From: Mycolicibacterium sp. MU0053
GTDB taxonomy: Bacteria; Actinomycetota; Actinomycetes; Mycobacteriales; Mycobacteriaceae
DNA: 64,000 bases
Assembly (NCBI RefSeq): GCF_963378095.1
Contig: NZ_OY726397.1
Coordinates: 1,984,001-2,048,000 of the forward strand
Direction: 5' to 3'
The translations under genes were made by a program, and so were the position numbers. Of this stretch, positions 1-64,000 are shown in pieces. Position 1 is the stretch's first letter, and each line of letters opens with the position of its first letter. The notes beneath the pieces were generated by a model. That model saw only the letters and a list, made by a program, of their open reading frames with translations. It was not told the origin of the DNA and did no database searches.

Positions 1-2118
1 CCGATCGGTACGTCACGGTGGGTCCGCAAGGACGCGCGACCCCGATTCGAACTTGGTCCCGTAATACCGGCGACAGTCACCCTGGATGGTCGGACCGTCT
101 ACGGCCGACGACCCTGGGTGCTTCTCCCGGCGACACGCACTGATTCGCCGCCGACCTGGACGGTGCGGGTGAGGCCGTTAGGCGAATCCGAATGGATCGT
201 CGACGAGGCGTGGCTGGGCGAAGAGGTCGAGACCTGCGTGGATCCGTTTGATGATGTCGAGGAACCTCAGCTCGGCCTCTTCGAAATTCTCGTGACCGGT
301 CCGATGGGCTCAGACGCCCGTTGCGTGGCATTCCTTGCCGAGGGGGTGGAAGCTACTTTCGAGCCCGCGATCCGTGTCCCAGTATCCGGGGGGCTATCGA
401 CCTGTACAGCCGTAATCGCGAGCGAAGGGCTTGCCGTTACCCCGGGCGGGCCAGTCGAATTCGGCGCACGCGATATCGAAGTCGAGCTTGAGCTGGGCTC
501 AGGACACGCTGCCGGGCAGATCTTGCTGAAGCCGCTCCACGTGGAAATCCGCAGCGGCGAAGTCGGTGTCCCCATCGCTTGGCGAATGACGGCCGACGTA
601 TGCGATCCCGATGACTTCACTCAAGATCGATTCGTCGCGATCCGTGCACCCGGCGTGGAGCGGGTTCAGTTCGCCTACTTTTCGGAGCTCGGTGATCTTC
701 TGCAGCTCGATTCGACGCCGAGACGGCGCCAAGGTGATGTGTTCGAGTCACGTACCCAGCAGTTCGCAGACACCGTGCGCAGCCACCCGTCCGGTCGGAT
801 CGTGGCCACATTGCACACCGAGGTCGGGCCGATTGAGGTCACAGTTCTGCGTGCCCAACCGCGCCGACTTGCCACCGCTGTGAGTCTGAATGACACGGCG
901 CTCGAGTTCGTCGACGCTGCTGCCTTGGATGACATGGCAGTGTTTGTATGGAGCACGACGGCGCCCTGGCGTGCCGCCGAGGTGTTACCCATCGTCGATG
1001 GGAAAGCCACCCTCCCCGAACATCTCGTCGATGCTGGCGAACTGCGTTGTCAGCTGTTCATCGACGATCCGTGGGTGTTGATCGACCCGCCGACGATTCC
1101 TCCTGAGACTGCATTTCGAGTGGAGCAGCCGGGATGGCGGAAGGACGGGACGCGGGACCAGGTGGAACTTTCGCACTACCTGGGTGGACCGTGTAGCGCA
1201 CACGTGGAAGTCGGAGTGATGCCCGAGGTGTGGGCCGCGCTGGCGCGACTTCACGCCGACGGCACATCGGAGCGCTTCGCCGGCCTCATCAAGCTGTTGG
1301 TCGGAGCGCCCAGGAAGGCACTCGAGTGTCTAGGTGACAGCACAATCCCGGCGGGGGAAAAGATGGCGATGCTGATCCGCAGTGAACTTGTCAATCACAA
1401 CTTCTCCGCCAAACAGACTCTCAACGAGCTGCATTCCCATCCTTGGTTCGGCTGCATGGTCGAACTTGCCGACTTGCCGTCGCTCTACAACCGCAGAGAT
1501 GAGGTACGGGTCGAACGTGCCGAAACCCTTGCATACCTTCAGGACCGAGGCGGGGCTGTGCTGACCGAACTTCTGCAAACGGGCAAGGCTACCCGCTTTC
1601 ATGATGCGAGTTTCGACACGCGGGTGATGGAGATGAGCTTTGTGCCGCGCAATCGGGTGGAAGCGAAGCTGCGCGAGATTCAGCAGGTGCCACGCGCACA
1701 ACTGCACCCCGAAAACCTGCGCGTGGGTGTGTACGAGGCGCTATGCAGACGAACCGAATGGATGTCCTCGGCGTGGTCACCCAATTTCGCGCAGCAGGCG
1801 GTATTCGTGGTGAACCCGATCAAACGGGCCTCACCGCTCGCACACGAGGCGATCACACTGCGCATCGACCGGCTCCGCGGCATCGACGTCTCCGAAAATC
1901 CCTGGATGCTGATGTCCGTGGAGTCGCTGACGCTGGCCTTCCTTGCCAGGCTCGAAGCCTACAGACGAATCGAGGGGCGGTACCTGAACTCTGGCCTCCT
2001 GAGGGACTGGGCACGGTTGGCGCACCTGTGCCCGACGATGGTGGCCAATGACTTGCTCATCGCTGAAGCAGTGGTGCTGTATGACCGTCGTGGTGATCTG
2101 ACTGGAGAAGACAAATGA
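1..2118 (+). CDS. Large protein of unknown fold, C-terminal part only; DruH-like by context
   Basis: The frame is open to the first base of the window, so this is the last ~705 residues of a longer protein whose start lies outside. I see no Walker, nuclease or zinc motif. The visible part has a beta-rich first half (alternating hydrophobic and acidic stretches) and a more helical C-terminus after about position 1200. Its stop overlaps the start of the DUF1998 helicase by four bases (ATGA), so the two are translationally coupled. Known: Druantia type III consists of a large domain-poor protein, DruH, encoded next to the DruE helicase. Inference: this is a DruH-like partner; the call rests on gene order, size and absence of other motifs, not on a recognised signature. 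Alternative: an unrelated helicase accessory protein. Confidence 0.5.
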   Translation, partial: PIGTSRWVRKDARPRFELGPVIPATVTLDGRTVYGRRPWVLLPATRTDSPPTWTVRVRPLGESEWIVDEAWLGEEVETCVDPFDDVEEPQLGLFEILVTGPMGSDARCVAFLAEGVEATFEPAIRVPVSGGLSTCTAVIASEGLAVTPGGPVEFGARDIEVELELGSGHAAGQILLKPLHVEIRSGEVGVPIAWRMTADVCDPDDFTQDRFVAIRAPGVERVQFAYFSELGDLLQLDSTPRRRQGDVFESRTQQFADTVRSHPSGRIVATLHTEVGPIEVTVLRAQPRRLATAVSLNDTALEFVDAAALDDMAVFVWSTTAPWRAAEVLPIVDGKATLPEHLVDAGELRCQLFIDDPWVLIDPPTIPPETAFRVEQPGWRKDGTRDQVELSHYLGGPCSAHVEVGVMPEVWAALARLHADGTSERFAGLIKLLVGAPRKALECLGDSTIPAGEKMAMLIRSELVNHNFSAKQTLNELHSHPWFGCMVELADLPSLYNRRDEVRVERAETLAYLQDRGGAVLTELLQTGKATRFHDASFDTRVMEMSFVPRNRVEAKLREIQQVPRAQLHPENLRVGVYEALCRRTEWMSSAWSPNFAQQAVFVVNPIKRASPLAHEAITLRIDRLRGIDVSENPWMLMSVESLTLAFLARLEAYRRIEGRYLNSGLLRDWARLAHLCPTMVANDLLIAEAVVLYDRRGDLTGEDK

Positions 2119-5100
2119 TCGATCGGCTTGATCCGCTTGAGACTTCGAAGGAAATCGAGGGAAGTTACAAGAGGTATCTGAAGACGCTTCTCGCTCCTCG
2201 CGACGAGCGCCTAGCCGCCGCGTTCGACGCCGAGATCGACCAAAGCACCCTTTTAACCAAGGGGCCGATCTTGGAGATGACGCCGCCGTATGAAACCGGC
2301 GCGACATGCCGCCAACTTATCGACGAGGGCGTGCTTCATCCTGACTTTGCACGGACCGACAGCGCGTCATTTTCCCTCGACCGACCGCTATACGTTCACC
2401 AGGAGACGGCGGTCCGCAAGTTCGTCGGTGGTCGTAATCTTGTGGTCAGCACGGGCACCGGATCCGGCAAGACTGAGAGCTTCCTCATCCCGATCATCAA
2501 CTCGTTGATCGAAGAGTCCGCCCAGGGGACGTTGGGGCCGGGCGTTCGAGCACTACTCCTGTACCCGATGAACGCCTTGGCCAACGACCAGTTGAAACGG
2601 CTGCGGGCGGTGCTTGCCGGTGTCCCGGAGATCACTTTCGGCCGCTACACCGGTGAAACAGCGGAGGATGTGCGTGCCGCCGAAACGGAGTTCGTTCAGA
2701 ACAACCCAGGTGTTCGCCGGCTGCCCAATGAGCTGTTGAGCCGCGACGAAATGCGCAGGACGCCACCACATCTGCTACTGACGAACTACGCGATGCTTGA
2801 GTATTTGCTGTTGCGTCCGGCGGACATCGACCTGTTCGACGGGCCGCACTCGGGAACGTGGCGTTTCATTGTGATGGATGAGGCCCACGTGTACGACGGT
2901 GCACAGGGTACCGAGGTTGCGCTGCTGATGCGCCGGCTCAAGCAACGTGTTGCACCAAAGGCAACTCTTCAGTGCATCGCGACGTCGGCTTCGCTGACAG
3001 GGTCAGTGCGCGACGATCCCCGCGGTGAGGCAATGCAATTCGCCACCAACCTCTTCGATGCCCATTTTGAGTACGTCGACGGCGATACTGGCCGGCAGGA
3101 CCTGGTCGAGCCGGTCCGCAAACAGCATCAGCTGGAATCGAATTGGCGCTTGACCGGTGACCAGTTGTGGGCCCTTCGAAAAGGTTCGATGCAGGCGAGT
3201 GAGGTGGCCCCGCCTGGAGTTGACCTGGCGACGGCATTGTTGCGTGAGCAGTCGCTGGTGGAGCTCAAGGAGGCGCTGAGTTCCGGTCCCGTGGATGTTC
3301 GGCAACTCCGCGACCGCATCTGGCCTGGTGACGAGCAGTCGGCCGAGAAGCTGGATGCGCTCGTCGATGTGGGTAGTCGTGTGCGGGACGACCGCGGACA
3401 CCCCGTCCTGTCCGCCCGATATCACCTGTTTGTCCGGGCCACCGAGGGGGCTTTCGTCAGCTTCAACGACGGCGGTCCACGGATCTTCCTCGGACGCCAC
3501 GAGGTGGACCCGGATACGGGTCGGGCAGTGTTCGAGTTCGGGACTTGCACCCGCTGCGGTGCCGTTCACCTGGCTGGCGATCTGGAACATCGTGACAGTA
3601 AGGACTACTTCCGGCCGGCGAAGAACGCGGATGTTTCGGTTAGTTGGTTGGTGCTTGCCGACGATGATGGCGACATCGTCGTTGACGAGGACGAACTCAC
3701 CCTGGCAGAAGACGACGCGAAGTCGGCGAAAAGTGACCCCACCACGAGGCGGCTCTGCACAGGTTGCGGATTGCTCGCCGATGCCGGAACCACCGCGTGT
3801 CCGTCCGCGAGCTGCCGCGGCGGACAGTTCCTTGCGGTGCGCGAGCATCCGCGTGCTACCCGAATCATGAGTCGCTGCACCGAATGTGGCACACAGTCCA
3901 GGCAGGGTGTCCGGCGTCTACGAACGGATGTGAATGCGGCGCCGGCCGTCGTCACTACAGCGCTCTATCAGCAGCTTCCCGAGGCCGCCGATGAGACCGC
4001 CGACCAAGTCGGCGGAGGCCGCAAACTGCTGATGTTCTCCGATTCGCGCCAGGCGGCCGCATTCGCGGCCCCGTACCTGGATCGCACTTACACTCGGATG
4101 CTTGAACGTCGCTATATCACTCAGGCGCTGGCCGATCCCGCGGCAACGGGAGCCGATCTGACGGTCGGAGAGCTGGGTCTGCTCACCCGGGAAAAAGCCC
4201 AAGCAGCGGGACATTTTGCCGCCAAACTGGGCAGCATTGAGATCACCCAAGCGGTGAACCAGTGGATCTCCGGTGAGTTGATGACACTGGAGACCCGGCA
4301 ATCGCTTGAGGGTCTCGGTCTGATGCGCATAGCCCTACGGCCGGGAACTCCGGTGCCATTGCGCGGCTTCACCGCACTAGGACTCACTGAGGAGGAATCA
4401 TGGGGGTTATTGAACGAGCTCATCAAGACTATTCGGCTGCAGGGAGCGGTTACGGTCCTGGACCGCGTCGACGTCAAAGATGAGCGGTTCGCGCCCCGGA
4501 ACACTCGGGTGCGGATGCGTTCCACCGGGTCTGACCGAGCTAGGCAGATCATCAGCTGGAGTCCGAGCGGCGCCGCGGCTACCAATAGCCGGATAACCTT
4601 CTTGAGAAAGGTACTAGCCGCGCTGTCTAACGACACACCCGCAGAGCGGATTCTTGAGGGCTGCTGGAAGCTGCTGGAGTCGGGTGGGTTTCTGGCCGCT
4701 GAGGCCGACCGCGGGGTTGGCGGTCAGGTTTACCAACTCGACCACAGCATGCTGTCGACCACCAATGGTGCGGACTGCCAGTGGTATCAGTGCGATACGT
4801 GCCGTGTCCTGACGGCATTTTCGGTGCGCGAAATCTGTCCTAACAGCAGGTGCACCGGCAACCTCAAGCCGTTCGATCTGCCGGCGCCCCGGGACGACGC
4901 GAACCACTACCGCGTGGTCTATCAATCGATGAATACTGCACCGCTGACGGCACGCGAACACACTGCGCAATGGAACGCCAAGGAAGCAGCCACAATTCAA
5001 CGTGAGTTCATCGGCGGCAAGGTCAATGTGCTGTCTTGCTCGACGACGTTCGAGCTCGGAGTGGACGTCGGCGACCTCCAGTCAGTGGTCATGCGCAACA

Positions 5101-6761
5101 TGCCACCAAAGACCGCCAACTATGTGCAACGCGCCGGTCGAGCCGGCAGACGAGCAGCCTCCGCTGCGTTGGTGGTCACCTACGCCAAGCGGGCGGCCCA
5201 CGATCTTGCGCAATACCAAAACCCGATAGGGATGATCGCCGGCCGCATGCGCATCCCGTGGGTTCCGATCGACAATGAGCGCATCGCCCGCAGGCATGCG
5301 CATTCCATTGCGCTGGCAGCCTACTTCAGGCACTGCTATGAGCAGCGTAACGAGAAGTGGAAGACTGCAGGTCAGTTTTTCTCACCTACCGCAGATGGTG
5401 GAGCATCGCCGGCAAGCCTTGTACGTGAATACCTTTCGCCTGTCCCGGCGGTGTTGGCGGAGGCGCTGCGTACCGCTTTGCCGCAGAGCGTTCAGACCGA
5501 GATAGGGGTCTCCGACGGTAGCTGGGTTGGGCCGCTGGTCGAGTTGCTCGACTCCGTCGAGAAGGAGCTGACCAAGGATGTCGCCGATATTGAAGAACGC
5601 ATCAACGCGTCCGTTAAGGAACGAAAGTTCTGGCTGAGCAAGCGACTTGAGGACACAAAGAACACGATCACCGGTCGGGACCTGCTGGGTTTCCTGGCGA
5701 ACCGAAATATTCTTCCGAAGTATGGGTTCCCGGTAGACACTGTCGAGCTCAGCACGCTTAATGCCGCCGACCCAGTGGGCCGACGCTTGGAGCTGGACCG
5801 GGATCTCAGCCTCGCGATTTACGATTATGCGCCCGGAAACGAGGTGGTGGCCGGAGGCAAGATCTGGACGTCAACTGGGTTGAAGACGCGTCCCGGTAAG
5901 GAACTCGTTCGCCACCAGTACCGGGTCTGCATGACTTGTAACCGGTTTGAGCGGGGCAGCGTCCTGGAGGCGGCGGACGAGTGTCCCAGCTGCGGGGAGC
6001 CCTTTAAACCTCCGAGGACGCTCATTGTGCCGGAGTTCGGTTTCATCGCAGCTAGCGATACGCGCGAGGTTGGTAGCGCGCCTCCGCAACGACGTTGGCG
6101 CGGCGGGAGTTACGTGGAGACCCACGGCGATGAGATCGGTCAACACCAGTGGACTGGGCCGGGCGGGTTGCGGGTGAACGCACGTGCGGGAGTTCGTGCG
6201 TGGCTAGCGGTCGTTTCTGACGGCGGACGTGACGGTTTCCAATTGTGTGAGTGGTGCGGCTGGGCCCGTGTCGCGGAGCGTGGCGGGCGGCGAAAGAAGC
6301 ACAATCGACCGGATAACGGGCGGGACTGCGATGGCCCGCTGGAGAAAATCTCCCTCGGGCACCGGTACCAGTCCGATATCGCGGAGTTCACCTTTGACGG
6401 CATACCGTACCAGAGCGACCAACAATCGATCTGGCTATCTGCCCTGTACGCAATGCTTGAAGGAGCGTCGGTTGCACTAGAAATCAGCCGGGACGACATC
6501 GACGGTGCGTTGTCGTGGACCCCAGACCATCGCCGCAGCATCGCGCTGTTTGACACGGTGCCAGGAGGGGCCGGCGCAGCGAAGAAGATCGCCGAGAACA
6601 TCGGCGTGGTCCTCGAGTCGGCCTACAAGCGGGTGACGAACTGCGACTGCGGCGAGGAAACCTCGTGCTACGGGTGTCTTCGCTCGTATCGAAATGGGCG
6701 CGTTCATGAGGAGCTGTCACGTCGCGCGGCGTTGCAAGTGATTGGTGGGGTGGTGGGGTGA
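2115..6761 (+). CDS. DEAD/DEAH helicase with C-terminal DUF1998 domain, DruE-like
   Basis: A 1548-residue superfamily 2 helicase, probably a DNA translocase of a phage-defence system. Walker A GTGSGKTES lies near residue 113 and the DEAH box (MDEAHVYDG) near 254. The second RecA domain carries FSDSRQAAAF, and motif VI reads YVQRAGRAGRR. Cysteine pairs (CTRCG, CTGCG, CTECG) form putative zinc ribbons in the middle and again near position 5930. The end has the DUF1998 cysteine cluster CDCGEETSCYGCLRSY. Helicase and DUF1998 in one chain fits DruE and related defence helicases better than DISARM, where DrmA and DrmB are separate proteins. The ATG at 2115 follows GGAGAAG and overlaps the upstream stop (ATGA); its own stop overlaps the next ORF (GTGA). 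The helicase family is certain; the Druantia III label is inferred from the upstream large protein. Confidence 0.85.
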   Translation: MIDRLDPLETSKEIEGSYKRYLKTLLAPRDERLAAAFDAEIDQSTLLTKGPILEMTPPYETGATCRQLIDEGVLHPDFARTDSASFSLDRPLYVHQETAVRKFVGGRNLVVSTGTGSGKTESFLIPIINSLIEESAQGTLGPGVRALLLYPMNALANDQLKRLRAVLAGVPEITFGRYTGETAEDVRAAETEFVQNNPGVRRLPNELLSRDEMRRTPPHLLLTNYAMLEYLLLRPADIDLFDGPHSGTWRFIVMDEAHVYDGAQGTEVALLMRRLKQRVAPKATLQCIATSASLTGSVRDDPRGEAMQFATNLFDAHFEYVDGDTGRQDLVEPVRKQHQLESNWRLTGDQLWALRKGSMQASEVAPPGVDLATALLREQSLVELKEALSSGPVDVRQLRDRIWPGDEQSAEKLDALVDVGSRVRDDRGHPVLSARYHLFVRATEGAFVSFNDGGPRIFLGRHEVDPDTGRAVFEFGTCTRCGAVHLAGDLEHRDSKDYFRPAKNADVSVSWLVLADDDGDIVVDEDELTLAEDDAKSAKSDPTTRRLCTGCGLLADAGTTACPSASCRGGQFLAVREHPRATRIMSRCTECGTQSRQGVRRLRTDVNAAPAVVTTALYQQLPEAADETADQVGGGRKLLMFSDSRQAAAFAAPYLDRTYTRMLERRYITQALADPAATGADLTVGELGLLTREKAQAAGHFAAKLGSIEITQAVNQWISGELMTLETRQSLEGLGLMRIALRPGTPVPLRGFTALGLTEEESWGLLNELIKTIRLQGAVTVLDRVDVKDERFAPRNTRVRMRSTGSDRARQIISWSPSGAAATNSRITFLRKVLAALSNDTPAERILEGCWKLLESGGFLAAEADRGVGGQVYQLDHSMLSTTNGADCQWYQCDTCRVLTAFSVREICPNSRCTGNLKPFDLPAPRDDANHYRVVYQSMNTAPLTAREHTAQWNAKEAATIQREFIGGKVNVLSCSTTFELGVDVGDLQSVVMRNMPPKTANYVQRAGRAGRRAASAALVVTYAKRAAHDLAQYQNPIGMIAGRMRIPWVPIDNERIARRHAHSIALAAYFRHCYEQRNEKWKTAGQFFSPTADGGASPASLVREYLSPVPAVLAEALRTALPQSVQTEIGVSDGSWVGPLVELLDSVEKELTKDVADIEERINASVKERKFWLSKRLEDTKNTITGRDLLGFLANRNILPKYGFPVDTVELSTLNAADPVGRRLELDRDLSLAIYDYAPGNEVVAGGKIWTSTGLKTRPGKELVRHQYRVCMTCNRFERGSVLEAADECPSCGEPFKPPRTLIVPEFGFIAASDTREVGSAPPQRRWRGGSYVETHGDEIGQHQWTGPGGLRVNARAGVRAWLAVVSDGGRDGFQLCEWCGWARVAERGGRRKKHNRPDNGRDCDGPLEKISLGHRYQSDIAEFTFDGIPYQSDQQSIWLSALYAMLEGASVALEISRDDIDGALSWTPDHRRSIALFDTVPGGAGAAKKIAENIGVVLESAYKRVTNCDCGEETSCYGCLRSYRNGRVHEELSRRAALQVIGGVVG

Positions 6762-6991
6762 ACGGGGACGAGATTCTGATCGTAGGATCGCAAGTGAAAA
6801 TAGGTTGTCTTCGCTGGGCTGTAGATCTTCTCAAGCACACGAGAGAGGCGAGGAACACGCCAGTAAAACCCCACCGCCGAGGCGGCCGGGTGCTTGTGCA
6901 TAGAGTGTCATTCGAGGCACGGGTTTGGGCGTCCCGGTTGGCAAAGCGTCCGCCAACCGAGCAAACCTCCGTCGTTCGGGAGGAAGTATGA
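6758..6991 (+). CDS. Small coupled ORF, 77 residues, function unknown
   Basis: This short frame begins with a GTG overlapping the helicase stop (GTGA) and ends with a TGA overlapping the BrxE start (ATGA). It fills exactly the only gap between the helicase and the BREX genes. The first half looks protein-like (MNGDEILIVGS, then CLRWAVDLL); the second half is rich in arginine and proline. No domain is recognised. It may be a genuine small subunit, the remnant of a longer gene, or a leader that keeps ribosomes moving from the helicase into brxE. The double four-base overlap is the main evidence that it is translated. Confidence 0.45.
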   Translation: MNGDEILIVGSQVKIGCLRWAVDLLKHTREARNTPVKPHRRGGRVLVHRVSFEARVWASRLAKRPPTEQTSVVREEV

Positions 6992-7542
6992 GGGAGGTTG
7001 GCACCCCCCAGGCCGGGGTGACTGAGGCAATCCGGCTGGTTCTCGGTATTGCGCGCCTCGGCGAGCAGGGCCTTAGGGGTTGGTGGCGCTCGCATGGCCT
7101 CGGAAAGGGCGGCCAGTACGTGCTCTCGACCGCTTTTCCACGAACCGCCAAGTCAGCGGCGCTTGAGCTTGACATCGTGTCCGCCGCGCGGCGGCACGAC
7201 GATCTCCTCGGACGGCAGACCGCTTTGCACCTCTTCTCGAGCGCATTTCCTTTTCGACGCTGGGCGGAGGCGTGGCTCGCCGAGCAGAAGACGCTGGCGC
7301 CCGATGCGCTGTTTGATGTACTGGTGAGCTGGGATCTTGAAAATGCCCTGACTTCCTTACGAGATTGGGCAGGCGACGCGCCAGTTGGTGAACCAATTGG
7401 CGAGGGATTGCTTCTTGGACAGCTGACCGATGAAGAACTTATGAATGACGAATCTTCGCTCACTTACGCAAAGTTGCTTGCTGCGGCATACCTCGCTCAA
7501 GACTCGAACCTTCGACCGCCGTACTTCGACCTCAAGCATTGA
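6988..7542 (+). CDS. brxE: BrxE-like BREX protein
   Basis: A 184-residue protein at the head of the BREX genes. The N-terminal pattern ARLGEQGLRGWWRS, followed within 20 residues by AFPRT, resembles BrxE, a small protein of unknown role described from BREX type 6. Position directly before brxA and brxB agrees with that family's gene order. The ATG at 6988 has a strong ribosome-binding site (GGGAGGAAG) and overlaps the preceding small ORF (ATGA). An in-frame upstream start at 6925 would overlap that ORF more deeply and lacks such a site. The stop (7540-7542) is 32 bases before the preferred brxA start. Family call is moderate because it rests on a short motif and synteny. Confidence 0.6.
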   Translation: MREVGTPQAGVTEAIRLVLGIARLGEQGLRGWWRSHGLGKGGQYVLSTAFPRTAKSAALELDIVSAARRHDDLLGRQTALHLFSSAFPFRRWAEAWLAEQKTLAPDALFDVLVSWDLENALTSLRDWAGDAPVGEPIGEGLLLGQLTDEELMNDESSLTYAKLLAAAYLAQDSNLRPPYFDLKH

Positions 7543-7574
7543 TGTTTACCGTCAACATTCAAAAGGGCGGAGCG

Positions 7575-8294
7575 ATGCTCGATGACACCCGCCACCTCGC
7601 AGAAGTGTGGGATGACGACCTTGATGCCGCCCAGAACTTGAGTCGGATCGCGGCAGGAAACCTGCTCGGTAAGTCGTCACGGAAGCGATCAGACGACGTG
7701 CTGCTCCGGATATTGTCGCCGCGATTCGTTGCACCCGGCCCAGACGTGTTGCGGGCCGTACGCGGGCTTCGTGACGACCCCAGGGCCTTCCGAGAAGCGT
7801 GTTACTACGAGACCGCCCGTGACGAAACACTCCTGGCGGCGTTTGCCGAGGGTCCAGTCTTCGACTGGTACAGCGCAGGCCGAATAGGTGTCAGTATCGA
7901 CGACGCAAAACAGTGGCTGGAAGCGCTCACCAAAGACGGAAGTCTTCCGGTGTGGACCGACACTGTCCGCACGAAGGTTGCACGCGGGTTACTTGCTGCA
8001 ATGCGGGACTTCGGAATACTCAAAGGTGCCGTACATAAGGAGTTCAACACGCCTGGTATGACACCAAAGGGCTTCGCCTACGTGGCTTTCCGTGAGCATC
8101 AGCAGCAAGTTTCTGCGCGGGCACTTCTTGAGAGCCCGATTTGGCGTCGGTGGCTTTTGGACGACATATGGATCAGCGACCTGCTCACACAGGTAGACCG
8201 ACTGGGACTTCTTCACTATTCGCGTGCCGGCTCTGCGGTTCGTATCGACTGGAAAGCTTCGGATCTTCAGGAGGTAGTCAATGTCCCTGCCTGA
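7575..8294 (+). CDS. brxA: BrxA (DUF1819 family) BREX protein
   Basis: A 239-residue protein matching the BrxA/DUF1819 family in length, helical content and position. BrxA is a small DNA-binding BREX component; in type 1 systems it sits first, before brxB. The C-terminal part has the run of aromatic and basic residues typical of the family (SPIWRRWLLDD, then LLHYSRAGSAVRIDW). ATG 7575 is preferred because GGGCGGAG lies just upstream. Alternative ATG 7542 overlaps the brxE stop by one base (TGATG) but has no clear ribosome-binding site; it would add 11 residues. The 3' end overlaps brxB by 14 bases. Confidence 0.72.
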   Translation: MLDDTRHLAEVWDDDLDAAQNLSRIAAGNLLGKSSRKRSDDVLLRILSPRFVAPGPDVLRAVRGLRDDPRAFREACYYETARDETLLAAFAEGPVFDWYSAGRIGVSIDDAKQWLEALTKDGSLPVWTDTVRTKVARGLLAAMRDFGILKGAVHKEFNTPGMTPKGFAYVAFREHQQQVSARALLESPIWRRWLLDDIWISDLLTQVDRLGLLHYSRAGSAVRIDWKASDLQEVVNVPA

Positions 8295-8868
8295 ACCGCT
8301 TCTCGGCATCGGTAAACGTGTTGTGGAGCATTTCGATGACGGTGGGGATCCGCCGTTTCAGCTGTACGTGTACAAACCCACAGCCGAATGGGAGGTTCGG
8401 GCAGAACTGGAAGACCTCCGTCTTTGGTTCGGCGCTGCAGGCCGCAACGTGAACGTCGCGGCCGTGTCGCTGGCCCGCCTGTTCTGGGCAGCGTTGGAGG
8501 ATGCCGGCTGGTTGGAGTCAGTGATCACAGCTGAACGAGACGCCGGCGGGGACCCGGAGGCGCTCTCGGAGGTTTACGCGTCAGTGGGAGAAGTCCTTCG
8601 AGACGAGCCAAGCCTGCCCGACCGTGTCAGAGCCGAACTGGCGGATGTCGATGATCGGACCGCAGTGTTTTTGTATCGCGCTGGATCCCTTTACCCCGCC
8701 TACCGAACGTCTTCGTTGCTCGATGATCTGCGGACAGATCTGAAGCTTCCGGTGACACTTCTGTACCCCGGCAAGGTAGTCGGTGAGTTTGGACTCAGCT
8801 TCATGAGTTGTTGCGAGCCTGCCTACGGATACCGCGCACGAATCGTTCCCCGAGGAGACACCGAATGA
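8281..8868 (+). CDS. brxB: BrxB (DUF1788 family) BREX protein
   Basis: A 195-residue protein with the DUF1788 signature. Near the C-terminus it has FLYRAGSLYPAYRTSSLL followed by PVTLLYPGKVVGEFGLSF, the pattern seen in BrxB, where a presumed nucleotide-fold core ends in a conserved Pro-Gly turn. BrxB is needed for BREX methylation and defence; its biochemical role is not settled. The ATG at 8281 sits seven bases after AGGAGGT, inside the end of brxA, and the stop overlaps brxC (ATGA). Confidence 0.78.
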   Translation: MSLPEPLLGIGKRVVEHFDDGGDPPFQLYVYKPTAEWEVRAELEDLRLWFGAAGRNVNVAAVSLARLFWAALEDAGWLESVITAERDAGGDPEALSEVYASVGEVLRDEPSLPDRVRAELADVDDRTAVFLYRAGSLYPAYRTSSLLDDLRTDLKLPVTLLYPGKVVGEFGLSFMSCCEPAYGYRARIVPRGDTE

Positions 8869-11800
8869 AAATAGTTGAACTCTTCAGACGCGACATTGCC
8901 CGTGACATTCCTGAAGTCATTCACGTCGATGCGGTGAACCGAGTTGCTGAGGAGATCGACGAGTACGTTGCTACTCGTCACATCAAAGAGCAGCTTGAGG
9001 AAGTTCTCGAAAACTATCAAGAAACCATTCTCAAGCCCACTGAGGATACCAACGTTTGGGTTAGCGGATTCTTCGGTTCGGGCAAGTCGTCGTTCGCCAA
9101 GATGCTCGGATACCTGGCCGAGAATCCATCCATCGAGGGCCGGACAGCGCTGGAGCGGTTCAAGGAGCGGGTGGACGCCCCGCGGATCGAGGCGCTGCTG
9201 AACGTCGCGCATGCCCAAGCGGCGGCGTTCAGCGTCTTTTTGGACATGTCGACAAGCCGCAACGTCGCCAGAGAAGGCGAAAGCATCGTCCTCCCGCTCT
9301 ACCGGGCTCTCCTAGAGCGGTTCGGCTACTCGCGCAATCTACTGCTCGCAGAACTCGAATACGATCTGGAAACTGACGGCGATCTGGCCGCTTTCCAAAA
9401 AGCGTTCGCGCAGGTCTCGAAGGGAAATCGTGCGTGGATCGAGCGACGTGACGTCGGCTTCGCAAAGAGCGAGGCGAGCCATGCTCTACATATTCTCCGT
9501 CCCGACAAGTATCCGGACGTCGACTCATGGGCAAAGCAAGCGGAATCCGTTGAGGTCACGGCTAACTGGTTTGCAGAGCGTGCACTGAGCTTGTTGGAAC
9601 GTCGAGGGGATGGCCGCAAGCGTTTGGTCTTCATCGTGGACGAAGTTGGCCAATATGTAGCCCGCAGCATCAGCCGCATGCTGGACCTGCAGGGCCTCGC
9701 CGAGGCGATGCAGAAGCGTCGGGGTTCGCTCTGGCTGGTCGTAACATCTCAAGAGCGGCTCGAAGACGTCCTCGACAGTCTGGAAGGCAAGCGCGTCGAA
9801 CTAGCTAGGGTTCAGGATCGTTTCCCGATTTCGGCTGATCTCCTGCCAGGTGACATCAAAGAGGTCACTAGCCGCAGAGTGCTCGAGAAGACGTCGACGG
9901 GCCGCGAAGAGTTGCGTTTCCTATTCACGAAAAACCGCAATAAACTTCTCGCGCACACCCGTTTAGAGTCGGCCACGCGGTCCGATACGCCATCCGAGGA
10001 TGATGTCCTCAGCTTGTACCCGCTGGTTCCGTACCAGGTGCAGGTACTTATCGATGCAATCTCGGCGCGTCGAGCACACGGCGGTGCATCGCCAATCCTT
10101 GGCGGCTCAAATAGAACGATCATCAAGCTCGCGCAGGTACTGGTGACCGACCCGAAAGCCGGCCTGGGTGAACATCCTATGGGCGATTTGGTCACGATCG
10201 ATCGTGCTTACGACCAACTCGAAAGTGTCATCCCGACCGCGTGGCAGAGCGAAGTCGAGCAAGTGACGTCAAAGTATGGCCAGGACAGCATCGAGGCGCA
10301 GGTGATTAAGTCGGTAGCCTTGTGCAGCGACGTTGGCGCACTCTCATTGACTGCCGAGAACATCGCCGTACTGCTTCACCCCGCGATCACTGCAGAATCG
10401 GTGCTGTCCGAAGTCCGTGAGGCGCTCGACCACTTGGTCGTCGATGATCGGATTCGTCTCGGCGACGATGGCTACCAATTGCAATCCGCAGAGCAGAAGG
10501 ACTGGGAAAAAGCACGCCGGCAGATCGACCTTCGCCCGGCCGAGGCCACGCGCATTCGCAGACTTATCGTCAAGGAAGGTCTGGCGGGCTTGACCGTCAC
10601 GAGAGGGCGGGTTTTCAAGGTTGAAGTCACCGTCGAAGGTGAGAAGTTGACGGACGGTGACATCGCCCTTCACATCGAAGAGGCGGACGCGGGCCGCCGT
10701 TCAGACCTGCGCAGCCTGTCGCGCGAAGCTGCGGCAAAGACTCGACTGACGTGGGCCTTCGAAGAATCTCCCGATACCTACGAGGCAATCCTTGAGCTTC
10801 ACCGCAGTCGGTCCATGATCGAGCGGCGCGACACGCCCTCTAAGACTGTCGCCGAAGTGGAGCTATTGGGTGAGGAGCGAGTTCGTCAGACACGGTGGGA
10901 GCGCCTCGTCGCGGAGCGGTTGGCGCGCGACCTGACCGGCGGACAAATAATTTTTCGAGGGACGTCAGAGGATGCGCCAGCGGCGGCACTGCGCTCCGCG
11001 GCCCAGCAGGCTGTTTCGCGACACATCGACGACATCTACGAGCGCATCGACCAGTTCTCCGCGAATGTCACTGGCCGGGATGTCCTCGCCGTCCTTCATG
11101 CCGACAATCTTGACGGGATCTCCCCTCAACTGCGGGAGGACGGCATCGGGGTCACGCACTCAACGTCTCAAGGAGAGCAGGTCGTCACCGACCGCGACCC
11201 GCTACTGGCTCTTCTGACCGAAATCAGGGACCGCGCGGCCTACGGCAACGAGGCGACCGGTAGGCACCTCGAGACGTTGTTTTCGGGACCGCCGTACGGA
11301 GCTCCGGTTGAGGTCATCCAAGCAATTTTGGCGGCCGGCATCCGCGCGGGCCTTGTTGACGTAATTCACCAAGGTTCACGGATCCGAGGTAGTGCGGATC
11401 AGCGGCTTGACCGAGTGTTCGGCGCTCTACCGCAATTCAGAGCCGCCTCGTTTGTGCCGCCTGTGGACGACGAGGTTTCCCTCGAAGTTCGTGTTGATCT
11501 CGCCGAGCGGCTGGGGCAGTTGATCGGTACTCGCCCGCCCGTGGCGACTGACCAACTAGCAGCACTCGTCCGGTCAACGTTCGTGTCGGATACGCAAATC
11601 GCAAGCCGCGTGACTGCTGGGCTCCGCGGGCTCGGACTCAAAGTGCCTGAGCCCGTCACTCGGGCGTCCGCGGTACTTGAGCGGCTGGACGATGCGTCAG
11701 ACGCGGAGGTCGTTACTACAACCGTCCAATCTTGGGTAGATCTCGCGGCTGGGCGAGAGGCGCTTGTTGCACTGGACACCGTTGTGCAACAGGATCTCGA

Positions 11801-12350
11801 GACGTTGCGCAGTGCTCAGTCGGCGGCCAGAGCGGGCGATGAGGGACTCGCGTCAGATCTTGCTACGGAGCGTCTTGAACTCGTCGATCTACTTGGCGCG
11901 GAGGATCTCCCGGCTCACATCGCCAGGATCCGTGCAATCACAGAGCGCCTCGTTGTCGCCAGACTCTCAGCTATCGAATCCGCGAACGCAGAGCTGAAGG
12001 TAAAAGTCGCAGAGAAGTCTCGGCAGATCCGTGTGCAGTATGCAGACGTAAACGCCGCTGTCCTTGACGAAGCGCTGAGACCGCTCGAGGAGTTAGTGCC
12101 TACTGGGAGCGCTGTAGAGCACGCGCTCGGTCAACTCTTAGCCAAAGCCGAAGCAGTTGACACCCGCGCGATCAAGGTCGCTCGACAACTCGATGAGATC
12201 GTCGCGAAGGGCAAAGTCGCTCACCTCGTCATCCACGATCTCGTCACGAAACCCCTGACCACCGAAGACGAATTGGACACCGCGCTCGAACGAGTGCGGG
12301 ATGCTGCGGCAGCTGAGCTGGCAAACGGAAAGCAGGTGCGCTTCACATGA
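8865..12350 (+). CDS. brxC: BrxC/PglY-type BREX P-loop ATPase
   Basis: A 1161-residue AAA-type ATPase. The Walker A motif SGFFGSGKSSFAKML lies at residues ~67-80 after a conserved N-terminal region (DIPEVIHVDAVN). A hydrophobic strand ending LVFIVDEVGQY near residue 260 is the likely Walker B. The C-terminal third is acidic and alpha-helical, consistent with a long coiled-coil or scaffold region. BrxC (called PglY in Pgl systems) is the large ATPase core of BREX and is required for phage exclusion and host methylation. The ATG at 8865 overlaps the brxB stop (ATGA); a frame extension to 8808 lies inside brxB and is not needed. The 3' end overlaps pglX by four bases. Confidence 0.9.
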   Translation: MKIVELFRRDIARDIPEVIHVDAVNRVAEEIDEYVATRHIKEQLEEVLENYQETILKPTEDTNVWVSGFFGSGKSSFAKMLGYLAENPSIEGRTALERFKERVDAPRIEALLNVAHAQAAAFSVFLDMSTSRNVAREGESIVLPLYRALLERFGYSRNLLLAELEYDLETDGDLAAFQKAFAQVSKGNRAWIERRDVGFAKSEASHALHILRPDKYPDVDSWAKQAESVEVTANWFAERALSLLERRGDGRKRLVFIVDEVGQYVARSISRMLDLQGLAEAMQKRRGSLWLVVTSQERLEDVLDSLEGKRVELARVQDRFPISADLLPGDIKEVTSRRVLEKTSTGREELRFLFTKNRNKLLAHTRLESATRSDTPSEDDVLSLYPLVPYQVQVLIDAISARRAHGGASPILGGSNRTIIKLAQVLVTDPKAGLGEHPMGDLVTIDRAYDQLESVIPTAWQSEVEQVTSKYGQDSIEAQVIKSVALCSDVGALSLTAENIAVLLHPAITAESVLSEVREALDHLVVDDRIRLGDDGYQLQSAEQKDWEKARRQIDLRPAEATRIRRLIVKEGLAGLTVTRGRVFKVEVTVEGEKLTDGDIALHIEEADAGRRSDLRSLSREAAAKTRLTWAFEESPDTYEAILELHRSRSMIERRDTPSKTVAEVELLGEERVRQTRWERLVAERLARDLTGGQIIFRGTSEDAPAAALRSAAQQAVSRHIDDIYERIDQFSANVTGRDVLAVLHADNLDGISPQLREDGIGVTHSTSQGEQVVTDRDPLLALLTEIRDRAAYGNEATGRHLETLFSGPPYGAPVEVIQAILAAGIRAGLVDVIHQGSRIRGSADQRLDRVFGALPQFRAASFVPPVDDEVSLEVRVDLAERLGQLIGTRPPVATDQLAALVRSTFVSDTQIASRVTAGLRGLGLKVPEPVTRASAVLERLDDASDAEVVTTTVQSWVDLAAGREALVALDTVVQQDLETLRSAQSAARAGDEGLASDLATERLELVDLLGAEDLPAHIARIRAITERLVVARLSAIESANAELKVKVAEKSRQIRVQYADVNAAVLDEALRPLEELVPTGSAVEHALGQLLAKAEAVDTRAIKVARQLDEIVAKGKVAHLVIHDLVTKPLTTEDELDTALERVRDAAAAELANGKQVRFT

Positions 12351-15300
12351 GTAGCGCACTGGATCATCAGGCGCGCAATGCTTTTGATCGGTTCATTCAG
12401 CAAGCTCGCCGTCTACTCGAGGCCGATCTGGCCCGGGAGGCGGAAGGGCGGTACGGAATCCATGCCGTCGACGGCGAGATCGAAGATGAAAAAGACCTCC
12501 ACCTTGATCCGACGGGCCTCAGCGCCCGCCGGGACATCGTTGACGTGCTCGACTTCCTCCGCCGTGAGGAGGGTTCACACGCTAGCGCCGCCGGTCGATT
12601 GATTCGAGAGGCCACATTTACGCACCTCAATCGATTGATCGCAATTAGGATCGCCGAAGAGGTTGGTCTTCTTCCGCAGTCGCTTTCTGAAGGTTCCTCC
12701 TCGACGGGATTCAAGGACCTATTGGAGGTAGCCCCACTTCTTTCACGCGAAAAATCTGGTGGATACTGGCTTTACCTCAGGCTTTGCGGTGACGAACTAG
12801 CCGCGGACCTGCCCCAACTCTTCGATCCGCGAAATCCTCTACTAGGTCTCGAACCGTCGGCAGCGGCGTTCGACGATGTCGTCACACTGATCCGCAGCGC
12901 GGAGCTCCGAGAAGTGTGGGACGCACCCGACACACTTGGGTGGGCTTACCAATTCTTCAATACTGGCGACGAGAGGCGCGCTATGCGCGATGAGTCGCAG
13001 GCCCCTAGGAATTCGCGTGAACTCGCCGTGAGGAATCAATTCTTCACTCCTCGGTACGTGGTGGATTTTCTTGTCCAGAACACGCTCGGCCGAAGGCTTA
13101 TGGAGGCCAGTCCAAGTCCTGAGCTTCAGGCAGCGCTGCCGCTACTAATTGACCCACCAACTCAGCCAGGGACACCCCTCGCGTTGGATGACGTAAAGGT
13201 CATGGATCCGGCTTGCGGGTCCGGGCATTTCCTGCTCGGCGCCTATGACGTGTTGGAAGCCGCTTGGACGATCGAGGGCGTGACTCCGCGAGACGCCGCA
13301 CCCCAGATTCTCGCATCGCTCTGGGGAATCGATATCGATAGCCGGTGCGCCCAGATAGCTGCTGCCGCTTTGACTTTCCGCGCCTCCCGACACAGGACGG
13401 TCGAAAAGCTGCCCACTCCGAACATCGTCACCGCGCGAGCACTGCCCGAAGCCACGTCAGAGGGGACTGCGCTGCTGTCCTCTCTTCCGAGCAGCCGGGC
13501 CCGGCTCGTTGCCTCAGTGCGCGATGCACTGCAAGGTGCGCCGGGACTCGGACCGCTGTTGAAAGCCGAACAAATACTCTCATCCGAGATCACATCACGC
13601 GTCCCTGGTGCGGACCGGGACACGTCGACACTCTTCGGGCACAGTGGCAGCGATGAGGACGCGTACGGTGAGGCCGAGGCCCAAGTCTTAGAAGTCCTCC
13701 ACCGCTTAGCTGACAGTGCGACATCAAACCCAGCAGACCGGTTATTCGCCGCCGAAGCGGAGGATGCGATCCGCTTCGTGGAGGCTCTGCGCAACCGCTA
13801 TGACGCGGTGCTGATGAATCCGCCATTCGGTGCCAGTGCGCTGCAAGCCGAAACTTACCTTCGGAGCGATTATCCGCTTTCCTGGACTGAGTTATATGCA
13901 GTGTTCTTTGAGCGTGCCATAGATCTACTCTCGTCCGATGGCTGTGTAGGTGCACTCACGTCTTCTCAATACTTGACGACCAAACGTCTAGCGGGGTTCC
14001 GAAGCCGATTGCTGAGAGAAAGCCGTCCTCTCGCTATCTTGGATCTCGGAGGAGGTGTATTGCACGGCGCAACGGTAAACACCGCGATAACAGTCATTCC
14101 GAAAACTAGAACGACCGGCTCCACCTTCTACTGCGACTTGAGTTCATTTTCCCCGGAGGCAAAGGCGTCGGCCCTTGCCACTGGAGAAATGCCAATTACT
14201 CAGTACAATTTAAACAGCTTCTCTTCAATTCCAAATTCTCCTTTTGCGCTGCATATGCCAGATTCGGTGGTATCCATGTGGCAGCATGGCGAGAGTCTTG
14301 AGCCTTCACTTGCAGTAGTCCGGACCGGTCCTAAGAGCTTTGATGACTTTCGGTTTCTACGGGCGTGGTGGGAGATTCCGCCCATGCGCCTTGCCGAGGG
14401 ATGGAAGCGCTACTCGAAGGGGGGAGAATTCTGTCCTTACGTCTCGTATTCACATCTCCTGATCGATTGGCGAGCCGACGGGGCGACGTTGCGCGCCTAT
14501 GGTGAGGAGACAGGCAGACTCGCCCAGGTGTTGCAGTCGTCGGCAAATTGGGACCGGTCTGGCCTGTGTTACCCAAGAATGAGCAGCATTGGTTTCGCGG
14601 CGCGCGCTCTCCCCGCAGGCGAGATCTTCGGGGAGAAGAGTATCGCAATCTTGCCCAACGCCGACGTGTCGGCGATACGCCTGATGGCACTCTTAAATTC
14701 GACTGCAGCCGCCGAAATGCTGCAGATATTCGGCCGCGGCCGCGCGACGGAGAATGGGGCCGTCAAATCACTTCCTTTTGGAACGGAGTTTCTCACTCGG
14801 CTGTCCAGCGTTGATGAACCGGTTGAGGAACTGATCGAGCTATTTGACACAGCAGAGGCAGCTTCCGAGCTATCGAGCACTTTCGAATTCCCCGCGATGC
14901 TAGGGATTGCTCGGAAAGATGCGGCGAATTGGATCAGCGGTCGAACATCACGCGCGGAGGAACTGCAGCGCAAGGTCGATGATGCAGTGGCCGCCGCGCT
15001 GGGAGTCCAGCGAATGGACCCGATGACGCCAGACCGTTCAGAGCTGATTCGGCGGGCATTTCCAGACGTCCAGAATGCCGACGTCCTCTGGGCGGAAGAG
15101 ACCATATCGTATCTGGTCGGTCTCGCCTTCGGGCGGTGGGACGCTCGAAAACCCGGAGCCTGTCGACAGGCCCAGGGCAGAGGGGACGTATTTCAACGGC
15201 TTCCAGATTTTCCGCCGGGAATGCTTCGTGGAGCCGACGGTCGACATCCGGCCGATCGAGTGAGCGATTATCCCTTGCAGTTGCCACTATCTCACACACT

Positions 15301-15925
15301 GGTAGACGAGCCCCAGCATCAGTGGGACATAGTGGACAATGTGATGGATGCTGCTCGGGTCATGTACGAAGACGAGTATGAAACGGTCATTTCCGACGTC
15401 CTAGATGCGTTAGGCGACTCATCGCTTCGCACTCATTTGCGGGGTCCCTTCTTCAAATCACACTTGAAGCGGTATTCCAAGAGCCGTCGAAAGGCACCCA
15501 TCTACTGGCCATTAACGATTCCGTCTGCAAAATGGGGTGTCTGGGTGTACACACCTGCGATCTCTAGAGAAACTCTGTACCTCATCTCGTCGGAGGCGAA
15601 ACGGCGTGCGGCCTTTTCGGAGGCTGAGGTCGATCGGTTGGAGCGTGAGAAGGCTGGAGGCCAATCCCCAAGGAGTACCGGTCAGCTAGGTCGTGCCCTC
15701 GATGCCGAGCGCAACCTAGCTGAGGAATTACGGCAGTTCCGCGACGAAGCGGATCGTATTGCTAATCTCGGCTGGGCCCCAGACCTGTCCGATGGCATCG
15801 CCCTGTGCGCTGCTCCGTTGGCAAGCTTATTTCCTGCTTGGAGGGATTGTTCGCGGTACCGTGATGAGTTGCGAAATGGCCAGCATAAATGGGCACATGT
15901 CTCAAAATGGGCTGAGGAACTGTGA
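12347..15925 (+). CDS. pglX: PglX BREX adenine-specific DNA methyltransferase
   Basis: A 1192-residue N6-adenine methyltransferase. The SAM-binding motif is DPACGSGHFLLGAYDVL near residue 287 and the catalytic NPPF motif is LMNPPFGAS near 490. Between them is an insert of about 150 residues rich in Ala and Ser. The long C-terminal part should carry target recognition. PglX methylates one strand of a non-palindromic site and so marks host DNA as self. ATG 12347 overlaps the brxC stop (ATGA). The junction with pglZ is GAGGAACTGTGAC, which supplies both a ribosome-binding site and a GTGA overlap. The methyltransferase core looks intact, with no frame break. Confidence 0.92.
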   Translation: MSSALDHQARNAFDRFIQQARRLLEADLAREAEGRYGIHAVDGEIEDEKDLHLDPTGLSARRDIVDVLDFLRREEGSHASAAGRLIREATFTHLNRLIAIRIAEEVGLLPQSLSEGSSSTGFKDLLEVAPLLSREKSGGYWLYLRLCGDELAADLPQLFDPRNPLLGLEPSAAAFDDVVTLIRSAELREVWDAPDTLGWAYQFFNTGDERRAMRDESQAPRNSRELAVRNQFFTPRYVVDFLVQNTLGRRLMEASPSPELQAALPLLIDPPTQPGTPLALDDVKVMDPACGSGHFLLGAYDVLEAAWTIEGVTPRDAAPQILASLWGIDIDSRCAQIAAAALTFRASRHRTVEKLPTPNIVTARALPEATSEGTALLSSLPSSRARLVASVRDALQGAPGLGPLLKAEQILSSEITSRVPGADRDTSTLFGHSGSDEDAYGEAEAQVLEVLHRLADSATSNPADRLFAAEAEDAIRFVEALRNRYDAVLMNPPFGASALQAETYLRSDYPLSWTELYAVFFERAIDLLSSDGCVGALTSSQYLTTKRLAGFRSRLLRESRPLAILDLGGGVLHGATVNTAITVIPKTRTTGSTFYCDLSSFSPEAKASALATGEMPITQYNLNSFSSIPNSPFALHMPDSVVSMWQHGESLEPSLAVVRTGPKSFDDFRFLRAWWEIPPMRLAEGWKRYSKGGEFCPYVSYSHLLIDWRADGATLRAYGEETGRLAQVLQSSANWDRSGLCYPRMSSIGFAARALPAGEIFGEKSIAILPNADVSAIRLMALLNSTAAAEMLQIFGRGRATENGAVKSLPFGTEFLTRLSSVDEPVEELIELFDTAEAASELSSTFEFPAMLGIARKDAANWISGRTSRAEELQRKVDDAVAAALGVQRMDPMTPDRSELIRRAFPDVQNADVLWAEETISYLVGLAFGRWDARKPGACRQAQGRGDVFQRLPDFPPGMLRGADGRHPADRVSDYPLQLPLSHTLVDEPQHQWDIVDNVMDAARVMYEDEYETVISDVLDALGDSSLRTHLRGPFFKSHLKRYSKSRRKAPIYWPLTIPSAKWGVWVYTPAISRETLYLISSEAKRRAAFSEAEVDRLEREKAGGQSPRSTGQLGRALDAERNLAEELRQFRDEADRIANLGWAPDLSDGIALCAAPLASLFPAWRDCSRYRDELRNGQHKWAHVSKWAEEL

Positions 15926-18420
15926 CAAGTTCACTCCGATTGCAGATCAGATCTGAGCTTGAGAGGGCTGTGCGCCAGGCCGGCGTGGTCGTATGGCAGG
16001 ACGAGCACCATGAATACGCTGGCGCCGCAAGGTCGATCTCGCCTGCGAACGTACCATTCGTTGCGTACGAAGGAAGTTGGTACGCAGTGCGCTGGGAGGT
16101 GGAACACCTACTCGCTTCTGAGAAGCCGCCCCAGTTGGTCGTTTATGCGTCGGCGCCCACGCCGGCTGACGACCCGCTGGCCGAGATTCGAGCACTCAGC
16201 AAGCAGTTCAAGCACCGCCTTTCTACCCTGGTTCGTCAGTCGCTCTCAGGTCAGCTAGCAGTGGCCCGCATCGACCAGATCGCGCGCGATGCAAGAACTT
16301 TGGACGAGGCGGAAGCCGCAGTCGGCGGAAGCGGCGCGGCGGATGTCCGCCTGATGAGCATCCTTGGTAGCGATGACAGCGTGCAGATGGCCCTAGCAGT
16401 GCTTGACGGCAGTAAAGACGACACAATCGATCGCGAAAATGTATGGACTGACGTCGCGAAAATGTTGGGCGACTCGTTTGGCGGCGTGCCCTCGGGCGCA
16501 CGCGATGAACTGAGAAGCTCCTTCGCGCAGCAGATTCTGCTGTCTGAAGTGGCACAAGCGGCAGGAGGACTTACGGCAGACCTATCGTCGGTATGGGCTC
16601 CGCCGACCGCAGATCAACGCCGTCGCGCGGATGCCCTACTCCAAACCTGGCGCTATGCGCCGAAATGGCGCGCGACGTATCGGGACCTCGCTATCCACAT
16701 AGACCAACAGCTAGACTTAAAGTCTGTACTCGTTTGGTCCGATGGCCTAAACGGCTGCTTCACCACGCCGTCAATCGAATCATTATGTATGACAGAGGTG
16801 GCACGGCAACTCGAAGCGGGTGACTTCGACGCCGCGAGCGTGTTGGCCGAACAACGCCTTGTAGCTGGAAACCCCTGGCGCGACGAACGCCCAGGCCAAT
16901 CGTCAACACGCTGGAGTGACCAGTGGAGGGCTGTGCGTGCGGTGACGGGTCTGCATCGCTCGTTGCAACACCACACCGTTCCATCGGGCGCACTTCCCGC
17001 GATACTCGATTGGTATGTGAGCACGGCACACTCAGTCGATCATGCGCACCGCCACCTAGAGCTTGCGCGCGGCGCGTTGGCGTCTCACGGAATCCTGGAG
17101 CAGCACATCGCGAAAGTGCGCGTTGCGTACGAACAGTGGGTCGATACCGTCGCGAGAGCCGTCACACTAAACTTGTGTCAGAACGGCTTGAGTGGAGTCA
17201 CACAGATTCCACAGGGCGAAATACATGACCGTTTCGTCAAGAACGCCGACGGACCAACGGCCTACATATGGGTGGACGCACTCCGCTATGAATTGGGCGT
17301 TGAACTTGTCGAAGCCATCCAGAGCGACATCAGTGAGCACGTGTCGCTCTACGCGGCGACGGCGGGAGCGCCGACCATTACCAAGGTCGGAATGACGAAC
17401 CTCCTGCCTGCAGCCGCCGAGCGGCTCAGCGTCGAGATCGACGACGGCCGGTTGTCGATCGCGATCGGCGAACGCGAGGTTTCGACCGTCGAACACCGCA
17501 TTGAGCGGCTGCGCGCTGCGCATGGGCCAGTTGCGAACCTCGACCTCGGGTCAGTAAGCCAACAGGGCGAGACGGAACTTAAGAGAGCGGTCAAGAATGC
17601 AAACCTCGTGCTCGTCCGCAGTCAGGAGATCGACGCCGCAGGCGAATCTGGTCTGCTGAATACTGCTTGGCCGCAGTTCGAGGCGACCAAGCAGGACCTG
17701 GCCAACGCCGTGGCCAAGCTCGGCCAGGCTGGCATTCGGCGCGTCGTTATCACGGCGGATCACGGATTTGTTGCACTGAGTCAATCCGTGGGAGACCCTC
17801 GGACCATAGACGCACCGATTGGGGGTGACGGTGAATTACACCGACGGTGCTGGGTTGGCAAGGGTGGAACCACCGCGGACGGCACGGCGCGGATTGCTCT
17901 TGCCGAACTCGGCATCCGAAGTGATCTCGACATTATCGTGCCCAAGGGACTGGCGGTGTTCAAAGCCGGTGGCGGAAAACAGTTCTTTCACGGTGGTCTT
18001 TCGGCTCAAGAGTTGATCACCCCAGTCATCGTCGTGGACTTGGAACCCGTTCAGCAGCCCCATAAATTGGACATATCGGTCACCATTGCGGGTGGGCGAA
18101 TCACCACGGGCGTATTCGCAGCCACCGTCGAGTTCCTCGGAGACTTGTTCACCGATGCCGTCACCTTCCGCGTGGTCGTTCGTGGAGGCACCGAAAAGGA
18201 GTCCGTCGCCCGCGTGGTGTCGGGGGATGGATACGACCCTGAGTCGGGGTCGGTGACCATTGCGCCCGGAAGGCCGACCGTCCTTACCTTCCAAGTAGTT
18301 TCAAACCTGCAACGGAACTCGCAGATCGAGCTTCAGGTGGTTGATGCCCGCACCGGCCGGCGAATCGCTGAATCGATCACGCCAGTGGCCGCTTCGATCA
18401 TTGTTGAGGAGGAACTGTGA
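15922..18420 (+). CDS. pglZ: PglZ alkaline-phosphatase-superfamily BREX protein
   Basis: An 832-residue protein with a central PglZ domain. The metal-binding entry motif TAYIWVDALRYE lies near residue 446 and the second metal site RVVITADHGFVAL near 607; both are hallmarks of the alkaline phosphatase fold in this family. The C-terminal ~120 residues are beta-rich (DLEPVQQPHKLDI onward), like an immunoglobulin-type add-on. PglZ is essential in every BREX type and is thought to act with PglX; its substrate is unknown. It starts at GTG 15922 overlapping pglX, and the GTGA junction with the next gene repeats the same GAGGAACTGTGAC sequence context. Confidence 0.9.
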   Translation: MTSSLRLQIRSELERAVRQAGVVVWQDEHHEYAGAARSISPANVPFVAYEGSWYAVRWEVEHLLASEKPPQLVVYASAPTPADDPLAEIRALSKQFKHRLSTLVRQSLSGQLAVARIDQIARDARTLDEAEAAVGGSGAADVRLMSILGSDDSVQMALAVLDGSKDDTIDRENVWTDVAKMLGDSFGGVPSGARDELRSSFAQQILLSEVAQAAGGLTADLSSVWAPPTADQRRRADALLQTWRYAPKWRATYRDLAIHIDQQLDLKSVLVWSDGLNGCFTTPSIESLCMTEVARQLEAGDFDAASVLAEQRLVAGNPWRDERPGQSSTRWSDQWRAVRAVTGLHRSLQHHTVPSGALPAILDWYVSTAHSVDHAHRHLELARGALASHGILEQHIAKVRVAYEQWVDTVARAVTLNLCQNGLSGVTQIPQGEIHDRFVKNADGPTAYIWVDALRYELGVELVEAIQSDISEHVSLYAATAGAPTITKVGMTNLLPAAAERLSVEIDDGRLSIAIGEREVSTVEHRIERLRAAHGPVANLDLGSVSQQGETELKRAVKNANLVLVRSQEIDAAGESGLLNTAWPQFEATKQDLANAVAKLGQAGIRRVVITADHGFVALSQSVGDPRTIDAPIGGDGELHRRCWVGKGGTTADGTARIALAELGIRSDLDIIVPKGLAVFKAGGGKQFFHGGLSAQELITPVIVVDLEPVQQPHKLDISVTIAGGRITTGVFAATVEFLGDLFTDAVTFRVVVRGGTEKESVARVVSGDGYDPESGSVTIAPGRPTVLTFQVVSNLQRNSQIELQVVDARTGRRIAESITPVAASIIVEEEL

Positions 18421-20447
18421 CCAATCCGATGGACGAGCTCGACCGGAAATCTAATGACGTGTTCGCCGGTCGCGTGGTGCGCAAGGATCTAGTGCGTCAG
18501 GTCAAGGTTGGCGCCAACGTCCCTAACTACGTTCTCGAGTTCCTGCTAGGCAAGTACGCGGCATCAGACGACCCGGCGGCAATCGCGACAGGGCTCGAGG
18601 TCGTGCGTAGCACACTCGCTGACAACTTCATCCGCCCAGACGAATCGGAAAAGGCGAAGGCTGAACTCAAACGACGCGGGCAGTTCCGCCTAATTGACAA
18701 GGTCGACGTACGGTTGCTCGCAAGTGAAGACAAGTACTGGGCGCACCTCTCGAACTTCGGTGAGAAGTTCATCCACATTCCGGACGATCTAGTCTACAAG
18801 TATGACCGTATGCTGGGCGGTGGCGTCTGGTCGCAACTGGACCTCGTCTACAACGCAACCGATGACGACACGACCAAGCGCCCATTCTTCATCAAGGCCT
18901 TGAAACCCATTCAAGTCGCCGCGTTCTCAATGGATGAGTATGCCGACGGCCGGAGGCAATTCAGTCGGGATCAGTGGCTAGATCTGTTGATGCGGACGAT
19001 CGGCCTCGAGCCCGACGAGTACGACTTTCGTGGCAAGCTGCTCGCGCTGACACGACTTATTCCGATGGTGGAACGCAACTTCAACCTCATTGAGCTTGGC
19101 CCATGGGGGACGGGTAAATCGTTCGTGTATCGAGAGTCATCACCCAACGCAATCCTCATTTCGGGTGGCAAGGTGACCGTACCCCAATTGTTTGTGCACA
19201 TGGGCACTGGCCGCGTCGGACTGCTCGGGATGTGGGATGTCGTCGCATTCGACGAGGTTGCCGGTCTCGAGATGTCCGATTCCACAGTGGTCAACATGCT
19301 CAAGGATTACATGGAGTCCGGGTCATTCGCCCGAGGCAAAGAGGAGACACCAGCCGAGGCTTCGATCGTCCTGATCGGCAACACCAGCAAGCCACACCAG
19401 GAACTCATCAGGACCGCGCATCTGCTAGCGGACCTGCCGAAGGCGATGATCGACCCCGCCTTCATCGACCGCCTGCACTTCTATTTACCCGGTTGGGAAG
19501 TGCCAAAACTCGAACACCGACTCTTCACTGACCATTATGGCTTCGTGTCCGACTATTTCTCAGAAGCTATGCGCCAGTTACGAAAGCGCTCATATGTCAG
19601 CGCGATCGATGCTGACTTCTCACTGGGCGATCATCTGAGCGCTCGAGACGAAAAGTCTGTTCGTAAGACAGTCTCCGGGCTCATTAAACTGCTTCATCCG
19701 CACGAAGAGTGGACTCGCGGGGAGCTGCGCGCGTACCTCGAGTTTGCAATGGAGGGACGACGCCGGATCAAAGAACAACTGAAGAAGCTTGCAGCGCACG
19801 ACTACGCGAAGACCGCCTTCTCCTACATAGAGAGGGACACCGGCAGGGAGTATTGGGTTGAGGTGCCAGAGCAACCCGATGACATCGAACTTGAGATTGC
19901 CGGCGGGACGGCCACCAGCGGCCGAGCAATTGATGAGGTGGCGGAACCGCTGGCACTGAACACGACTGAACTCATGTCAAACGGTGAGAGCAAAAAGGTC
20001 GAGTTCAAGTCCTCTGCGACCTTCGACTGGGAAACCGGGAAGAAAAACAAGGAATTGGAGTTTTCTATCGCGAAAACCGTCGCTGGCTTTGCAAATTCAC
20101 ATGGCGGAACTCTGCTGATTGGAGTGAATGACGACGGTGAGGCCGTCGGCCTCGTCGACGACTTTCGACTGGCGAGCCAGAAGCGCCAGGACGCTGATGG
20201 TTATGAAAATTGGTTGACTTCGATGCTTGCGGAAAGTCTAGGGAAGGTCGCCACGACGTACTTGAGTGTGTCCTTCGATGAAGATAATGGGCACAATATA
20301 TGTCGGGTGGATGTGACCCCTTCTAAGGTGCCGATCTTCATCCGTAGCCAGAAATCGCGTGGGGATTTTTATGTCCGCCTGAGCAACTCGACCAGATTGC
20401 TCAACACCGCTGAGGCGATGGAATACATCAAATCTCACTGGGCCTGA
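18417..20447 (+). CDS. BrxL-like AAA+ protein with C-terminal AlbA_2 (Schlafen) domain in place of Lon protease
   Basis: A 676-residue protein. Residues 1-~500 match the N-terminal and AAA+ parts of BrxL: Walker A LIELGPWGTGKS near 228, Walker B WDVVAFDEVAGLEM near 272, then an arginine/lysine-rich helix GRRRIKEQLKKL near 446. BrxL, the DNA-associated ring ATPase of BREX types 1 and 4, normally ends in a Lon-like S16 peptidase domain. Here no Ser-Lys Lon motif is seen. From ~517 onward the chain is instead a clear AlbA_2 domain: SKKVEFKSS, then FANSHGGTLLIGVNDDGEAVG and a terminal FYVRLSNSTRLL. AlbA_2 is a nucleic-acid-binding fold found in Schlafen proteins and in several defence genes. GTG 18417 overlaps pglZ (GTGA). 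BrxL identity of the front half is strong; the functional consequence of the swap is unknown. Confidence 0.85.
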   Translation: MTNPMDELDRKSNDVFAGRVVRKDLVRQVKVGANVPNYVLEFLLGKYAASDDPAAIATGLEVVRSTLADNFIRPDESEKAKAELKRRGQFRLIDKVDVRLLASEDKYWAHLSNFGEKFIHIPDDLVYKYDRMLGGGVWSQLDLVYNATDDDTTKRPFFIKALKPIQVAAFSMDEYADGRRQFSRDQWLDLLMRTIGLEPDEYDFRGKLLALTRLIPMVERNFNLIELGPWGTGKSFVYRESSPNAILISGGKVTVPQLFVHMGTGRVGLLGMWDVVAFDEVAGLEMSDSTVVNMLKDYMESGSFARGKEETPAEASIVLIGNTSKPHQELIRTAHLLADLPKAMIDPAFIDRLHFYLPGWEVPKLEHRLFTDHYGFVSDYFSEAMRQLRKRSYVSAIDADFSLGDHLSARDEKSVRKTVSGLIKLLHPHEEWTRGELRAYLEFAMEGRRRIKEQLKKLAAHDYAKTAFSYIERDTGREYWVEVPEQPDDIELEIAGGTATSGRAIDEVAEPLALNTTELMSNGESKKVEFKSSATFDWETGKKNKELEFSIAKTVAGFANSHGGTLLIGVNDDGEAVGLVDDFRLASQKRQDADGYENWLTSMLAESLGKVATTYLSVSFDEDNGHNICRVDVTPSKVPIFIRSQKSRGDFYVRLSNSTRLLNTAEAMEYIKSHWA

Positions 20448-20486
20448 GCCAAACTGATGACAGTTGTGACACTCATTCCTGATAAC

Positions 20487-20505
20487 GCCCCTTTGAAAAG
20501 GCGGC
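20487..20505 (+). terminator. Possible terminator hairpin after the BREX operon
   Basis: About 40 bases after the brxL-like stop, GCCCCTTT pairs with AAAGGCGGC with a single bulged C, giving an eight-pair stem with a very small loop. No T-run follows, so it would be an I-shaped, weak or Rho-assisted terminator of the kind often suggested for mycobacteria. The remaining sequence up to about 20590 shows no gene. Confidence 0.3.
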
Positions 20506-20589
20506 CAGATCATCGCCACTTACACCTCCAAGTAGATCTCGCTGACTAAGTCACCCCTACCTCCTAGGGTGTGGCATGTTCCCACTGAA

Positions 20590-21096
20590 TGAGTCCAACG
20601 AGGTTTAGAGTCCTGTGGCCCGATGTCGGGTCAGAAGGGACGATGAACACATGGCTGGTCGGAAGCGGAACTCCGCGGAGGACATCGTGCGCAAACTGCG
20701 CCGGGCGGATGAGCTGGCTGCCGAGGGCAAGACTGGTGAGCAGATCGCCGCTGAGCTGCAGGTTTCGCCGGCCACGCTGTACAACTGGCGGCGCGCCTAC
20801 GGCGGCATGGACACCGACGCCGCCAAAGAACTCAAAGAGCTGCGCGAGCAGAACGCCCGCCTCAAGCGGCTGCTCGCCGAAGCCGAACTGGAGAAAGACG
20901 CGCTGCGGGAGGTCGCGAAGGGAAAATTCTGAGCCCAGCTGCCAAGCGCCGCGCCGTGGACATGCTCAAAGACACGCTGAGCATGTCGGAACGGTTGGCG
21001 TGCAAAGCCGTTGGGCTGGCCCGCTCCACCTACCGCCGCCTGCCGTTGGCGCAGACCCCGGCCGACCCGGACGCCGAGATCAGGGCCTGGCTGCGC
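20590..21096 (+). mobile_element. IS3-family element, left part only (IS-A)
   Basis: Contains a complete orfA and the first 56 codons of orfB, then stops exactly where the next IS3 element begins (21097). The right-hand two-thirds, including the DDE catalytic domain and right terminal repeat, are missing. The left terminus is uncertain; I place it loosely at about 20590 because no matching inverted repeat survives to define it. Residual and inactive. Confidence 0.7.
20651..20932 (+). CDS. IS3-family transposase OrfA (IS-A)
   Basis: A 93-residue helix-turn-helix/leucine-zipper protein (start MAGRKRNSAED). It has a Transposase_8-type HTH (GEQIAAELQVSPATLYNWRR) followed by a coiled coil with ELKELREQNARLKRL. 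It ends in AKGKF over a GGAAAATTC stretch where a -1 frameshift would continue into orfB. OrfA normally binds the terminal repeats and is fused to OrfB by frameshifting. Its partner here is truncated, so only a DNA-binding fragment could be made. ATG 20651 is chosen because the family begins at this point; an ATG-less upstream extension is not conserved-looking. Confidence 0.85.
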   Translation: MAGRKRNSAEDIVRKLRRADELAAEGKTGEQIAAELQVSPATLYNWRRAYGGMDTDAAKELKELREQNARLKRLLAEAELEKDALREVAKGKF

Positions 21097-21099
21097 TGA
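20929..21099 (+). pseudogene. IS3-family transposase OrfB, N-terminal fragment (IS-A)
   Basis: In the -1 frame relative to orfA, 56 codons read as the start of an IS3 OrfB (LSPAAKRRAVDML, then CKAVGLARSTYRRL) and stop at a TGA whose bases are already the TGAGG terminus of the next insertion sequence. The rve integrase domain with its DDE triad is absent. This is a clean truncation by the neighbouring element. Confidence 0.85.
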
Positions 21100-21175
21100 G
21101 GTGAGCCCCTCGTAGTGGTCCAGTTGTTGTGCGGCTCTGATGCCCGGTGTTCGGGCAGGAAGAATCGGCAACGAC

Positions 21176-21463
21176 ATGGCAGCCAAGAAGCGCCGGCGGC
21201 ATACGCCGGATCAGATCATCCGCAAACTCGCCGAGGGCAACAAGCTCCTCGGGACCGGACAGGAACTGGCCGAGGTGTGCCGGCACCTGGAGATCACCGA
21301 GTCGACGTGGCATCGCTGGGTGGCCCAGTACGGCGGCATGAAGGCCAGCGACGCCAAACGCCTCAAAGAACTCGAGGCCGAAAACACCCGCCTGAAGAAA
21401 CTGGTCGCCAACCAGGCCCTCGACATCGACATGCTCAAGGAGATCTCGGAGGGAAACTTCTAA
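21176..21463 (+). CDS. IS3-family transposase OrfA (IS-B)
   Basis: A 95-residue HTH protein starting MAAKKRRRHTPDQIIRKL. A helix-turn-helix (CRHLEITESTWHRWVAQYGG) is followed by a zipper (LKELEAENTRLKKL). The end, EISEGNF, lies on GAGGGAAACTTC, where a -1 frameshift leads into LTPNRKRSAV of orfB. It is related to but clearly distinct from the OrfA of IS-A. Confidence 0.85.
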   Translation: MAAKKRRRHTPDQIIRKLAEGNKLLGTGQELAEVCRHLEITESTWHRWVAQYGGMKASDAKRLKELEAENTRLKKLVANQALDIDMLKEISEGNF

Positions 21464-21653
21464 CCCCGAACCGCAAGCGCAGCGCCGTGACGATGCTGCG
21501 TGAACGGTTCGGGGTCTCCGAACGGCGAGCCTGCACGGTCGTGGGCATCCACCGCTCCACGATGCGCCTGACGCCGACGCCGATCACCGATGAAGAAGCC
21601 GAGCTGCGGGCCTGGCTGCGCACGTTCTCCACCGACCGGCCACGCTGGGGATG

Positions 21654-21699
21654 GCGACGAGCCGCGGTGATGGCCCGCAAGGCCGGCTGGGCGGTCAAC
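21654..21699 (+). repeat. 46-bp target-site duplication, left copy
   Basis: The 46 bases from GCGACGAGCCGCGG to GGGCGGTCAAC are repeated exactly at 23463-23508, on the other side of the IS1634-family element. IS1549-type elements are known for unusually long and variable target duplications. Confidence 0.9.
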
Positions 21700-23462
21700 C
21701 TGAGTTTGGACACCTCGGTCGGTTCTCGCGCGTGTTAGGTCTTTGAACTGGGCTTTCTTTGGTGTGGGTGGGTGTTTGGGGGTACTAAACCTGTAGGTTC
21801 GTGCGGTGGCGTACGTGCGGAAAGTGCGCACTGCCTCGGGCGCGGTGGCGGTGCAGGTAGCGCGCAAAGACCAGGGTCGGGTGCTGATCCTGGCGCATCT
21901 GGGTTCGGCGCATACCGATGCTGAACTGGGCATTCTGCTGGAGCAGGCCAGGGCGATGGTGCTCGGTGGCCAGGTGGCGCTGGATTTCGAGGTGGCAGCG
22001 CGGGCCCAGTCGATGGTCGATGTGGCCGATTTCCGTGAGCAGGCGTTGATCGCCGAAGGGCACAAGTCAACGGTCGCAGCGCCGGTGGTGCCGCCCGGGC
22101 GCACGGTCGGGGCCAGCTCACGACTGCTTTATGACGTCCTGGGCCACGTCTATGACTGGCTCGGGTTCGATACTGTTGCCGATGCGGTGTTCCGGGATCT
22201 GGTGATCGCACGGATCGTCGAGCCGACCAGCAAGCTCGACGCATCGCGGGTGCTGGCTGATCTCGGCGCCCAACTGGTGTCCTACAAGACCATTGACCGC
22301 CATGTCCGCAAGATCCATGCCGGCGGACATCGCGACGCTATCGCCGCGAAATGCTTCGCCTACGCCTCTGACTGCGGCGGGCTGTCGCTGATTTTGTACG
22401 ACGTGACCACACTGTATTTCGAAGCCGAAACCGAGGACTCCCTGCGCAAGGTTGGGTATTCGAAGGAACGCCGTGTCGATCCTCAAATTGTGGTCGGCCT
22501 GCTGGTGGACCGGACCGGATTCCCTTTGGAAATCGGCTGTTTCGAAGGAAACACCGCCGAAACCACCACCATCGTGCCGATTATCACTGGCTTTTTGGAA
22601 CGCCACGACCTCAAGGGCACGCCGATGGTGGTGGCCGCCGACGCGGGGATGCTCTCGCAGACCAACCTCGCCGCGCTCGATGAGCACGAGCTGTCGTTCA
22701 TCGTCGGCTCCCGCGTCACCAAGGCGCCCGGTGATCTGGAGTCCCATTTCCATTGGCACGGTGATGTTTTCACCGACGGTCAAATTATCGATACCGTGAC
22801 ACCGCGGCACGGCAACACCACGGTCAACAACACCAAGCTTCGGGCCGAGCCGGTCTGGGACCCCGAGAGCAGCACTGGTGCATGGCGTGCGATCTGGTCC
22901 TACTCAGCCAAACGCGCGCGCCGCGACGAGAAAACCCTCGCCGCCCAGGAAGCTCGAGCCCGGGCGATCGTCGACGGAAGCAAAGCAGCCAAGGCAGCAC
23001 GATTAGTGAAAGTCCGTGGCCACGACCGCGTCGTCGACGAAACCAGCCTGGCCCGCGCCCAATCACTGGTCGGACTCAAAGGCTACGTAACCAATGTGCC
23101 AGCAACGGTCATGCCGGCAGCCGAGATCATCGCGAAGTACCACGACCTCTGGCACGTCGAGAAGTCGTTCCGAATGTCCAAAACAGACCTCGACGCGCGG
23201 CCCATGTTCAACCGCATGCGCGATGCCATCGAAGCCCACCTGACCATCGTGTTCGCCGCCCTGGCCGTCTCCCACGCCACCCAGTCACGCACCGGACTGT
23301 CGATCGCCAGGGTCGTCAAGAAGCTTCGGCCGCTGCGCAGCGCCACCATCACCATCAACGGTGCCACCCAGACCTTCCCGCCAGCAATTCCCGACATCGA
23401 GCACAAAATCCTGTCCGATCTTGGCTTCAACCCTGGGTACTAAGCGAAATGTCCAAACTCAG
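21700..23462 (+). mobile_element. IS1634-family (IS1549-like) insertion sequence
   Basis: A 1763-bp element with perfect 12-bp terminal inverted repeats, CTGAGTTTGGAC at 21700 and GTCCAAACTCAG ending at 23462, and exact 46-bp target duplications on both sides. It carries a single intact transposase gene. Perfect ends and an identical duplication indicate a recent insertion. Confidence 0.92.
21806..23443 (+). CDS. IS1634-family transposase (IS1549-like)
   Basis: A 545-residue DDE transposase of the IS4/IS1634 superfamily. The first catalytic Asp is in LILYDVTTLYFEAE near residue 198, the second in VVAADAGMLSQ near 276, and the third region, with WHVEKSFRMSKTDL and the catalytic Glu, near 450. 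GTG 21806 is used as start (MAYVRKVRT), about 100 bases inside the element. The gene is full length with no frame break, so the element is probably still mobile. Confidence 0.92.
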   Translation: MAYVRKVRTASGAVAVQVARKDQGRVLILAHLGSAHTDAELGILLEQARAMVLGGQVALDFEVAARAQSMVDVADFREQALIAEGHKSTVAAPVVPPGRTVGASSRLLYDVLGHVYDWLGFDTVADAVFRDLVIARIVEPTSKLDASRVLADLGAQLVSYKTIDRHVRKIHAGGHRDAIAAKCFAYASDCGGLSLILYDVTTLYFEAETEDSLRKVGYSKERRVDPQIVVGLLVDRTGFPLEIGCFEGNTAETTTIVPIITGFLERHDLKGTPMVVAADAGMLSQTNLAALDEHELSFIVGSRVTKAPGDLESHFHWHGDVFTDGQIIDTVTPRHGNTTVNNTKLRAEPVWDPESSTGAWRAIWSYSAKRARRDEKTLAAQEARARAIVDGSKAAKAARLVKVRGHDRVVDETSLARAQSLVGLKGYVTNVPATVMPAAEIIAKYHDLWHVEKSFRMSKTDLDARPMFNRMRDAIEAHLTIVFAALAVSHATQSRTGLSIARVVKKLRPLRSATITINGATQTFPPAIPDIEHKILSDLGFNPGY

Positions 23463-23508
23463 GCGACGAGCCGCGGTGATGGCCCGCAAGGCCGGCTGGG
23501 CGGTCAAC
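23463..23508 (+). repeat. 46-bp target-site duplication, right copy
   Basis: Exact second copy of 21654-21699. It duplicates 15 codons of the interrupted IS3 orfB. Confidence 0.9.
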
Positions 23509-24150
23509 AACAAGCGCGTCCGCCGACTGTGGCGCGACGAAGGTCTACGAGTGCCGCAGCGCCGCAGGAAGAAGCGGCTAACCGGGATCGGGACCGCGGT
23601 CGGGGCGATGTCGCCGATCCGGCCGAACGTGATCTGGGCGATGGACTTTCAGTTCGACACCACCGCCGATGGGCGCACCTTGAAGATGCTCAACGTGATC
23701 GACGAGTTCACCCGCGAAGCCCTGGCGGTCCACGTCGACCGGGCCATCAACGCCGACGGCGTCGTCGACGTCCTCGACCAACTGGCCGGCCAGCACGGAG
23801 CACCACACTACGTGCGGTTCGACAACGGGCCCGAGTTCATCGCTCACGCGGTCAACGACTGGTGCCGGTTCAACGGCACCGGCTCGCTGTTCATCGACCC
23901 TGGATCACCCTGGCAAAACGCCTGGATCGAATCGTTCAACGGTCGCCTGCGCGACGAGCTGCTCAACTCCTGGCGCTTCGACTCACTCCTGGAAGCCCAA
24001 GTGATTATCGAAGATTGGAGGATCGACTACAACGCCAACCGACCGCATTCAGCCCATCGCGGACTCAGCCCCGCCGAGTTCGCCCTACAGTGGACCACGA
24101 CCCACCAACCCCAAGCCCGCATAGCGACTGGACCACCAAACGGGTCCCCC

Positions 24151-24690
24151 TCAGTTGCATCGGGCGCACATTGTCAGTGGTACCTCGCGCTTGGCTTGGG
24201 CTTTCTTGTAATCCTTCGCGGCCTGTGCCTTGGGTGTAAGTGTCGGTTTCCCGCCGTCTGGCGGAAGCTCAGCACCGAAGAACCGGTAGCACTCGAGCCG
24301 TGTCTTGGCGGCATGAACATCAAGATCGTCCAGGCTGTGCATCACAGCATTGTTCGTCCCATTCGAGGTCGCACGCTCAGCCGCGGCGAGCGCGAACTTG
24401 TAACCAGAGCCCACTGTGCCGTCTGAGGTCACACACAACGATGTCAGTTGCGGCCACCCGTTCTCGGTGCATGCGACGATTACCCGACCGAGTACATCGC
24501 CGATCCAGTTCATCACGAGGCCCCTGTGCGTAACGCCTGCCTGGGTCTGGACAAACTTGGCGAGCTGCGCGTACGTGACGAAGCCGTTGTAGCGCTTAGC
24601 CGTTTCCGTCAGCATCGCGACAGCGTGAGGATGCCATGCATCGAATGCATCCGGCATCGAGATCTTGTTGCCATCTTTGCCCTGCGGCAC
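24151..24690 (-). pseudogene. Hypothetical protein truncated by IS3 element
   Basis: A 179-codon frame on the minus strand. GTG 24690 follows a strong site (AGGAGGTACATCG). The first ~110 residues are a compact domain (FVTYAQLAKFVQ, then VMNWIGDVLGRVIVAC); a Lys-rich linker follows, then PLTMCARCN and a stop. The stop TGA is the last three bases of IS-B, so the true C-terminus, probably a zinc ribbon begun by CARC, is lost. I do not know the function. The first 176 residues could still be made. Confidence 0.65.
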
Positions 24691-24955
24691 CGATGTACCT
24701 CCTCATTCTGTCGCTAGATGTGGTTCCAGCCGGTACCCGTTGGACGAGAGGCCCTTCCAGAGCTTAGTCGGCCATAGGCTCGGACCGCTGTGCCTGGGTG
24801 AACACCCGGCATCGCTGCGTCCGTTTCGACGCGCTTGCCGGTGCAGTAGCGCGGACATGGGCGGACAACGGTGATCGGCCGCGGAATGTCACCGGGTTGA
24901 TCTAAGCTCCGCGCAGTTCGGGACTCGGACTGATTTGGTGACTTAAGGGGATGCG

Positions 24956-25990
24956 ATGCCGTCAATCAGGAATAAATTTTGGCGCATGGCTCCACCGAGC
25001 GGTCTCGCTACGGCGGGCATTGCAGATATTCCGGTACTCACCTCGCCAGCGGGGCTTGTCGCCAAGCTCTCCGATCGGGACGGCCTGGTCGTCGCGTCGT
25101 GGGACTCCGAACTGCAGCAGGGGAGAGTTCATGCACTGGGGGTGGTCCAGACTGTCGAAAAGCCGGGTTCTGCAATCGTGGACTGGCGGCTAGCGAACTT
25201 CGCTGTAACTCCCTCTCCGCAGGGCCGGAGCAAGTGGGACACCATGCCGTTCTTCAGTTTCGATGACGCTGTCGCAGAACGCTATCGGCTGATGGAACAC
25301 TTCCACGACGTGTTCGCCGGTGGACAGCCACGTACCGCTGAACTCAAGCTCGGCGCGCCGGTGGCGGATCAAGCGTTCGCAAACGATGCTGTGCACCAGG
25401 CTGATTCGAGTGTTGAGTTCCGGCCAGAACACACTGCTACGCGTGTGCCTCAGTGCAACCGGGTGTCGCCGGACGGCACCATCTTCTCCACGCCGGCACG
25501 TGGTGCCTACATGGGCAACAGAGCCGATCCTCGCAGATGGCTGGTGTGCGAGCTCTACGTCGACCGAGTTCTGAAGGCGCCGCGGACGAAGCTGTTCTTT
25601 CTCGATGAGGCGGTCGCGTTGGCTGCCGGCCATCGTCCATGCCAGACCTGCCGCCGAGATTGCTACCAAACATACATGGCGGCAGTGCAACACACTCACG
25701 CTGTGAGGGGAGCCCAGGAACTCGACCAGCTGCTGAACGCGGCACGGAAGTCGTCATACGCTCACGTGTCTGTCGGGTCCCTTCCCGACGGGACGTTTGT
25801 CGCGTTGGGGGCTGCGGACTACCGGCTGGTGTGGCGTGGTGCCCTGCACCGTTGGGCGCCCCACGGGTACGTCGACTCCGTCGCGCTCGCGGATGTCGAG
25901 CCGGACACAGTCGTCGTGCTGACCCCTGAACCTTCGTTGGCGGCGCTGCATAACGGCTATCCAGTGGACGTGCACCTCTCCGTCTCCTGA
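24956..25990 (+). CDS. Fusion of an EVE/PUA-like N-terminus and a cysteine-motif (HRPCxxCRR) C-terminus
   Basis: A 344-residue protein. The first ~115 residues resemble EVE/PUA-type modified-base reader folds: KFWRMAPPSG, an aromatic WDS, GRVHALGVVQTV, VDWRLANF and PFFSFDDAVAERY. The second half has a motif found in a family of small unknown proteins: a Trp-rich strand (RRWLVCELYVD), LFFLDEAVALAAGHRPCQTCRRDCY, and a C-terminal beta-barrel region. The Cys-x2-Cys-x3-Cys cluster may bind metal. EVE-like domains often accompany modification-dependent defence, but here this is inference from a weak pattern. ATG 24956 is used; upstream has GACTTAAGGGGATGCG as ribosome-binding site. The gene stands alone between the IS cluster and an unknown gene. 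Confidence 0.55.
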   Translation: MPSIRNKFWRMAPPSGLATAGIADIPVLTSPAGLVAKLSDRDGLVVASWDSELQQGRVHALGVVQTVEKPGSAIVDWRLANFAVTPSPQGRSKWDTMPFFSFDDAVAERYRLMEHFHDVFAGGQPRTAELKLGAPVADQAFANDAVHQADSSVEFRPEHTATRVPQCNRVSPDGTIFSTPARGAYMGNRADPRRWLVCELYVDRVLKAPRTKLFFLDEAVALAAGHRPCQTCRRDCYQTYMAAVQHTHAVRGAQELDQLLNAARKSSYAHVSVGSLPDGTFVALGAADYRLVWRGALHRWAPHGYVDSVALADVEPDTVVVLTPEPSLAALHNGYPVDVHLSVS

Positions 25991-26002
25991 AGGAGTTCCG
26001 CG

Positions 26003-26235
26003 GTGGCTCCCGCTCAGGACCGCCAAACTTCTGCGTGCTGCTGCGCCTGTCTCGGCCGCGGCATCAGCGGCCCAGATGGCCATGAGCTTATTCGCCGTGA
26101 AGATTGCGACCCGCTTGGTCATCCCGGACTTGGTGTAGGTGCCGTGCGCGGCGAAGCTGGATCCTTCGGCGTCGCAGATCAGTTCGTTGTCGACGCACAA
26201 ATCAACGTTTTTGGCGTATATCGCCGCCTATAACA
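26003..26235 (-). pseudogene. Possible protein fragment on the minus strand
   Basis: Between two plus-strand genes, the minus strand reads a protein-like stretch (AIYAKNVDLCVDNELICDA, then FAAHGTYTKSGMTKRVAIF and ANKLMAIW) after a TAG at the upstream end, without a clear start codon or ribosome-binding site. It then degenerates into Ala-rich sequence overlapping the end of the preceding gene. It may be the remains of a gene. Low confidence. Confidence 0.25.
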
Positions 26236-26313
26236 TCACCGCGGTGACGGCCCTCGCCCGGTCGTTGCATTCAAGGCCGCGAATTGTCGTCGGTCGCGAG
26301 TACCGTCCGCGGC

Positions 26314-27459
26314 ATGAGTGACGGACGTCGACGACGCAAGGCAAAACAAACGCGACGAGAAGAGCGACGCCGAAAGAAGCGCAATCCAGAAGCGCTTGCC
26401 GAACCGCGTATCGCCGACCCGGCGCCGCCGACAGGTGTGACGTGGGGTCCGCGCGACCTGCTGGTTCTGACGAGCGAGCTGATCCAGGCGACGCGACCGG
26501 ACCCGTTCGCGTGGCTGAGAACCGGTGACCGAGGGGAGCCGCCGAGCCTCGATGCGACCGTGGCCGGACTCATCGCTCAATGGGTCCCGAACAGCACCGC
26601 CGTGCTCGCGGTGCTCGCCGAACTCCTGGTCGACGACGAGAACCTACGGACTCGCTGTCGACTGGAGGTAGCCGCGCGCAGCCACCGACTGCCGCGTTGG
26701 ATCATCGAGCTGACGCACATCGAGGTCTACCGCGCCGCCCGCATCACGCACGTGCTTGGTGACGGCGACGAACTCCTGATCGGTGTTCGCCTTGTAGACG
26801 GGCACGAACTGACGTGTGCCGTCTTCATCGACCACAACATGCTGTCAGAGGTCAAAGACGCAGGCTTGGTGTCGGATTCGACCGACAACGTGCTTGTCGA
26901 ACTGGCCGAACGCAGCAACGATCCCGATACCAGCATCGTAGAGATGAGCCTCGCCGATGCGAGAGCGTGGATCGAACAGGGTCTCGACCAGCCGGTGATA
27001 ACGAGGGAAATTGGCTCCTGGCCAGGTGTTCAGCCCCTGGTCCGGTGGTTGATCGGACATCTGCCCGAATTCGGCGAGCCTTACCGGCCACCGGTCTGGG
27101 GTTATCGGCCGACCTTGGAGTTGTGTGCCGAGTTCTTCGCCTCCAGCCAGGGTGCGCAGTTCCAGGACTACGAGCATCAGGAGTTGCTGCTAGAACTCCT
27201 GGAAACCGGCAACGGGGATCCATTGCGATGGAGTGTCGCGCGCATCGAACAAGCCCTGGGCGGCTCGGGGCCCTACGACGAGCACCTTTCGGTGGGGAGT
27301 GTGTTGGACGCTCCTGAACTTCTGCCCGAGTTCGTCCCGTTCGTACACGCGAAGAGCGGGATTCGGGACGAACTGACTGCACAAGCGCTTGCGGTCATCG
27401 ACGAATTGGGCCCGGGTTATAGGCGGGAGGTGCTGGCAAGGGTCGAGTGGTCCGCGTGA
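26314..27459 (+). CDS. Conserved hypothetical protein, 381 residues
   Basis: Begins with a very basic tail (MSDGRRRRKAKQTRREERRR), suggesting nucleic-acid or ribosome contact, followed by an acidic, mainly helical body with no motif I recognise. The last 60 residues (FVPFVHAKSGIRDEL, then ALAVIDELGPGYRREVL) look like a helical tail. ATG 26314 is chosen over an in-frame TTG at 26284 because the basic tail begins there. It lies upstream of the RecB-nuclease/helicase gene but is separated from it by 130 bases, so it is probably a separate transcript. Function unknown. Confidence 0.7.
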   Translation: MSDGRRRRKAKQTRREERRRKKRNPEALAEPRIADPAPPTGVTWGPRDLLVLTSELIQATRPDPFAWLRTGDRGEPPSLDATVAGLIAQWVPNSTAVLAVLAELLVDDENLRTRCRLEVAARSHRLPRWIIELTHIEVYRAARITHVLGDGDELLIGVRLVDGHELTCAVFIDHNMLSEVKDAGLVSDSTDNVLVELAERSNDPDTSIVEMSLADARAWIEQGLDQPVITREIGSWPGVQPLVRWLIGHLPEFGEPYRPPVWGYRPTLELCAEFFASSQGAQFQDYEHQELLLELLETGNGDPLRWSVARIEQALGGSGPYDEHLSVGSVLDAPELLPEFVPFVHAKSGIRDELTAQALAVIDELGPGYRREVLARVEWSA

Positions 27460-27589
27460 ACGCGTGACATCAGCGTAGGCCTCGGTGTCACAGCCCGCTG
27501 CTAGGGTGCCAACCGTAGGAAAGCTGGGGGGATATGGACATTAGATCGTTGGGCCACGCAGGCAGCGTCTCGTGCCGGGAGCCGTACTG

Positions 27590-30500
27590 ATGACAGCATC
27601 CGCGCCGGGGCGCCTGCTCACCCCGTCGAAGGTGACGGCCTGGCTGGACTGCCCGCACTACCTGGCGTTATGCGCCCGGGTCGACGACGGCACCCTGCCG
27701 AGACCCGACTTCACCTTCGGCTCGTTCGCCGAGCTATTGCTGAACAAGGGCCTCGCGCACGAGCAGGACTGCCTGGACGAGTACCGGCGCCAAGGCAAGA
27801 CCATCCTAGAAGTTCCGGAGAAAGCCAAGGGCCAAATCTTCTCGTCCTGGGTGGCCGGCACTGGTAACCCGCTCGACGACTACGACGTCGTCTATCAGAT
27901 GCCGTTCATCCACAACGGTATTCGCGGTGTCGCCGACTTTGTGGTGCGCGTACAGGACCCCGATACCGGCGAGGTGAGCTACGAACCCGTCGACGCCAAG
28001 CTCACCCGCACTGAAGCCAAGCCCGGCCACGTGCTGCAGCTGTGCTTCTACGCCGACGCCATCGAGGCGTTGACCGGCCGACGCCCCGAACACATGCACA
28101 TCTGGCTGGGCTCCGGGCGCATGGAGACGCTACGAGTCCGTGACTTCCAGCCCTACTGGCGCCGGCTGCAGAAGCACCTCGCGGTGGCGCTGGCCGGGGG
28201 ACCGGCCGGCGGTACCGTCGCTGAGCCGTGCGCGCATTGCGAGTTCTGTAAGTTTCACCCGACCTGCGAAACATACTGGCGCCAAGTCGATTCACTGACC
28301 TACGTGGCCGGCATCCGCAAGCCCGACGTGACGGCACTGGTCGATGCCGACATCGCCACCCTGGCTGCCCTGGCCACCAACCAGGACCCGGTCGAGAATC
28401 TGGCACCTGAACGCCTGACCCGCCTGCGGGGACAGGCGGCGCTGCAGTTGACCGCCCGTGAACAGGCGCCGAATCGGCCGCCGTTTCAGCTGATCGAAGA
28501 AGGAGAACCGCCTTGGGGCCACGGATTCGAGTCGCTCCCCGAACCTGACGCCGGCGACGTGTTCCTCGACTTCGAGGGCCACCCGTTCTGGCGTGCCGAC
28601 ACCGGGCTGTTCTTCCTGATCGGACTCATTGAAAGGGATTCGAGTGGGCAGTGGCAGTACCGGTACTGGTGGGCGCACGACCTGGCCCAGGAGGCCGCCG
28701 CAGTCAAATCCCTCGTCGACTACCTCACTCACCGGCGCGAGCAGCACCCAGGCATGCACGTCTACCACTACAACCACACCGAACGCTCGGCCCTGCAGCG
28801 GATGGCTGAAACCCATGGCGTCGCGGAGGTCCCGCTGGCCGAGCTGATCGACACCGGTGCGTTTGTCGACCTGCTGCTGGTGGCGCGCAACAGCATTCAA
28901 GTCGGCACCGAGTCCTACGGGTTGAAGCACCTGGAGCGGTTGACCGACTTCGAACGCGGCCACGAGATCGATCAGGGTGCCGGAGCCGTCGTCCAGTACG
29001 AGCAGTACATGGCCGAGCCCAACCAGGCCGACCTCGATGCCATCGCCGCCTACAACGAGGACGACGTCCGGGCCACCATGGCCTTACGGGACTGGTTGAT
29101 TGAGCACCGCCCACCCGAGCTGCCCTGGCGCGCCGCCGTCATCGAGCCCGACCCCGGCATTCCGGAGCTCGACGAATGCGTCGCGCGGCTGCACGAATTC
29201 GAACCGGGCACAGACGAACACAATCTCGGTGATCTGCTGTGCTATTGGCGCGACGAGTGGTTCGCCTATGTTGCGCCCAAGAAGGTCAAGCTGGCCGCCG
29301 ACCCCCTCGACCTCCTAGACGATCCCGAGACCATCGCCGACTTGAGCCTCGTCGAACGTATCGAGCGCACCAGTAAGGCTGGCAAGGCCCTGTTGCCGGC
29401 GATGCGGTTCAGCTTTCCGGCACAGGATCTCGAGCGATTTCCCAGTAGCGGTGGGTCGGTCATGATCGCCGTCCCCACCGGAGAGTGGCGGTCCGCCAGT
29501 ATCGACAAGTTGGACCGCGACGCACGGGCCCTCGACCTGCTGTGGAACGTGGATCTGCAGGAGATTGGCGGCCAGCCGCGGGCGGCGGTGTTGCATGATT
29601 GGGTCGCCGCAAAGCCCAAACCCGAGGCACTGCAAGACTTCGCGGAAGACCTCTTGGATGGCCGCGCACCCAACCCCGTGACGCTGGCCCTGCTGCGGCG
29701 CGAACTGCCACGCTTCACCGACCGGGCCCGCACGGAGTTCATCGACGACCTTGATGACATGACCGAGTGGGTCACCCACTTGGACCACAGCGTCGTGGCG
29801 GTGCAAGGCCCTCCCGGCACCGGAAAGACCTACCGTGGCGCACGATCGATCCGCGCGCTAGTACGAGCCGGTCAGCGCGTGGGGATCACCGCGGTCAGCC
29901 ATTACGCGATCGCCAACCTGCTTGAGGGCGTGGTGGAGGCGTTCACCCAAACCGGCGAACTCCACCTGCTAAAGGCGGTGTGCAACGCGGGCACCAGTTC
30001 GGTGGCGCGGCTCCCCGGCGTCACGTACGGCGACAACAACAAGTGCGCCCGCGACGAGTACAACGTGGTGGCCGGCACCACCTGGCTGTTTTCCAACGAC
30101 GCGATGCGCGACGCCCCCGTGGACGTGTTGCTGATCGATGAAGCCGGCCAGTTGGCGCTGGCCGACGCTTTGGCGGCCTCCGGTGCGGCACACAACTTGG
30201 TACTGCTGGGCGATCCGCTGCAGCTGCCGCAGGTGGCCGGGGCCAGCCACCCCGGCATCTCCGGTCGCAGCGTCCTGGACCACATCGTGGGCGACGACGT
30301 GCTACTGCCCGCGGACCGCGGGGTCTTTCTGCAGGAGACCCGACGGATGCAACCCGATGTCTGCGCATTCATCTCAAGCCAGATCTACGACGGGCGCCTG
30401 CACAGCTTCGAGGACTGCAAGCAGCAGACGACCGTCGCGGGGACCGGGCTGCGCTGGCTGAGAGTCGATCACGAGGGCAATCGCACCTGGTCGGTGCAGG

Positions 30501-30934
30501 AAGCCGACGCGATTGCCGAGGAGCTATCCCGGCTGATCGGCACGCCCTGGACCAACCAACAGGGTGAGACCAACCCGTTGCAGCCAAGCGATTTCATGGT
30601 GGTCGCCCCATACAACCTTCAGGTCAACGCCATCAAGGCCCGACTCGCCAAGGATCCGGCCCTGGTTGACGTCCCCGTGGGCACCGTCGACAAGTTCCAG
30701 GGCCGCGAAGCGGCGGTGGTGTTCTTCAGCATGGCCGCCTCCAGCGGCGAGGACATCACCAGGGGAGTGGACTTCCTGTTCTCCCGCAACCGGCTCAACG
30801 TCGCCGTCAGCCGGGCCCGCTGCCTGGCCTACCTCGTCTGTACTGATGCGCTGCTGGACACCCGGGCCCGCACGGTCGAGGACATGCGGCTGGTCGCCAC
30901 GCTCAATGCGTTCGTCGAGGCTGCTGAGCCGTGA
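27590..30934 (+). CDS. TM0106-type RecB-like nuclease fused to a superfamily 1 helicase
   Basis: A 1114-residue protein. The N-terminal half is a TM0106-family RecB/PD-(D/E)XK nuclease: PSKVTAWLDCPHYLALCAR, catalytic-type ADFVVRVQD with EPVDAKL, and a cysteine group (CAHCEFCKFHPTC) typical of an iron-sulphur-bound RecB nuclease. A central RNase H-like exonuclease segment follows (VFLDFEGHP, then YNEDDVRATMALRDW). The C-terminal half is a Dna2/Upf1-like helicase: VQGPPGTGKTYRGAR near residue 740, LLIDEAGQLALAD near 847, GDPLQLPQV, VDKFQGREAAVVFF and NRLNVAVSRARC. Such proteins probably process DNA ends or recombination intermediates. ATG 27590 is selected because the conserved N-terminus begins there; a GTG 18 bases upstream is possible. 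Confidence 0.88.
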   Translation: MTASAPGRLLTPSKVTAWLDCPHYLALCARVDDGTLPRPDFTFGSFAELLLNKGLAHEQDCLDEYRRQGKTILEVPEKAKGQIFSSWVAGTGNPLDDYDVVYQMPFIHNGIRGVADFVVRVQDPDTGEVSYEPVDAKLTRTEAKPGHVLQLCFYADAIEALTGRRPEHMHIWLGSGRMETLRVRDFQPYWRRLQKHLAVALAGGPAGGTVAEPCAHCEFCKFHPTCETYWRQVDSLTYVAGIRKPDVTALVDADIATLAALATNQDPVENLAPERLTRLRGQAALQLTAREQAPNRPPFQLIEEGEPPWGHGFESLPEPDAGDVFLDFEGHPFWRADTGLFFLIGLIERDSSGQWQYRYWWAHDLAQEAAAVKSLVDYLTHRREQHPGMHVYHYNHTERSALQRMAETHGVAEVPLAELIDTGAFVDLLLVARNSIQVGTESYGLKHLERLTDFERGHEIDQGAGAVVQYEQYMAEPNQADLDAIAAYNEDDVRATMALRDWLIEHRPPELPWRAAVIEPDPGIPELDECVARLHEFEPGTDEHNLGDLLCYWRDEWFAYVAPKKVKLAADPLDLLDDPETIADLSLVERIERTSKAGKALLPAMRFSFPAQDLERFPSSGGSVMIAVPTGEWRSASIDKLDRDARALDLLWNVDLQEIGGQPRAAVLHDWVAAKPKPEALQDFAEDLLDGRAPNPVTLALLRRELPRFTDRARTEFIDDLDDMTEWVTHLDHSVVAVQGPPGTGKTYRGARSIRALVRAGQRVGITAVSHYAIANLLEGVVEAFTQTGELHLLKAVCNAGTSSVARLPGVTYGDNNKCARDEYNVVAGTTWLFSNDAMRDAPVDVLLIDEAGQLALADALAASGAAHNLVLLGDPLQLPQVAGASHPGISGRSVLDHIVGDDVLLPADRGVFLQETRRMQPDVCAFISSQIYDGRLHSFEDCKQQTTVAGTGLRWLRVDHEGNRTWSVQEADAIAEELSRLIGTPWTNQQGETNPLQPSDFMVVAPYNLQVNAIKARLAKDPALVDVPVGTVDKFQGREAAVVFFSMAASSGEDITRGVDFLFSRNRLNVAVSRARCLAYLVCTDALLDTRARTVEDMRLVATLNAFVEAAEP

Positions 30935-30977
30935 CTACCCCATGGCCTGGCAATGCGTGTCGAGTGAAGATCAGCGG

Positions 30978-31331
30978 CTAACTCTGCCGATCGTCTGTGG
31001 TGTCTTCCTCTGCGAGCAGTGCAGTCACCGCCACACTCAGGGGATCCATGTCGTTGGCAATCACGTCGTCCACGATTGTGGCGTCGATGTCAAAGTATTC
31101 GTGTATCAGAAAGTTTCGCATAGCCGCGATCTGGCGCCACGGGATCTCGGGACGTCTGGAAGTCACGCTGGCCGGCAGCGCATTCACTGCCTCTCCGACG
31201 ATGCCAATCTCCCGAAGCACTACTGACAACGCCATATCGGAATGCGGGTCGTCAAGTGACCGACGGAATTCATTGACCTTGCCGATGGCCGCGTGTATGT
31301 CGCGCAGGCGGTCCCGGGGCGATCTACTCAC
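30978..31331 (-). CDS. hepT: HepT-type HEPN ribonuclease toxin
   Basis: A 117-residue DUF86 protein. The HEPN active-site motif is RNFLIHEYFDID (R-x4-H-x-Y). In HepT toxins the Arg and His cleave RNA, and the Tyr two residues after the His is AMPylated by the partner MntA to silence the toxin. It overlaps mntA by four bases (ATGA) as second gene of the pair, so antitoxin is translated first. Motif residues are all present, so it looks active. Confidence 0.9.
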   Translation of the reverse strand: MSRSPRDRLRDIHAAIGKVNEFRRSLDDPHSDMALSVVLREIGIVGEAVNALPASVTSRRPEIPWRQIAAMRNFLIHEYFDIDATIVDDVIANDMDPLSVAVTALLAEEDTTDDRQS

Positions 31332-31645
31332 AGCGCAATTGCCTGCTGACGCGCAGTCTCGGACACTCCGGCCTTGAGGAGGCGCTCGTCGGCAACGTCA
31401 ATGCGCATCTGTAGAAGCTCTTCGAGTTCGAGACGGATGCCAGACAAACGCGCCAGTCGACTGCCGGGTCCTACATCGGAAAGGTCGAGCAAGATGTCGA
31501 CATCGCTGTCTGGCCCGGCATTGCCTTGTGCTACCGATCCGAACAGCCTCGGATTGCTCGCGCCATACTTCGTGAGGACGGCACAAATCGCTTCCCGATG
31601 CCGCTGAACCGTCTCCAGCGCTCGCCTGCTGTACGCACTGGTCAT
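31328..31645 (-). CDS. mntA: MntA-type nucleotidyltransferase antitoxin
   Basis: A 105-residue minimal nucleotidyltransferase. LFGSVAQGNAGPDSDVDILL carries the GS-x10-D-x-D signature for Mg-ATP binding. MntA transfers AMP groups to the tyrosine of HepT. ATG 31645 overlaps the stop of the small upstream ORF (ATGA), so mntA may be translated as part of a longer message that begins with the ADP-ribosylglycohydrolase gene. Confidence 0.9.
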   Translation of the reverse strand: MTSAYSRRALETVQRHREAICAVLTKYGASNPRLFGSVAQGNAGPDSDVDILLDLSDVGPGSRLARLSGIRLELEELLQMRIDVADERLLKAGVSETARQQAIAL

Positions 31646-31953
31646 CCAGCTATTCTACCGGCGATGCCTGGTCGGGCGATGTTGATTACGAAGAGATGAT
31701 GACCATGGGCGACACCGTAGATAATCAGGGCGTCCGTGCGAGACGAAATGGCGATCCGCGCTTTGCACAAAACCCTTCGTCGGCCAGCGTCCCGCCGTGC
31801 GGGTACCGGCCGCTTCCTTCTCCAGGCAGACGTCGTACGCGGTGCGTCCGGGGTCCGCAAGACGGGCGCGGTCGCAACAAGGCGATCGGACAATTGACCG
31901 GGGTCGAGCACGCCGCGCCAGGTCAGTTCGCTTTCGGTGTCTCGATCAGGCAT
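31642..31953 (-). CDS. Small ORF bridging the glycohydrolase and mntA, 103 residues
   Basis: ATG 31953 overlaps the end of the ADP-ribosylglycohydrolase gene by eight bases and the TGA at 31644 overlaps the mntA start (ATGA), so it fits exactly between two genes. It starts MPDRDTESELTWRGVLDPG, has a basic middle and ends with a hydrophobic stretch (ALIIYGVAHGHHLFVINIA). No domain is recognised. The alternative is 300 bases of noncoding DNA; the double overlap and protein-like termini favour translation. Confidence 0.45.
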   Translation of the reverse strand: MPDRDTESELTWRGVLDPGQLSDRLVATAPVLRTPDAPRTTSAWRRKRPVPARRDAGRRRVLCKARIAISSRTDALIIYGVAHGHHLFVINIARPGIAGRIAG

Positions 31954-33409
31954 CTCGCCTGCCGGCATCCGCGGGCTGCGGTGGTGATTGCAGTGCCTCT
32001 CCCAAGCGCTGCAACGCTTCCCGAAACGCCGGATTCGGATTCGCGTTGGGTAGCGCCGCGAGCACGTCCCGCAACGCCTCGTCCGCGCCGACCGCGCGCA
32101 ACCGCGCACCATATAGCGCCGCGGTGGTGGGGGTACGGCTGTAGGCCTCGGCGCAATGCACCAACACCGTGCGCCCTTGAGCCCGAAGGGTTTCGATTGC
32201 GCGCACGGTATCGAGCAGGACGAAATCCAGGTGCGGGTTCTCGTCGGGATCGGTCTTGTCGATCAACCGCACCTCGACGTGCGGCATCCCAGCGGGCACG
32301 TCGGCGTCGGCCACGCGGCACAGTGAGACCACCGCGTCCACTTCGGCCGGCAGTCGACGCAGCGCCCCGACACCGCCGAGCAGAACGTCCGGATCGTACG
32401 GGTGAGGAGTGAGCGTGTTGATCCGCGAACCCGGATACGTCGGTCCCTTGGCGGGGCGGCCCTTGCGGTGGATGGCGGTCGCCAGCCCCACCAGTCCGCG
32501 CGCAGTCAGATCCGGCCAGCCGTGCAGCAGGTGGCGCCACTCCAGCGGCACGGCCGACGCACCGTAGGCCGCACCGAGCAGACCGCCCGCGATCGCCGCG
32601 ACCGTATCGGTGTCATTGCCGGCCCGCACCGCCGCGTCGAGGCCGCGCCGAAGATGCTCGGCCCGGTCGGTTCCGGGCCCGGCCACGGTGGTGGCAATCG
32701 CCGACCAGGCAGCTTGCAGCGCCGCGACCACCCATCCGTTGTTGGCGAAATCGGAGGGACGAGACACTTCTGCCTGTTCGATCCGTGTCGACCAGACCTC
32801 TCGGCGGTCACCACCGATGTGGCGCAACCCGATTCGGACATCCAACTCCGTGGTCAGCACCGCATGACGGATCGCGCAGCACCACAACACCGTGGCATCG
32901 CCTGCATCGGGATCGAAATGGGTGAGCTCGCTGATCGCCCGGGCGGCCGCCACCAGGGCGTGCTCGTCATCAAGATAAGCCAACGCCACCGGCGCGGTCC
33001 GCATCAGCGAACCATTGCCGGCGGTGCGACCGGTGCGCTCGTGCAGCGTCGCCGCCGCGGTGCGCGCGTGGGCCGCCGAGATGCGCCCCTCGCGGGCAGC
33101 TGTGGCCAGAACGGACCGCGTCTGGATGCCGACATCCTTGGCGCCCAAAGACCACTCGTGCCAGCGAGCCACGATGGCGTCCTGCGCCGTCGACTCGCGT
33201 AGGTCCGCTCCCGTAGCGGCGACCTCGGCGATGGCAATCGCCATGGCGGTGTCGTCGGTCCATTCACTCGGCTCCCACGGCCCACCCCCGGCCATCTCTA
33301 CCGGCAACTCGGGCCCTCGCGGCGGCTGGAACTCGTACGGCGCGCCCAGCGCGTCCCCCGCCGCGGTCCCCAACAGCACGCCCTCGACCCGGTCATTCAG
33401 TGATGCCAT
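31946..33409 (-). CDS. ADP-ribosylglycohydrolase fused to a dual-specificity phosphatase-like domain
   Basis: A 487-residue protein. Residues 1-~320 are an ARH/DraG-type hydrolase: GTAAGDALGAPYEF, the Mg-binding SEWTDDTAMA, NGSLMRTAP and, later, AGNDTDTVAAIAGGLLGAAYG. This family removes ADP-ribose from proteins or nucleic acids. The C-terminal ~130 residues carry VLVHCAEAYSRTPT, the HC-x5-R loop of cysteine phosphatases. ATG 33409 has an excellent site (GGGGGTGGAG); GTG 33415 is two codons upstream. It is divergent from an NrtR-like gene with a shared palindrome in between, so probably regulated by it, and probably co-translated with the downstream small ORF, mntA and hepT. Confidence 0.85.
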   Translation of the reverse strand: MASLNDRVEGVLLGTAAGDALGAPYEFQPPRGPELPVEMAGGGPWEPSEWTDDTAMAIAIAEVAATGADLRESTAQDAIVARWHEWSLGAKDVGIQTRSVLATAAREGRISAAHARTAAATLHERTGRTAGNGSLMRTAPVALAYLDDEHALVAAARAISELTHFDPDAGDATVLWCCAIRHAVLTTELDVRIGLRHIGGDRREVWSTRIEQAEVSRPSDFANNGWVVAALQAAWSAIATTVAGPGTDRAEHLRRGLDAAVRAGNDTDTVAAIAGGLLGAAYGASAVPLEWRHLLHGWPDLTARGLVGLATAIHRKGRPAKGPTYPGSRINTLTPHPYDPDVLLGGVGALRRLPAEVDAVVSLCRVADADVPAGMPHVEVRLIDKTDPDENPHLDFVLLDTVRAIETLRAQGRTVLVHCAEAYSRTPTTAALYGARLRAVGADEALRDVLAALPNANPNPAFREALQRLGEALQSPPQPADAGRRDA

Positions 33410-33423
33410 CTCCACCCCCAGTT

Positions 33424-33447
33424 CAATTTGCGCAAAAGTGCGCTAAA
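33424..33447. promoter_or_regulatory. Candidate NrtR operator palindrome between divergent genes
   Basis: AATTTGCGCAAAAGTGCGCTAAAT is an imperfect palindrome with arms TTTnGCGCA and TGCGCnAAA around a short AT-rich centre. It lies in the 67-base gap between the glycohydrolase and the NrtR-like gene. NrtR regulators bind such inverted repeats and are released by ADP-ribose or related nucleotides. No other palindrome of this quality is seen in the gap. Confidence 0.6.
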
Positions 33448-33476
33448 TGAGATGGACTGTACGCTGGGGCACTGAC

Positions 33477-34142
33477 ATGGACAACAAGAACCACAGAGAC
33501 AGCAGCGGACGCACCCTGGGGGACTACCCAAGACCCTCGGTTGCCGTCGACGCGGCTGTGCTCACCGTCGATCCTGCGGTCGGGTTGTCGGTCCTGCAGG
33601 TCAGGCGGACAGGAGGTCGAGGTTGGGCGCTGCCGGGCACCTTCCTGCACGCCGGCGAGACCCTGGCCGACGCCGTCGCTCGGGCACTGGCGGACAAAGC
33701 CAACGTGACCGGGTTATGCCCCCGCCAACTCCACGTCTTCGATGACCCAGAGCGCGACGATCGTGGCTGGGTGTTGTCGGTGGCGCACGTCGCCGTCGTC
33801 CCGCCAGATCGGCTAACCAGCCGCCTCGTCGCCACCACCCGACTGGTCCCCGTGCATGCACCGGGCCGACTGATCTACGACCACGCCGACATCATCGCGC
33901 TGTCCGTCGAGGACGTGCGCACCCGCTACGAAGCGTCGCCGGATCCCGACCGTCTGCTCGGCGAGGAATTCACCCTGCGCGACCTTCGGTTGGTCCACGA
34001 GGGCGTCGCGGGGTCCGCGCTGCAACGTGACACGTTCCGGCGTTCGATGGAGTCCCAACTCGTCGCGACCGGCGCCACCACGGCGGGCGGGCGAGGACGC
34101 CCCGCGGAGTTGTTCCGGCGACGGGTCAACCTCGAGTCATGA
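33477..34142 (+). CDS. nrtR: NrtR-family Nudix-related transcriptional regulator
   Basis: A 221-residue protein. The N-terminal part is a Nudix-like ligand domain (PSVAVDAAVLTVD, then WALPGTFLHAGETLADAVARAL); the catalytic Glu residues of the Nudix box are not conserved (ALADKANV where REXXEE is expected), as usual in regulators that bind but do not cleave ADP-ribose. The C-terminal part is a winged helix (FTLRDLRLVHEGV, then ending GRPAELFRRR). ATG 33477 is preferred: GGGG precedes it and it clears the palindrome, while ATG 33447 lies within it. Probably autoregulated and controlling the divergent glycohydrolase gene. Confidence 0.85.
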   Translation: MDNKNHRDSSGRTLGDYPRPSVAVDAAVLTVDPAVGLSVLQVRRTGGRGWALPGTFLHAGETLADAVARALADKANVTGLCPRQLHVFDDPERDDRGWVLSVAHVAVVPPDRLTSRLVATTRLVPVHAPGRLIYDHADIIALSVEDVRTRYEASPDPDRLLGEEFTLRDLRLVHEGVAGSALQRDTFRRSMESQLVATGATTAGGRGRPAELFRRRVNLES

Positions 34143-34153
34143 ACGGCCGCGGC

Positions 34154-35158
34154 TCACCATCCGCCTGAAGTCACGGAGTGTTCGCGCTGAATTGTGCTCT
34201 CGCCCGACCAGCGGTAGGCGGTCAGCGCGCCGTCTTTCACCGCGCTGAAGTCGACGCACGCGGTGTAGTCCGTCCAGTCGTGCCGGTGTTTCGGAGGCGC
34301 CTGCCGCCAGTAATGACCGTAGACCACCGGGATTTCGTCGGTATAGACGAAGGACCGGGTGTCGCTCCGCAGTTCCAGGTCGGGCAGCGGCGGGTAGGGC
34401 TCGCCGGCCGCGGTGGTGAAATTGCCTGCCATTTCGGCGATGTCGCGCAGGGTGCGGCCGCCGTTGTTCCACCATTGTATTCGGGCGTTGTCGCGCGGCG
34501 TGCCGTCTTTGTCGTGGTAGGGGAGCTGCCCATGGTTGACCAGACTGATCTCGGGGCCCTTCAGCAGCGTCTCGACCGCACGGTACAGCGGATGGTGCTC
34601 GGTGCTGGCCGCCACCAGATGGTCGATGTGGGCGAACGGGGTATTCGATCCGCAGTGGTGCTCGACCACTGCGATGGAGTCCGCGTGCCAGCAGGCGTGG
34701 ACGACCCGCAGGCCACCGAGATCCAGCCAGAGCGGAATCGTCTTGAACCACTGCAGGTATCGCTGCCGGTCAATGCCGGTGACCTGGTCGAGGAAGGCCT
34801 TGTGCTGTTTCGCGTTCTTCTCCGACCTTTCGTCGTCCGGGTCATCGTGTGGGCGTAGGTACTTCCCGCTGCCGGGCGGCCATTCGGTGTCATAGGCGAG
34901 GGCGTTGAACTCGTGATTGCCCATGACGATCCGGGCGCTGTCCGCATCGACCATGGCCTTGACCACCTCGAGCACGCGCAACTGTTCGTCGCCGCGATCG
35001 ATCAGGTCGCCGACGAAGATCGCCTGCCGACTGGGATGGCGGTATGCGGCTGCGGGCTCGGCCATGTAGCCGAGTTCGGTGAGTAGTTCCTCGAGCTTGG
35101 TGGCGCATCCGTGGACGTCGCCGATGATGTCGTAGCCTTCGATTCGCTGAACGTTCAT
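34154..35158 (-). CDS. Metallophosphoesterase (calcineurin-like, PrpA/ApaH type)
   Basis: A 334-residue phosphoesterase with the full metal-site set: YDIIGDVHGC, FVGDLIDRGDEQ, RIVMGNHEFNA, VVHACWHAD and a late VVYGHYWR. These are the motifs of serine/threonine phosphatases and diadenosine tetraphosphatases. Substrate is unknown. ATG 35158 (MNVQRIEGYD) follows GAGAGGATC. The gene ends 12 bases from the convergent nrtR. A neighbour that hydrolyses dinucleotide or phosphoester bonds would fit an ADP-ribose theme, but this is inference. Confidence 0.85.
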   Translation of the reverse strand: MNVQRIEGYDIIGDVHGCATKLEELLTELGYMAEPAAAYRHPSRQAIFVGDLIDRGDEQLRVLEVVKAMVDADSARIVMGNHEFNALAYDTEWPPGSGKYLRPHDDPDDERSEKNAKQHKAFLDQVTGIDRQRYLQWFKTIPLWLDLGGLRVVHACWHADSIAVVEHHCGSNTPFAHIDHLVAASTEHHPLYRAVETLLKGPEISLVNHGQLPYHDKDGTPRDNARIQWWNNGGRTLRDIAEMAGNFTTAAGEPYPPLPDLELRSDTRSFVYTDEIPVVYGHYWRQAPPKHRHDWTDYTACVDFSAVKDGALTAYRWSGESTIQREHSVTSGGW

Positions 35159-35449
35159 CTTGTGTGATCCTCTCAATGGGGTTCGGATAGAGCAGACTGG
35201 GACTTCGTGTTACCGCGGTCCGCATCAGAAACGACATGCGGTCGAATCTCACACGTCCCGGGTATCACTGAGGTCCAATCCGAACACCTTGGCGCGCAGA
35301 CGATGTCGGTCTTCCACCCGCGCTTCGTCCCGACGTCTCTGGGCGGCCACGCCGAGGTGCACCTTCAATGCCTGGAGCCATTGCTTGCGGTGCCCAGGGC
35401 CAATAGAGGCGCAGTCCTTCGCTTGAGACATCGCGATATTCCCCGAGTT

Positions 35450-35575
35450 TCGTGCCTCTGCCAGGAGAGGCGCTCTTGCCCTCACCGGTTGGCGTGGGCC
35501 GCGTCGTCATCCGAGCCACCCGCGAGCGTGGGGTTGGCGTGCCGCTTAGTCGGAGCTTGGTACGGCATCTCATGA
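35450..35575 (-). repeat. Inverted-duplicate element, copy A
   Basis: Read on the minus strand this ~125-bp segment matches copy B at 35790-35915 at roughly 85% over its best 80 bases. Shared blocks include AAGCTCCGACT, ACGCCAACCCCACGCT and GGGTGGCTCGGATGACGA. It ends with a hairpin whose stem is GCCTCT/AGAGGC. No gene is convincing in 35159-36046; this repeat pair is what the stretch holds. Confidence 0.6.
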
Positions 35576-35789
35576 CGCACCCCGACTATAACTTGGCGGT
35601 CTGACAGGCAAGGCCGAAAGGTCTTGATGGGGTGCGCATTCTTCGCTTACGCAACGAAACCTCTCGGTTCAGATCACCGGTGTACTCACGGCAGGGGATG
35701 GAGAATGGTGATGAGATCAGGTCGCACGCTAGACCGCCGCCATCACGGCTGCTGTGTGGCCCGAGCCCTGTACCATGACGATTGCTTCA

Positions 35790-35915
35790 CGAGTTGCCGT
35801 CGCCAAGCTCCGACTGGACGGTACGCCAACCCCACGCTGGTGGGTGGCTCGGATGACGAAGCGGCCTAAACCGTTTGGTGCGGGCAAGAGTGTCTCCGTG
35901 GTGGAGACTCCCGGG
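35790..35915 (+). repeat. Inverted-duplicate element, copy B
   Basis: Plus-strand copy of the element above. At the position where copy A has stem GCCTCT/AGAGGC, this copy has GTCTCC/GGAGAC (perfect stem, five-base loop). Different stem sequence with pairing kept suggests a structured RNA or the conserved end of a lost mobile element. Not identified. Confidence 0.6.
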
Positions 35916-36046
35916 CAGGGAGGGCGGATTATGTTCCGGTCGATTGATCAAGTCATCAGGCGCAACGTGCGTGCGCAGTGTCCGCGGCGACTGGAGCGGC
36001 CCAGGCAGGCGGGACGGGGCGACCGTCCTCGGCAGAAGAGGTTGTC

Positions 36047-36331
36047 ATGAGCGCAGAGCGTGGCTGGATTGGCGAGCCACAGCCTCCCCGGCAGTGGCAT
36101 GCGTCGCACTACTCCCGAACGGCTGATCAAATCGCGCGCCACGGTTCCTACGCGGCCGCCGAAGCTCATCGTCGTTCTAAATTGCAGCGCGCCGTGGAAG
36201 ATACCTGGGTCGAACAGGAGATCAGGAATGCCAAACTGCGCACCGTGAACGCATCTGCTCCCTTGCAGATTGCGGCGCGATACGAAAAGGCATCCGGTGT
36301 TGGTGACGGTTGTCCGGCTGACGGCACATAG
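36047..36331 (+). CDS. Small hypothetical protein, 94 residues
   Basis: Starts at ATG 36047 with AGAAGAGG upstream. Composition is protein-like in the middle (ADQIARHGSYAAAEAHRR, then AVEDTWVEQEIRNAK), suggesting a helical protein, but I recognise no family. It lies 67 bases before a methyltransferase gene. Could be a remnant linked to the repeat region before it. Confidence 0.4.
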   Translation: MSAERGWIGEPQPPRQWHASHYSRTADQIARHGSYAAAEAHRRSKLQRAVEDTWVEQEIRNAKLRTVNASAPLQIAARYEKASGVGDGCPADGT

Positions 36332-36398
36332 CTGTGTCTGCACCGGGCCTCGCTTCGCCGAAGAGCGGGCGACGGGCGCACCGCACGGGTGAGTCGCA

Positions 36399-36947
36399 AT
36401 GACTGACCAGGACCGCACCCGCTGGGACGAGCGCTACCGGGAGCGCCCGGCACCGTCCATGGAATCGGTGGGTCCGCCGCCGGCGTTCGCCCACTTTGAA
36501 GACGTGTTCCCCACTGAGGGGCACGCCCTGGACCTGGCGTGCGGACCGGGCGTGACCAGCGTGTGGCTGGCCCGTCGCGGCCTCGACGTATGGGGCGTCG
36601 ACGTCTCGACGATCGCCATCGACCAGGCCCGAGAGCTCGCTGCGCGCAGCGACGTTGGCGATCGTTGCCGATTCGAAGTCGTCGACCTCGACGCCGGGCT
36701 TCCGGCCGGTCCACCCACGGACGTCATTGTCTGCCAACGGTTCCGGGACCGTCGCCTCGATCAGGCGATCATCGACCGGTTGGCCCCCGGCGGGCTGCTG
36801 GCGATCAGCTGGCTGAGCGCGGTCGGCGCCGAACCGGGGCGCTTCCGGGCGGCGCCGGGGGAGTTGACGGCCTCCTTCGCCACACTGGAGACGATCGCCG
36901 CCGACGAACGTCAGGGCGAGGCGTGGATGCTGGCCAGAAAGACCTGA
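36399..36947 (+). CDS. SAM-dependent methyltransferase (class I)
   Basis: A 182-residue Rossmann methyltransferase with motif I ALDLACGPGVTSVWLARRG, acidic motif II WGVDVSTIAI and a post-II RCRFEVVDLDAGL. It resembles tellurite-resistance/TehB-like small-molecule methyltransferases in length. Substrate unknown. ATG 36399 matches the usual family start (DRTRWDERYRE). The gene ends 22 bases from a convergent STAS-like gene. Confidence 0.85.
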   Translation: MTDQDRTRWDERYRERPAPSMESVGPPPAFAHFEDVFPTEGHALDLACGPGVTSVWLARRGLDVWGVDVSTIAIDQARELAARSDVGDRCRFEVVDLDAGLPAGPPTDVIVCQRFRDRRLDQAIIDRLAPGGLLAISWLSAVGAEPGRFRAAPGELTASFATLETIAADERQGEAWMLARKT

Positions 36948-36968
36948 GCAACGGCCGTGGAGGCGCCC

Positions 36969-37337
36969 TCAGCCCGCGGCCCACTCCTTCGCCTGCTCCA
37001 GCTCGCCGAGACCGAATATCTTGAGCTCGCCGGGAACCATCCACGCCAGCACGTGTAGCGCGTGCACAATCCAGTCCGTGTCGGTGACGATCGCCATCCG
37101 CTTGAATGCGGAGTGGTGTTTGAAGAGCACACCGAAGCCCATCCGGATGTCCTCGGCCAGCCCGCCGCGGCCGAAGCCTTCGTAGTCCGGATCGATGACC
37201 TCGACGAACCTGATCTCATCGGTGTCCAGCAGCTGGCGCATCTGCGGTTCAAATGCGCGCAGTTCCTCGCCCGTGACTGTGCCCGAGACGCGAATCCCGG
37301 TCACGCCCTCGGGCGTGTCAGTCATCATCTCGATCAC
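36969..37337 (-). CDS. SpoIIAA/STAS-like protein
   Basis: A 122-residue protein of the SpoIIAA-like (DUF3478-type) family: GVTGIRVSGTVTGEEL near the start, VEVIDPDYEGFGRGGLAED in the middle, then AIVTDTDWIV and a helical end. Members are small alpha/beta proteins of uncertain role, some membrane-associated. GTG 37337 with AGGGGGGT upstream is chosen; the longer frame to 37400 lacks a site. Confidence 0.75.
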   Translation of the reverse strand: MIEMMTDTPEGVTGIRVSGTVTGEELRAFEPQMRQLLDTDEIRFVEVIDPDYEGFGRGGLAEDIRMGFGVLFKHHSAFKRMAIVTDTDWIVHALHVLAWMVPGELKIFGLGELEQAKEWAAG

Positions 37338-37454
37338 GGCATAACCCCCCTGTGCAGTGCCCGAAATCCACCCTACGCTCGCTACCGGACCACCGGCCAC
37401 GGTACGGGAGTGACGGGCGGGCGGCCCGGGCCGGCCGACGACGGAACGCCAGCT

Positions 37455-38477
37455 TTAATCGGGCACTGCAGACATCGCCCGCGCGACCGCGCCGTAGCGT
37501 TCGAAACGCTCGAGATCGCTGGCCGCGTTGTACAGCACGAGGCGGGTCGCGACACCGGCGTACTTCTCGCCGAGGGCGCCGGCCAGACCGTCCCAGGTGG
37601 ACTCGGTGGCGAACGCCGCGATGTGGTCGTCGGTGATCTGGTCCGCCATTCCGGCGAAGTCGCCGGCCTTCTGCTTCTCGCGGATCCGCGCGGTCGTCCC
37701 TTCGAACCCGGCCTCATCCCAGATGAACGCATAGTTGGGCGTGCTGCCGTAAAAGCTCAAGCTGGCCCGCACAAGCTCACGTTCGTTATGCCGTTCCTCG
37801 TCGGTATCCCCGACAATCGTCATGACCGGCACAATCACCGCGACCTCCGACGGCGATCGTCCCGACTTCGCCGCTCCCGCAGCGACATTCGGCACGACGT
37901 GACGCGCAATGTATCCGGGTTCGCCGAGCGGATGCACATGCAGCCCGTCGGCGACCTCGCCCGCCATCCGCAGCATCCACGGATTCACCGCCGCCACATC
38001 GACACTCGGATCGGGTGCGTCGATGGGGCCCGCGCTCCACTGGGGCGTCAGGAAGTCGAGGTCGTAGAACTCGCCGTGGTGATCAAGCGTCCCGGTCCGG
38101 AACGCGGCGAAACACGCCTTCACAGCGAGCACGTAGTCGCGCAGTCGGGGACCGGGCCGGTCGAAGGCCGCACCGTATCGCCGCACCACATGGGTACGCA
38201 CCTGCGTGCCGAGACCGAGCCGGAACCGCCCGCCCGTGGCCTCTTGGAGCTCCCAGGCCGTCGCGGCCGTGACGAACGGACTGCGCGGAAACGCCACCGC
38301 GACACCGGTCAACAGGTCAAGGCCGGGCGCGCACTGCGAGGCCACCGCGGCATTGAGATACGCGGTTCGCCCGGTCTCGGTGAACAGGAGACCGGAGAAG
38401 CCGAAGGCCTGCGTACGTCGGGCGAGATCGCCGATCTTTTCCAGCGGCTGCGGAGTCGTCATCACGTCGATGTGCAC
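37455..38477 (-). CDS. LLM-class (F420-dependent) oxidoreductase
   Basis: A 340-residue luciferase-like monooxygenase-fold enzyme of the kind abundant in mycobacteria, where most use coenzyme F420 rather than FMN. Typical features are FGFSGLLFTETG, GVAVAFPRSPF, GRFRLGLGTQV, DRPGPRLRDYV and, later, ADGLHVHPLGEPGYI. The family name TIGR03617 type is likely from the N-terminal MHIDVMTT, but I cannot confirm it. Start GTG 38477. Substrate unknown. Stand-alone gene. Confidence 0.88.
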   Translation of the reverse strand: MHIDVMTTPQPLEKIGDLARRTQAFGFSGLLFTETGRTAYLNAAVASQCAPGLDLLTGVAVAFPRSPFVTAATAWELQEATGGRFRLGLGTQVRTHVVRRYGAAFDRPGPRLRDYVLAVKACFAAFRTGTLDHHGEFYDLDFLTPQWSAGPIDAPDPSVDVAAVNPWMLRMAGEVADGLHVHPLGEPGYIARHVVPNVAAGAAKSGRSPSEVAVIVPVMTIVGDTDEERHNERELVRASLSFYGSTPNYAFIWDEAGFEGTTARIREKQKAGDFAGMADQITDDHIAAFATESTWDGLAGALGEKYAGVATRLVLYNAASDLERFERYGAVARAMSAVPD

Positions 38478-38509
38478 GCTGCCACCGTACGCCCGCGGGA
38501 TGGTGATCC

Positions 38510-38879
38510 CTAGGCTCGCTGAATGCTCCGCAGCAACCCATCCCAGTTTCCGCGCTCGACGTAGCGCATGACCTTCGCGCCCTGCTCCCCGTAGGTGCCA
38601 CGGCTGTCACCGTCGAGCACCCATGCATGCTGTCGGTCCGCCCGCGCGGCGATCTGCGCAATGCGGCGTTTCCGCTGCGCTTCCCGGCGGCTCCGCTCGG
38701 CCTCTGCTTTCTCGCACTGCGTGACCAACACCTGCGAGACCACGACGGCGAGGACGACGACGACGATTACCGCCAGAGCGCCCAGGATCCACCAGATGTA
38801 CTTGACGATCACGCCGATGATGAACAGCAGCCCCACCAATGCAGCGAATCCGCCGACCTGATTCCCTTGACCACCCATG
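38510..38879 (-). CDS. Small membrane protein
   Basis: A 122-residue protein with two hydrophobic segments (AALVGLLFIIGVIV and WILGALAVIVVVVLAVVV) and a basic cytoplasmic tail (EAERSRREAQRKRR) ending in a short acidic domain. ATG 38879 follows AGGAGGGAG. No known function. It is typical of actinobacterial small membrane proteins with a C-terminal soluble segment. Confidence 0.7.
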
Positions 38880-38956
38880 TCGGTTCTCCCTCCTGACCCG
38901 CATGATGCCATCAGGTACCGACATCGAGTCCCGTTGCCGAAGAGGCGATTCGCCGC

Positions 38957-39298
38957 TCACACCGGTCCGGTATAGCCCTGATCCCGGGCCCACCCGACAA
39001 CCGTCGGCTTGGCGTCCAGGCACATGGTGTTCACCGCTGACATCAGCACGATCGCCGCCTCGGCCGGCGCGAAACCGGTATTGCCCAGCTTGCCGAGCAC
39101 CAGCGGCGGCGAAACCCCTTGGCGCAGTTCGTGGCAGAGCTCCTTGCCGATATCGATCATGTCGACCATCGACGAGTACCAGACCCCCGCGCTGTCGAGC
39201 TCGGAGATGAAGTCGTACTGGTCGGCCTGGGCCGGACCGGCGAACAACACCGATCCACACACCGCCAGGACAGCCGCAATTACCCCACGTTTGCGCAT
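38957..39298 (-). CDS. DUF732 secreted protein
   Basis: A 113-residue exported protein with an N-terminal signal peptide (KRGVIAAVLAVCGSVLFAG, cleavage near AQA-D). The mature part has the DUF732 pattern: an N-terminal FISELDSAGV, a cysteine near ELCHELRQG and a second in NTMCLDAKP, likely a disulphide, then AVVGWARDQ-like tail. These are common small secreted mycobacterial proteins of unknown role. Confidence 0.85.
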   Translation of the reverse strand: MRKRGVIAAVLAVCGSVLFAGPAQADQYDFISELDSAGVWYSSMVDMIDIGKELCHELRQGVSPPLVLGKLGNTGFAPAEAAIVLMSAVNTMCLDAKPTVVGWARDQGYTGPV

Positions 39299-39363
39299 GA
39301 TTCCCCCCTCGGATAGCGCTTACGAAAGGGAAGTTAGACCATGCCACCGACAGACACGGACAA

Positions 39364-40443
39364 CTACGATCCCACCCACCATGGCGGAAAGCTGATGTCG
39401 AGGCGTTCCCGTTGCCGGTATCCCGCCCAGGTCGGCACCCCGGTGGGCTGCCCGAGGTAGATCCCACGCGCCGCGGCGACTACTCGTGCGTGCTGGGTGG
39501 GCCACTGCAACGACGAGGCCACCTCTTCGAGCACCTTCAGGTCGCGTTCCAGCACCCGGTCGACGAGCGCCACCGCGGGCAGCGCACCGCTCTTGTCGCC
39601 GTTGCAGCGCGCGCACGCCAACACCAGATTGGCGAGGCCGTCGATGCCCACCAATGACCACGGCAGGACATGGTCGATCGGATTGTTGGCGGGCAGATGG
39701 GTCCGGCAGTAAAAGCAGTGCGGCCCAAAGGCTTCCTTGAAAGGTTCGCGCACCAGCGCCATCGCAGTGCGCTCACGGCCGAACAGGTGCCCGGCGACGT
39801 CCGGCACTTCGGCGTCGAGGAACTTGTTCATCCGGCGCACGTCGTCGACCCACATGATCTCCAGCGCCGGCTTCAGTAGACCCGACAGCCGTGCCAGGCC
39901 GTGCGCCACACCAGGTTTGAGGACGATCGCGTCCCCGCGGTCACGCAACGTCGAGCGGCTCACCTTGTCGTGCAGGTAGGAGTCGTCGTAGAGAAACGCG
40001 TCGCTGGTCGATGCCCCGGGCAGTTTCTGCAGCCGATGCAGGGGTTGCTGCGCCAGGCACAAAGCGATGTCGTCGATGGCACGTTGGTAGGCCTCGGGTG
40101 CACGCAGGCGCGCGATGTCGACCGAGAACCCGCCGCGCCGCATTCCGGCCGCATCCCGCAGCGCCGCGGTGGCGGCCAGGATCCGCGCTCTGGGCTGGGT
40201 CGACTGGCGCAGCTGGTGGCCGTCGAAGGGCCGCACCTGCTGCCAGTAGATGCTGAGCACGCGATGGGCCAGGTCGGGGATCGGCACCTCGAGCGTGCCG
40301 GCGGGATCGGCCGGCAGGTTCTCCACGCAGTGCTCGAGCAACGCCATCAGCGTCGCCAGCTTGTAGGTGGCCGTGCGCAACCCGGCTTCGAGGATCGCGA
40401 CGACGCGCTGCCCGAGTAGCAGCGGATCGGCAGGGTCAGTCAC
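39364..40443 (-). CDS. HNH endonuclease-domain protein
   Basis: A 359-residue protein whose HNH domain is in the C-terminal third: CFYCRTHLP, then PIDHVLPWSLVG (first catalytic His) and NLVLACARCNGDKSG. The two CxxC pairs make the zinc-binding variant. The N-terminal ~230 residues have no recognised domain (TMALLEHCVENLPAD region helical; likely target recognition). It may be a stand-alone restriction-type nuclease or a solitary homing-type gene. GTG 40443 is used as start. Confidence 0.82.
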   Translation of the reverse strand: MTDPADPLLLGQRVVAILEAGLRTATYKLATLMALLEHCVENLPADPAGTLEVPIPDLAHRVLSIYWQQVRPFDGHQLRQSTQPRARILAATAALRDAAGMRRGGFSVDIARLRAPEAYQRAIDDIALCLAQQPLHRLQKLPGASTSDAFLYDDSYLHDKVSRSTLRDRGDAIVLKPGVAHGLARLSGLLKPALEIMWVDDVRRMNKFLDAEVPDVAGHLFGRERTAMALVREPFKEAFGPHCFYCRTHLPANNPIDHVLPWSLVGIDGLANLVLACARCNGDKSGALPAVALVDRVLERDLKVLEEVASSLQWPTQHARVVAAARGIYLGQPTGVPTWAGYRQRERLDISFPPWWVGS

Positions 40444-40513
40444 GCCGCACGCTCAGTGTCGGGACCCTGCGATAGACAGTCACCAACGCATTATGGCGAG
40501 GGGGACGGACATC

Positions 40514-41041
40514 GTGGCCAAACTCGTGCGGGACAACATCCCCGCGATCATCCGGGCGTCGGGCCGGAGCCCGGTCATCCGACAACTCTCCGACGTAGAG
40601 TTCCGCGCGGCACTCGAGGTCAAGCTCTCCGAAGAGATCGCCGAACTGCGAGTGGCCCGCGACGCAGAGGCGATCCTCGACGAGGCCGCCGACGTCCTGG
40701 AAGTTCTTGCCGCGGTTGTCGCCCTGCACGGCAAGACGGTCGACGACATTCTGGCCGCTGCCGCGCGCAAGCGCACCGAGTGCGGGGGCTTCGAGGAGCG
40801 CACCTGGCTGGAAAGGATTACGAAGTCTCGTTCAGGCCACGATGTTTTCGATGCGCTCCAACTGGCCCTTAATCACGGCTCTGGCGACGTCGGCGTCGTA
40901 GCGGGACTGCATGTTGATCCAGAACATGTCCGACATCCCGAAAGCCCGCGCCAACCGCAACCCCGTGTCGGCGGTGATGGCACGCCGCCCATGAACGATC
41001 TCGTTGATCCGCGGCAACGGCACGTCGATGGCCTTGGCTAG
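40514..41041 (+). CDS. MazG-like NTP pyrophosphohydrolase with an anomalous C-terminal extension
   Basis: GTG 40514 starts MAKLVRDNIPAIIRASG, the signature N-terminus of small house-cleaning NTP pyrophosphohydrolases (phosphoribosyl-ATP pyrophosphohydrolase-like). The EEIAEL...DEAADVLEVL pattern (E-x2-E, E-x3-D) is the MazG metal site. The family normally ends shortly after GGFEERTWLE, near position 40815. Here the frame continues another ~225 bases with unlikely, His/Pro-rich sequence that is antisense to the HigA gene. The extension looks like a read-through created by loss of the native stop. An ATG at 40493 is the alternative start. Confidence 0.75.
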   Translation: MAKLVRDNIPAIIRASGRSPVIRQLSDVEFRAALEVKLSEEIAELRVARDAEAILDEAADVLEVLAAVVALHGKTVDDILAAAARKRTECGGFEERTWLERITKSRSGHDVFDALQLALNHGSGDVGVVAGLHVDPEHVRHPESPRQPQPRVGGDGTPPMNDLVDPRQRHVDGLG

Positions 41042-41122
41042 CTTGTACTGGCTGATGCCGAGCGGTTCCATGAATTCGCTGCGCAGGATCACCCCCGGGT
41101 GGGTAGGCGTGAAGTCCGCCAT
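40832..41122 (-). CDS. higA: HigA-type antitoxin (XRE/VapI family)
   Basis: A 96-residue HTH protein of the HigA/VapI type: HPGVILRSEFMEPLGIS, HTH around YKLAKAIDVPLPRINEIV, then ITADTGLRLARAFGMSDMFWINMQ. ATG 41122 (MADFTPTHP). It follows higB by 17 bases, so the toxin gene comes first, which is the rule for higBA. The last 210 bases are antisense to the extended pyrophosphohydrolase frame. Confidence 0.9.
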   Translation of the reverse strand: MADFTPTHPGVILRSEFMEPLGISQYKLAKAIDVPLPRINEIVHGRRAITADTGLRLARAFGMSDMFWINMQSRYDADVARAVIKGQLERIENIVA

Positions 41123-41139
41123 CGTCGTCTCCCTTCGCG

Positions 41140-41418
41140 TTAGTGGTAGTCGCATATCTCTACTCCTTCGGCACCGTCATTCCATGTGAAGCAGATGCGC
41201 CACTGGTCGTTGACCCGGACGCTGTACTGCGATGCGCGGTCGCCTTTGAGCTTCTCCAACCGGTTCCCGGGTGGGACGCGCAAATCGTTGACACTCTCGG
41301 CGGCGTCGATGATCTGCAATTTCTCCCGGGCCTTCTTGGCAATCTCGTTGCTGAACCGCTTCACGTAGGTCAGGTTCCACACTTTCTCGGTGTCGCTGTC
41401 CTTGAATGAGCGGATCAC
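41140..41418 (-). CDS. higB: HigB-type mRNA interferase toxin
   Basis: A 92-residue RelE/ParE-superfamily toxin of the HigB kind: VIRSFKDSDTEKVW, ANEIAKKAREKLQIIDAA-like middle, LRVPPGNRLEKLKGDR, YSVRVNDQWRICFTW. The C-terminal QWRICFTW strand is the family's catalytic face. GTG 41418 is used because the conserved N-terminus (IRSFKD) starts there; an upstream in-frame ATG overlaps the operator palindromes. First gene of higBA. Confidence 0.88.
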   Translation of the reverse strand: MIRSFKDSDTEKVWNLTYVKRFSNEIAKKAREKLQIIDAAESVNDLRVPPGNRLEKLKGDRASQYSVRVNDQWRICFTWNDGAEGVEICDYH

Positions 41419-41426
41419 GCCAGCAA

Positions 41427-41461
41427 TAGTAACGTCATGCGTTACTAACGGCAAGCGTTAG
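41427..41461. promoter_or_regulatory. Two overlapping inverted repeats upstream of higBA
   Basis: TAGTAACG-TCATG-CGTTACTA (41427-41447) is a perfect eight-base-arm palindrome. CTAACG-GCAAG-CGTTAG (41445-41461) is a second with six-base arms. Both share the core TAACG-N5-CGTTA, with centres 16 bases apart. They lie just before the higB start and are the likely HigA binding sites for autorepression. Confidence 0.65.
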
Positions 41462-41558
41462 CGTGCTGTTGCTGTAGGCCGCCGTCACGCCGTCCACTTT
41501 TTTTACGAGGTCGGCGGAGGGGCGTTCTAGGATTATGAAACTCGCCTAAAATTCAAGA

Positions 41559-41813
41559 ATGGCTTTGAGTATCAAAGATCCTGAGGCCGGCCGCCTCGCC
41601 CGGGAGCTCGCCGCGCGAACCGGGGAAACGCTGACCGAGGCGGTGGTCGTCGCGTTGCGTGAGCGCCTGACGCGCACCATCGGTCGTACCCAAGCCGCAC
41701 CGTTGCGCGAGGAACTCGCGTCGATCCGTCGTCGCTGTGCGTCGTTGCCGTCCCTAGACGGCCGTTCCGCCGACGAGATCCTGGGCTATGACGACCGAGG
41801 ACTGCCGTCCTGA
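41559..41813 (+). CDS. vapB: VapB-type antitoxin, orphan
   Basis: An 84-residue protein closely matching the VapB30-like (Rv0623) type: [35 protein letters not shown], then ASIRRRC and [15 protein letters not shown]. These transcriptional antitoxins bind DNA with an N-terminal RHH-like domain and neutralise VapC with the C-terminus. The partner gene is only a stub (next entry). Confidence 0.88.
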
Positions 41814-41871
41814 AGTAATCGACACTTCCGCCCAGGTGCCCGGAGCAACCACTTCCGCCGGTACGCCATGA
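41788..41871 (+). pseudogene. VapC toxin N-terminal stub
   Basis: In the frame overlapping the vapB end, ATG 41788 leads to EVIDTSA, the start of a PIN-domain VapC including the first catalytic Asp, and then immediately to unrelated residues and a stop. The rest of the toxin (~125 residues) is missing; an exported-protein gene begins at 41868. A deletion joined the stub directly to it. Confidence 0.7.
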
Positions 41872-42548
41872 TGGAACCCATGGATGGAACAAAGGTGAAC
41901 CAGCCGATCCGGGCCCTCGGTGCGGTCTTGGTCCTGGTCGTGGCACTCGTGATGGCCGTACCGGGTGCGGGGCTGGCGCATGCCGCCCCAGCGGCGCCGG
42001 CCTGGGACGCCATCTCCATCGGCGACCCTGCGGCGCCCGGGCAGATCGACCTCTACCTGGACCCGCTGTGCCTGTACAGCGGGAAGATGATCCAGGCCCA
42101 GGGCGCCGAAATGGGTGACCGCATCGAGGCCGGCACCCTGCACGTCAACCTTCGCTTCGTGGACTTCCTCGACAAGCATTCGGCCAGCGGCAACTACGAC
42201 TACCGGGCGATCTACGCGACGTACGTGGTGGCCGGCCAGTCCCAATCGAGTGACATCACCTGGCGCTTCATCCAGCAGATCTTCTCGGCCGAGCACCAGC
42301 CGAAGAAGAACGGACCCACCGATCTGTCCAACGATCAGCTGGCGGCACTGGCCCAGCAGGTGGGTGCACCCCAACCGGCGCAGGACCTCATCAGGTTCGG
42401 CTTTCCGATCGGGTATGACCCGCGCGCCATCGCCGCTAGCAACCTCACGCTGCTGCGCCAATTGCCGGAGTCGAGTGTGCCGCGCGTCGTGATCGACGGC
42501 CGGGCCGTTGACGGGGAATCGGACTGGCTCGACCAGCTCCCGGGCTGA
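41868..42548 (+). CDS. Secreted thioredoxin-fold (DsbA-like) protein
   Basis: A 226-residue protein with a signal segment (GAVLVLVVALVMAVPGAGLA, cleavage near AHA-A) and a DsbA/thioredoxin-type fold: DLYLDPLCLYSGKM at the active-site helix, LHVNLRFVDFLD, and a late VPRVVIDGRAVDG with cis-Pro. The usual CxxC is CLYS here, with a single Cys, so it may be a thiol-binding or non-redox version. Similar proteins act in the mycobacterial cell envelope. The IS481 element sits 15 bases after its stop. Confidence 0.8.
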   Translation: MMEPMDGTKVNQPIRALGAVLVLVVALVMAVPGAGLAHAAPAAPAWDAISIGDPAAPGQIDLYLDPLCLYSGKMIQAQGAEMGDRIEAGTLHVNLRFVDFLDKHSASGNYDYRAIYATYVVAGQSQSSDITWRFIQQIFSAEHQPKKNGPTDLSNDQLAALAQQVGAPQPAQDLIRFGFPIGYDPRAIAASNLTLLRQLPESSVPRVVIDGRAVDGESDWLDQLPG

Positions 42549-42562
42549 GGGGTTCGCGACGC

Positions 42563-42568
42563 CCTAGG
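42563..42568 (+). repeat. CCTAGG target duplication, left copy
   Basis: CCTAGG fits the NCTAGN target known for IS481-family elements. The matching copy is at 43640-43645. Confidence 0.75.
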
Positions 42569-43639
42569 TGTAATGGCCAGGGAGGTTGTGAACGGCGTGG
42601 TGCGCGGAAGTAGGTGAGGACCTCCGGTATCGGTGTGGTTACCACACACACGCCGATCACCAGGAGGTCCTCGTGTCCCACGCTAATGCTTCGCTGACCC
42701 CGAAGGGGCGATTGAAACTCGCCAAGCTGATTGTCGATGAGGGTTGGTCGATCCGACGTGCTGCTGAGCGGTTCCAGTGCTCACCGGCCACAGCGAAGAA
42801 GTGGGCCGATCGCTACCGGGTCGGTGGCGCGGAGGCGATGTTCGACCGACCCAGCCGTCCGCGCCACAGCCCCAACCGGCTGCCGGCACGTCGGGAGCGT
42901 CGGATCGTCAAGCTGCGCTTCACCCGCCGCTGGGGGCCCGATCGGATCGCCGCACACCTGCACGTGCCGCGATCAACGGTGCAGGCGGTGCTCAAGCGCT
43001 ACAAGATGCCCCTGTTGAGGCACCTGGATCAGGCCACCGGCCTGCCGGTACGCCGCCCGAAGCCCAACCGCTACGAGCACGCGGCGCCGGGCGATCTGGT
43101 GCACGTGGACATCAAAAAGCTCGGCCGTATCCCCGATGGTGGTGGGCACCGCAAGCTCGGCCGGCAAGCGGGGCGCAAAACCCGCAGCGGGATGGGCTAC
43201 GCCTACCTGCACCACGCGGTCGACGACCACAGCCGACTGGCCTACTCCGAAGAACTCGACGACGAACGCAAGGAGACCGCCGCAGCGTTCTGGCGCAACG
43301 CCAACGCCTTCTTCGTAGACCATGGCATCATCGTTCGGCGCGTCCTCACTGACAACGGATCATGTTACCGCTCAAAGTGTTTCGCCGAAGCACTAGGCGA
43401 TGTGATCACGCACAAGCGAACCCGACCGTATCGGCCGCAGACCAACGGCAAGGTGGAACGCTTCAACCGCACCCTGGCCGCCGAATGGGCCTACGCCCAG
43501 ACCTACCGGTCCAACGACGCCCGCGCGCAGACCTACCAAGATTGGCTGCATCACTACAATCACCACCGACCCCACACCGGTATCGGAGGAAAGACCCCCA
43601 TCGAGCGCCTACGCGTTCACAACCTGCCTGGTCATTACA
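42569..43639 (+). mobile_element. IS481-family insertion sequence
   Basis: A ~1071-bp element with 25-30-base imperfect terminal repeats, TGTAATGGCCAGG at 42569 and CCTGGTCATTACA ending 43639; the repeat continues inward to GTTGTGAAC with two mismatches. It is bounded by CCTAGG on both sides and carries one transposase gene. Intact. Confidence 0.9.
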
Positions 43640-43644
43640 CCTAG
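42673..43644 (+). CDS. IS481-family transposase
   Basis: A 323-residue transposase: an N-terminal HTH_29/Homeodomain-like part (WSIRRAAERFQCSPATAKKW), HTH_23-like middle (WGPDRIAAHLHVPRSTVQ), then an rve integrase core with the DDE residues in LVHVDIKKLGRI, VLTDNGSCY and GKVERFNRTLA. GTG 42673 is the start (MSHANASLT). The stop codon TAG at 43642-43644 is not part of the element; it is provided by the duplicated CCTAGG target. Confidence 0.93.
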   Translation: MSHANASLTPKGRLKLAKLIVDEGWSIRRAAERFQCSPATAKKWADRYRVGGAEAMFDRPSRPRHSPNRLPARRERRIVKLRFTRRWGPDRIAAHLHVPRSTVQAVLKRYKMPLLRHLDQATGLPVRRPKPNRYEHAAPGDLVHVDIKKLGRIPDGGGHRKLGRQAGRKTRSGMGYAYLHHAVDDHSRLAYSEELDDERKETAAAFWRNANAFFVDHGIIVRRVLTDNGSCYRSKCFAEALGDVITHKRTRPYRPQTNGKVERFNRTLAAEWAYAQTYRSNDARAQTYQDWLHHYNHHRPHTGIGGKTPIERLRVHNLPGHYT

Positions 43645-43645
43645 G
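43640..43645 (+). repeat. CCTAGG target duplication, right copy
   Basis: Second copy of CCTAGG; its TAG is the transposase stop codon. Confidence 0.75.
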
Positions 43646-43710
43646 GTCGTGAAAAAGAAGCTGTCATCGGTATCGCTGCAGAAATGCGATTCCAGCCGGT
43701 TACTGGCAAG

Positions 43711-43728
43711 TATATCGATAGCGATATA
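43711..43728. promoter_or_regulatory. Palindromic operator upstream of a toxin-antitoxin remnant
   Basis: TATATCG-ATAG-CGATATA is a perfect seven-base-arm palindrome 12 bases before the toxin stub. HigA-type antitoxins bind such repeats. It is retained although the toxin is mostly deleted. Confidence 0.6.
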
Positions 43729-43739
43729 AACTCGGCGAT

Positions 43740-43802
43740 GTGCCTGACCCGAAGGAGATCGTCTGGATGGGTACGTCGCTGGAAGACCTGCGTGGCTGGT
43801 GA
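43740..43802 (+). pseudogene. RelE/Gp49-like toxin stub
   Basis: GTG 43740 begins a 20-residue frame (ends ...KEIVWMGTSLEDLRGW then TGA) that matches the N-terminus of phage-derived Gp49-like (HigB-type) toxins. The TGA directly precedes the antitoxin ATG. The rest of the toxin (~80 residues) is gone. Confidence 0.6.
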
Positions 43803-44084
43803 ATGGCAATGAGCGTGTGGGATGACATCGCGGATAGCCGCGAGGAAGCCGAAAACCTCAAGGTTCGTGCGGCGCTGATGCGCGCCGTTCGTGCCCGTAT
43901 CACTGACGCGAAATGGTCACAGGCTGTGGCGGCGGAGCATCTCGGTTTGACGCAGCCGCGGGTGTCCGACCTGTTCCGAGGGAAGATCTCGAAATTCTCT
44001 CTGGACGCGCTGGTCGAGATCGCGTCCAAGCTCGGCATCCACGTCCGCATCGAGGTGGACCAAGACTGCGCGCTGCCCGCCTGA
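43803..44084 (+). CDS. XRE-family antitoxin, orphan
   Basis: A 93-residue HTH antitoxin of the HigA-2/XRE type found beside Gp49-like toxins: MSVWDDIADSREEAENLKVR, HTH WSQAVAAEHLGLTQPRVSDLFRG, then KFSLDALVEIASKLGIHVRI. ATG 43803 (or MSVWDD at 43809) directly abuts the toxin stub. With the toxin lost it may persist as a repressor of the upstream palindrome. Confidence 0.85.
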   Translation: MAMSVWDDIADSREEAENLKVRAALMRAVRARITDAKWSQAVAAEHLGLTQPRVSDLFRGKISKFSLDALVEIASKLGIHVRIEVDQDCALPA

Positions 44085-44245
44085 GGTACAAGCGATCAAC
44101 TGGCCGCACGGGGCACGCGAGCGGTAACACGTGTCCCACCCGTCACCAATCCCGGTGACCACGGGTGCCCAACCGGCGCGCCGCGACGCGTCCCGTCGGC
44201 CCGGTTATTAGTGTGGCCCGAAGAAATCGGGAAAGTGACATATCG

Positions 44246-47200
44246 ATGTTGGTGCTGCACGGGTTCTGGTCCTCCGACGGTCTTTGTTTGTGGGGTGAGG
44301 ACTCCGCGCTGGCGATCAAAAGTGCCAGCCAGGCGCTGCGGTCGGCGCGACCGCATCCGTTCGCCGCGTCCCCCGACGTGATCGCCGCGATCCATGCCGG
44401 CAAGCCCGGCAGCGCGGTCCTGCTGTTGCCGTCGCTGCGCAGCGCGCCGCTGGACTCACCCGAACTGCTGCGCATCACCCCGCGCCCGGCTGCGCGCACT
44501 GCGCCCGCACTGTTGCCGTGGACGGTTCCGGTGCTGTCAGTGCCGGCGACATCAGCGATCACCGTGCTGGATGAGCCTGCCGCCGACGTGCGCTATGGCG
44601 AGTCGATCACCTACCTCGCCGACATCGCGAGCTTCGCCGCGGAACTCGTGCGGCGGGGCCGGGTACTGCCGGCGCTCGGCTGGGATGAGCACGGACCCGT
44701 CGCGTGGTGGCGGCCCGTCGTTCAGGGCGCCGACGTCGTGGCCCTGAACGCTCTGGTGACGGCGATGCCGCCGGTATGTCGCGCCAATCCGGCCGCGCCG
44801 GCTGCCCACGACGTGGTGATGTCGGCGCTGCAGGGCTTCGTGGATGCGGCGGCGCGTGCGGCGATGCCGTCGGTCGAGGATCTGCTTCCGGCGCGGCGAG
44901 GCCGACGCCCGAAACGTGCACCGGCTGCGGAAGCCTGGGTGACCGCGCTCGCTGCGCCGGACGGCAGGGTCGATGCGGATTCGGGCGACCTCGACGCCCT
45001 CGCCGAGGCGTTGACGCCGTGGGACGATATCGGAATCGACGAGCCCGGACCGGCGCGGGCGACCTTCCGGCTCAATGAGATTGAAACGGGCGAGAGCGGC
45101 CCCCCAGGCTGGCGGCTGGAGTTCCTGCTGCAATCCATCGCCGACCCGAGCCTGCTGATCCCCGCCGAGCAGACCTGGGACGACGACGGCGGCCTGCGTC
45201 GCTGGCTCGACCGTCCCGAGGAACTGCTGCTGGGCGAGCTAGGACGGGCGGCGCGGATCTATCCGGCACTGGCCGCCGGCCTGCGCACGGCCCGGCCGTG
45301 CGGGATCGATCTGGATGCCGAAGGGGCCTACGACTTCCTGGCCACCGCCGCGCCGCTGCTCGACGAAGCGGGTTTCGGCGTGCTGCTGCCGTCGTGGTGG
45401 GACCGGCGCCGCAAGCTCGGCCTCGCGGTGTCGGCGTCGACCCCGGTCGACGGTGTGGTGGCCGGCGCCGGCAGATTCGGCCGCGACCAACTCCTTGATT
45501 TCCGTTGGGAACTCGCCGTCGGCGACGACACCCTCACCGCCGACGAGATCGCCGCGCTCGCCCAGACCAAGGCTCCGCTGATCCGGCTGCGGGGTCAGTG
45601 GGTGGCGGTGGATCCCGAACAACTGCGTCGGGGTCTGGAATTCCTCGAGCGCAACCCGTCCGGGCAGGCGAGCGTGGCCGAGGTCCTCGCGCTGGCCGCC
45701 GCTCATCCTGCCGACAGTGACACCCCGCTGGACGTCACCTCGGTGCGCGCCGATGGCTGGCTCGGCGATCTGCTCAGCGGCGCGGCCGCGCAAGCACTGC
45801 AACCGCTGCACACCCCACCCGAATTCGCCGCGACGCTGCGGCCCTACCAACAGCGCGGGCTGTCGTGGTTGGCGTTCCTGTCATCGCTGGGACTGGGCAG
45901 CTGCCTGGCCGACGATATGGGACTGGGCAAGACCGTTCAATTGCTCGCCCTGGAGTCCGTGCAACGCCACGATCAGCCCGGCGCTGCGCCGACACTGTTG
46001 TTGTGCCCGATGTCGCTGGTGGGCAATTGGCAGCGGGAGGCGGCGAAATTCGCTCCGGCACTGCGGGTTTACGCGTACCACGGGTCGACGCGGCTGCGTG
46101 GCGAGGCGCTGCGCGAGCACCTGGCCGACGTCGACCTGGTCGTCACCACCTACGGCACGGCGATCCGCGATATCGACGAGCTCGCCTCCTACCGCTGGAA
46201 CCGGGTGGTCCTCGACGAGGCGCAGGCGGTCAAGAACAGCCTGTCCCGCGGGGCCAAGACGGTGCGCCGACTCGACGCCGACCACCGGGTGGCGCTGACC
46301 GGGACGCCCGTGGAGAACCGGCTGGCCGAATTGTGGTCCATCATGGACTTTCTCAACCCGGGTCTGCTTGGCTCCTCGGAGGTGTTTCGCGCCCGGTATG
46401 CGGTCCCGGTCGAAAAGTACGGACAGACCGAACCGGCCGAGCGGCTGCGAAAGATCACCCGCCCCTACATTTTGCGGCGACTCAAGACCGACCCGACGAT
46501 CATCGACGACCTACCCGAGAAGATCGAGATCAAGCAGTACTGTCGGCTCACCACCGAGCAGGCGTCGCTGTATCAGTCCATCGTCGACGAGATGATGGAA
46601 AAGATCGAGAACACCGAGGGAATTGCGAGACGCGGCAACGTCCTTGCCGCGATGACCAAGCTAAAGCAGGTGTGCAACCACCCCGCCCAATTGCTGCACG
46701 ACCGTTCGGCCGTCGGCGCCCGGTCGGGCAAGGTGATCAGGCTCGAGGAGGTGCTGGAGGAGATCCTGGCCGAGGGCGACCGGGTGCTGTGCTTCACCCA
46801 GTTCACCGCCTTCGCCGAGATGCTGGTACCCCACCTGGCGGCGCGTTTCGGTCAAGATGTGGCCTATCTGCACGGGGGCGTGCCGAAGAAACGCCGAGAC
46901 GAAATGGTCGCGCGCTTCCAGTCCGACGACGGCCCGTCGATCTTCCTGCTGTCGTTGAAGGCGGGTGGCACCGGACTCAACCTGACTGCGGCCAACCACG
47001 TTGTACACCTTGACCGTTGGTGGAATCCGGCGGTGGAGAACCAGGCCACCGACCGGGCATTCCGCATCGGCCAGAAGAAGAACGTACAGGTCCGCAAATT
47101 CATCTGCACCGGCACTCTCGAAGAGCGGATCGACGACATGATCGAGGACAAGAAGGCCCTGGCTGATCTTGTGGTCGGCGACGGGGAAGGCTGGCTGACC

Positions 47201-47263
47201 GAGCTGTCCACCGGTGATTTGCGCACGCTGTTCACCTTGTCGGAGGGGGCCGTCGGTGAGTGA
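44246..47263 (+). CDS. helZ: HelZ, SNF2/RapA-type helicase
   Basis: A 1005-residue SWI2/SNF2 ATPase like M. tuberculosis Rv2101. N-terminal ~500 residues are the family's SNF2_assoc part (YDFLATAAPLLDEAGF, TKAPLIRLRGQWV); then ADDMGLGKTVQLLAL near residue 556, VVLDEAQAVKN near 655, the DEAQ variant, VALTGTPVENRL, LCFTQFTAFAEML, and FRIGQKKNVQVRKFICTGTLEERI at the end. Such ATPases move along double-stranded DNA and remodel protein-DNA complexes; some serve in defence. ATG 44246 (MLVLHGFWSSDG) is the family start. It overlaps the next gene by eight bases. Confidence 0.92.
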   Translation: MLVLHGFWSSDGLCLWGEDSALAIKSASQALRSARPHPFAASPDVIAAIHAGKPGSAVLLLPSLRSAPLDSPELLRITPRPAARTAPALLPWTVPVLSVPATSAITVLDEPAADVRYGESITYLADIASFAAELVRRGRVLPALGWDEHGPVAWWRPVVQGADVVALNALVTAMPPVCRANPAAPAAHDVVMSALQGFVDAAARAAMPSVEDLLPARRGRRPKRAPAAEAWVTALAAPDGRVDADSGDLDALAEALTPWDDIGIDEPGPARATFRLNEIETGESGPPGWRLEFLLQSIADPSLLIPAEQTWDDDGGLRRWLDRPEELLLGELGRAARIYPALAAGLRTARPCGIDLDAEGAYDFLATAAPLLDEAGFGVLLPSWWDRRRKLGLAVSASTPVDGVVAGAGRFGRDQLLDFRWELAVGDDTLTADEIAALAQTKAPLIRLRGQWVAVDPEQLRRGLEFLERNPSGQASVAEVLALAAAHPADSDTPLDVTSVRADGWLGDLLSGAAAQALQPLHTPPEFAATLRPYQQRGLSWLAFLSSLGLGSCLADDMGLGKTVQLLALESVQRHDQPGAAPTLLLCPMSLVGNWQREAAKFAPALRVYAYHGSTRLRGEALREHLADVDLVVTTYGTAIRDIDELASYRWNRVVLDEAQAVKNSLSRGAKTVRRLDADHRVALTGTPVENRLAELWSIMDFLNPGLLGSSEVFRARYAVPVEKYGQTEPAERLRKITRPYILRRLKTDPTIIDDLPEKIEIKQYCRLTTEQASLYQSIVDEMMEKIENTEGIARRGNVLAAMTKLKQVCNHPAQLLHDRSAVGARSGKVIRLEEVLEEILAEGDRVLCFTQFTAFAEMLVPHLAARFGQDVAYLHGGVPKKRRDEMVARFQSDDGPSIFLLSLKAGGTGLNLTAANHVVHLDRWWNPAVENQATDRAFRIGQKKNVQVRKFICTGTLEERIDDMIEDKKALADLVVGDGEGWLTELSTGDLRTLFTLSEGAVGE

Positions 47264-48074
47264 CTGGTATCCGCCGCCGTCGCGGCCCCGCCCGGTCGAC
47301 GGCGGTCTGAAAGCCCGCAGCGCCCGTGGCCGGATCGCCCAGACCTGGTGGTCGCAACGGTTCATCGAGGTGCTGGAGGAGATCGGCATTGGTAGCCGGC
47401 TGCAGCGGGGACGGAACTACGCCCGTCGCGGACAAGTGATTTCGCTGGAGGTGGGTCCGGGCCTGGTGACAGCGCAGGTGCAGGGCAGCCGGGCGCGTCC
47501 CTACCGGGTACGGATCGGTGTCAGAGCGTTCGGCAAGAGCGAATGGGCGCAGGTGGAAAACGCATTCGCCGAGAATGCTTGGTACGCAGCCGCTTTGCTC
47601 TCCGCGGAGATGCCCTCGGACATCGAGGTGGTGTTCGACGCTCTGGGATTGTCGCTGTTTCCTGCGACGATCCGTGAGCTGTCGCTGGACTGCTCGTGCC
47701 CGGATAGCGCCGTCCCGTGTAAGCACCTTGCCGCGACGTTCTATCTGCTGGCTGAGACGTTCGATGACGACCCGTTCGAGATTTTCGCCTGGCGCGGACG
47801 ATTTCGTGAGGAGTTGCTGGAGAATCTGGCGGCGGCCCGGTCGCAGGGTCGACCGCCGGTCGAGCGCGCCGGACCGACCGAACCACAGCTCGCCGACTGC
47901 CTGGACTCCTACTTCGCAAGGCGGGCCGAGGTGCCGGTGTCGAGTCCGCCGATGACCCCGTCGACGACGCTGCTGGACCAGCTTCCCGAGGTCGCCGTCG
48001 CGGTGCGGGGCCGGCCGTTGGCCGAGATTCTGCGGCCGGCTTACGACGAGTTCGGGCGCGGCGGATCGTCCTGA
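47256..48074 (+). CDS. SWIM zinc-finger protein (Rv2102-like)
   Basis: A 272-residue partner of HelZ. The SWIM finger is SLDCSCPDSAVPCKHLAATFYLLAE (CxC-xn-CxH; only the cysteine-histidine core is needed) near residue 147. The N-terminal GLKARSARGRIAQTWW and middle VGVRAFGKSEW are conserved features of this pair. SWIM domains bind DNA or proteins. GTG 47256 overlaps helZ by eight bases; the same order (helZ, then this gene) occurs in M. tuberculosis. Confidence 0.88.
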   Translation: MSDWYPPPSRPRPVDGGLKARSARGRIAQTWWSQRFIEVLEEIGIGSRLQRGRNYARRGQVISLEVGPGLVTAQVQGSRARPYRVRIGVRAFGKSEWAQVENAFAENAWYAAALLSAEMPSDIEVVFDALGLSLFPATIRELSLDCSCPDSAVPCKHLAATFYLLAETFDDDPFEIFAWRGRFREELLENLAAARSQGRPPVERAGPTEPQLADCLDSYFARRAEVPVSSPPMTPSTTLLDQLPEVAVAVRGRPLAEILRPAYDEFGRGGSS

Positions 48075-48118
48075 CGGCCAGGTTGGTGCACCCCAACCGG
48101 CTCGAGGCCTCCGATCGA

Positions 48119-48210
48119 GTTGCCCAGCTCCGAGCGACAACTAGCGACAACCGCGGCGGCCGAGCCGACCAGCGGGCACGTGTCGCTCGTTGTCGCTCGA
48201 AGGTGAGACC
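48119..48210. repeat. Intergenic inverted repeat with GAGCGACAAC units
   Basis: Left arm CTCCGAGCGACAACTAGCG (around 48128) pairs with right arm GCTCGTTGTCGCTCGAAGG (around 48185), about 16 of 17 bases across the core. The same unit occurs as an inverted pair at 51501-51610. The rest of the gap 48075-48321 holds no gene. Confidence 0.6.
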
Positions 48211-48321
48211 AACGGAAAGCATCGGGCACCTCCGCGCCTAGGAACGATCTTGTCGGTGGCCCGTGTCATTCTGTGCCTCAAGGGGAGCGTGGCGACCGCC
48301 ACGTTCGAGGAGGGAGCGAAA

Positions 48322-48927
48322 GTGGCCGAGTTCAAAGACAAGTCGGCGGCGGCGCCGGGCTGGCATCCAGACCCGGGCGGGCAGCCTGGGCAGCGTTACC
48401 ACGACGGAGAGCGTTGGACTCAGCATTTCGTGCCGACGCCGCCGCCCACCGTCGCACCGCAGGCTCCGGCCGTAGCGGTGGCGGTGTCCACCGGCGGCGG
48501 CGCAAACCACGCGTTGCACGCGGTCCTCATGGTGCTTTCGTGCGGGCTCTGGCTGCCGATCTGGATCCTGGTGGCCATCTTCAGCGCGGGGTCAGCATCG
48601 TCGGTGGCCATCGGAGGCGGTGCAGCCGCTGTCGCGCGAACAACCAACCACCGCCCACTGGTGGTGGCGGGCATCTTCGGTGGACTTGTACTTCTCGGCA
48701 CCGCCGCACAACATCCTTGGCTGTTCATCGTTTTGGCGATTCTCGGCATCGCTGGCGGGTACGGGTTCTGGGCGCTGAAGTCGGCGCAGCAGCGCGAGGA
48801 GCAGCAGCGCCGGGAGGAGCTCCAGCGGGACTTGCTCGCCCAGCGCGCCGAATACGAGGATCAGCTCTATCAACAGGGCGATCCTCGGGGCGTCCACGGT
48901 CGATACCTGCCACCCGAATCGCCTTGA
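48322..48927 (+). CDS. DUF2510-domain membrane protein
   Basis: A 201-residue protein. The N-terminus is a DUF2510 motif (PGWHPDPGGQPGQRYHDG, then RWTQHF), common in actinobacterial membrane proteins. Two hydrophobic spans follow (VLSCGLWLPIWILVAIF and LVVAGIFGGLVLLG, a third near LFIVLAILGIAGGYG) and a charged coiled tail (REEQQRREELQRDLLAQ). GTG 48322 after GGAGGGAG is chosen; upstream residues are not conserved-looking. Unknown function. Confidence 0.78.
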   Translation: MAEFKDKSAAAPGWHPDPGGQPGQRYHDGERWTQHFVPTPPPTVAPQAPAVAVAVSTGGGANHALHAVLMVLSCGLWLPIWILVAIFSAGSASSVAIGGGAAAVARTTNHRPLVVAGIFGGLVLLGTAAQHPWLFIVLAILGIAGGYGFWALKSAQQREEQQRREELQRDLLAQRAEYEDQLYQQGDPRGVHGRYLPPESP

Positions 48928-48956
48928 GACGACGGGCCGCAGTCCGGGCCCAAGGA

Positions 48957-51446
48957 CTACTCGAGACCGAGCGCGGCCCGCAGGCGATCGGCGTTCATCC
49001 CACTGCCCGCGGCCGCACCGGCCGGAAAAGTGTTCAGCAGCTTGATCAGGTCACCGCGACGAGTCGGGTCCTCGGCGGCCTGCCGGGGTGTGTAACCGTT
49101 GAGTGCCGGGATCGATTCGTCGAGCCAGGTGGTTTCGTAGGTGCGGATGAAGGCGTCGAGGGCCGCGGCCACCTGCGGGTCCTGCGGGTCGAGCCGGCCC
49201 TCGCCGGCGTTCGGAAACCGTTCGGCCAGCGTGCGAACATCACCGATCGGCTCCCGGGTGTCGTCGACCACGCTCAGCGTGGGGTCCAGGCGGGCCAACG
49301 TGGCCAGCGCGTCGTCCATGCGTTGCTCGCTGTTGGTCTCCACGCGCAGTTCGTTGCCCTCGAGCGTAAAGATCGCCCGAATACGTTGCATACCTTGGGT
49401 GGTGACGTGCTCGTGCCACCGCTGACCGTCTAACCGGTCGAAGGCGGTGTCCAACTCGGCCGTCAGCCGAGCGGGGTCGTCGACGCGCGCGGTGGCCTCG
49501 CAGACCGCCATCGGGTGGCCTTCGGTGTTGGCCAACCTCGGCGGTGCGAACCGGGCGCTCAAGAACGCCACCAGCTCCTCCGGGTCGGGCTCGGAGTCGA
49601 GCAGCTTGACCAATGCGTCGCGCTGTTGCAGCGCCACCGGCTCGAGACCGCCGAGGAAAAGCAGCGCGTCTTCGGCGGGCGACAGGCGGCTGCAGATCAG
49701 ATGCCCGGGCTTGAGCTGCTGGGTGGCGAGCCGATCCCGCACCGTGTGCGCGTCGCCGGTACGCACGTCGCGTAGGTCGACATCCTGGCCGGGGCGAACC
49801 GCCTCCACCTCGAACACCGATCGCTCGCCGAGCAGCCACTGTTCAGCCAGCAGTCGCTCGTCGTCGGGCAGCAGGAATCCGCGAACCCGAAGGAAATCCG
49901 CGAACGCGCCCCCTTCGAACAGCACGATGTCCATCATCAGCGGATCCTCAGCGGCTTGCGGATCGTCGTCGTAGCGTGCCCGTCCGAACTCGAGCTCCGT
50001 CAGCAGGTCGCTCCAGCCGGTCATCAGCACATGCTGGGTAGCCTTGCGATACAGCCAGGCGGCGCGCTCGGCGAGCGGGGGCTTTTCGTTGCCCAGGTGA
50101 CACTTCTTGTATTTGCGCCCGGACCCACACCAACATGGCTCGTTGCGGCCCAGACCGGGCCGCGCAACGGCACGAAACGGTTCCAACAGCTTCACCTGCG
50201 GATGATCCGCAGCGAAACCCGCGCGTCGCAACAGCGCCAAGCTGCGCTCGGCGTCACCGCGATCGGAGCTGAAGCGGGCGAGATCGACCAGCGCGAGCGG
50301 CCAATCCGGGTCCATCGACTCGGCCGCCGACAACTCACGTTCGGCCTCCTCGACCGCACCGACGCGCTCGAGCATTAGCGCGTGTAGCCAGCGGCAGGCG
50401 ACCCGTGCGGCGCGCGGCACCCGAGGCTCCAGCGTTTCGGCGAACAGGCCGAGCCCGGCTGGGTTGACGCGACCCAGGCCGACGGTCTCCTCCAGCAGGA
50501 TCTCTGCCAGCAGCGGATCGGCCAGGACGGCCCCGAACTCTGCCATGACATCAGGACCGTCGACCGGTTCAATTTCTTCCGGTACGTCCTCCGGGTCGGC
50601 GCTCGCCAACAGCGCCGACATGGATTCACTGAGTTTGACCAGCGACCACACGGCGAGCGCGTCGTCGGGGTCGATGTCATGATGGGTGGCCAGAGCGTCG
50701 CACTGAATATCGAAACGCCAACGCTCGAAATCGAATTCGGCCGGCGCCAGCAGTTCGAGCTGGCGCTTCAGGCCAAGCTCGCCGATGATCTCCGACAGCG
50801 GCGGCGCCGGCTCGGTGAACGCCGCCGGATCCTGCAGGCACATCGCCCATACCGCGGCGTCGATGTACGTTGGCTTGTCAGGGGCGAGCATCGCCGCCAG
50901 CCGGGGGCCCAGATCCGTGGGCGCGGTCGCGTCGACGCGCTCGACGACAAGTCCTTGCGGACTGATGCGGATTCCCACCACATCGTCGGCTCCCGCGCCC
51001 AATGCGTCCAGCGTGCCCGGCGGCAAGACCAGCACCCCACCCTCGGGAACAAGGTCGTCCGGAATGCCGCGCAACTCCAGTAGCTCGTCGTCGTAGTCGC
51101 CGATGGCAAGTGCCACCGGCGCGCCGTTGGCGAGTTGACTGTAGGGCTCATGCTCGAACAGGACGCTGAGCGGGGCCAAATCCGGCGTCACGGTGAGGAT
51201 GTCGTGCGTGGACTCTCCGGCGCTGAGGCGGTGTGTGAACACCCGGCCGGCGACGACCGTGGGCACCCACACCCACCGCTCATCGGTCAGTTGTCCTGCC
51301 GGACACTCCATGAATTGGAGGGTGTTCTTGATGACGGCCGCGGCGTCCGCGACCCCTTCGGCCCGCAGTCGCTGCTCGAGGGTGTCCTCGTCCAGTGGCC
51401 CGTGTTCGGCCAGGATTGTCGCCAACAGGTCGATCGGTTCCGCCAT
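48957..51446 (-). CDS. SEC-C motif protein
   Basis: An 829-residue protein. A single SEC-C zinc motif (NEPCWCGSGRKYKKCHLG) lies near residue 440. The N-terminal ~250 residues include a helical domain after MAEPIDLLATILAEHG; the C-terminal half is alpha/beta with no named domain. SEC-C occurs in SecA tails and in many stand-alone unknown proteins. ATG 51446 is used. A tetratricopeptide-like stretch (VACRWLHALMLERVGAVEEAER) precedes the motif. Confidence 0.75.
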   Translation of the reverse strand: MAEPIDLLATILAEHGPLDEDTLEQRLRAEGVADAAAVIKNTLQFMECPAGQLTDERWVWVPTVVAGRVFTHRLSAGESTHDILTVTPDLAPLSVLFEHEPYSQLANGAPVALAIGDYDDELLELRGIPDDLVPEGGVLVLPPGTLDALGAGADDVVGIRISPQGLVVERVDATAPTDLGPRLAAMLAPDKPTYIDAAVWAMCLQDPAAFTEPAPPLSEIIGELGLKRQLELLAPAEFDFERWRFDIQCDALATHHDIDPDDALAVWSLVKLSESMSALLASADPEDVPEEIEPVDGPDVMAEFGAVLADPLLAEILLEETVGLGRVNPAGLGLFAETLEPRVPRAARVACRWLHALMLERVGAVEEAERELSAAESMDPDWPLALVDLARFSSDRGDAERSLALLRRAGFAADHPQVKLLEPFRAVARPGLGRNEPCWCGSGRKYKKCHLGNEKPPLAERAAWLYRKATQHVLMTGWSDLLTELEFGRARYDDDPQAAEDPLMMDIVLFEGGAFADFLRVRGFLLPDDERLLAEQWLLGERSVFEVEAVRPGQDVDLRDVRTGDAHTVRDRLATQQLKPGHLICSRLSPAEDALLFLGGLEPVALQQRDALVKLLDSEPDPEELVAFLSARFAPPRLANTEGHPMAVCEATARVDDPARLTAELDTAFDRLDGQRWHEHVTTQGMQRIRAIFTLEGNELRVETNSEQRMDDALATLARLDPTLSVVDDTREPIGDVRTLAERFPNAGEGRLDPQDPQVAAALDAFIRTYETTWLDESIPALNGYTPRQAAEDPTRRGDLIKLLNTFPAGAAAGSGMNADRLRAALGLE

Positions 51447-51500
51447 GGTGGAAACGGTACCGCCGTGTGCTCCGGCGGGCGGGCCGGCGGGGGCCTGCGA

Positions 51501-51610
51501 GTTGCCCACCTCTGCGCGACAACGAGCGGCAGACGGCGGGGCGGCTCGGTGAGCTGGTCGCCACGTCGCCACCACGGTGAGCGCGAGTTGTCGCTCGGAG
51601 GTGGGCAAAC
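51501..51610. repeat. Intergenic inverted repeat with CCCACCTC...CGACAAC units
   Basis: Arm one, GTTGCCCACCTCTGCGCGAC at 51501, and arm two, reading GTTTGCCCACCTCCGAGCGA on the other strand and ending at 51610, share about 25 aligned bases. Related to the pair at 48119-48210. It lies in the gap between the SEC-C gene start and the next gene. Nothing else is seen in 51447-51666. Confidence 0.6.
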
Positions 51611-51666
51611 AGGGATGCACGAGGCAGATCCCGTCGCGGCCAGCGGCCTGGAACGGGACGAGCGGC

Positions 51667-52305
51667 TCAGCGCGGCCGGTCCACCGCGTACGTCCCCGCA
51701 TCGTCCTGAAACACCGCGAGCACGCTGCGCGTCCGGCCGTCGACGACGACCTCGCAGCGGAACTCCGCACCCGCAGTGACAGCGGGGTCCTTCCCGCCGT
51801 TGCAGGTGACGTCGGTGAGCCCGTACACCCCGTACCCGTCCACCGGGTCGCGCAGGACCGCGGCGACGCCGTCCTCCACCGTGGACACGTCAAGCACGTT
51901 GTCGCGCACCGGGTTCAGCGATGACAGCCCCACTCCCAGCGCCGCGCCGCCCACCAGAACCACGGCGGCACCGACGGCGATCCACCCCGGTGACACCGAA
52001 CGCTTCGCGGGCGACGGTGTGGTGGGCGCGGAAGGGTGCGGGCGAGGTGTCGGGGCCGACGGCGCGGGGACGGGCGGCCGCGGCCCGGGACCCTGCGGCG
52101 GCAACGGGGGAGGGGGCCGATAGGTGGGGCGCGGCACGCCCGGTTCCCGGTTCACGTTGCGCCACCAGGGCTCGTCGTCGCGGGGCGGGGGCGGTGCGGG
52201 CCGGCGCGGGGGCACCGGCGGTTTCGGGAACTCCACCGTCGGATCCTCGGGATGCGGGCGCCGCAGCCGATCCGGGCGCGGCGGCTCGCCGTAGGGCCCG
52301 CTCAC
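51667..52305 (-). CDS. DUF4333 proline-rich membrane-anchored protein
   Basis: A 212-residue protein: a cytoplasmic N-terminus very rich in Pro and Arg, a single transmembrane segment (WIAVGAAVVLVGGAALGVGL) and a ~80-residue extracytoplasmic DUF4333 domain with two cysteines (VTCNGGKDPAVTAGAEFRC). Start GTG 52305 shares one base with the stop of the upstream metallopeptidase gene (TAGTG), so the two are coupled. Actinobacterial cell-envelope family, unknown role. Confidence 0.85.
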   Translation of the reverse strand: MSGPYGEPPRPDRLRRPHPEDPTVEFPKPPVPPRRPAPPPPRDDEPWWRNVNREPGVPRPTYRPPPPLPPQGPGPRPPVPAPSAPTPRPHPSAPTTPSPAKRSVSPGWIAVGAAVVLVGGAALGVGLSSLNPVRDNVLDVSTVEDGVAAVLRDPVDGYGVYGLTDVTCNGGKDPAVTAGAEFRCEVVVDGRTRSVLAVFQDDAGTYAVDRPR

Positions 52306-53744
52306 TACGGGAACCTCCGGAAGCAGTCGTCGACGTCGCCGACCAGGCCGGACCGGAACGCCGAGACCCGGGTGAATCCGGACGGCACCACGCCGCCGTT
52401 GACGTCGCTGGCCACCATGCCGTTGGTGAGGATTCCCGACACCGCCTCGTCGAGGTCGCCGGTGCCCAGCGTGAGCGCCAAGTCGTCGCGTTCGGCCATC
52501 TGGTGCTGGGCGACCCCGGTCAGGCACGCGGTGCGCATCGCCGCCACACCGGATTCCAGGCTCACGCCCCGTTCCTGTTGCAGCGCAAGGACATACCGTG
52601 ACACGACCGCCGAGAGCGCGGTGTTGTCGCCCTGCAGCAACACCTGCTCGCTCTCGTCGGCCGGGGTGCCGATCTGGCGCAGCAACCCCAGATTCACGCC
52701 CACGGTGTTGGTGTCGGGGCAATACCTCGCGGGTTGCCCCTCGGCCAGCGGGCAGTCGGTCTGGTCCACCGCAAGCCCCGGCGGTGTCACCGGGCGGAAA
52801 ATGGTGGTGAGATCGTCCATCAGCGTCGCGACGGTGTCCTCGGTGATCGACAGATTGCTGGCGGGGATGCCGGGGTGGAACAGCAACTTCGACAAGTCGC
52901 CGCGGCGCTGCTGGATCTCGTCGAGAGTCATTGCCGCACAAGCTTCTGCGCCGATGTCGAAGCCCTGCTGCAGCGCGCTGACCCGATCCAGCGCGGTGCC
53001 GTGGGCCTCCGACGGCGGGGCCAGCAGCCGGAACAACGAGATGGGGTCGCGCATTGCGATGGCCCCGGCGATCACCCGGTCCAGGTCGCCGGTGGTGTTG
53101 AGGGTGAACTGCGGGGAGTGGCCCTCGGCCACCCAGCGCAGATAGGTGCCGGCCAGGCAGTCGGCCTGCTGCTCGCCCACCAGGGTGGGGGTGTCGGCGT
53201 CGACGAGCCGGGCCTGCACCTGCACGGCGTGGCCGTATTCGTGGGCCAGCACCCCGTTGATGGACATGACGCCGAAGAAGGTGTTGGCCACCGGCAGCAG
53301 GAACTCGCGGTCCCAGACCAGCACGTCGCGGGTGCGGCAGTAGGCGGCGTTGTACTTCAGGGCGGCGGCCTCGGCGCCGCACACCTGCGGGCTGTTGGGA
53401 TCGGACGGGTCGATGGACACCAGCGTCTGCACTGGGGCGAACTGCCCGCCGAAGGCCTCGGAGTAGTGCTGGGCCCAGAAGTCCTCGATGTCCTCGATGG
53501 CCGCCAGCGCCGCCCGGTCGATCTCCCCGCCGTTGGAGTTCTGCACCCGGGCGGTCGATTCGGGCAGCGGACCGCGGAGGCCGCTCGGGCCGTCGGTGGC
53601 CGGCAGGCCCGCGACCCGGAACGGGTCATAGCGCATCGATACCGCGCGCCCCTCGAGCGTGTACTGCGCACACCCGGTGCCCAGCAACACGCACAGGAGC
53701 ACGACCGCGACCTTCAGCCAGCGCAGATCCGGGCGAGAGGGCAT
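52305..53744 (-). CDS. Lipoprotein neutral zinc metallopeptidase
   Basis: A 479-residue protein with a lipoprotein signal (VAVVLLCVLLGTGC, Cys 26 as lipid site). The catalytic motif is GVLAHEYGHAVQVQ (HExxH) near residue 185, with a likely third ligand in GEQQADCLAGTYL. This fits the neutral zinc metallopeptidase (YpfJ-like) family. It should act outside the membrane. First gene of a two-gene unit with the DUF4333 protein. Confidence 0.87.
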   Translation of the reverse strand: MPSRPDLRWLKVAVVLLCVLLGTGCAQYTLEGRAVSMRYDPFRVAGLPATDGPSGLRGPLPESTARVQNSNGGEIDRAALAAIEDIEDFWAQHYSEAFGGQFAPVQTLVSIDPSDPNSPQVCGAEAAALKYNAAYCRTRDVLVWDREFLLPVANTFFGVMSINGVLAHEYGHAVQVQARLVDADTPTLVGEQQADCLAGTYLRWVAEGHSPQFTLNTTGDLDRVIAGAIAMRDPISLFRLLAPPSEAHGTALDRVSALQQGFDIGAEACAAMTLDEIQQRRGDLSKLLFHPGIPASNLSITEDTVATLMDDLTTIFRPVTPPGLAVDQTDCPLAEGQPARYCPDTNTVGVNLGLLRQIGTPADESEQVLLQGDNTALSAVVSRYVLALQQERGVSLESGVAAMRTACLTGVAQHQMAERDDLALTLGTGDLDEAVSGILTNGMVASDVNGGVVPSGFTRVSAFRSGLVGDVDDCFRRFP

Positions 53745-53846
53745 ATCCGAGTTCCGTCGGTCGGTGGAGCGGGGTCAGTGATCCCGCTCAGCTTCGCATA
53801 ACCCGCGTCGCGGCCGCACCCGCGGGACCGCGCGCATACTGGCCCC

Positions 53847-54356
53847 ATGCCGACCATCACCGCCGTTCAGGGCGACATCACCCGGCAGGATGTGGACGCC
53901 ATCGTCAACGCCGCGAACAACGCGATGCGCGGCGGCGGCGGCGTCGACGGCGCGATCCACCGCGCCGGCGGCCCCGCGATCCTGCGCGACTGCATCGCAC
54001 GCTTTCCCGACGGGCTGGCCACCGGCGACGCCGGCTGGACCACCGCCGGTGAGCTGCCCGCCCGGTGGGTGATCCACACCGTCGGGCCCAATTACAACGC
54101 CGGCCAGCGGGACCGCGCGCTGCTGGAGTCCTGCTACCGACGGGCGTTGCAGGTCGCCGACGAACTCGGCGCCCGCACGGTGGCGTTCCCGCTGATCAGC
54201 AGCGGGGTGTACGGCTGGCCGCGCCACGACGCCATCGCCGCCGCCATCGAGACCATTGCCGCCGCCGACACCGGCGTGCAGGAAGTCCGACTGGTCGTGT
54301 TCGACGCCGCGACCTATGACGCGGTGCGTGCGGAACTGGATTCATCGTCGCCCTGA
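53847..54356 (+). CDS. Macrodomain ADP-ribose/O-acetyl-ADP-ribose hydrolase
   Basis: A 169-residue macrodomain. MPTITAVQGDITRQDVDAIV, then NAANNAMRGGGGVDGAIHRAG, the ligand loop, and FPLISSGVYGWP are all characteristic of MacroD-type deacetylases, which hydrolyse O-acetyl-ADP-ribose and remove ADP-ribose from acidic residues. Together with the glycohydrolase and NrtR about 20 kb away, it is another ADP-ribose enzyme in the window. ATG 53847. Confidence 0.92.
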   Translation: MPTITAVQGDITRQDVDAIVNAANNAMRGGGGVDGAIHRAGGPAILRDCIARFPDGLATGDAGWTTAGELPARWVIHTVGPNYNAGQRDRALLESCYRRALQVADELGARTVAFPLISSGVYGWPRHDAIAAAIETIAAADTGVQEVRLVVFDAATYDAVRAELDSSSP

Positions 54357-54395
54357 AGCGGGCGATGCTGATGTGGGTGACCCGCAGCCTGCGGG

Positions 54396-54947
54396 TTACC
54401 TACTGATTGCCGGGGGAGTGTCCTCTGCGATCACTGCGGCAATGGCCTTCATTGGGAGGAACAAGTGCAGCGGATCCACCGGCGACGGCAGGAACTCCGC
54501 GTGGTGCAGGTAGAACTCTCGGGCGGAATCATCGCGGGCGTGGACTAAGAGTGCCGGTGCTGCAACAGATTGCGACAACATCAAGACGCGCTGCATTGCG
54601 TCCCGCAAGAGCCCCCACCCCAAGCCCAGGCCCTGCCATCGGCGGTCGACCGCCAACCTGGCCAGTAGGAAGCAGGGCACCGCATCGGGAGCCTTCTTGG
54701 CGATGACGTCCGGCGCTGCGCTGCGTGCGTAACCGGCGACCGTGATGGCGTAGTAGCCGACGACGCGGCCGGCATCTGTACTGACGTACGTTGTTGCGTT
54801 GCCGGCTCGCTGGATCTGCCAGCTGTATTTCTCAAGCCATTCGTCAAGTTCGACAGCGCCGGATTCAAAGTCTTTGCGGTCGTGAGCCTTTGTGAGCTTT
54901 TCGGGCTTGCTGGCTTTTGCCTGGCGGTGCGTCAACTCGTCTGTCAA
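54396..54947 (-). CDS. GNAT-family acetyltransferase toxin (TacT-like)
   Basis: A 183-residue GNAT protein of the aminoacyl-tRNA-acetylating toxin type: DFESGAVELDEWLEKYSWQ, YVSTDAGRVVGYYAITV, LARLAVDRRWQGLGLGWGLL (acetyl-CoA loop, Q/RxxGxG/A) and ALLVHARDDSAREFY. These toxins acetylate charged tRNAs. It overlaps the DUF1778 antitoxin gene by four bases (ATGA), antitoxin first. Confidence 0.88.
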   Translation of the reverse strand: MTDELTHRQAKASKPEKLTKAHDRKDFESGAVELDEWLEKYSWQIQRAGNATTYVSTDAGRVVGYYAITVAGYARSAAPDVIAKKAPDAVPCFLLARLAVDRRWQGLGLGWGLLRDAMQRVLMLSQSVAAPALLVHARDDSAREFYLHHAEFLPSPVDPLHLFLPMKAIAAVIAEDTPPAISR

Positions 54948-55246
54948 TCGTTTTCGGCGAACGGACTCTTGCGGTGTAAAAGTCGGCGAAGCCTGGGCAT
55001 CGGCTCGAGTGGGGCGTCAAGCAAGGCCTTGAACTCGATCCATTGTGCCTCGCTGGCGACGAACCACGCGCGGTCAGCAAGTACGCGCTCGGCTCGCTCC
55101 ACCACGCTGTCGAGGATGAAGTCTGTGACGGTGCTGTCCGTCTCTTCGGCCGCCTGCTGGATCAGTTGCCGCTGCTGTGCGCTGGCGCGGAAGTTCAGCC
55201 GCTGGTCGCGGGCCGCTTTCGTGCCCGCGGTGTCGGTGCTGCGCAT
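54944..55246 (-). CDS. DUF1778 antitoxin (TacA-like)
   Basis: A 100-residue ribbon-helix-helix antitoxin: QRLNFRASAQQRQLIQQAA, then ETDSTVTDFILDSVVERAE and a disordered basic tail that would wrap the acetyltransferase. ATG 55246. Upstream, GTACGTAC at 55274-55281 next to a second GTAC (55267) could be its operator. Confidence 0.88.
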   Translation of the reverse strand: MRSTDTAGTKAARDQRLNFRASAQQRQLIQQAAEETDSTVTDFILDSVVERAERVLADRAWFVASEAQWIEFKALLDAPLEPMPRLRRLLHRKSPFAEND

Positions 55247-55374
55247 GCTCTCCTCCTTTCAGGTATGTACATCGTACGTACGGGGGTGAGGGTGACGCTA
55301 GCGATTCGGCGTCTCACTCGCTACAAAGTCAGGTCCGGCACTGACCTGTCAGGGCATTTGCCTACCCTCTTGGT

Positions 55375-56814
55375 GTGGACTATGAGGCAATTACCGCCGT
55401 GCGGGACCGGCACCCGGCCTGGCGGCTGTTGCGCGCCGGCAACGCGGTGTTGACCCTGTCCTTTCTCGGGGAGTTCTTCGTCGAGGGCAACCGGGGAGCC
55501 TGCTCGTCCAGCGCAGTCGCGGACGCGTTGGACAATCATTTGTACGCGCTCAACGTCGAGAACGCCCAGGACCGCTATCCGAAGGAGCCGCGCGCCTATC
55601 TGGAAGATTGGGCGGCCACCGAGGCCGGGTATCTGCGCCGGTTCTACCCGGCCGGTGACGACGAGGTCCACTACGAGGTGACTCCGGCGTTCGAAAAGGC
55701 GTACGCCTGGGTTCTGGGCCTGCAGGGCCGGTCCTTTGTGGGAACCGAGTCCCGGCTGCACACCGTGGTCGAGTTGCTGCGCCAGATCGTGCATGGAACC
55801 GAGGTCGAACCCGAGGTTCGGCTGGCCGAACTGCACCGTCGACGCGCCGACATCGACGCCGAGATCGCCGCCGTCGAGGCCGGCACTGTGGCCATGCTGG
55901 ACGCGACCGCGGTGCGTGACCGCTATCAACAGCTGTCCACCACGGCGCGCGAACTGCTGTCGGACTTCCGCGAGGTCGAAGAGAACTTTCGGCTCCTGGA
56001 CCGGGCCGCGCGCGAGAAGATTGCCGCCTGGGAGGGCTCGAAGGGTGAACTGCTCGCCGAACTGGTCGGCAGCCGCTCGGAGATTGCCGGCTCCGACCAG
56101 GGGCGCAGCTTCGGCGCGTTCTACGATTTCCTGCTGTCCGAACAACGCCAGGCCGAGCTCGCCGATCTGATCGCCAAGGTCTCGGCCCTCGACACCGTCG
56201 AGGCCGACCCTCGGAGCCACAGCGTCAGGGGCATCCACCACGACTGGTCCGAGGCCGCCGACCGGGCCCAGCGCACCGTCCGGCAGATCTCCGAACAACT
56301 GCGCCGCTTCCTCGACGACCAGGTCTGGTTGGAGAACCGCCGCGTCCTGGACCTGGTCCGGGCCGTGGAGAGCGCCGCCCTGGAAGTCCGCAGCGCCCCG
56401 CCGTCCTTCGGGCTCGAGGTCGACGAACCTGGCCTGGAAATCGCGCTGCCGTTCGAGCGCCCGCTGTACCAGCCGCCGGCGGCGGTCGCCGTCGAGAGCC
56501 GCATTGCGCAGGCCACCGAGCAGGTCGACGCCGACCTGCTGTTCACCCAGACCTACATCGACCAGGCCCGCCTGGCCGAGACCATCCGTGCGATCCTGCC
56601 GGAGAATTCCTCGGCGCTGTTGTCCGATGTCCTCGCGGTCCATCCGATTGAGCAGGGCGCCGCCGAGATCGTCGGCTACCTTGCCCTCAACGACGAGGAC
56701 GTGACCATCGACATGGACGACACCGACGAAACCGTCCTGGAGTACTCGGACCCCGCCGACTCCGACATCATCAAGCGGGCGAGACTGCCGAAAGTGACGG
56801 TGCGCCGGCGATGA
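55375..56814 (+). CDS. jetA: JetA (DUF3375), Wadjet type I
   Basis: A 479-residue DUF3375 protein, the kleisin-like subunit (MukF/MksF/EptA-type) of a condensin that cuts plasmids. The N-terminus (WRLLRAGNAVLTLSFLGEFF) is winged-helix-like. A middle coiled region (RRADIDAEIAAVEAGTV) matches the kleisin helical part, and the C-terminal ~100 residues are acidic. GTG 55375 is used. First of four tightly packed genes. Confidence 0.88.
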   Translation: MDYEAITAVRDRHPAWRLLRAGNAVLTLSFLGEFFVEGNRGACSSSAVADALDNHLYALNVENAQDRYPKEPRAYLEDWAATEAGYLRRFYPAGDDEVHYEVTPAFEKAYAWVLGLQGRSFVGTESRLHTVVELLRQIVHGTEVEPEVRLAELHRRRADIDAEIAAVEAGTVAMLDATAVRDRYQQLSTTARELLSDFREVEENFRLLDRAAREKIAAWEGSKGELLAELVGSRSEIAGSDQGRSFGAFYDFLLSEQRQAELADLIAKVSALDTVEADPRSHSVRGIHHDWSEAADRAQRTVRQISEQLRRFLDDQVWLENRRVLDLVRAVESAALEVRSAPPSFGLEVDEPGLEIALPFERPLYQPPAAVAVESRIAQATEQVDADLLFTQTYIDQARLAETIRAILPENSSALLSDVLAVHPIEQGAAEIVGYLALNDEDVTIDMDDTDETVLEYSDPADSDIIKRARLPKVTVRRR

Positions 56815-56827
56815 ATGTCGAACGACG

Positions 56828-57421
56828 ATGAGCAACGAACGGGCGGTGGCCGCCGCCATCATCCGGCTGATGCAGGGCGTCGTCTACCGCACCTCGGACG
56901 AGGACACCTGGCTGACGCTGGAACGCGCAGGCGCCGGTGTCCGAGATCACTTCGCCACCATCGGCGTCGACGTGGTGGTCGATGACGCCGAAGGTTACGC
57001 CTATCTGCGTTCCCAGCCCGCCGAGGAAGGCGAGGAGGCATTGCCGCGTCTGGTGCGCCGCCGCGCCCTGACCTACAACGTCAGCCTGCTGCTGGTCCTG
57101 CTGCGCAAGCGGCTGGTCGAGTTCGAGACCAGCGGTGGCGACGGCCGACTGGTCCTGAGCACCGACCAGATCGTTGAAATGCTGCGGCTCTTCCAGGCCG
57201 AATCCACCAACGACGCACGCGTGGTGGACCAAGCCGAGAGCACCATCAAGAAGGCCGCGGAGCTCGGCTTCCTGCGCCAGCTCCGCGGGCAGCGCGACCA
57301 CTGGGAGGTGCGGCGCATCCTCAAGGCCTACGTCGACGCCCAGACCCTGTCCGACTTCGCAGCCAAACTGCGCGAGTACGCCGGCGCGCCGGACCGGGGA
57401 GCGGGAGCCGACGATGAATGA
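56828..57421 (+). CDS. jetB: JetB (DUF4194), Wadjet type I
   Basis: A 197-residue DUF4194 protein, the KITE (MukE/MksE-like) subunit: VAAAIIRLMQGVVYR, YLRSQPAEEGEEALPRLVRR, YNVSLLLVLLRKRLVEFE and STDQIVEMLRLFQAE. It bridges the kleisin to the ATPase. It lies 13 bases after jetA and overlaps jetC by eight bases. Confidence 0.9.
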   Translation: MSNERAVAAAIIRLMQGVVYRTSDEDTWLTLERAGAGVRDHFATIGVDVVVDDAEGYAYLRSQPAEEGEEALPRLVRRRALTYNVSLLLVLLRKRLVEFETSGGDGRLVLSTDQIVEMLRLFQAESTNDARVVDQAESTIKKAAELGFLRQLRGQRDHWEVRRILKAYVDAQTLSDFAAKLREYAGAPDRGAGADDE

Positions 57422-60400
57422 AACACTTTTCAGCACAACTGAACTTGGCGAAGTCCGGGGAGCCGGATACCGCCTGCAGTACGCCGAGGTCTACAACTGG
57501 GGCACCTTCGACGACCAGGTCTGGCGGTTTACTCCAGGTACCGATACCGCGCTGCTGACCGGGGACATCGGGTCGGGTAAGTCCACGATGGTCGATGCGC
57601 TCACCACGCTGCTGGTGCCGTCGCACAAGGCCGCCTACAACAAGGCCGCCGGCGCCGACGCCAAGGAACGCAGCCTGCGCTCCTACGTCGAAGGCCACTA
57701 CAAGTCCGAACGAAACGAGGGCACCGGGAAGTCGCGGCCCAAGGGTCTGCGCGAAAACAAACGCACCTACTCGGTGATCCTCGGTGTCTTCCGTAATCAC
57801 GGCCACGATGAGACGGTCACCTTGGCCCAGGTATTCCAGCAGCGGGAGAGCACCGGACAGCCCTACCGATTCTTCATCACGGCAACCAAGGAACTGGCGA
57901 TTGCGACCGACTTCGCCGATTTTGGCTCGGATCTGCGCGAACTGCGCAAGCGGCTGCGATCGGCCGGGGCCGAGATCTTCGATGAGTTTCCCAAGTATGC
58001 GACCTCGTTGCGTCGGCTGCTGGGAATCCGATCAGAGCAGGCACTGGAGCTGTTCCATCAGACCGTCTCGATGAAATCCGTTGGGAATCTCAACGATTTC
58101 GTGCGTGATCACATGCTCGAGCCCAGCGACTCGACCGAACGCGTTCGCGACATCATCGGCCATTTCGACGATCTGACCAGGGCCCACGACGCCGTCAAAC
58201 GAGCGCGCGAGCAACTCGAGGCACTCGAACCCATCGTGGCCACCGCGGCCAAGTACGACGCCGCGCTCGCTGAGCGCGACGCGCTGGAGCGCGAACGGTC
58301 GGCGGTCCGGCTCTTCATCGCCGAACTTCGCTCCGGGCTGCTTGCCGGTGAGATCGCGGCGCTCGAGGCCGAAGGCGCGGCGCTGTGGACACAGCAGGAC
58401 ACCGCCGAATCCGAACAGCGCAAGCTTAACCATGAACGCGAATCCCTGATTGAGGAGCGCGCCAGGGCGGGTGGGGACCGCATCGGCGAGCTGGAGCGGC
58501 TGGCCCACGAGGCCCGGTCCCAGGCCGAGGCACGGCGGCAAACCAGAACGCTGTTCGATGCCGCCGTCGTCGACGCTGGGCTGCAACACGTTTCCGATGC
58601 GGCGGCGTACACCGCGTTGTCGACCTTGGTTGCCGACGAGCGCCTCCGGTTGACCACCGAGAAAAGAGACCTCGACTCGGCCATCGTCGACGCGATCGGG
58701 CGCGAACGCGAGTGCCAACGCAAGTGCGACATCCTCACCGAGGAGATTGTCAGCCTGGAACACCGCACCAACAACCTGCCCCACGAGCAGGTCGCAGTGC
58801 GCGCGGAGCTGTGCGCGGCGCTCGGGCTGACGCCGGAGGACCTGCCCTACGCCGGCGAGCTGCTCGAAGTGTACGACGAGAACGCGCAGTGGCGCGGCGC
58901 GGCCGAACGCGTGCTGCGTGGGTTCGCGCTTTCGTTGCTGGTGCCGCAGCAGCACTACGACGCCGTCACCGGATGGGTGAACGGCCGCAGGCTCACCGTT
59001 GCGGGCCGCGGCGGCAAGACGACTGGCGCCAAGCTGGTCTACGAGCGGGTGCCCCAGCATCGGGTCCGGTTGCAGTCGACAGGGGAGGACGGGTTGCTGC
59101 TGGCCGACTGTATCGATGTCCGGGAGGGGCCGTTCTACGACTACCTCCGCAACGAGCTGACCAAGCGGGCCGACTTCCGTTGCGCGGCAACCCTCGACGA
59201 GTTCCGCAGTCAGCGCCGCGCCGTCACCCGCGAGGGTCAGGTGCGCTACGGTGACCGGCACGAAAAGGACGATCGGCACCGCGTCGACGATCCGCGCCGC
59301 TGGGTATTGGGCTGGGTCAACGAACGAAAAGTCGCCGCGCTGCGTACCGAGCTCGCCGAGCTGGAGTACGAACGCGAAGGAGCCGCTGCCACGGCGGCCA
59401 AGCTTGGCGAGCAACGCGAGGTACTGCAGCTGCGCTTGGATGCGTTCCTGCGTGTCGAGGGATTTCGGTCCTGGAACGACCTCGACGTCGACGAGGCCGA
59501 GTCTCGCCTCAAAGCCCATGACGCCGAGCGGATTCGGCTCCAGGCCGGCTCGTCCCGGTTGGAGGAGATCACCCGGGCGCTGGACCGCAACGCCGAGGAA
59601 TTAGCCGCCGTAGCGACATTGATCAAGGACATCACCGGTCAGTTGGCAACCACCGCCAAGGCTGCTGAACAAGCGGTCCAGGAACGCCAGCGCAACAACG
59701 AGTTCGTCGCCGCGCAGCCGGACGAGCAACGCGAGACGGCCTGCGCGTCCTACCCGGCCCTTGACCAACGCCTGGGCGCGAGCCGGCCCCACCGCGCGGC
59801 GGACTGCGCCGAGACCGAGACGACGCTGTCGGCGGATTTGCATCGGCGCATCGAGCGACTGACCCGTGAGCTCGGCGGATACGGTCAGAGCCTGGGGCAA
59901 TACATGCTCGAGGTGCTTCGTCGGTGGCCCGAGTTGCGGACAGACATGGATGCCGACGTCGAGGCCCGCGGCGACTTCCTGACGTTTCGGGACCGGGTGG
60001 CCAACGACGATCTGCCGCGGTTCGAAAGCGAGTTCAAGGATCAGCTCAACAAGAACGCCATCCAGGAGCTGGCTGGGTTCAACAACTGGCTTCACCGGCA
60101 GGCGTCGGCGATTGACGAGCGTGTCGATCGCATCAACGAGGCCCTTGGCGCGGTGCCCTACAACCCGGGCCGCTTCATCCGGTTGGAGAAGGAACCCACC
60201 ACCAACCAGGATGTTGCGCAGTTCCGTTCCGACTTGCGCAACCTGACCAACGACACCCTTGCTGTCGACGGTGACCAATACTCCGAGCAACGGTTCCTGG
60301 ACGTGAAGCGGATCATCGAGCGGTTCCGCGGCCGCGACGGTTACGCCGAATCGGATAAGAACTGGAGCCGTCGGGTCACCGATGTCCGCAACTGGTTCGT

Positions 60401-60812
60401 TTTTTCGGCCTCCGAGCGCGACCTCGACACCGATGTCGAGTGGGAGCACTACAGCGACTCCGATGGCAAGTCCGGCGGGCAGAAGGAAAAGCTTGCCTAC
60501 ACGATCCTGGCGGCGTCCCTGGCTTACCAATTCGGGCTCGAATGGGGTGTCGAGCAGTCCCGGGACTTCCGGTTCGCCGTCATCGACGAGGCATTCGGGC
60601 GGGGCTCCGATGTCTCGACGCGCTACGCGCTGGAGCTGTTCGCGACCCTCGGACTGCAACTGCTGATCATCACGCCGCTGCAGAAGGTGCACGTCATCGA
60701 GCCGTACGTGAAGGCGATCGGCATTGTCGACAACCCCACCGGCACGTATTCGCGGCTGCAGACGATGACGATCGAGGAGTACCGGAACCGGCGGGACGGA
60801 GCTCGTCCGTGA
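57414..60812 (+). CDS. jetC: JetC SMC-like ATPase, Wadjet type I (EptC/MksB-like)
   Basis: A 1132-residue SMC-type ATPase. Walker A LLTGDIGSGKSTMVD lies near residue 46; the signature DGKSGGQKEKLAYT near 1018; Walker B FRFAVIDEAFGRGSD near 1050. Long coiled coils (ALEAEGAALWTQQDTAES; ARGRQAETRRQ-type) flank a hinge region around residue 500. EptC of M. smegmatis, of this kind, restricts plasmid maintenance. ATG 57414 overlaps jetB; the stop overlaps jetD (GTGA). Confidence 0.92.
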   Translation: MNETLFSTTELGEVRGAGYRLQYAEVYNWGTFDDQVWRFTPGTDTALLTGDIGSGKSTMVDALTTLLVPSHKAAYNKAAGADAKERSLRSYVEGHYKSERNEGTGKSRPKGLRENKRTYSVILGVFRNHGHDETVTLAQVFQQRESTGQPYRFFITATKELAIATDFADFGSDLRELRKRLRSAGAEIFDEFPKYATSLRRLLGIRSEQALELFHQTVSMKSVGNLNDFVRDHMLEPSDSTERVRDIIGHFDDLTRAHDAVKRAREQLEALEPIVATAAKYDAALAERDALERERSAVRLFIAELRSGLLAGEIAALEAEGAALWTQQDTAESEQRKLNHERESLIEERARAGGDRIGELERLAHEARSQAEARRQTRTLFDAAVVDAGLQHVSDAAAYTALSTLVADERLRLTTEKRDLDSAIVDAIGRERECQRKCDILTEEIVSLEHRTNNLPHEQVAVRAELCAALGLTPEDLPYAGELLEVYDENAQWRGAAERVLRGFALSLLVPQQHYDAVTGWVNGRRLTVAGRGGKTTGAKLVYERVPQHRVRLQSTGEDGLLLADCIDVREGPFYDYLRNELTKRADFRCAATLDEFRSQRRAVTREGQVRYGDRHEKDDRHRVDDPRRWVLGWVNERKVAALRTELAELEYEREGAAATAAKLGEQREVLQLRLDAFLRVEGFRSWNDLDVDEAESRLKAHDAERIRLQAGSSRLEEITRALDRNAEELAAVATLIKDITGQLATTAKAAEQAVQERQRNNEFVAAQPDEQRETACASYPALDQRLGASRPHRAADCAETETTLSADLHRRIERLTRELGGYGQSLGQYMLEVLRRWPELRTDMDADVEARGDFLTFRDRVANDDLPRFESEFKDQLNKNAIQELAGFNNWLHRQASAIDERVDRINEALGAVPYNPGRFIRLEKEPTTNQDVAQFRSDLRNLTNDTLAVDGDQYSEQRFLDVKRIIERFRGRDGYAESDKNWSRRVTDVRNWFVFSASERDLDTDVEWEHYSDSDGKSGGQKEKLAYTILAASLAYQFGLEWGVEQSRDFRFAVIDEAFGRGSDVSTRYALELFATLGLQLLIITPLQKVHVIEPYVKAIGIVDNPTGTYSRLQTMTIEEYRNRRDGARP

Positions 60813-61972
60813 GCCCCGGATGGACCACGCCAGATGACATCGCGGCGAAGGTCAGACGCCGGTGGGACAACGGATCCTTGTTGCGGGCCCACGCCAACCG
60901 TGAACCCTTCGCTCCGATCGAGGTGCCGCTGCGTGGTCCCACACCGGCGCAGATCGGTGACAACGTCGGGGCCGCTCGCGACTGGGTGGCGGCGCTGGAC
61001 GCCGGCCGTCGCGACGACGCCCGGTACGCACTGGAATGGAAATCGGTCGGCGGCAGGCAGATTGGCCGCAACCAGTTGCCTGTTCGCGCGGTGATTTCCT
61101 CGAGTGATCAGGCGTGGGCGCTGCTGGGCGTTATCACCGTGGTCCGACGCTTCGATGAGTTACTGGTGTCGGTGCAACAGCATCCGCGGCTACGGAACTG
61201 GATGATCGCCAATCCCCATCGCGCGCTTGCACTCGCGCCGGAGCTGACGCAGCTGATCGCCGCCTACCTGTGGCTCGACGGTCACCGAGGGTCACAGCGG
61301 TACCTGCGCGAGATCAGCGCACCCGGTGTGGACACCAAGTTCGTCGAGCGCCGCCGATCGGACTTGGCCGGCATGTTTGGGATTTCAGCGACGGCCTCCG
61401 GATTCCTCGCCGAACTGGGCCTGCGTTCCAAGCCCGCACTGGTTCGGCTGCGGCCCGCCCCGTCGCTGGGTTTGCCGGTCCAGCTCACCGAGCTGGCAGC
61501 GCGTCCTGAAGAACTCGCGCAGCTCGATCTGCACCCCCGCATCGCGGTGATCATCGAGAATGAGATCAGCTATCTGAGTGCCAAGGTCCCCGACGAAGGC
61601 GTGGTGATGTGGGGGAAGGGTTTCGAGGTCGACAGCGTGGGACGGCTGCCGTGGCTGGACGGTACCGACGTCGTCTACTGGGGAGACATCGACACCCACG
61701 GATTCGCCATTCTCGATCGGCTACGGGCGTGGCTGCCGGCGACGCGGTCGGTGTTGATGGACCGGGCCACCCTGCTGGCCCATCGCGACCGGTGGGTGAA
61801 CGAAGATCGTCCGGCGACGTCCGCACTCACGCGACTGACACCTGACGAGCACGATCTCTACCGGGAATTGGTGGAGGACAGCCTCGGCGATCGCGTTCGA
61901 CTTGAACAGGAGCGAATTGATTGGGTTTGGGCTGATCAACGGCTGCAAGGCAGCGTTCGGGAGAGGCCATGA
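60809..61972 (+). CDS. jetD: JetD (DUF3322/DUF2220) TOPRIM nuclease, Wadjet type I
   Basis: A 387-residue protein. N-terminal DUF3322 (DIAAKVRRRWDNGSLL, then FAPIEVPLRGPTPAQI) and a C-terminal TOPRIM-type domain (IAVIIENEISYLSA, catalytic Glu; DVVYWGDIDTHGFAIL, DxD). This is the nuclease that cleaves small circular DNA found by the JetABC motor. GTG 60809 overlaps jetC. All catalytic residues are present, so the system looks functional. Confidence 0.9.
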   Translation: MSPGWTTPDDIAAKVRRRWDNGSLLRAHANREPFAPIEVPLRGPTPAQIGDNVGAARDWVAALDAGRRDDARYALEWKSVGGRQIGRNQLPVRAVISSSDQAWALLGVITVVRRFDELLVSVQQHPRLRNWMIANPHRALALAPELTQLIAAYLWLDGHRGSQRYLREISAPGVDTKFVERRRSDLAGMFGISATASGFLAELGLRSKPALVRLRPAPSLGLPVQLTELAARPEELAQLDLHPRIAVIIENEISYLSAKVPDEGVVMWGKGFEVDSVGRLPWLDGTDVVYWGDIDTHGFAILDRLRAWLPATRSVLMDRATLLAHRDRWVNEDRPATSALTRLTPDEHDLYRELVEDSLGDRVRLEQERIDWVWADQRLQGSVRERP

Positions 61973-61994
61973 CGAGCCCAGCCCCCGGACAGTT

Positions 61995-62014
61995 GTGTGT
62001 ATATTCGTGTGTAT
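61995..62014 (+). promoter_or_regulatory. Direct repeats GTGTGTAT at the vapB start
   Basis: GTGTGTAT occurs at 61995-62002 and 62007-62014, twelve bases apart, the second overlapping the vapB start codon. It may be a VapB binding site or part of the promoter. The evidence is the repeat only. Confidence 0.35.
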
Positions 62015-62231
62015 GGCTCGGTTGAACGTGTATGTGCCCGACGAGCTGGCAGAACGCGCCCGGAAGCGGGGGCTGAACGTGTCGGCCCTGACGCAAGCTG
62101 CGATCCGCGCCGAGTTGGACGACACCGCTACCGATGCGTGGCTGGAGTGCTTGGCCCCCAGGAGCTCCAAGGCGCGGCATGACGACGTCTTGGCGGCGAT
62201 CGACGCCGCCCGCGACGAGCTCGGCGCGTGA
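62013..62231 (+). CDS. vapB: VapB-type antitoxin
   Basis: A 72-residue ribbon-helix-helix antitoxin: ARLNVYVPDELAERARKRG and VSALTQAAIRAELDD. ATG 62013. It overlaps vapC by four bases (GTGA). It lies 40 bases after jetD but reads as its own unit. Intact. Confidence 0.85.
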   Translation: MARLNVYVPDELAERARKRGLNVSALTQAAIRAELDDTATDAWLECLAPRSSKARHDDVLAAIDAARDELGA

Positions 62232-62638
62232 GCGCAGCTCCCTCGTTGCCGCCGGAACAAGTGGTCATCGACGCGAGTGCCATGGTGGATCTCGTCGCTC
62301 GCACTGACCGGTTCTCGGCGGTGCGTGCGCGGCTGGCGCGCACCGTGATGCACGCACCGGCTCACTTCGACGCCGAAGTGCTTTCGGCGCTGGGACGTCT
62401 GCAGCGTGGCGATGTACTTACCGCCGCGGAAGTCGATGCAGCCCTGGATGAGCTCCAACACGCACCGGTGACACGGCACGATCTCCCGCCGCTGCTTGCC
62501 GGCGCGTGGGCGCGTAGCGACACCCTCCGACTGGCCGATGCCCTCTATGTGGAACTAGCTGAGGCAGTGGGACTGACGTTGCTGACGACGGACCGACGAT
62601 TGGCCAGTGTTTCGGCATCGGCGGAGGTAATCGCCTGA
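62228..62638 (+). CDS. vapC: VapC-type PIN-domain ribonuclease toxin
   Basis: A 136-residue PIN protein: VVIDASAMVDLVA (first catalytic Asp), FDAEVLSALGRL (Glu), LRLADALYVELAE (Asp) and LLTTDRRLA (Asp). All four acidic residues are present. GTG 62228 overlaps vapB (GTGA). VapC toxins cleave tRNA or rRNA. Confidence 0.9.
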   Translation: MSAAPSLPPEQVVIDASAMVDLVARTDRFSAVRARLARTVMHAPAHFDAEVLSALGRLQRGDVLTAAEVDAALDELQHAPVTRHDLPPLLAGAWARSDTLRLADALYVELAEAVGLTLLTTDRRLASVSASAEVIA

Positions 62639-62678
62639 GTCCGGTTTGGGCCGCCCATCGCCGGTACGGTGGAGACCC

Positions 62679-63599
62679 ATGGATGTTTACACCCTGGCCT
62701 TCGAATGGACGGACACCAACCGGCACTGGTTGATCGAGGTCCCGATCCGGGTAACCGCCTACCTCGTCGTCATCCTGATCGCGCGCTATGTGCTGCACCG
62801 GATGATCGAGCGGGCCGTCGCCGGACGAAACCACAAGCCCCGCGGCGAGCGGCCGGCGTTGCTGCGCACCCAGCGCGTGCCGTCGGCGACCGGCGCCGCC
62901 CAGGCCGCCGCGCGCCGGCATCAACGCGCGCAGACCATCGGGTCGGTATTGAAGTCGACGGTGTCGATCGTGCTGTTGATCTGGCTGGTGCTGGCCGTCC
63001 TCAACGTGCTCGGGGTGAACATCGCACCGTTCATCGCCTCCGCCGGTGTGGTGGGCCTGGCCATCGGCTTCGGCGCGCAGAACCTGGTCCGCGACTTCGT
63101 CACCGGCGTGTTCATGCTGCTGGAGGACCAGTACGGGGTCGGCGACACCGTCGATCTCGGCGCGGCCACCGGCGAGGTGGAAAGCGTCGGGCTGCGCGTC
63201 ACCACGGTGCGCGACATCGACGGCACCCTCTGGTACGTCCGCAACGGGGAGATCGCCCGCGTCGGCAACATGAGCCAGGACTATGCGGTGGCCAGAATCG
63301 AGCTGCCGGTCGCGTTGACCACCGACCTCGGCCGCGCCGAAGCCGTGGCGCTCGAAGCTGCGGAGCAGACCATCGAGGATCCCGCGGTGGCCGCCCAGGT
63401 GCTCGGCGAGCCGGAAATGCTTGGCATTCAGGAGCTCTCGCCGGATCAGGTCACGCTGCGGATGACGCTCAAGACGCGACCGAATGCGCAGTGGTCGGTG
63501 CAGCGACGGTTGCGCCGCGACATCCTGCGCGCGTATGAGAAGCACGGTATCGGCCCGTACCCGCAGGTGCCCGAGCCTGCGGGGGCCAACACGGATTAG
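62679..63599 (+). CDS. MscS-family mechanosensitive channel
   Basis: A 306-residue small-conductance channel: a first membrane helix (RVTAYLVVILIARYVLH), a second (SIVLLIWLVLAVLNVLGV), the pore-lining helix (PFIASAGVVGLAIGFGAQNLVRDF) and the cytoplasmic beta domain (DQYGVGDTVDLGAATGEVE, YVRNGEIARVGNMSQ). It relieves osmotic pressure. ATG 62679. Possibly unrelated to the defence genes. Confidence 0.92.
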   Translation: MDVYTLAFEWTDTNRHWLIEVPIRVTAYLVVILIARYVLHRMIERAVAGRNHKPRGERPALLRTQRVPSATGAAQAAARRHQRAQTIGSVLKSTVSIVLLIWLVLAVLNVLGVNIAPFIASAGVVGLAIGFGAQNLVRDFVTGVFMLLEDQYGVGDTVDLGAATGEVESVGLRVTTVRDIDGTLWYVRNGEIARVGNMSQDYAVARIELPVALTTDLGRAEAVALEAAEQTIEDPAVAAQVLGEPEMLGIQELSPDQVTLRMTLKTRPNAQWSVQRRLRRDILRAYEKHGIGPYPQVPEPAGANTD

Positions 63600-64000
63600 C
63601 CGGTCACGTCCGCTGCCAGCTGCGCCAATTTGGTGTCCAGCACCGTCGCGGCTGCCAGCAACGCCGGATTGTCCTCGACCACCATCAGCGACGACGGCTG
63701 CACGTAAGTCAGCGCGCTGCCGTCGTCCTCGGCGGTAAGCAGCAGTTCCACCGGCGCGAACAGCCCGGCGGTCACGTCGTGGCGCAGCAGGGTGATCGCG
63801 ATCAGCGGGTTGCCGATCACCACCCGCAGCACCTGCCGGTCGATGCCGGCCTTGCGGATCCAGCCGCCGTGATTGAACACCGCGAACAGCATGAATCCGC
63901 TTGGGCCAACATGGGATTGAATCTCACGCTCGTAGGAGTCCCAGTCGCCGAATCGGACCGCGATGTCGTCGATCGGCACCGGAGCCGAGCCGACCGCGTC
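63596..64000 (-). CDS. DUF302-domain protein, 5' end possibly outside the window
   Basis: The minus-strand frame has a GTG at 63979 and reads IAVRFGDWDSYEREIQSH, then FMLFAVFNHGGWIRKAGI and IGNPLIAITLLRHD, like DUF302 proteins. The frame is open from that GTG to the window edge, so the true start may lie further right. DUF302 proteins are small and of unknown role. It overlaps the stop of the MscS gene by four bases, tail to tail. Confidence 0.65.
   Translation of the reverse strand, partial: DAVGSAPVPIDDIAVRFGDWDSYEREIQSHVGPSGFMLFAVFNHGGWIRKAGIDRQVLRVVIGNPLIAITLLRHDVTAGLFAPVELLLTAEDDGSALTYVQPSSLMVVEDNPALLAAATVLDTKLAQLAADVTG

Follow-up and report, generated by a model that had tools for sequence, protein, structure and literature searches.

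The window, a stretch of 64,000 nucleotides analysed as a whole, carries a BREX operon with the gene order brxE-brxA-brxB-brxC-pglX-pglZ-brxL, in which all genes lie on the plus strand and the open reading frames overlap (Table 1). The gene set of BREX type 1 (BrxA, BrxB, BrxC, PglX, PglZ and BrxL) is complete within this one operon and is joined by BrxE, and from its gene content we classify the system as a type-1-like BREX with BrxE. The last gene encodes a fusion of BrxL and AlbA_2. The genome (5.45 Mb, one contig) contains a single match to BrxL_ATPase and a single match to AlbA_2, both in this gene. Three PPE-family matches above the cut-off, taken together with its kin, suggest that the genome belongs to a Mycobacterium-like actinobacterium. 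Of the 61 genomes covered by a search of near relatives, the window's among them, only two possess BrxL_ATPase, and the second of them (L105) also carries an AlbA_2 tail. The G+C content is 63.9% in the window, 56.7% in the BrxL core and 53.0% in the BrxL tail; the lower values of core and tail are in keeping with acquired DNA.

Table 1. Coordinates of the BREX genes in the window and of the domains and predicted active-site residues of the BrxL-AlbA_2 protein
Feature	Coordinates	Strand	Evidence
brxE (BrxE family)	6925..7542	+	NF033447, 105.8 bits, cut-off 40
brxA	7539..8294	+	PF08849, 1.8e-18
brxB	8281..8868	+	PF08747, 2.7e-14
brxC (start codon not fixed)	8808..12350	+	NF033441, 608.5 bits, cut-off 400
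pglX (BREX adenine methyltransferase)	12347..15925	+	PADLOC PglX 4.8e-212; Pfam Eco57I
pglZ	15922..18420	+	PF08665 6.3e-15; PADLOC PglZ 2.3e-78
brxL-AlbA_2 fusion gene, 676 aa	18417..20447	+	Translation, Pfam, NCBIfam, PADLOC
BrxL_N domain, residues 15-145	18459..18851	+	Pfam PF20442, 1.8e-42
BrxL_ATPase, AAA+ domain, residues 157-469	18885..19823	+	Pfam PF13337, 1.8e-126
Variable linker, residues 488-515	19878..19961	+	Identity drop between relatives
SLFN_AlbA_2 domain, residues 524-662	19986..20402	+	Pfam PF04326, 5.9e-17
Predicted Schlafen active site	19986..20132	+	Alignment to 5YD0, conservation
E524	19986-19988	+	Aligned with SLFN13 E205
E529	20001-20003	+	Aligned with SLFN13 E210
K531	20007-20009	+	Conservation in BrxL-AlbA_2 rows
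D572	20130-20132	+	Aligned with SLFN13 D248

Domain composition of the terminal BrxL protein

The terminal gene is a single open reading frame with a GTG start. The first-pass annotation had read the N-terminal and AAA+ parts of its product as BrxL and the last ~160 residues as AlbA_2, and both assignments are confirmed by the Pfam matches in Table 1. The SLFN_AlbA_2 match reaches 62.7 bits, where the curated cut-off is 25.3, and beyond BrxL_N, BrxL_ATPase and SLFN_AlbA_2 no Pfam family matches the protein at E≤0.01. Two BrxL models are covered only in part, NCBIfam TIGR02653 over positions 2-483 of 675 (697.2 bits, cut-off 628.25) and the PADLOC BrxL model over positions 4-490 of 680. As both matches end early, the usual C-terminal domain is missing. 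The alignment to the solved Acinetobacter BrxL (PDB 8EMC/8EMH) spans residues 6-487 and none beyond. The Walker A motif GPWGTGKS occupies residues 228-235, and the Walker B residue E280 aligns with the residue mutated as E280Q in 8EMH.

In searches for a Lon domain, the protein had no Pfam match to Lon_C (PF05362), its tail had no match to a local Lon-tail profile, and no S16 domain with a Ser-Lys dyad was found. This absence is meaningful because the same Pfam library detects Lon_C in another BrxL, L085 (4.9e-22); a missed Lon domain was therefore rejected. The two outcomes named in advance as contradicting the first-pass annotation, a Lon peptidase match and a lack of any AlbA_2 match, were both looked for and neither occurred. 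Judged by its domains, the protein is almost certainly a BrxL whose C-terminal domain is AlbA_2.

The annotation had also assumed that a working peptidase was swapped out. This part does not stand, since neither the protease motif nor the Ser-Lys dyad is present in the Lon-like tail of characterised BrxL (PMC10164562, PMC12839542). Moreover, type-4 BrxL has no Lon-like domain and HKD variants replace it, with an HKD DNase tail found in 1030 of 2913 type-1 BrxL taxa (PMC12839542); thus, the Lon-like C-terminal domain is not a defining feature of the whole BrxL family.

Distribution of the fusion and history of its tail

A protein search with residues 485-676 as query passed 187 proteins, and among the best 120 listed, 113 (the window's own protein included) combine a BrxL core with AlbA_2. 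The other seven possess AlbA_2 without BrxL, four of them together with GmrSD_N, a domain that is fused to AlbA_2 in 17 of 44 non-BrxL proteins scanned. At the genome level, a search with the tail profile gave 141 candidates, and 12 of the best 80 loci encode BrxL-AlbA_2, 11 from various groups of Actinobacteria according to the record titles and one from Gemmatimonadetes. PglZ is encoded directly upstream of the fusion in 9 of the 12 loci, and PglX precedes PglZ in all 8 of those 9 loci whose contig extends so far. At L004 the contig begins inside the fusion gene, at L007 only ~200 bases of upstream sequence are available, and at L043 ~1.8 kb of upstream sequence contains no recognisable PglZ or other BREX protein of the window type.

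The gene order BrxA-B-C-PglX-PglZ-BrxL was found at five longer stretches with BrxL-AlbA_2. Three of them (L115, L116 and L117) are extensions of L003, L015 and L010, which belong to the 12 loci and to the 9 with PglZ, and two (L114 and L119) are extensions of the further BrxL-AlbA_2 loci L105 and L096. BrxE is present in four of the five stretches; L114 is truncated there. Both PglX and BrxC are fragmented in L116, as is PglX in L117. A sixth longer stretch, L118, represents a Lon-tailed relative. A one-off assembly fusion was rejected in view of the 112 other proteins listed and the gene order kept at the loci read. Chance is likewise excluded by the E-values and by the 112 other proteins of the same architecture among the 120 listed. 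In the source databases, these proteins, where named, are called Lon-related or ATP-dependent Lon protease, and the pairing of BrxL and AlbA_2 domains is already visible in precomputed Pfam columns.

A sample of 396 genomes from the phylum of the window yielded 24 BrxL places, one of them the window's own. Their tails are AlbA_2 in 7 places, Lon-like in 10, HKD/PLD-like in 4 and a protein kinase in 1, with 2 too short to classify. The labels come from local profiles, and those for Lon-like and HKD tails are in part built in, since 3 of the 10 Lon-like rows, along with others, and all 4 HKD rows went into the respective profiles. AlbA_2 occupies 7 of the 22 classifiable places, or 6 of 21 without the window's own. 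The Pfam check of these tails covered L085, L089, L100, L101 and the window's own protein. Class sampling around G206 (39 genomes) added no new BrxL place. BrxL is matched by 336 plasmid records (40 listed), one of them at a place that spans 80% of the query or more; 13 plasmid records match the tail, none of them annotated as BrxL (H47 has no annotation), and 6 phage records match, none covering 80% of the query. Plasmid or phage spread of the fusion thus has little support.

The search for further BrxL-AlbA_2 fusions, proposed with the first-pass annotation, shows them recurring in many Actinobacteria and some other bacteria. The accompanying remark that no description of the fusion was known agrees with the literature searched, in which no description of a BrxL-Schlafen/AlbA_2 fusion was found, including the available text of PMC12839542, PMC10164562 and PMC12707154. 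In the main text of PMC12839542, the most complete survey, the BrxL tails named are Lon-like and HKD only, and the Schlafen RNases are separate neighbour genes. The term "AlbA" is absent from that main text, although the supplements may mention it.

We analyzed the history of the tail using a maximum-likelihood tree of 57 hand-selected BrxL cores, tails excluded (from 59 cores, L102x with a branch of 8.8 and P0030, the Rhabdothermincola sediminis BrxL that equals L096x, were dropped). The AlbA_2 label needs five changes on this tree, its well-supported branches force at least three, and not one of 200 bootstrap trees unites the AlbA_2 cores in a clade. The HKD-tailed cores have an AlbA_2 clade as their sister group, and three AlbA_2 sets among the Lon-type cores are separate in the best tree only. 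Holding all AlbA_2 cores together was rejected by the AU test (p-AU 3.6e-6), and with it a single origin of the fusion; the same test also rejected uniting the window clade with the AlbA_2 sister clade of the HKD-type cores (p-AU 8.2e-8). As the AlbA_2-tailed cores are not monophyletic, the tail was probably gained repeatedly on BrxL cores, with the caveat that change counts alone do not separate gain from loss. In a tree of AlbA_2 domains with 72 rows (kept from 83 candidate domains, five named divergent ones being dropped and the rest removed by a hit/envelope rule), two of the five sets, those around L101 and P0164, group with other AlbA_2 proteins with moderate support. Both stand away from the window set, which is itself not one clade there, and the L105 tail groups apart from the window tail.

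Comparison of cores and tails gives a mixed pattern. Core and tail identities are 97% and 56% for P0078-P0150, 95% and 45% for P0164-P0173, and 87% and 42% for the window and L105, its closest core among the tree rows; the reverse is seen for P0041-P0045 (85% and 98%). Between the window and L105, identity is 90% over residues 451-480 but only 29% over residues 481-510, with a DNA-level drop near 19,900. The break lies near residue 485, and identity collapses around residues 481-500 in several pairs of relatives. There are 27 AlbA_2 pairs whose cores share 85% identity or more. In 9 of them the tail identity lies 25 points or more below that of the core, and in 8 it is at most 15 points below the core or above it. 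The nearest relatives of the window outside the tree (P0003-P0012) have cores of 89-96% and tails of 73-87% identity, a gap that we read as ordinary faster drift, and 2 of 5 Lon-tailed pairs with cores at least 85% identical also show a 25-point drop. From this mixture, an exchange of tails appears likely in some lineages, with a contribution from fast tail evolution.

Other tails were found in the same position. The tail of L089 is identified by Pfam as MIT_C, a phospholipase-D-like domain, and L100, a BrxL from the phylum sample, ends in a protein kinase (PF00069, 1.3e-33). A search with residues 1-560 of L100 found the kinase domain, by Pfam column count, in 117 of the best 120 of 8000 scored proteins; the few named relatives with this tail include members of Mycobacteriaceae, Micromonospora and Longimicrobiaceae. 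Among 114 of these relatives longer than 780 residues, 76 contain HRD(I/V)KPQN under a strict pattern (38 do not match) and 113 contain LLDFN. A kinase-tailed BrxL was not found described in the literature searched, and the kinases in the available text of PMC12839542 are PglW and histidine kinases beside Schlafen, with none assigned to BrxL. The phospholipase-D-like and kinase tails thus suggest that the slot accepts enzyme families. With the kinase-tailed proteins as further support, BrxL appears to be an AAA+ ring whose C-terminal slot takes interchangeable effectors: a Lon-like, phospholipase-D-like or Schlafen tail or, unexpectedly, a kinase.

Predicted active site and candidate function of the tail

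A profile built from seven tails was compared with solved structures, of which SLFN14 is the best match (3.8e-8, domain i-Evalue 1.3e-5), followed by matches to SLFN11, SLFN13 (5YD0; 1.9e-5, domain i-Evalue 0.00045), SLFN5 and SLFN12; the per-domain similarity to solved Schlafens is weak. CbCash is another PDB entry returned by this search. In 5YD0, the nuclease domain of rat SLFN13, chain positions 218, 223 and 261 are aligned with E9, E14 and D57 of the tail, which are E524, E529 and D572 of the window protein. Counted along the printed alignment with a constant offset of 13, these positions are the catalytic E205, E210 and D248 of SLFN13. Mutation of any one of them reduced tRNA cleavage, and E205A and E210A were inactive (PMC5862951). 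The window protein therefore possesses the E/E/D triad that characterizes the Schlafen/AlbA_2 RNases.

In 170 rows of BrxL-AlbA_2 proteins, which include a few duplicates, E524 and K531 are present in all, and E529 and D572 in 169 each, the exceptions being an aspartate at E529 and, at D572, a gap in a shorter protein. The triad is kept even between tails that are only 45-56% identical, as in some pairs of near-identical cores. We predict catalysis mainly because these residues are nearly invariant in tails that, in many cases, diverge strongly at other positions. An earlier reading of the module as nucleic-acid-binding or processing can be sharpened, as the near-invariant triad favours a catalytic RNase. 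The window tail comprises one AlbA_2 unit, and the body of a Schlafen RNase is a two-lobed U-pillow; it is possible that AlbA_2 units pair between BrxL subunits.

The best explanation, which we hold with moderate and roughly even confidence, is that the protein is the BrxL of a type-1-like BREX in which a single-unit Schlafen (AlbA_2) endoribonuclease, assembled by the ring and cutting RNA, has taken the place of the C-terminal domain. BrxL assembles on double-stranded DNA in an ATP-dependent manner as paired rings with a wide chamber (PMC10164562), SLFN13 prefers tRNA for cleavage among the single- and double-stranded DNA and RNA tested (PMC5862951), and separate Schlafen-like proteins build the trimeric nuclease PUCH (PMC10567574). 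From these three observations, we infer that a DNA-loaded BrxL ring could form an AlbA_2 RNase. The N-terminal and MCM-like AAA+ parts, with other BREX proteins, would assemble an ATP-dependent ring on unmodified incoming DNA, and this loading would activate the tail by gathering six or twelve AlbA_2 domains, comparable to the trimeric PUCH. Once gathered, the domains would cleave structured RNA, with tRNA as the most likely substrate, and halt translation in infected cells, an abortive outcome that would form a second layer beside DNA restriction.

The replacement might instead be structural, since the C-terminal domain of Acinetobacter BrxL lies far from the DNA and pairs the rings tail-to-tail (PMC10164562). 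The AlbA_2 tail would then be a non-catalytic module for nucleic-acid binding or oligomerisation that stands in for the Lon-like ring pairing, and PF04326/AlbA_2 is classed as a DNA-binding domain in prokaryotic Argonaute operons (PMC6299218). We regard this as rather unlikely, because a role in binding only does not obviously need three acidic residues that are all but invariant while the rest can diverge strongly, and because the phospholipase-D-like and kinase tails in the slot are enzyme families. A catalytic tail could also be a DNase, like the HKD (PLD-like) tail of other BrxL proteins, and cut phage DNA as it passes through the ring. The encircling of double-stranded DNA by BrxL (PMC10164562), the many type-1 taxa with HKD tails counted above (PMC12839542) and the AlbA_2 clade sister to HKD-tailed cores are consistent with this idea; however, SLFN13 has the same triad and, tested on single- and double-stranded DNA, preferably cleaves tRNA (PMC5862951), and we consider a DNase tail unlikely. 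Finally, the tail could be an RNase directed at phage mRNA close to the bound genome, or at the BREX transcript, and could regulate or focus the response without killing the cell. Nascent phage transcripts would presumably be close by because the ring is tethered to DNA, but RNA targets are not told apart by sequence, and this variant seems highly improbable to us.

Returning to the ring-assembled RNase, it matters because there is still debate on how BREX stops phages and no settled role for BrxL, and a Schlafen-tailed BrxL points to a way in which some BREX systems could affect infected cells. Exchangeable tails would make BrxL a general platform for effectors triggered by DNA, and the protease-like name of the protein would then be misleading. 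It can be speculated, tentatively and a little short of even confidence, that BrxL is a polymorphic effector scaffold, where recombination repeatedly grafts inert Lon-like, PLD-like DNase, Schlafen RNase or Ser/Thr kinase tails onto a conserved DNA-loaded AAA+ ring, and that BREX with the Schlafen form responds to unmodified phage DNA by cleaving tRNA and shutting down translation, as a prokaryotic counterpart of Schlafen antiviral immunity. If true, restriction-like immunity of bacteria would be tied to the Schlafen antiviral RNases of animals.

Comparison with known systems

Among described proteins, Acinetobacter BrxL (8EMC/8EMH) resembles the window protein in its N-terminal and AAA+ parts, including the aligned Walker B glutamate, but its own C-terminal domain is Lon/RadA-like without a protease motif. 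The HKD (PLD-like) BrxL has a nuclease in the same position in place of the inert Lon-like domain (PMC12839542), whereas this nuclease family is unrelated to AlbA_2 and its described target is DNA, not RNA. SLFN13 and SLFN14 share with the window tail an AlbA_2-type domain and an E/E/D triad that agrees in order and motif context. However, they are two-lobed animal proteins, the SLFN13 nuclease being a pseudo-dimeric U-pillow (PMC5862951), and the window tail is a single unit on an AAA+ protein. PUCH provides a precedent for separate Schlafen-like domain proteins that assemble into an active RNase (PMC10567574); unlike the window BrxL, where the ring would perform the assembly, it is a piRNA-processing complex of worms. 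The Schlafen RNases with histidine-kinase and wHTH partners beside BREX are similarly BREX-linked and proposed as backup effectors, but they are separate genes without a BrxL domain (PMC12839542). Finally, the GmrSD_N-AlbA_2 proteins have an AlbA_2 that is among the closest non-BrxL matches to the window tail among those listed, and the partner of this AlbA_2 is a GmrSD (DUF262) restriction domain rather than BrxL.

Tail-related AlbA_2 domains and other BrxL tails

Domains related to the AlbA_2 tail of the Mycolicibacterium BrxL are present in settings other than BrxL. The domain counts are based on the A3 members, which make up 44 of the 68 non-BrxL loci matched by the tail profile. The tail-related AlbA_2 domain is fused to GmrSD_N in 17 of these 44 members, and occurs with a bacterial PH domain in three and with a response regulator in one. 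In the AlbA_2 protein of L006, an N-terminal stretch resembles membrane helices, as judged by eye.

A BrxL ending in a C-terminal Ser/Thr protein kinase (P0244) was observed at L100:1012-3480, a locus from the phylum sample. The kinase domain was counted manually in 117 of 120 listed relatives of this protein (P0246-P0365; the best 120 of 8000 scored). We found no description of this architecture in the literature searched; BrxL with a C-terminal Ser/Thr kinase is a large family.

Divergent, interrupted and possibly truncated operons

Between the operons of the window and of L114, a BrxL-AlbA_2 locus of the same genus, sharp divergence is found in two stretches, the brxL tail and the later half of pglX (window 13800-15700). 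The latter is as expected if target-recognition parts were exchanged.

The BrxL-AlbA_2 copies of L012 and L086, possibly from one and the same genome since their sequence pieces are equally long, each contain a stop codon within the AAA+ part. At L009:6682-7479, a BrxA-like start is continuous with a BrxL-type AlbA_2 tail and adjoins a BrxE-like ORF; in the AlbA_2 domain tree, this domain clusters with the BrxL tail of L013. This ORF is probably the product of a misassembly or of a deletion that removed an internal part of a BREX operon.

Genes flanking the BREX operon

Features flanking the BREX operon in the window
Feature	Position	Remarks
Gene pair (666-aa protein; helicase)	118-2118 and 2115-6761	overlapping, just 5' of the operon
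Direct repeat, 47 bases	21653-21699 and 23462-23508	exact; copies 1809 bases apart
PDC-S40 match	24956-25990	
Helicase	27572-30934	contains parts resembling RNase H and PD-(D/E)XK

Downstream of brxL, the repeat copies flank a transposase-like ORF, and the region 24956-30934 holds further defence-like genes. Upstream, the 666-aa protein has no match in Pfam, NCBIfam or PADLOC. Neither it nor the adjacent helicase was detected next to those other BREX loci for which the upstream flank was covered (four of five). The 1548-aa helicase matches DruE of the Druantia system (2.6e-183).
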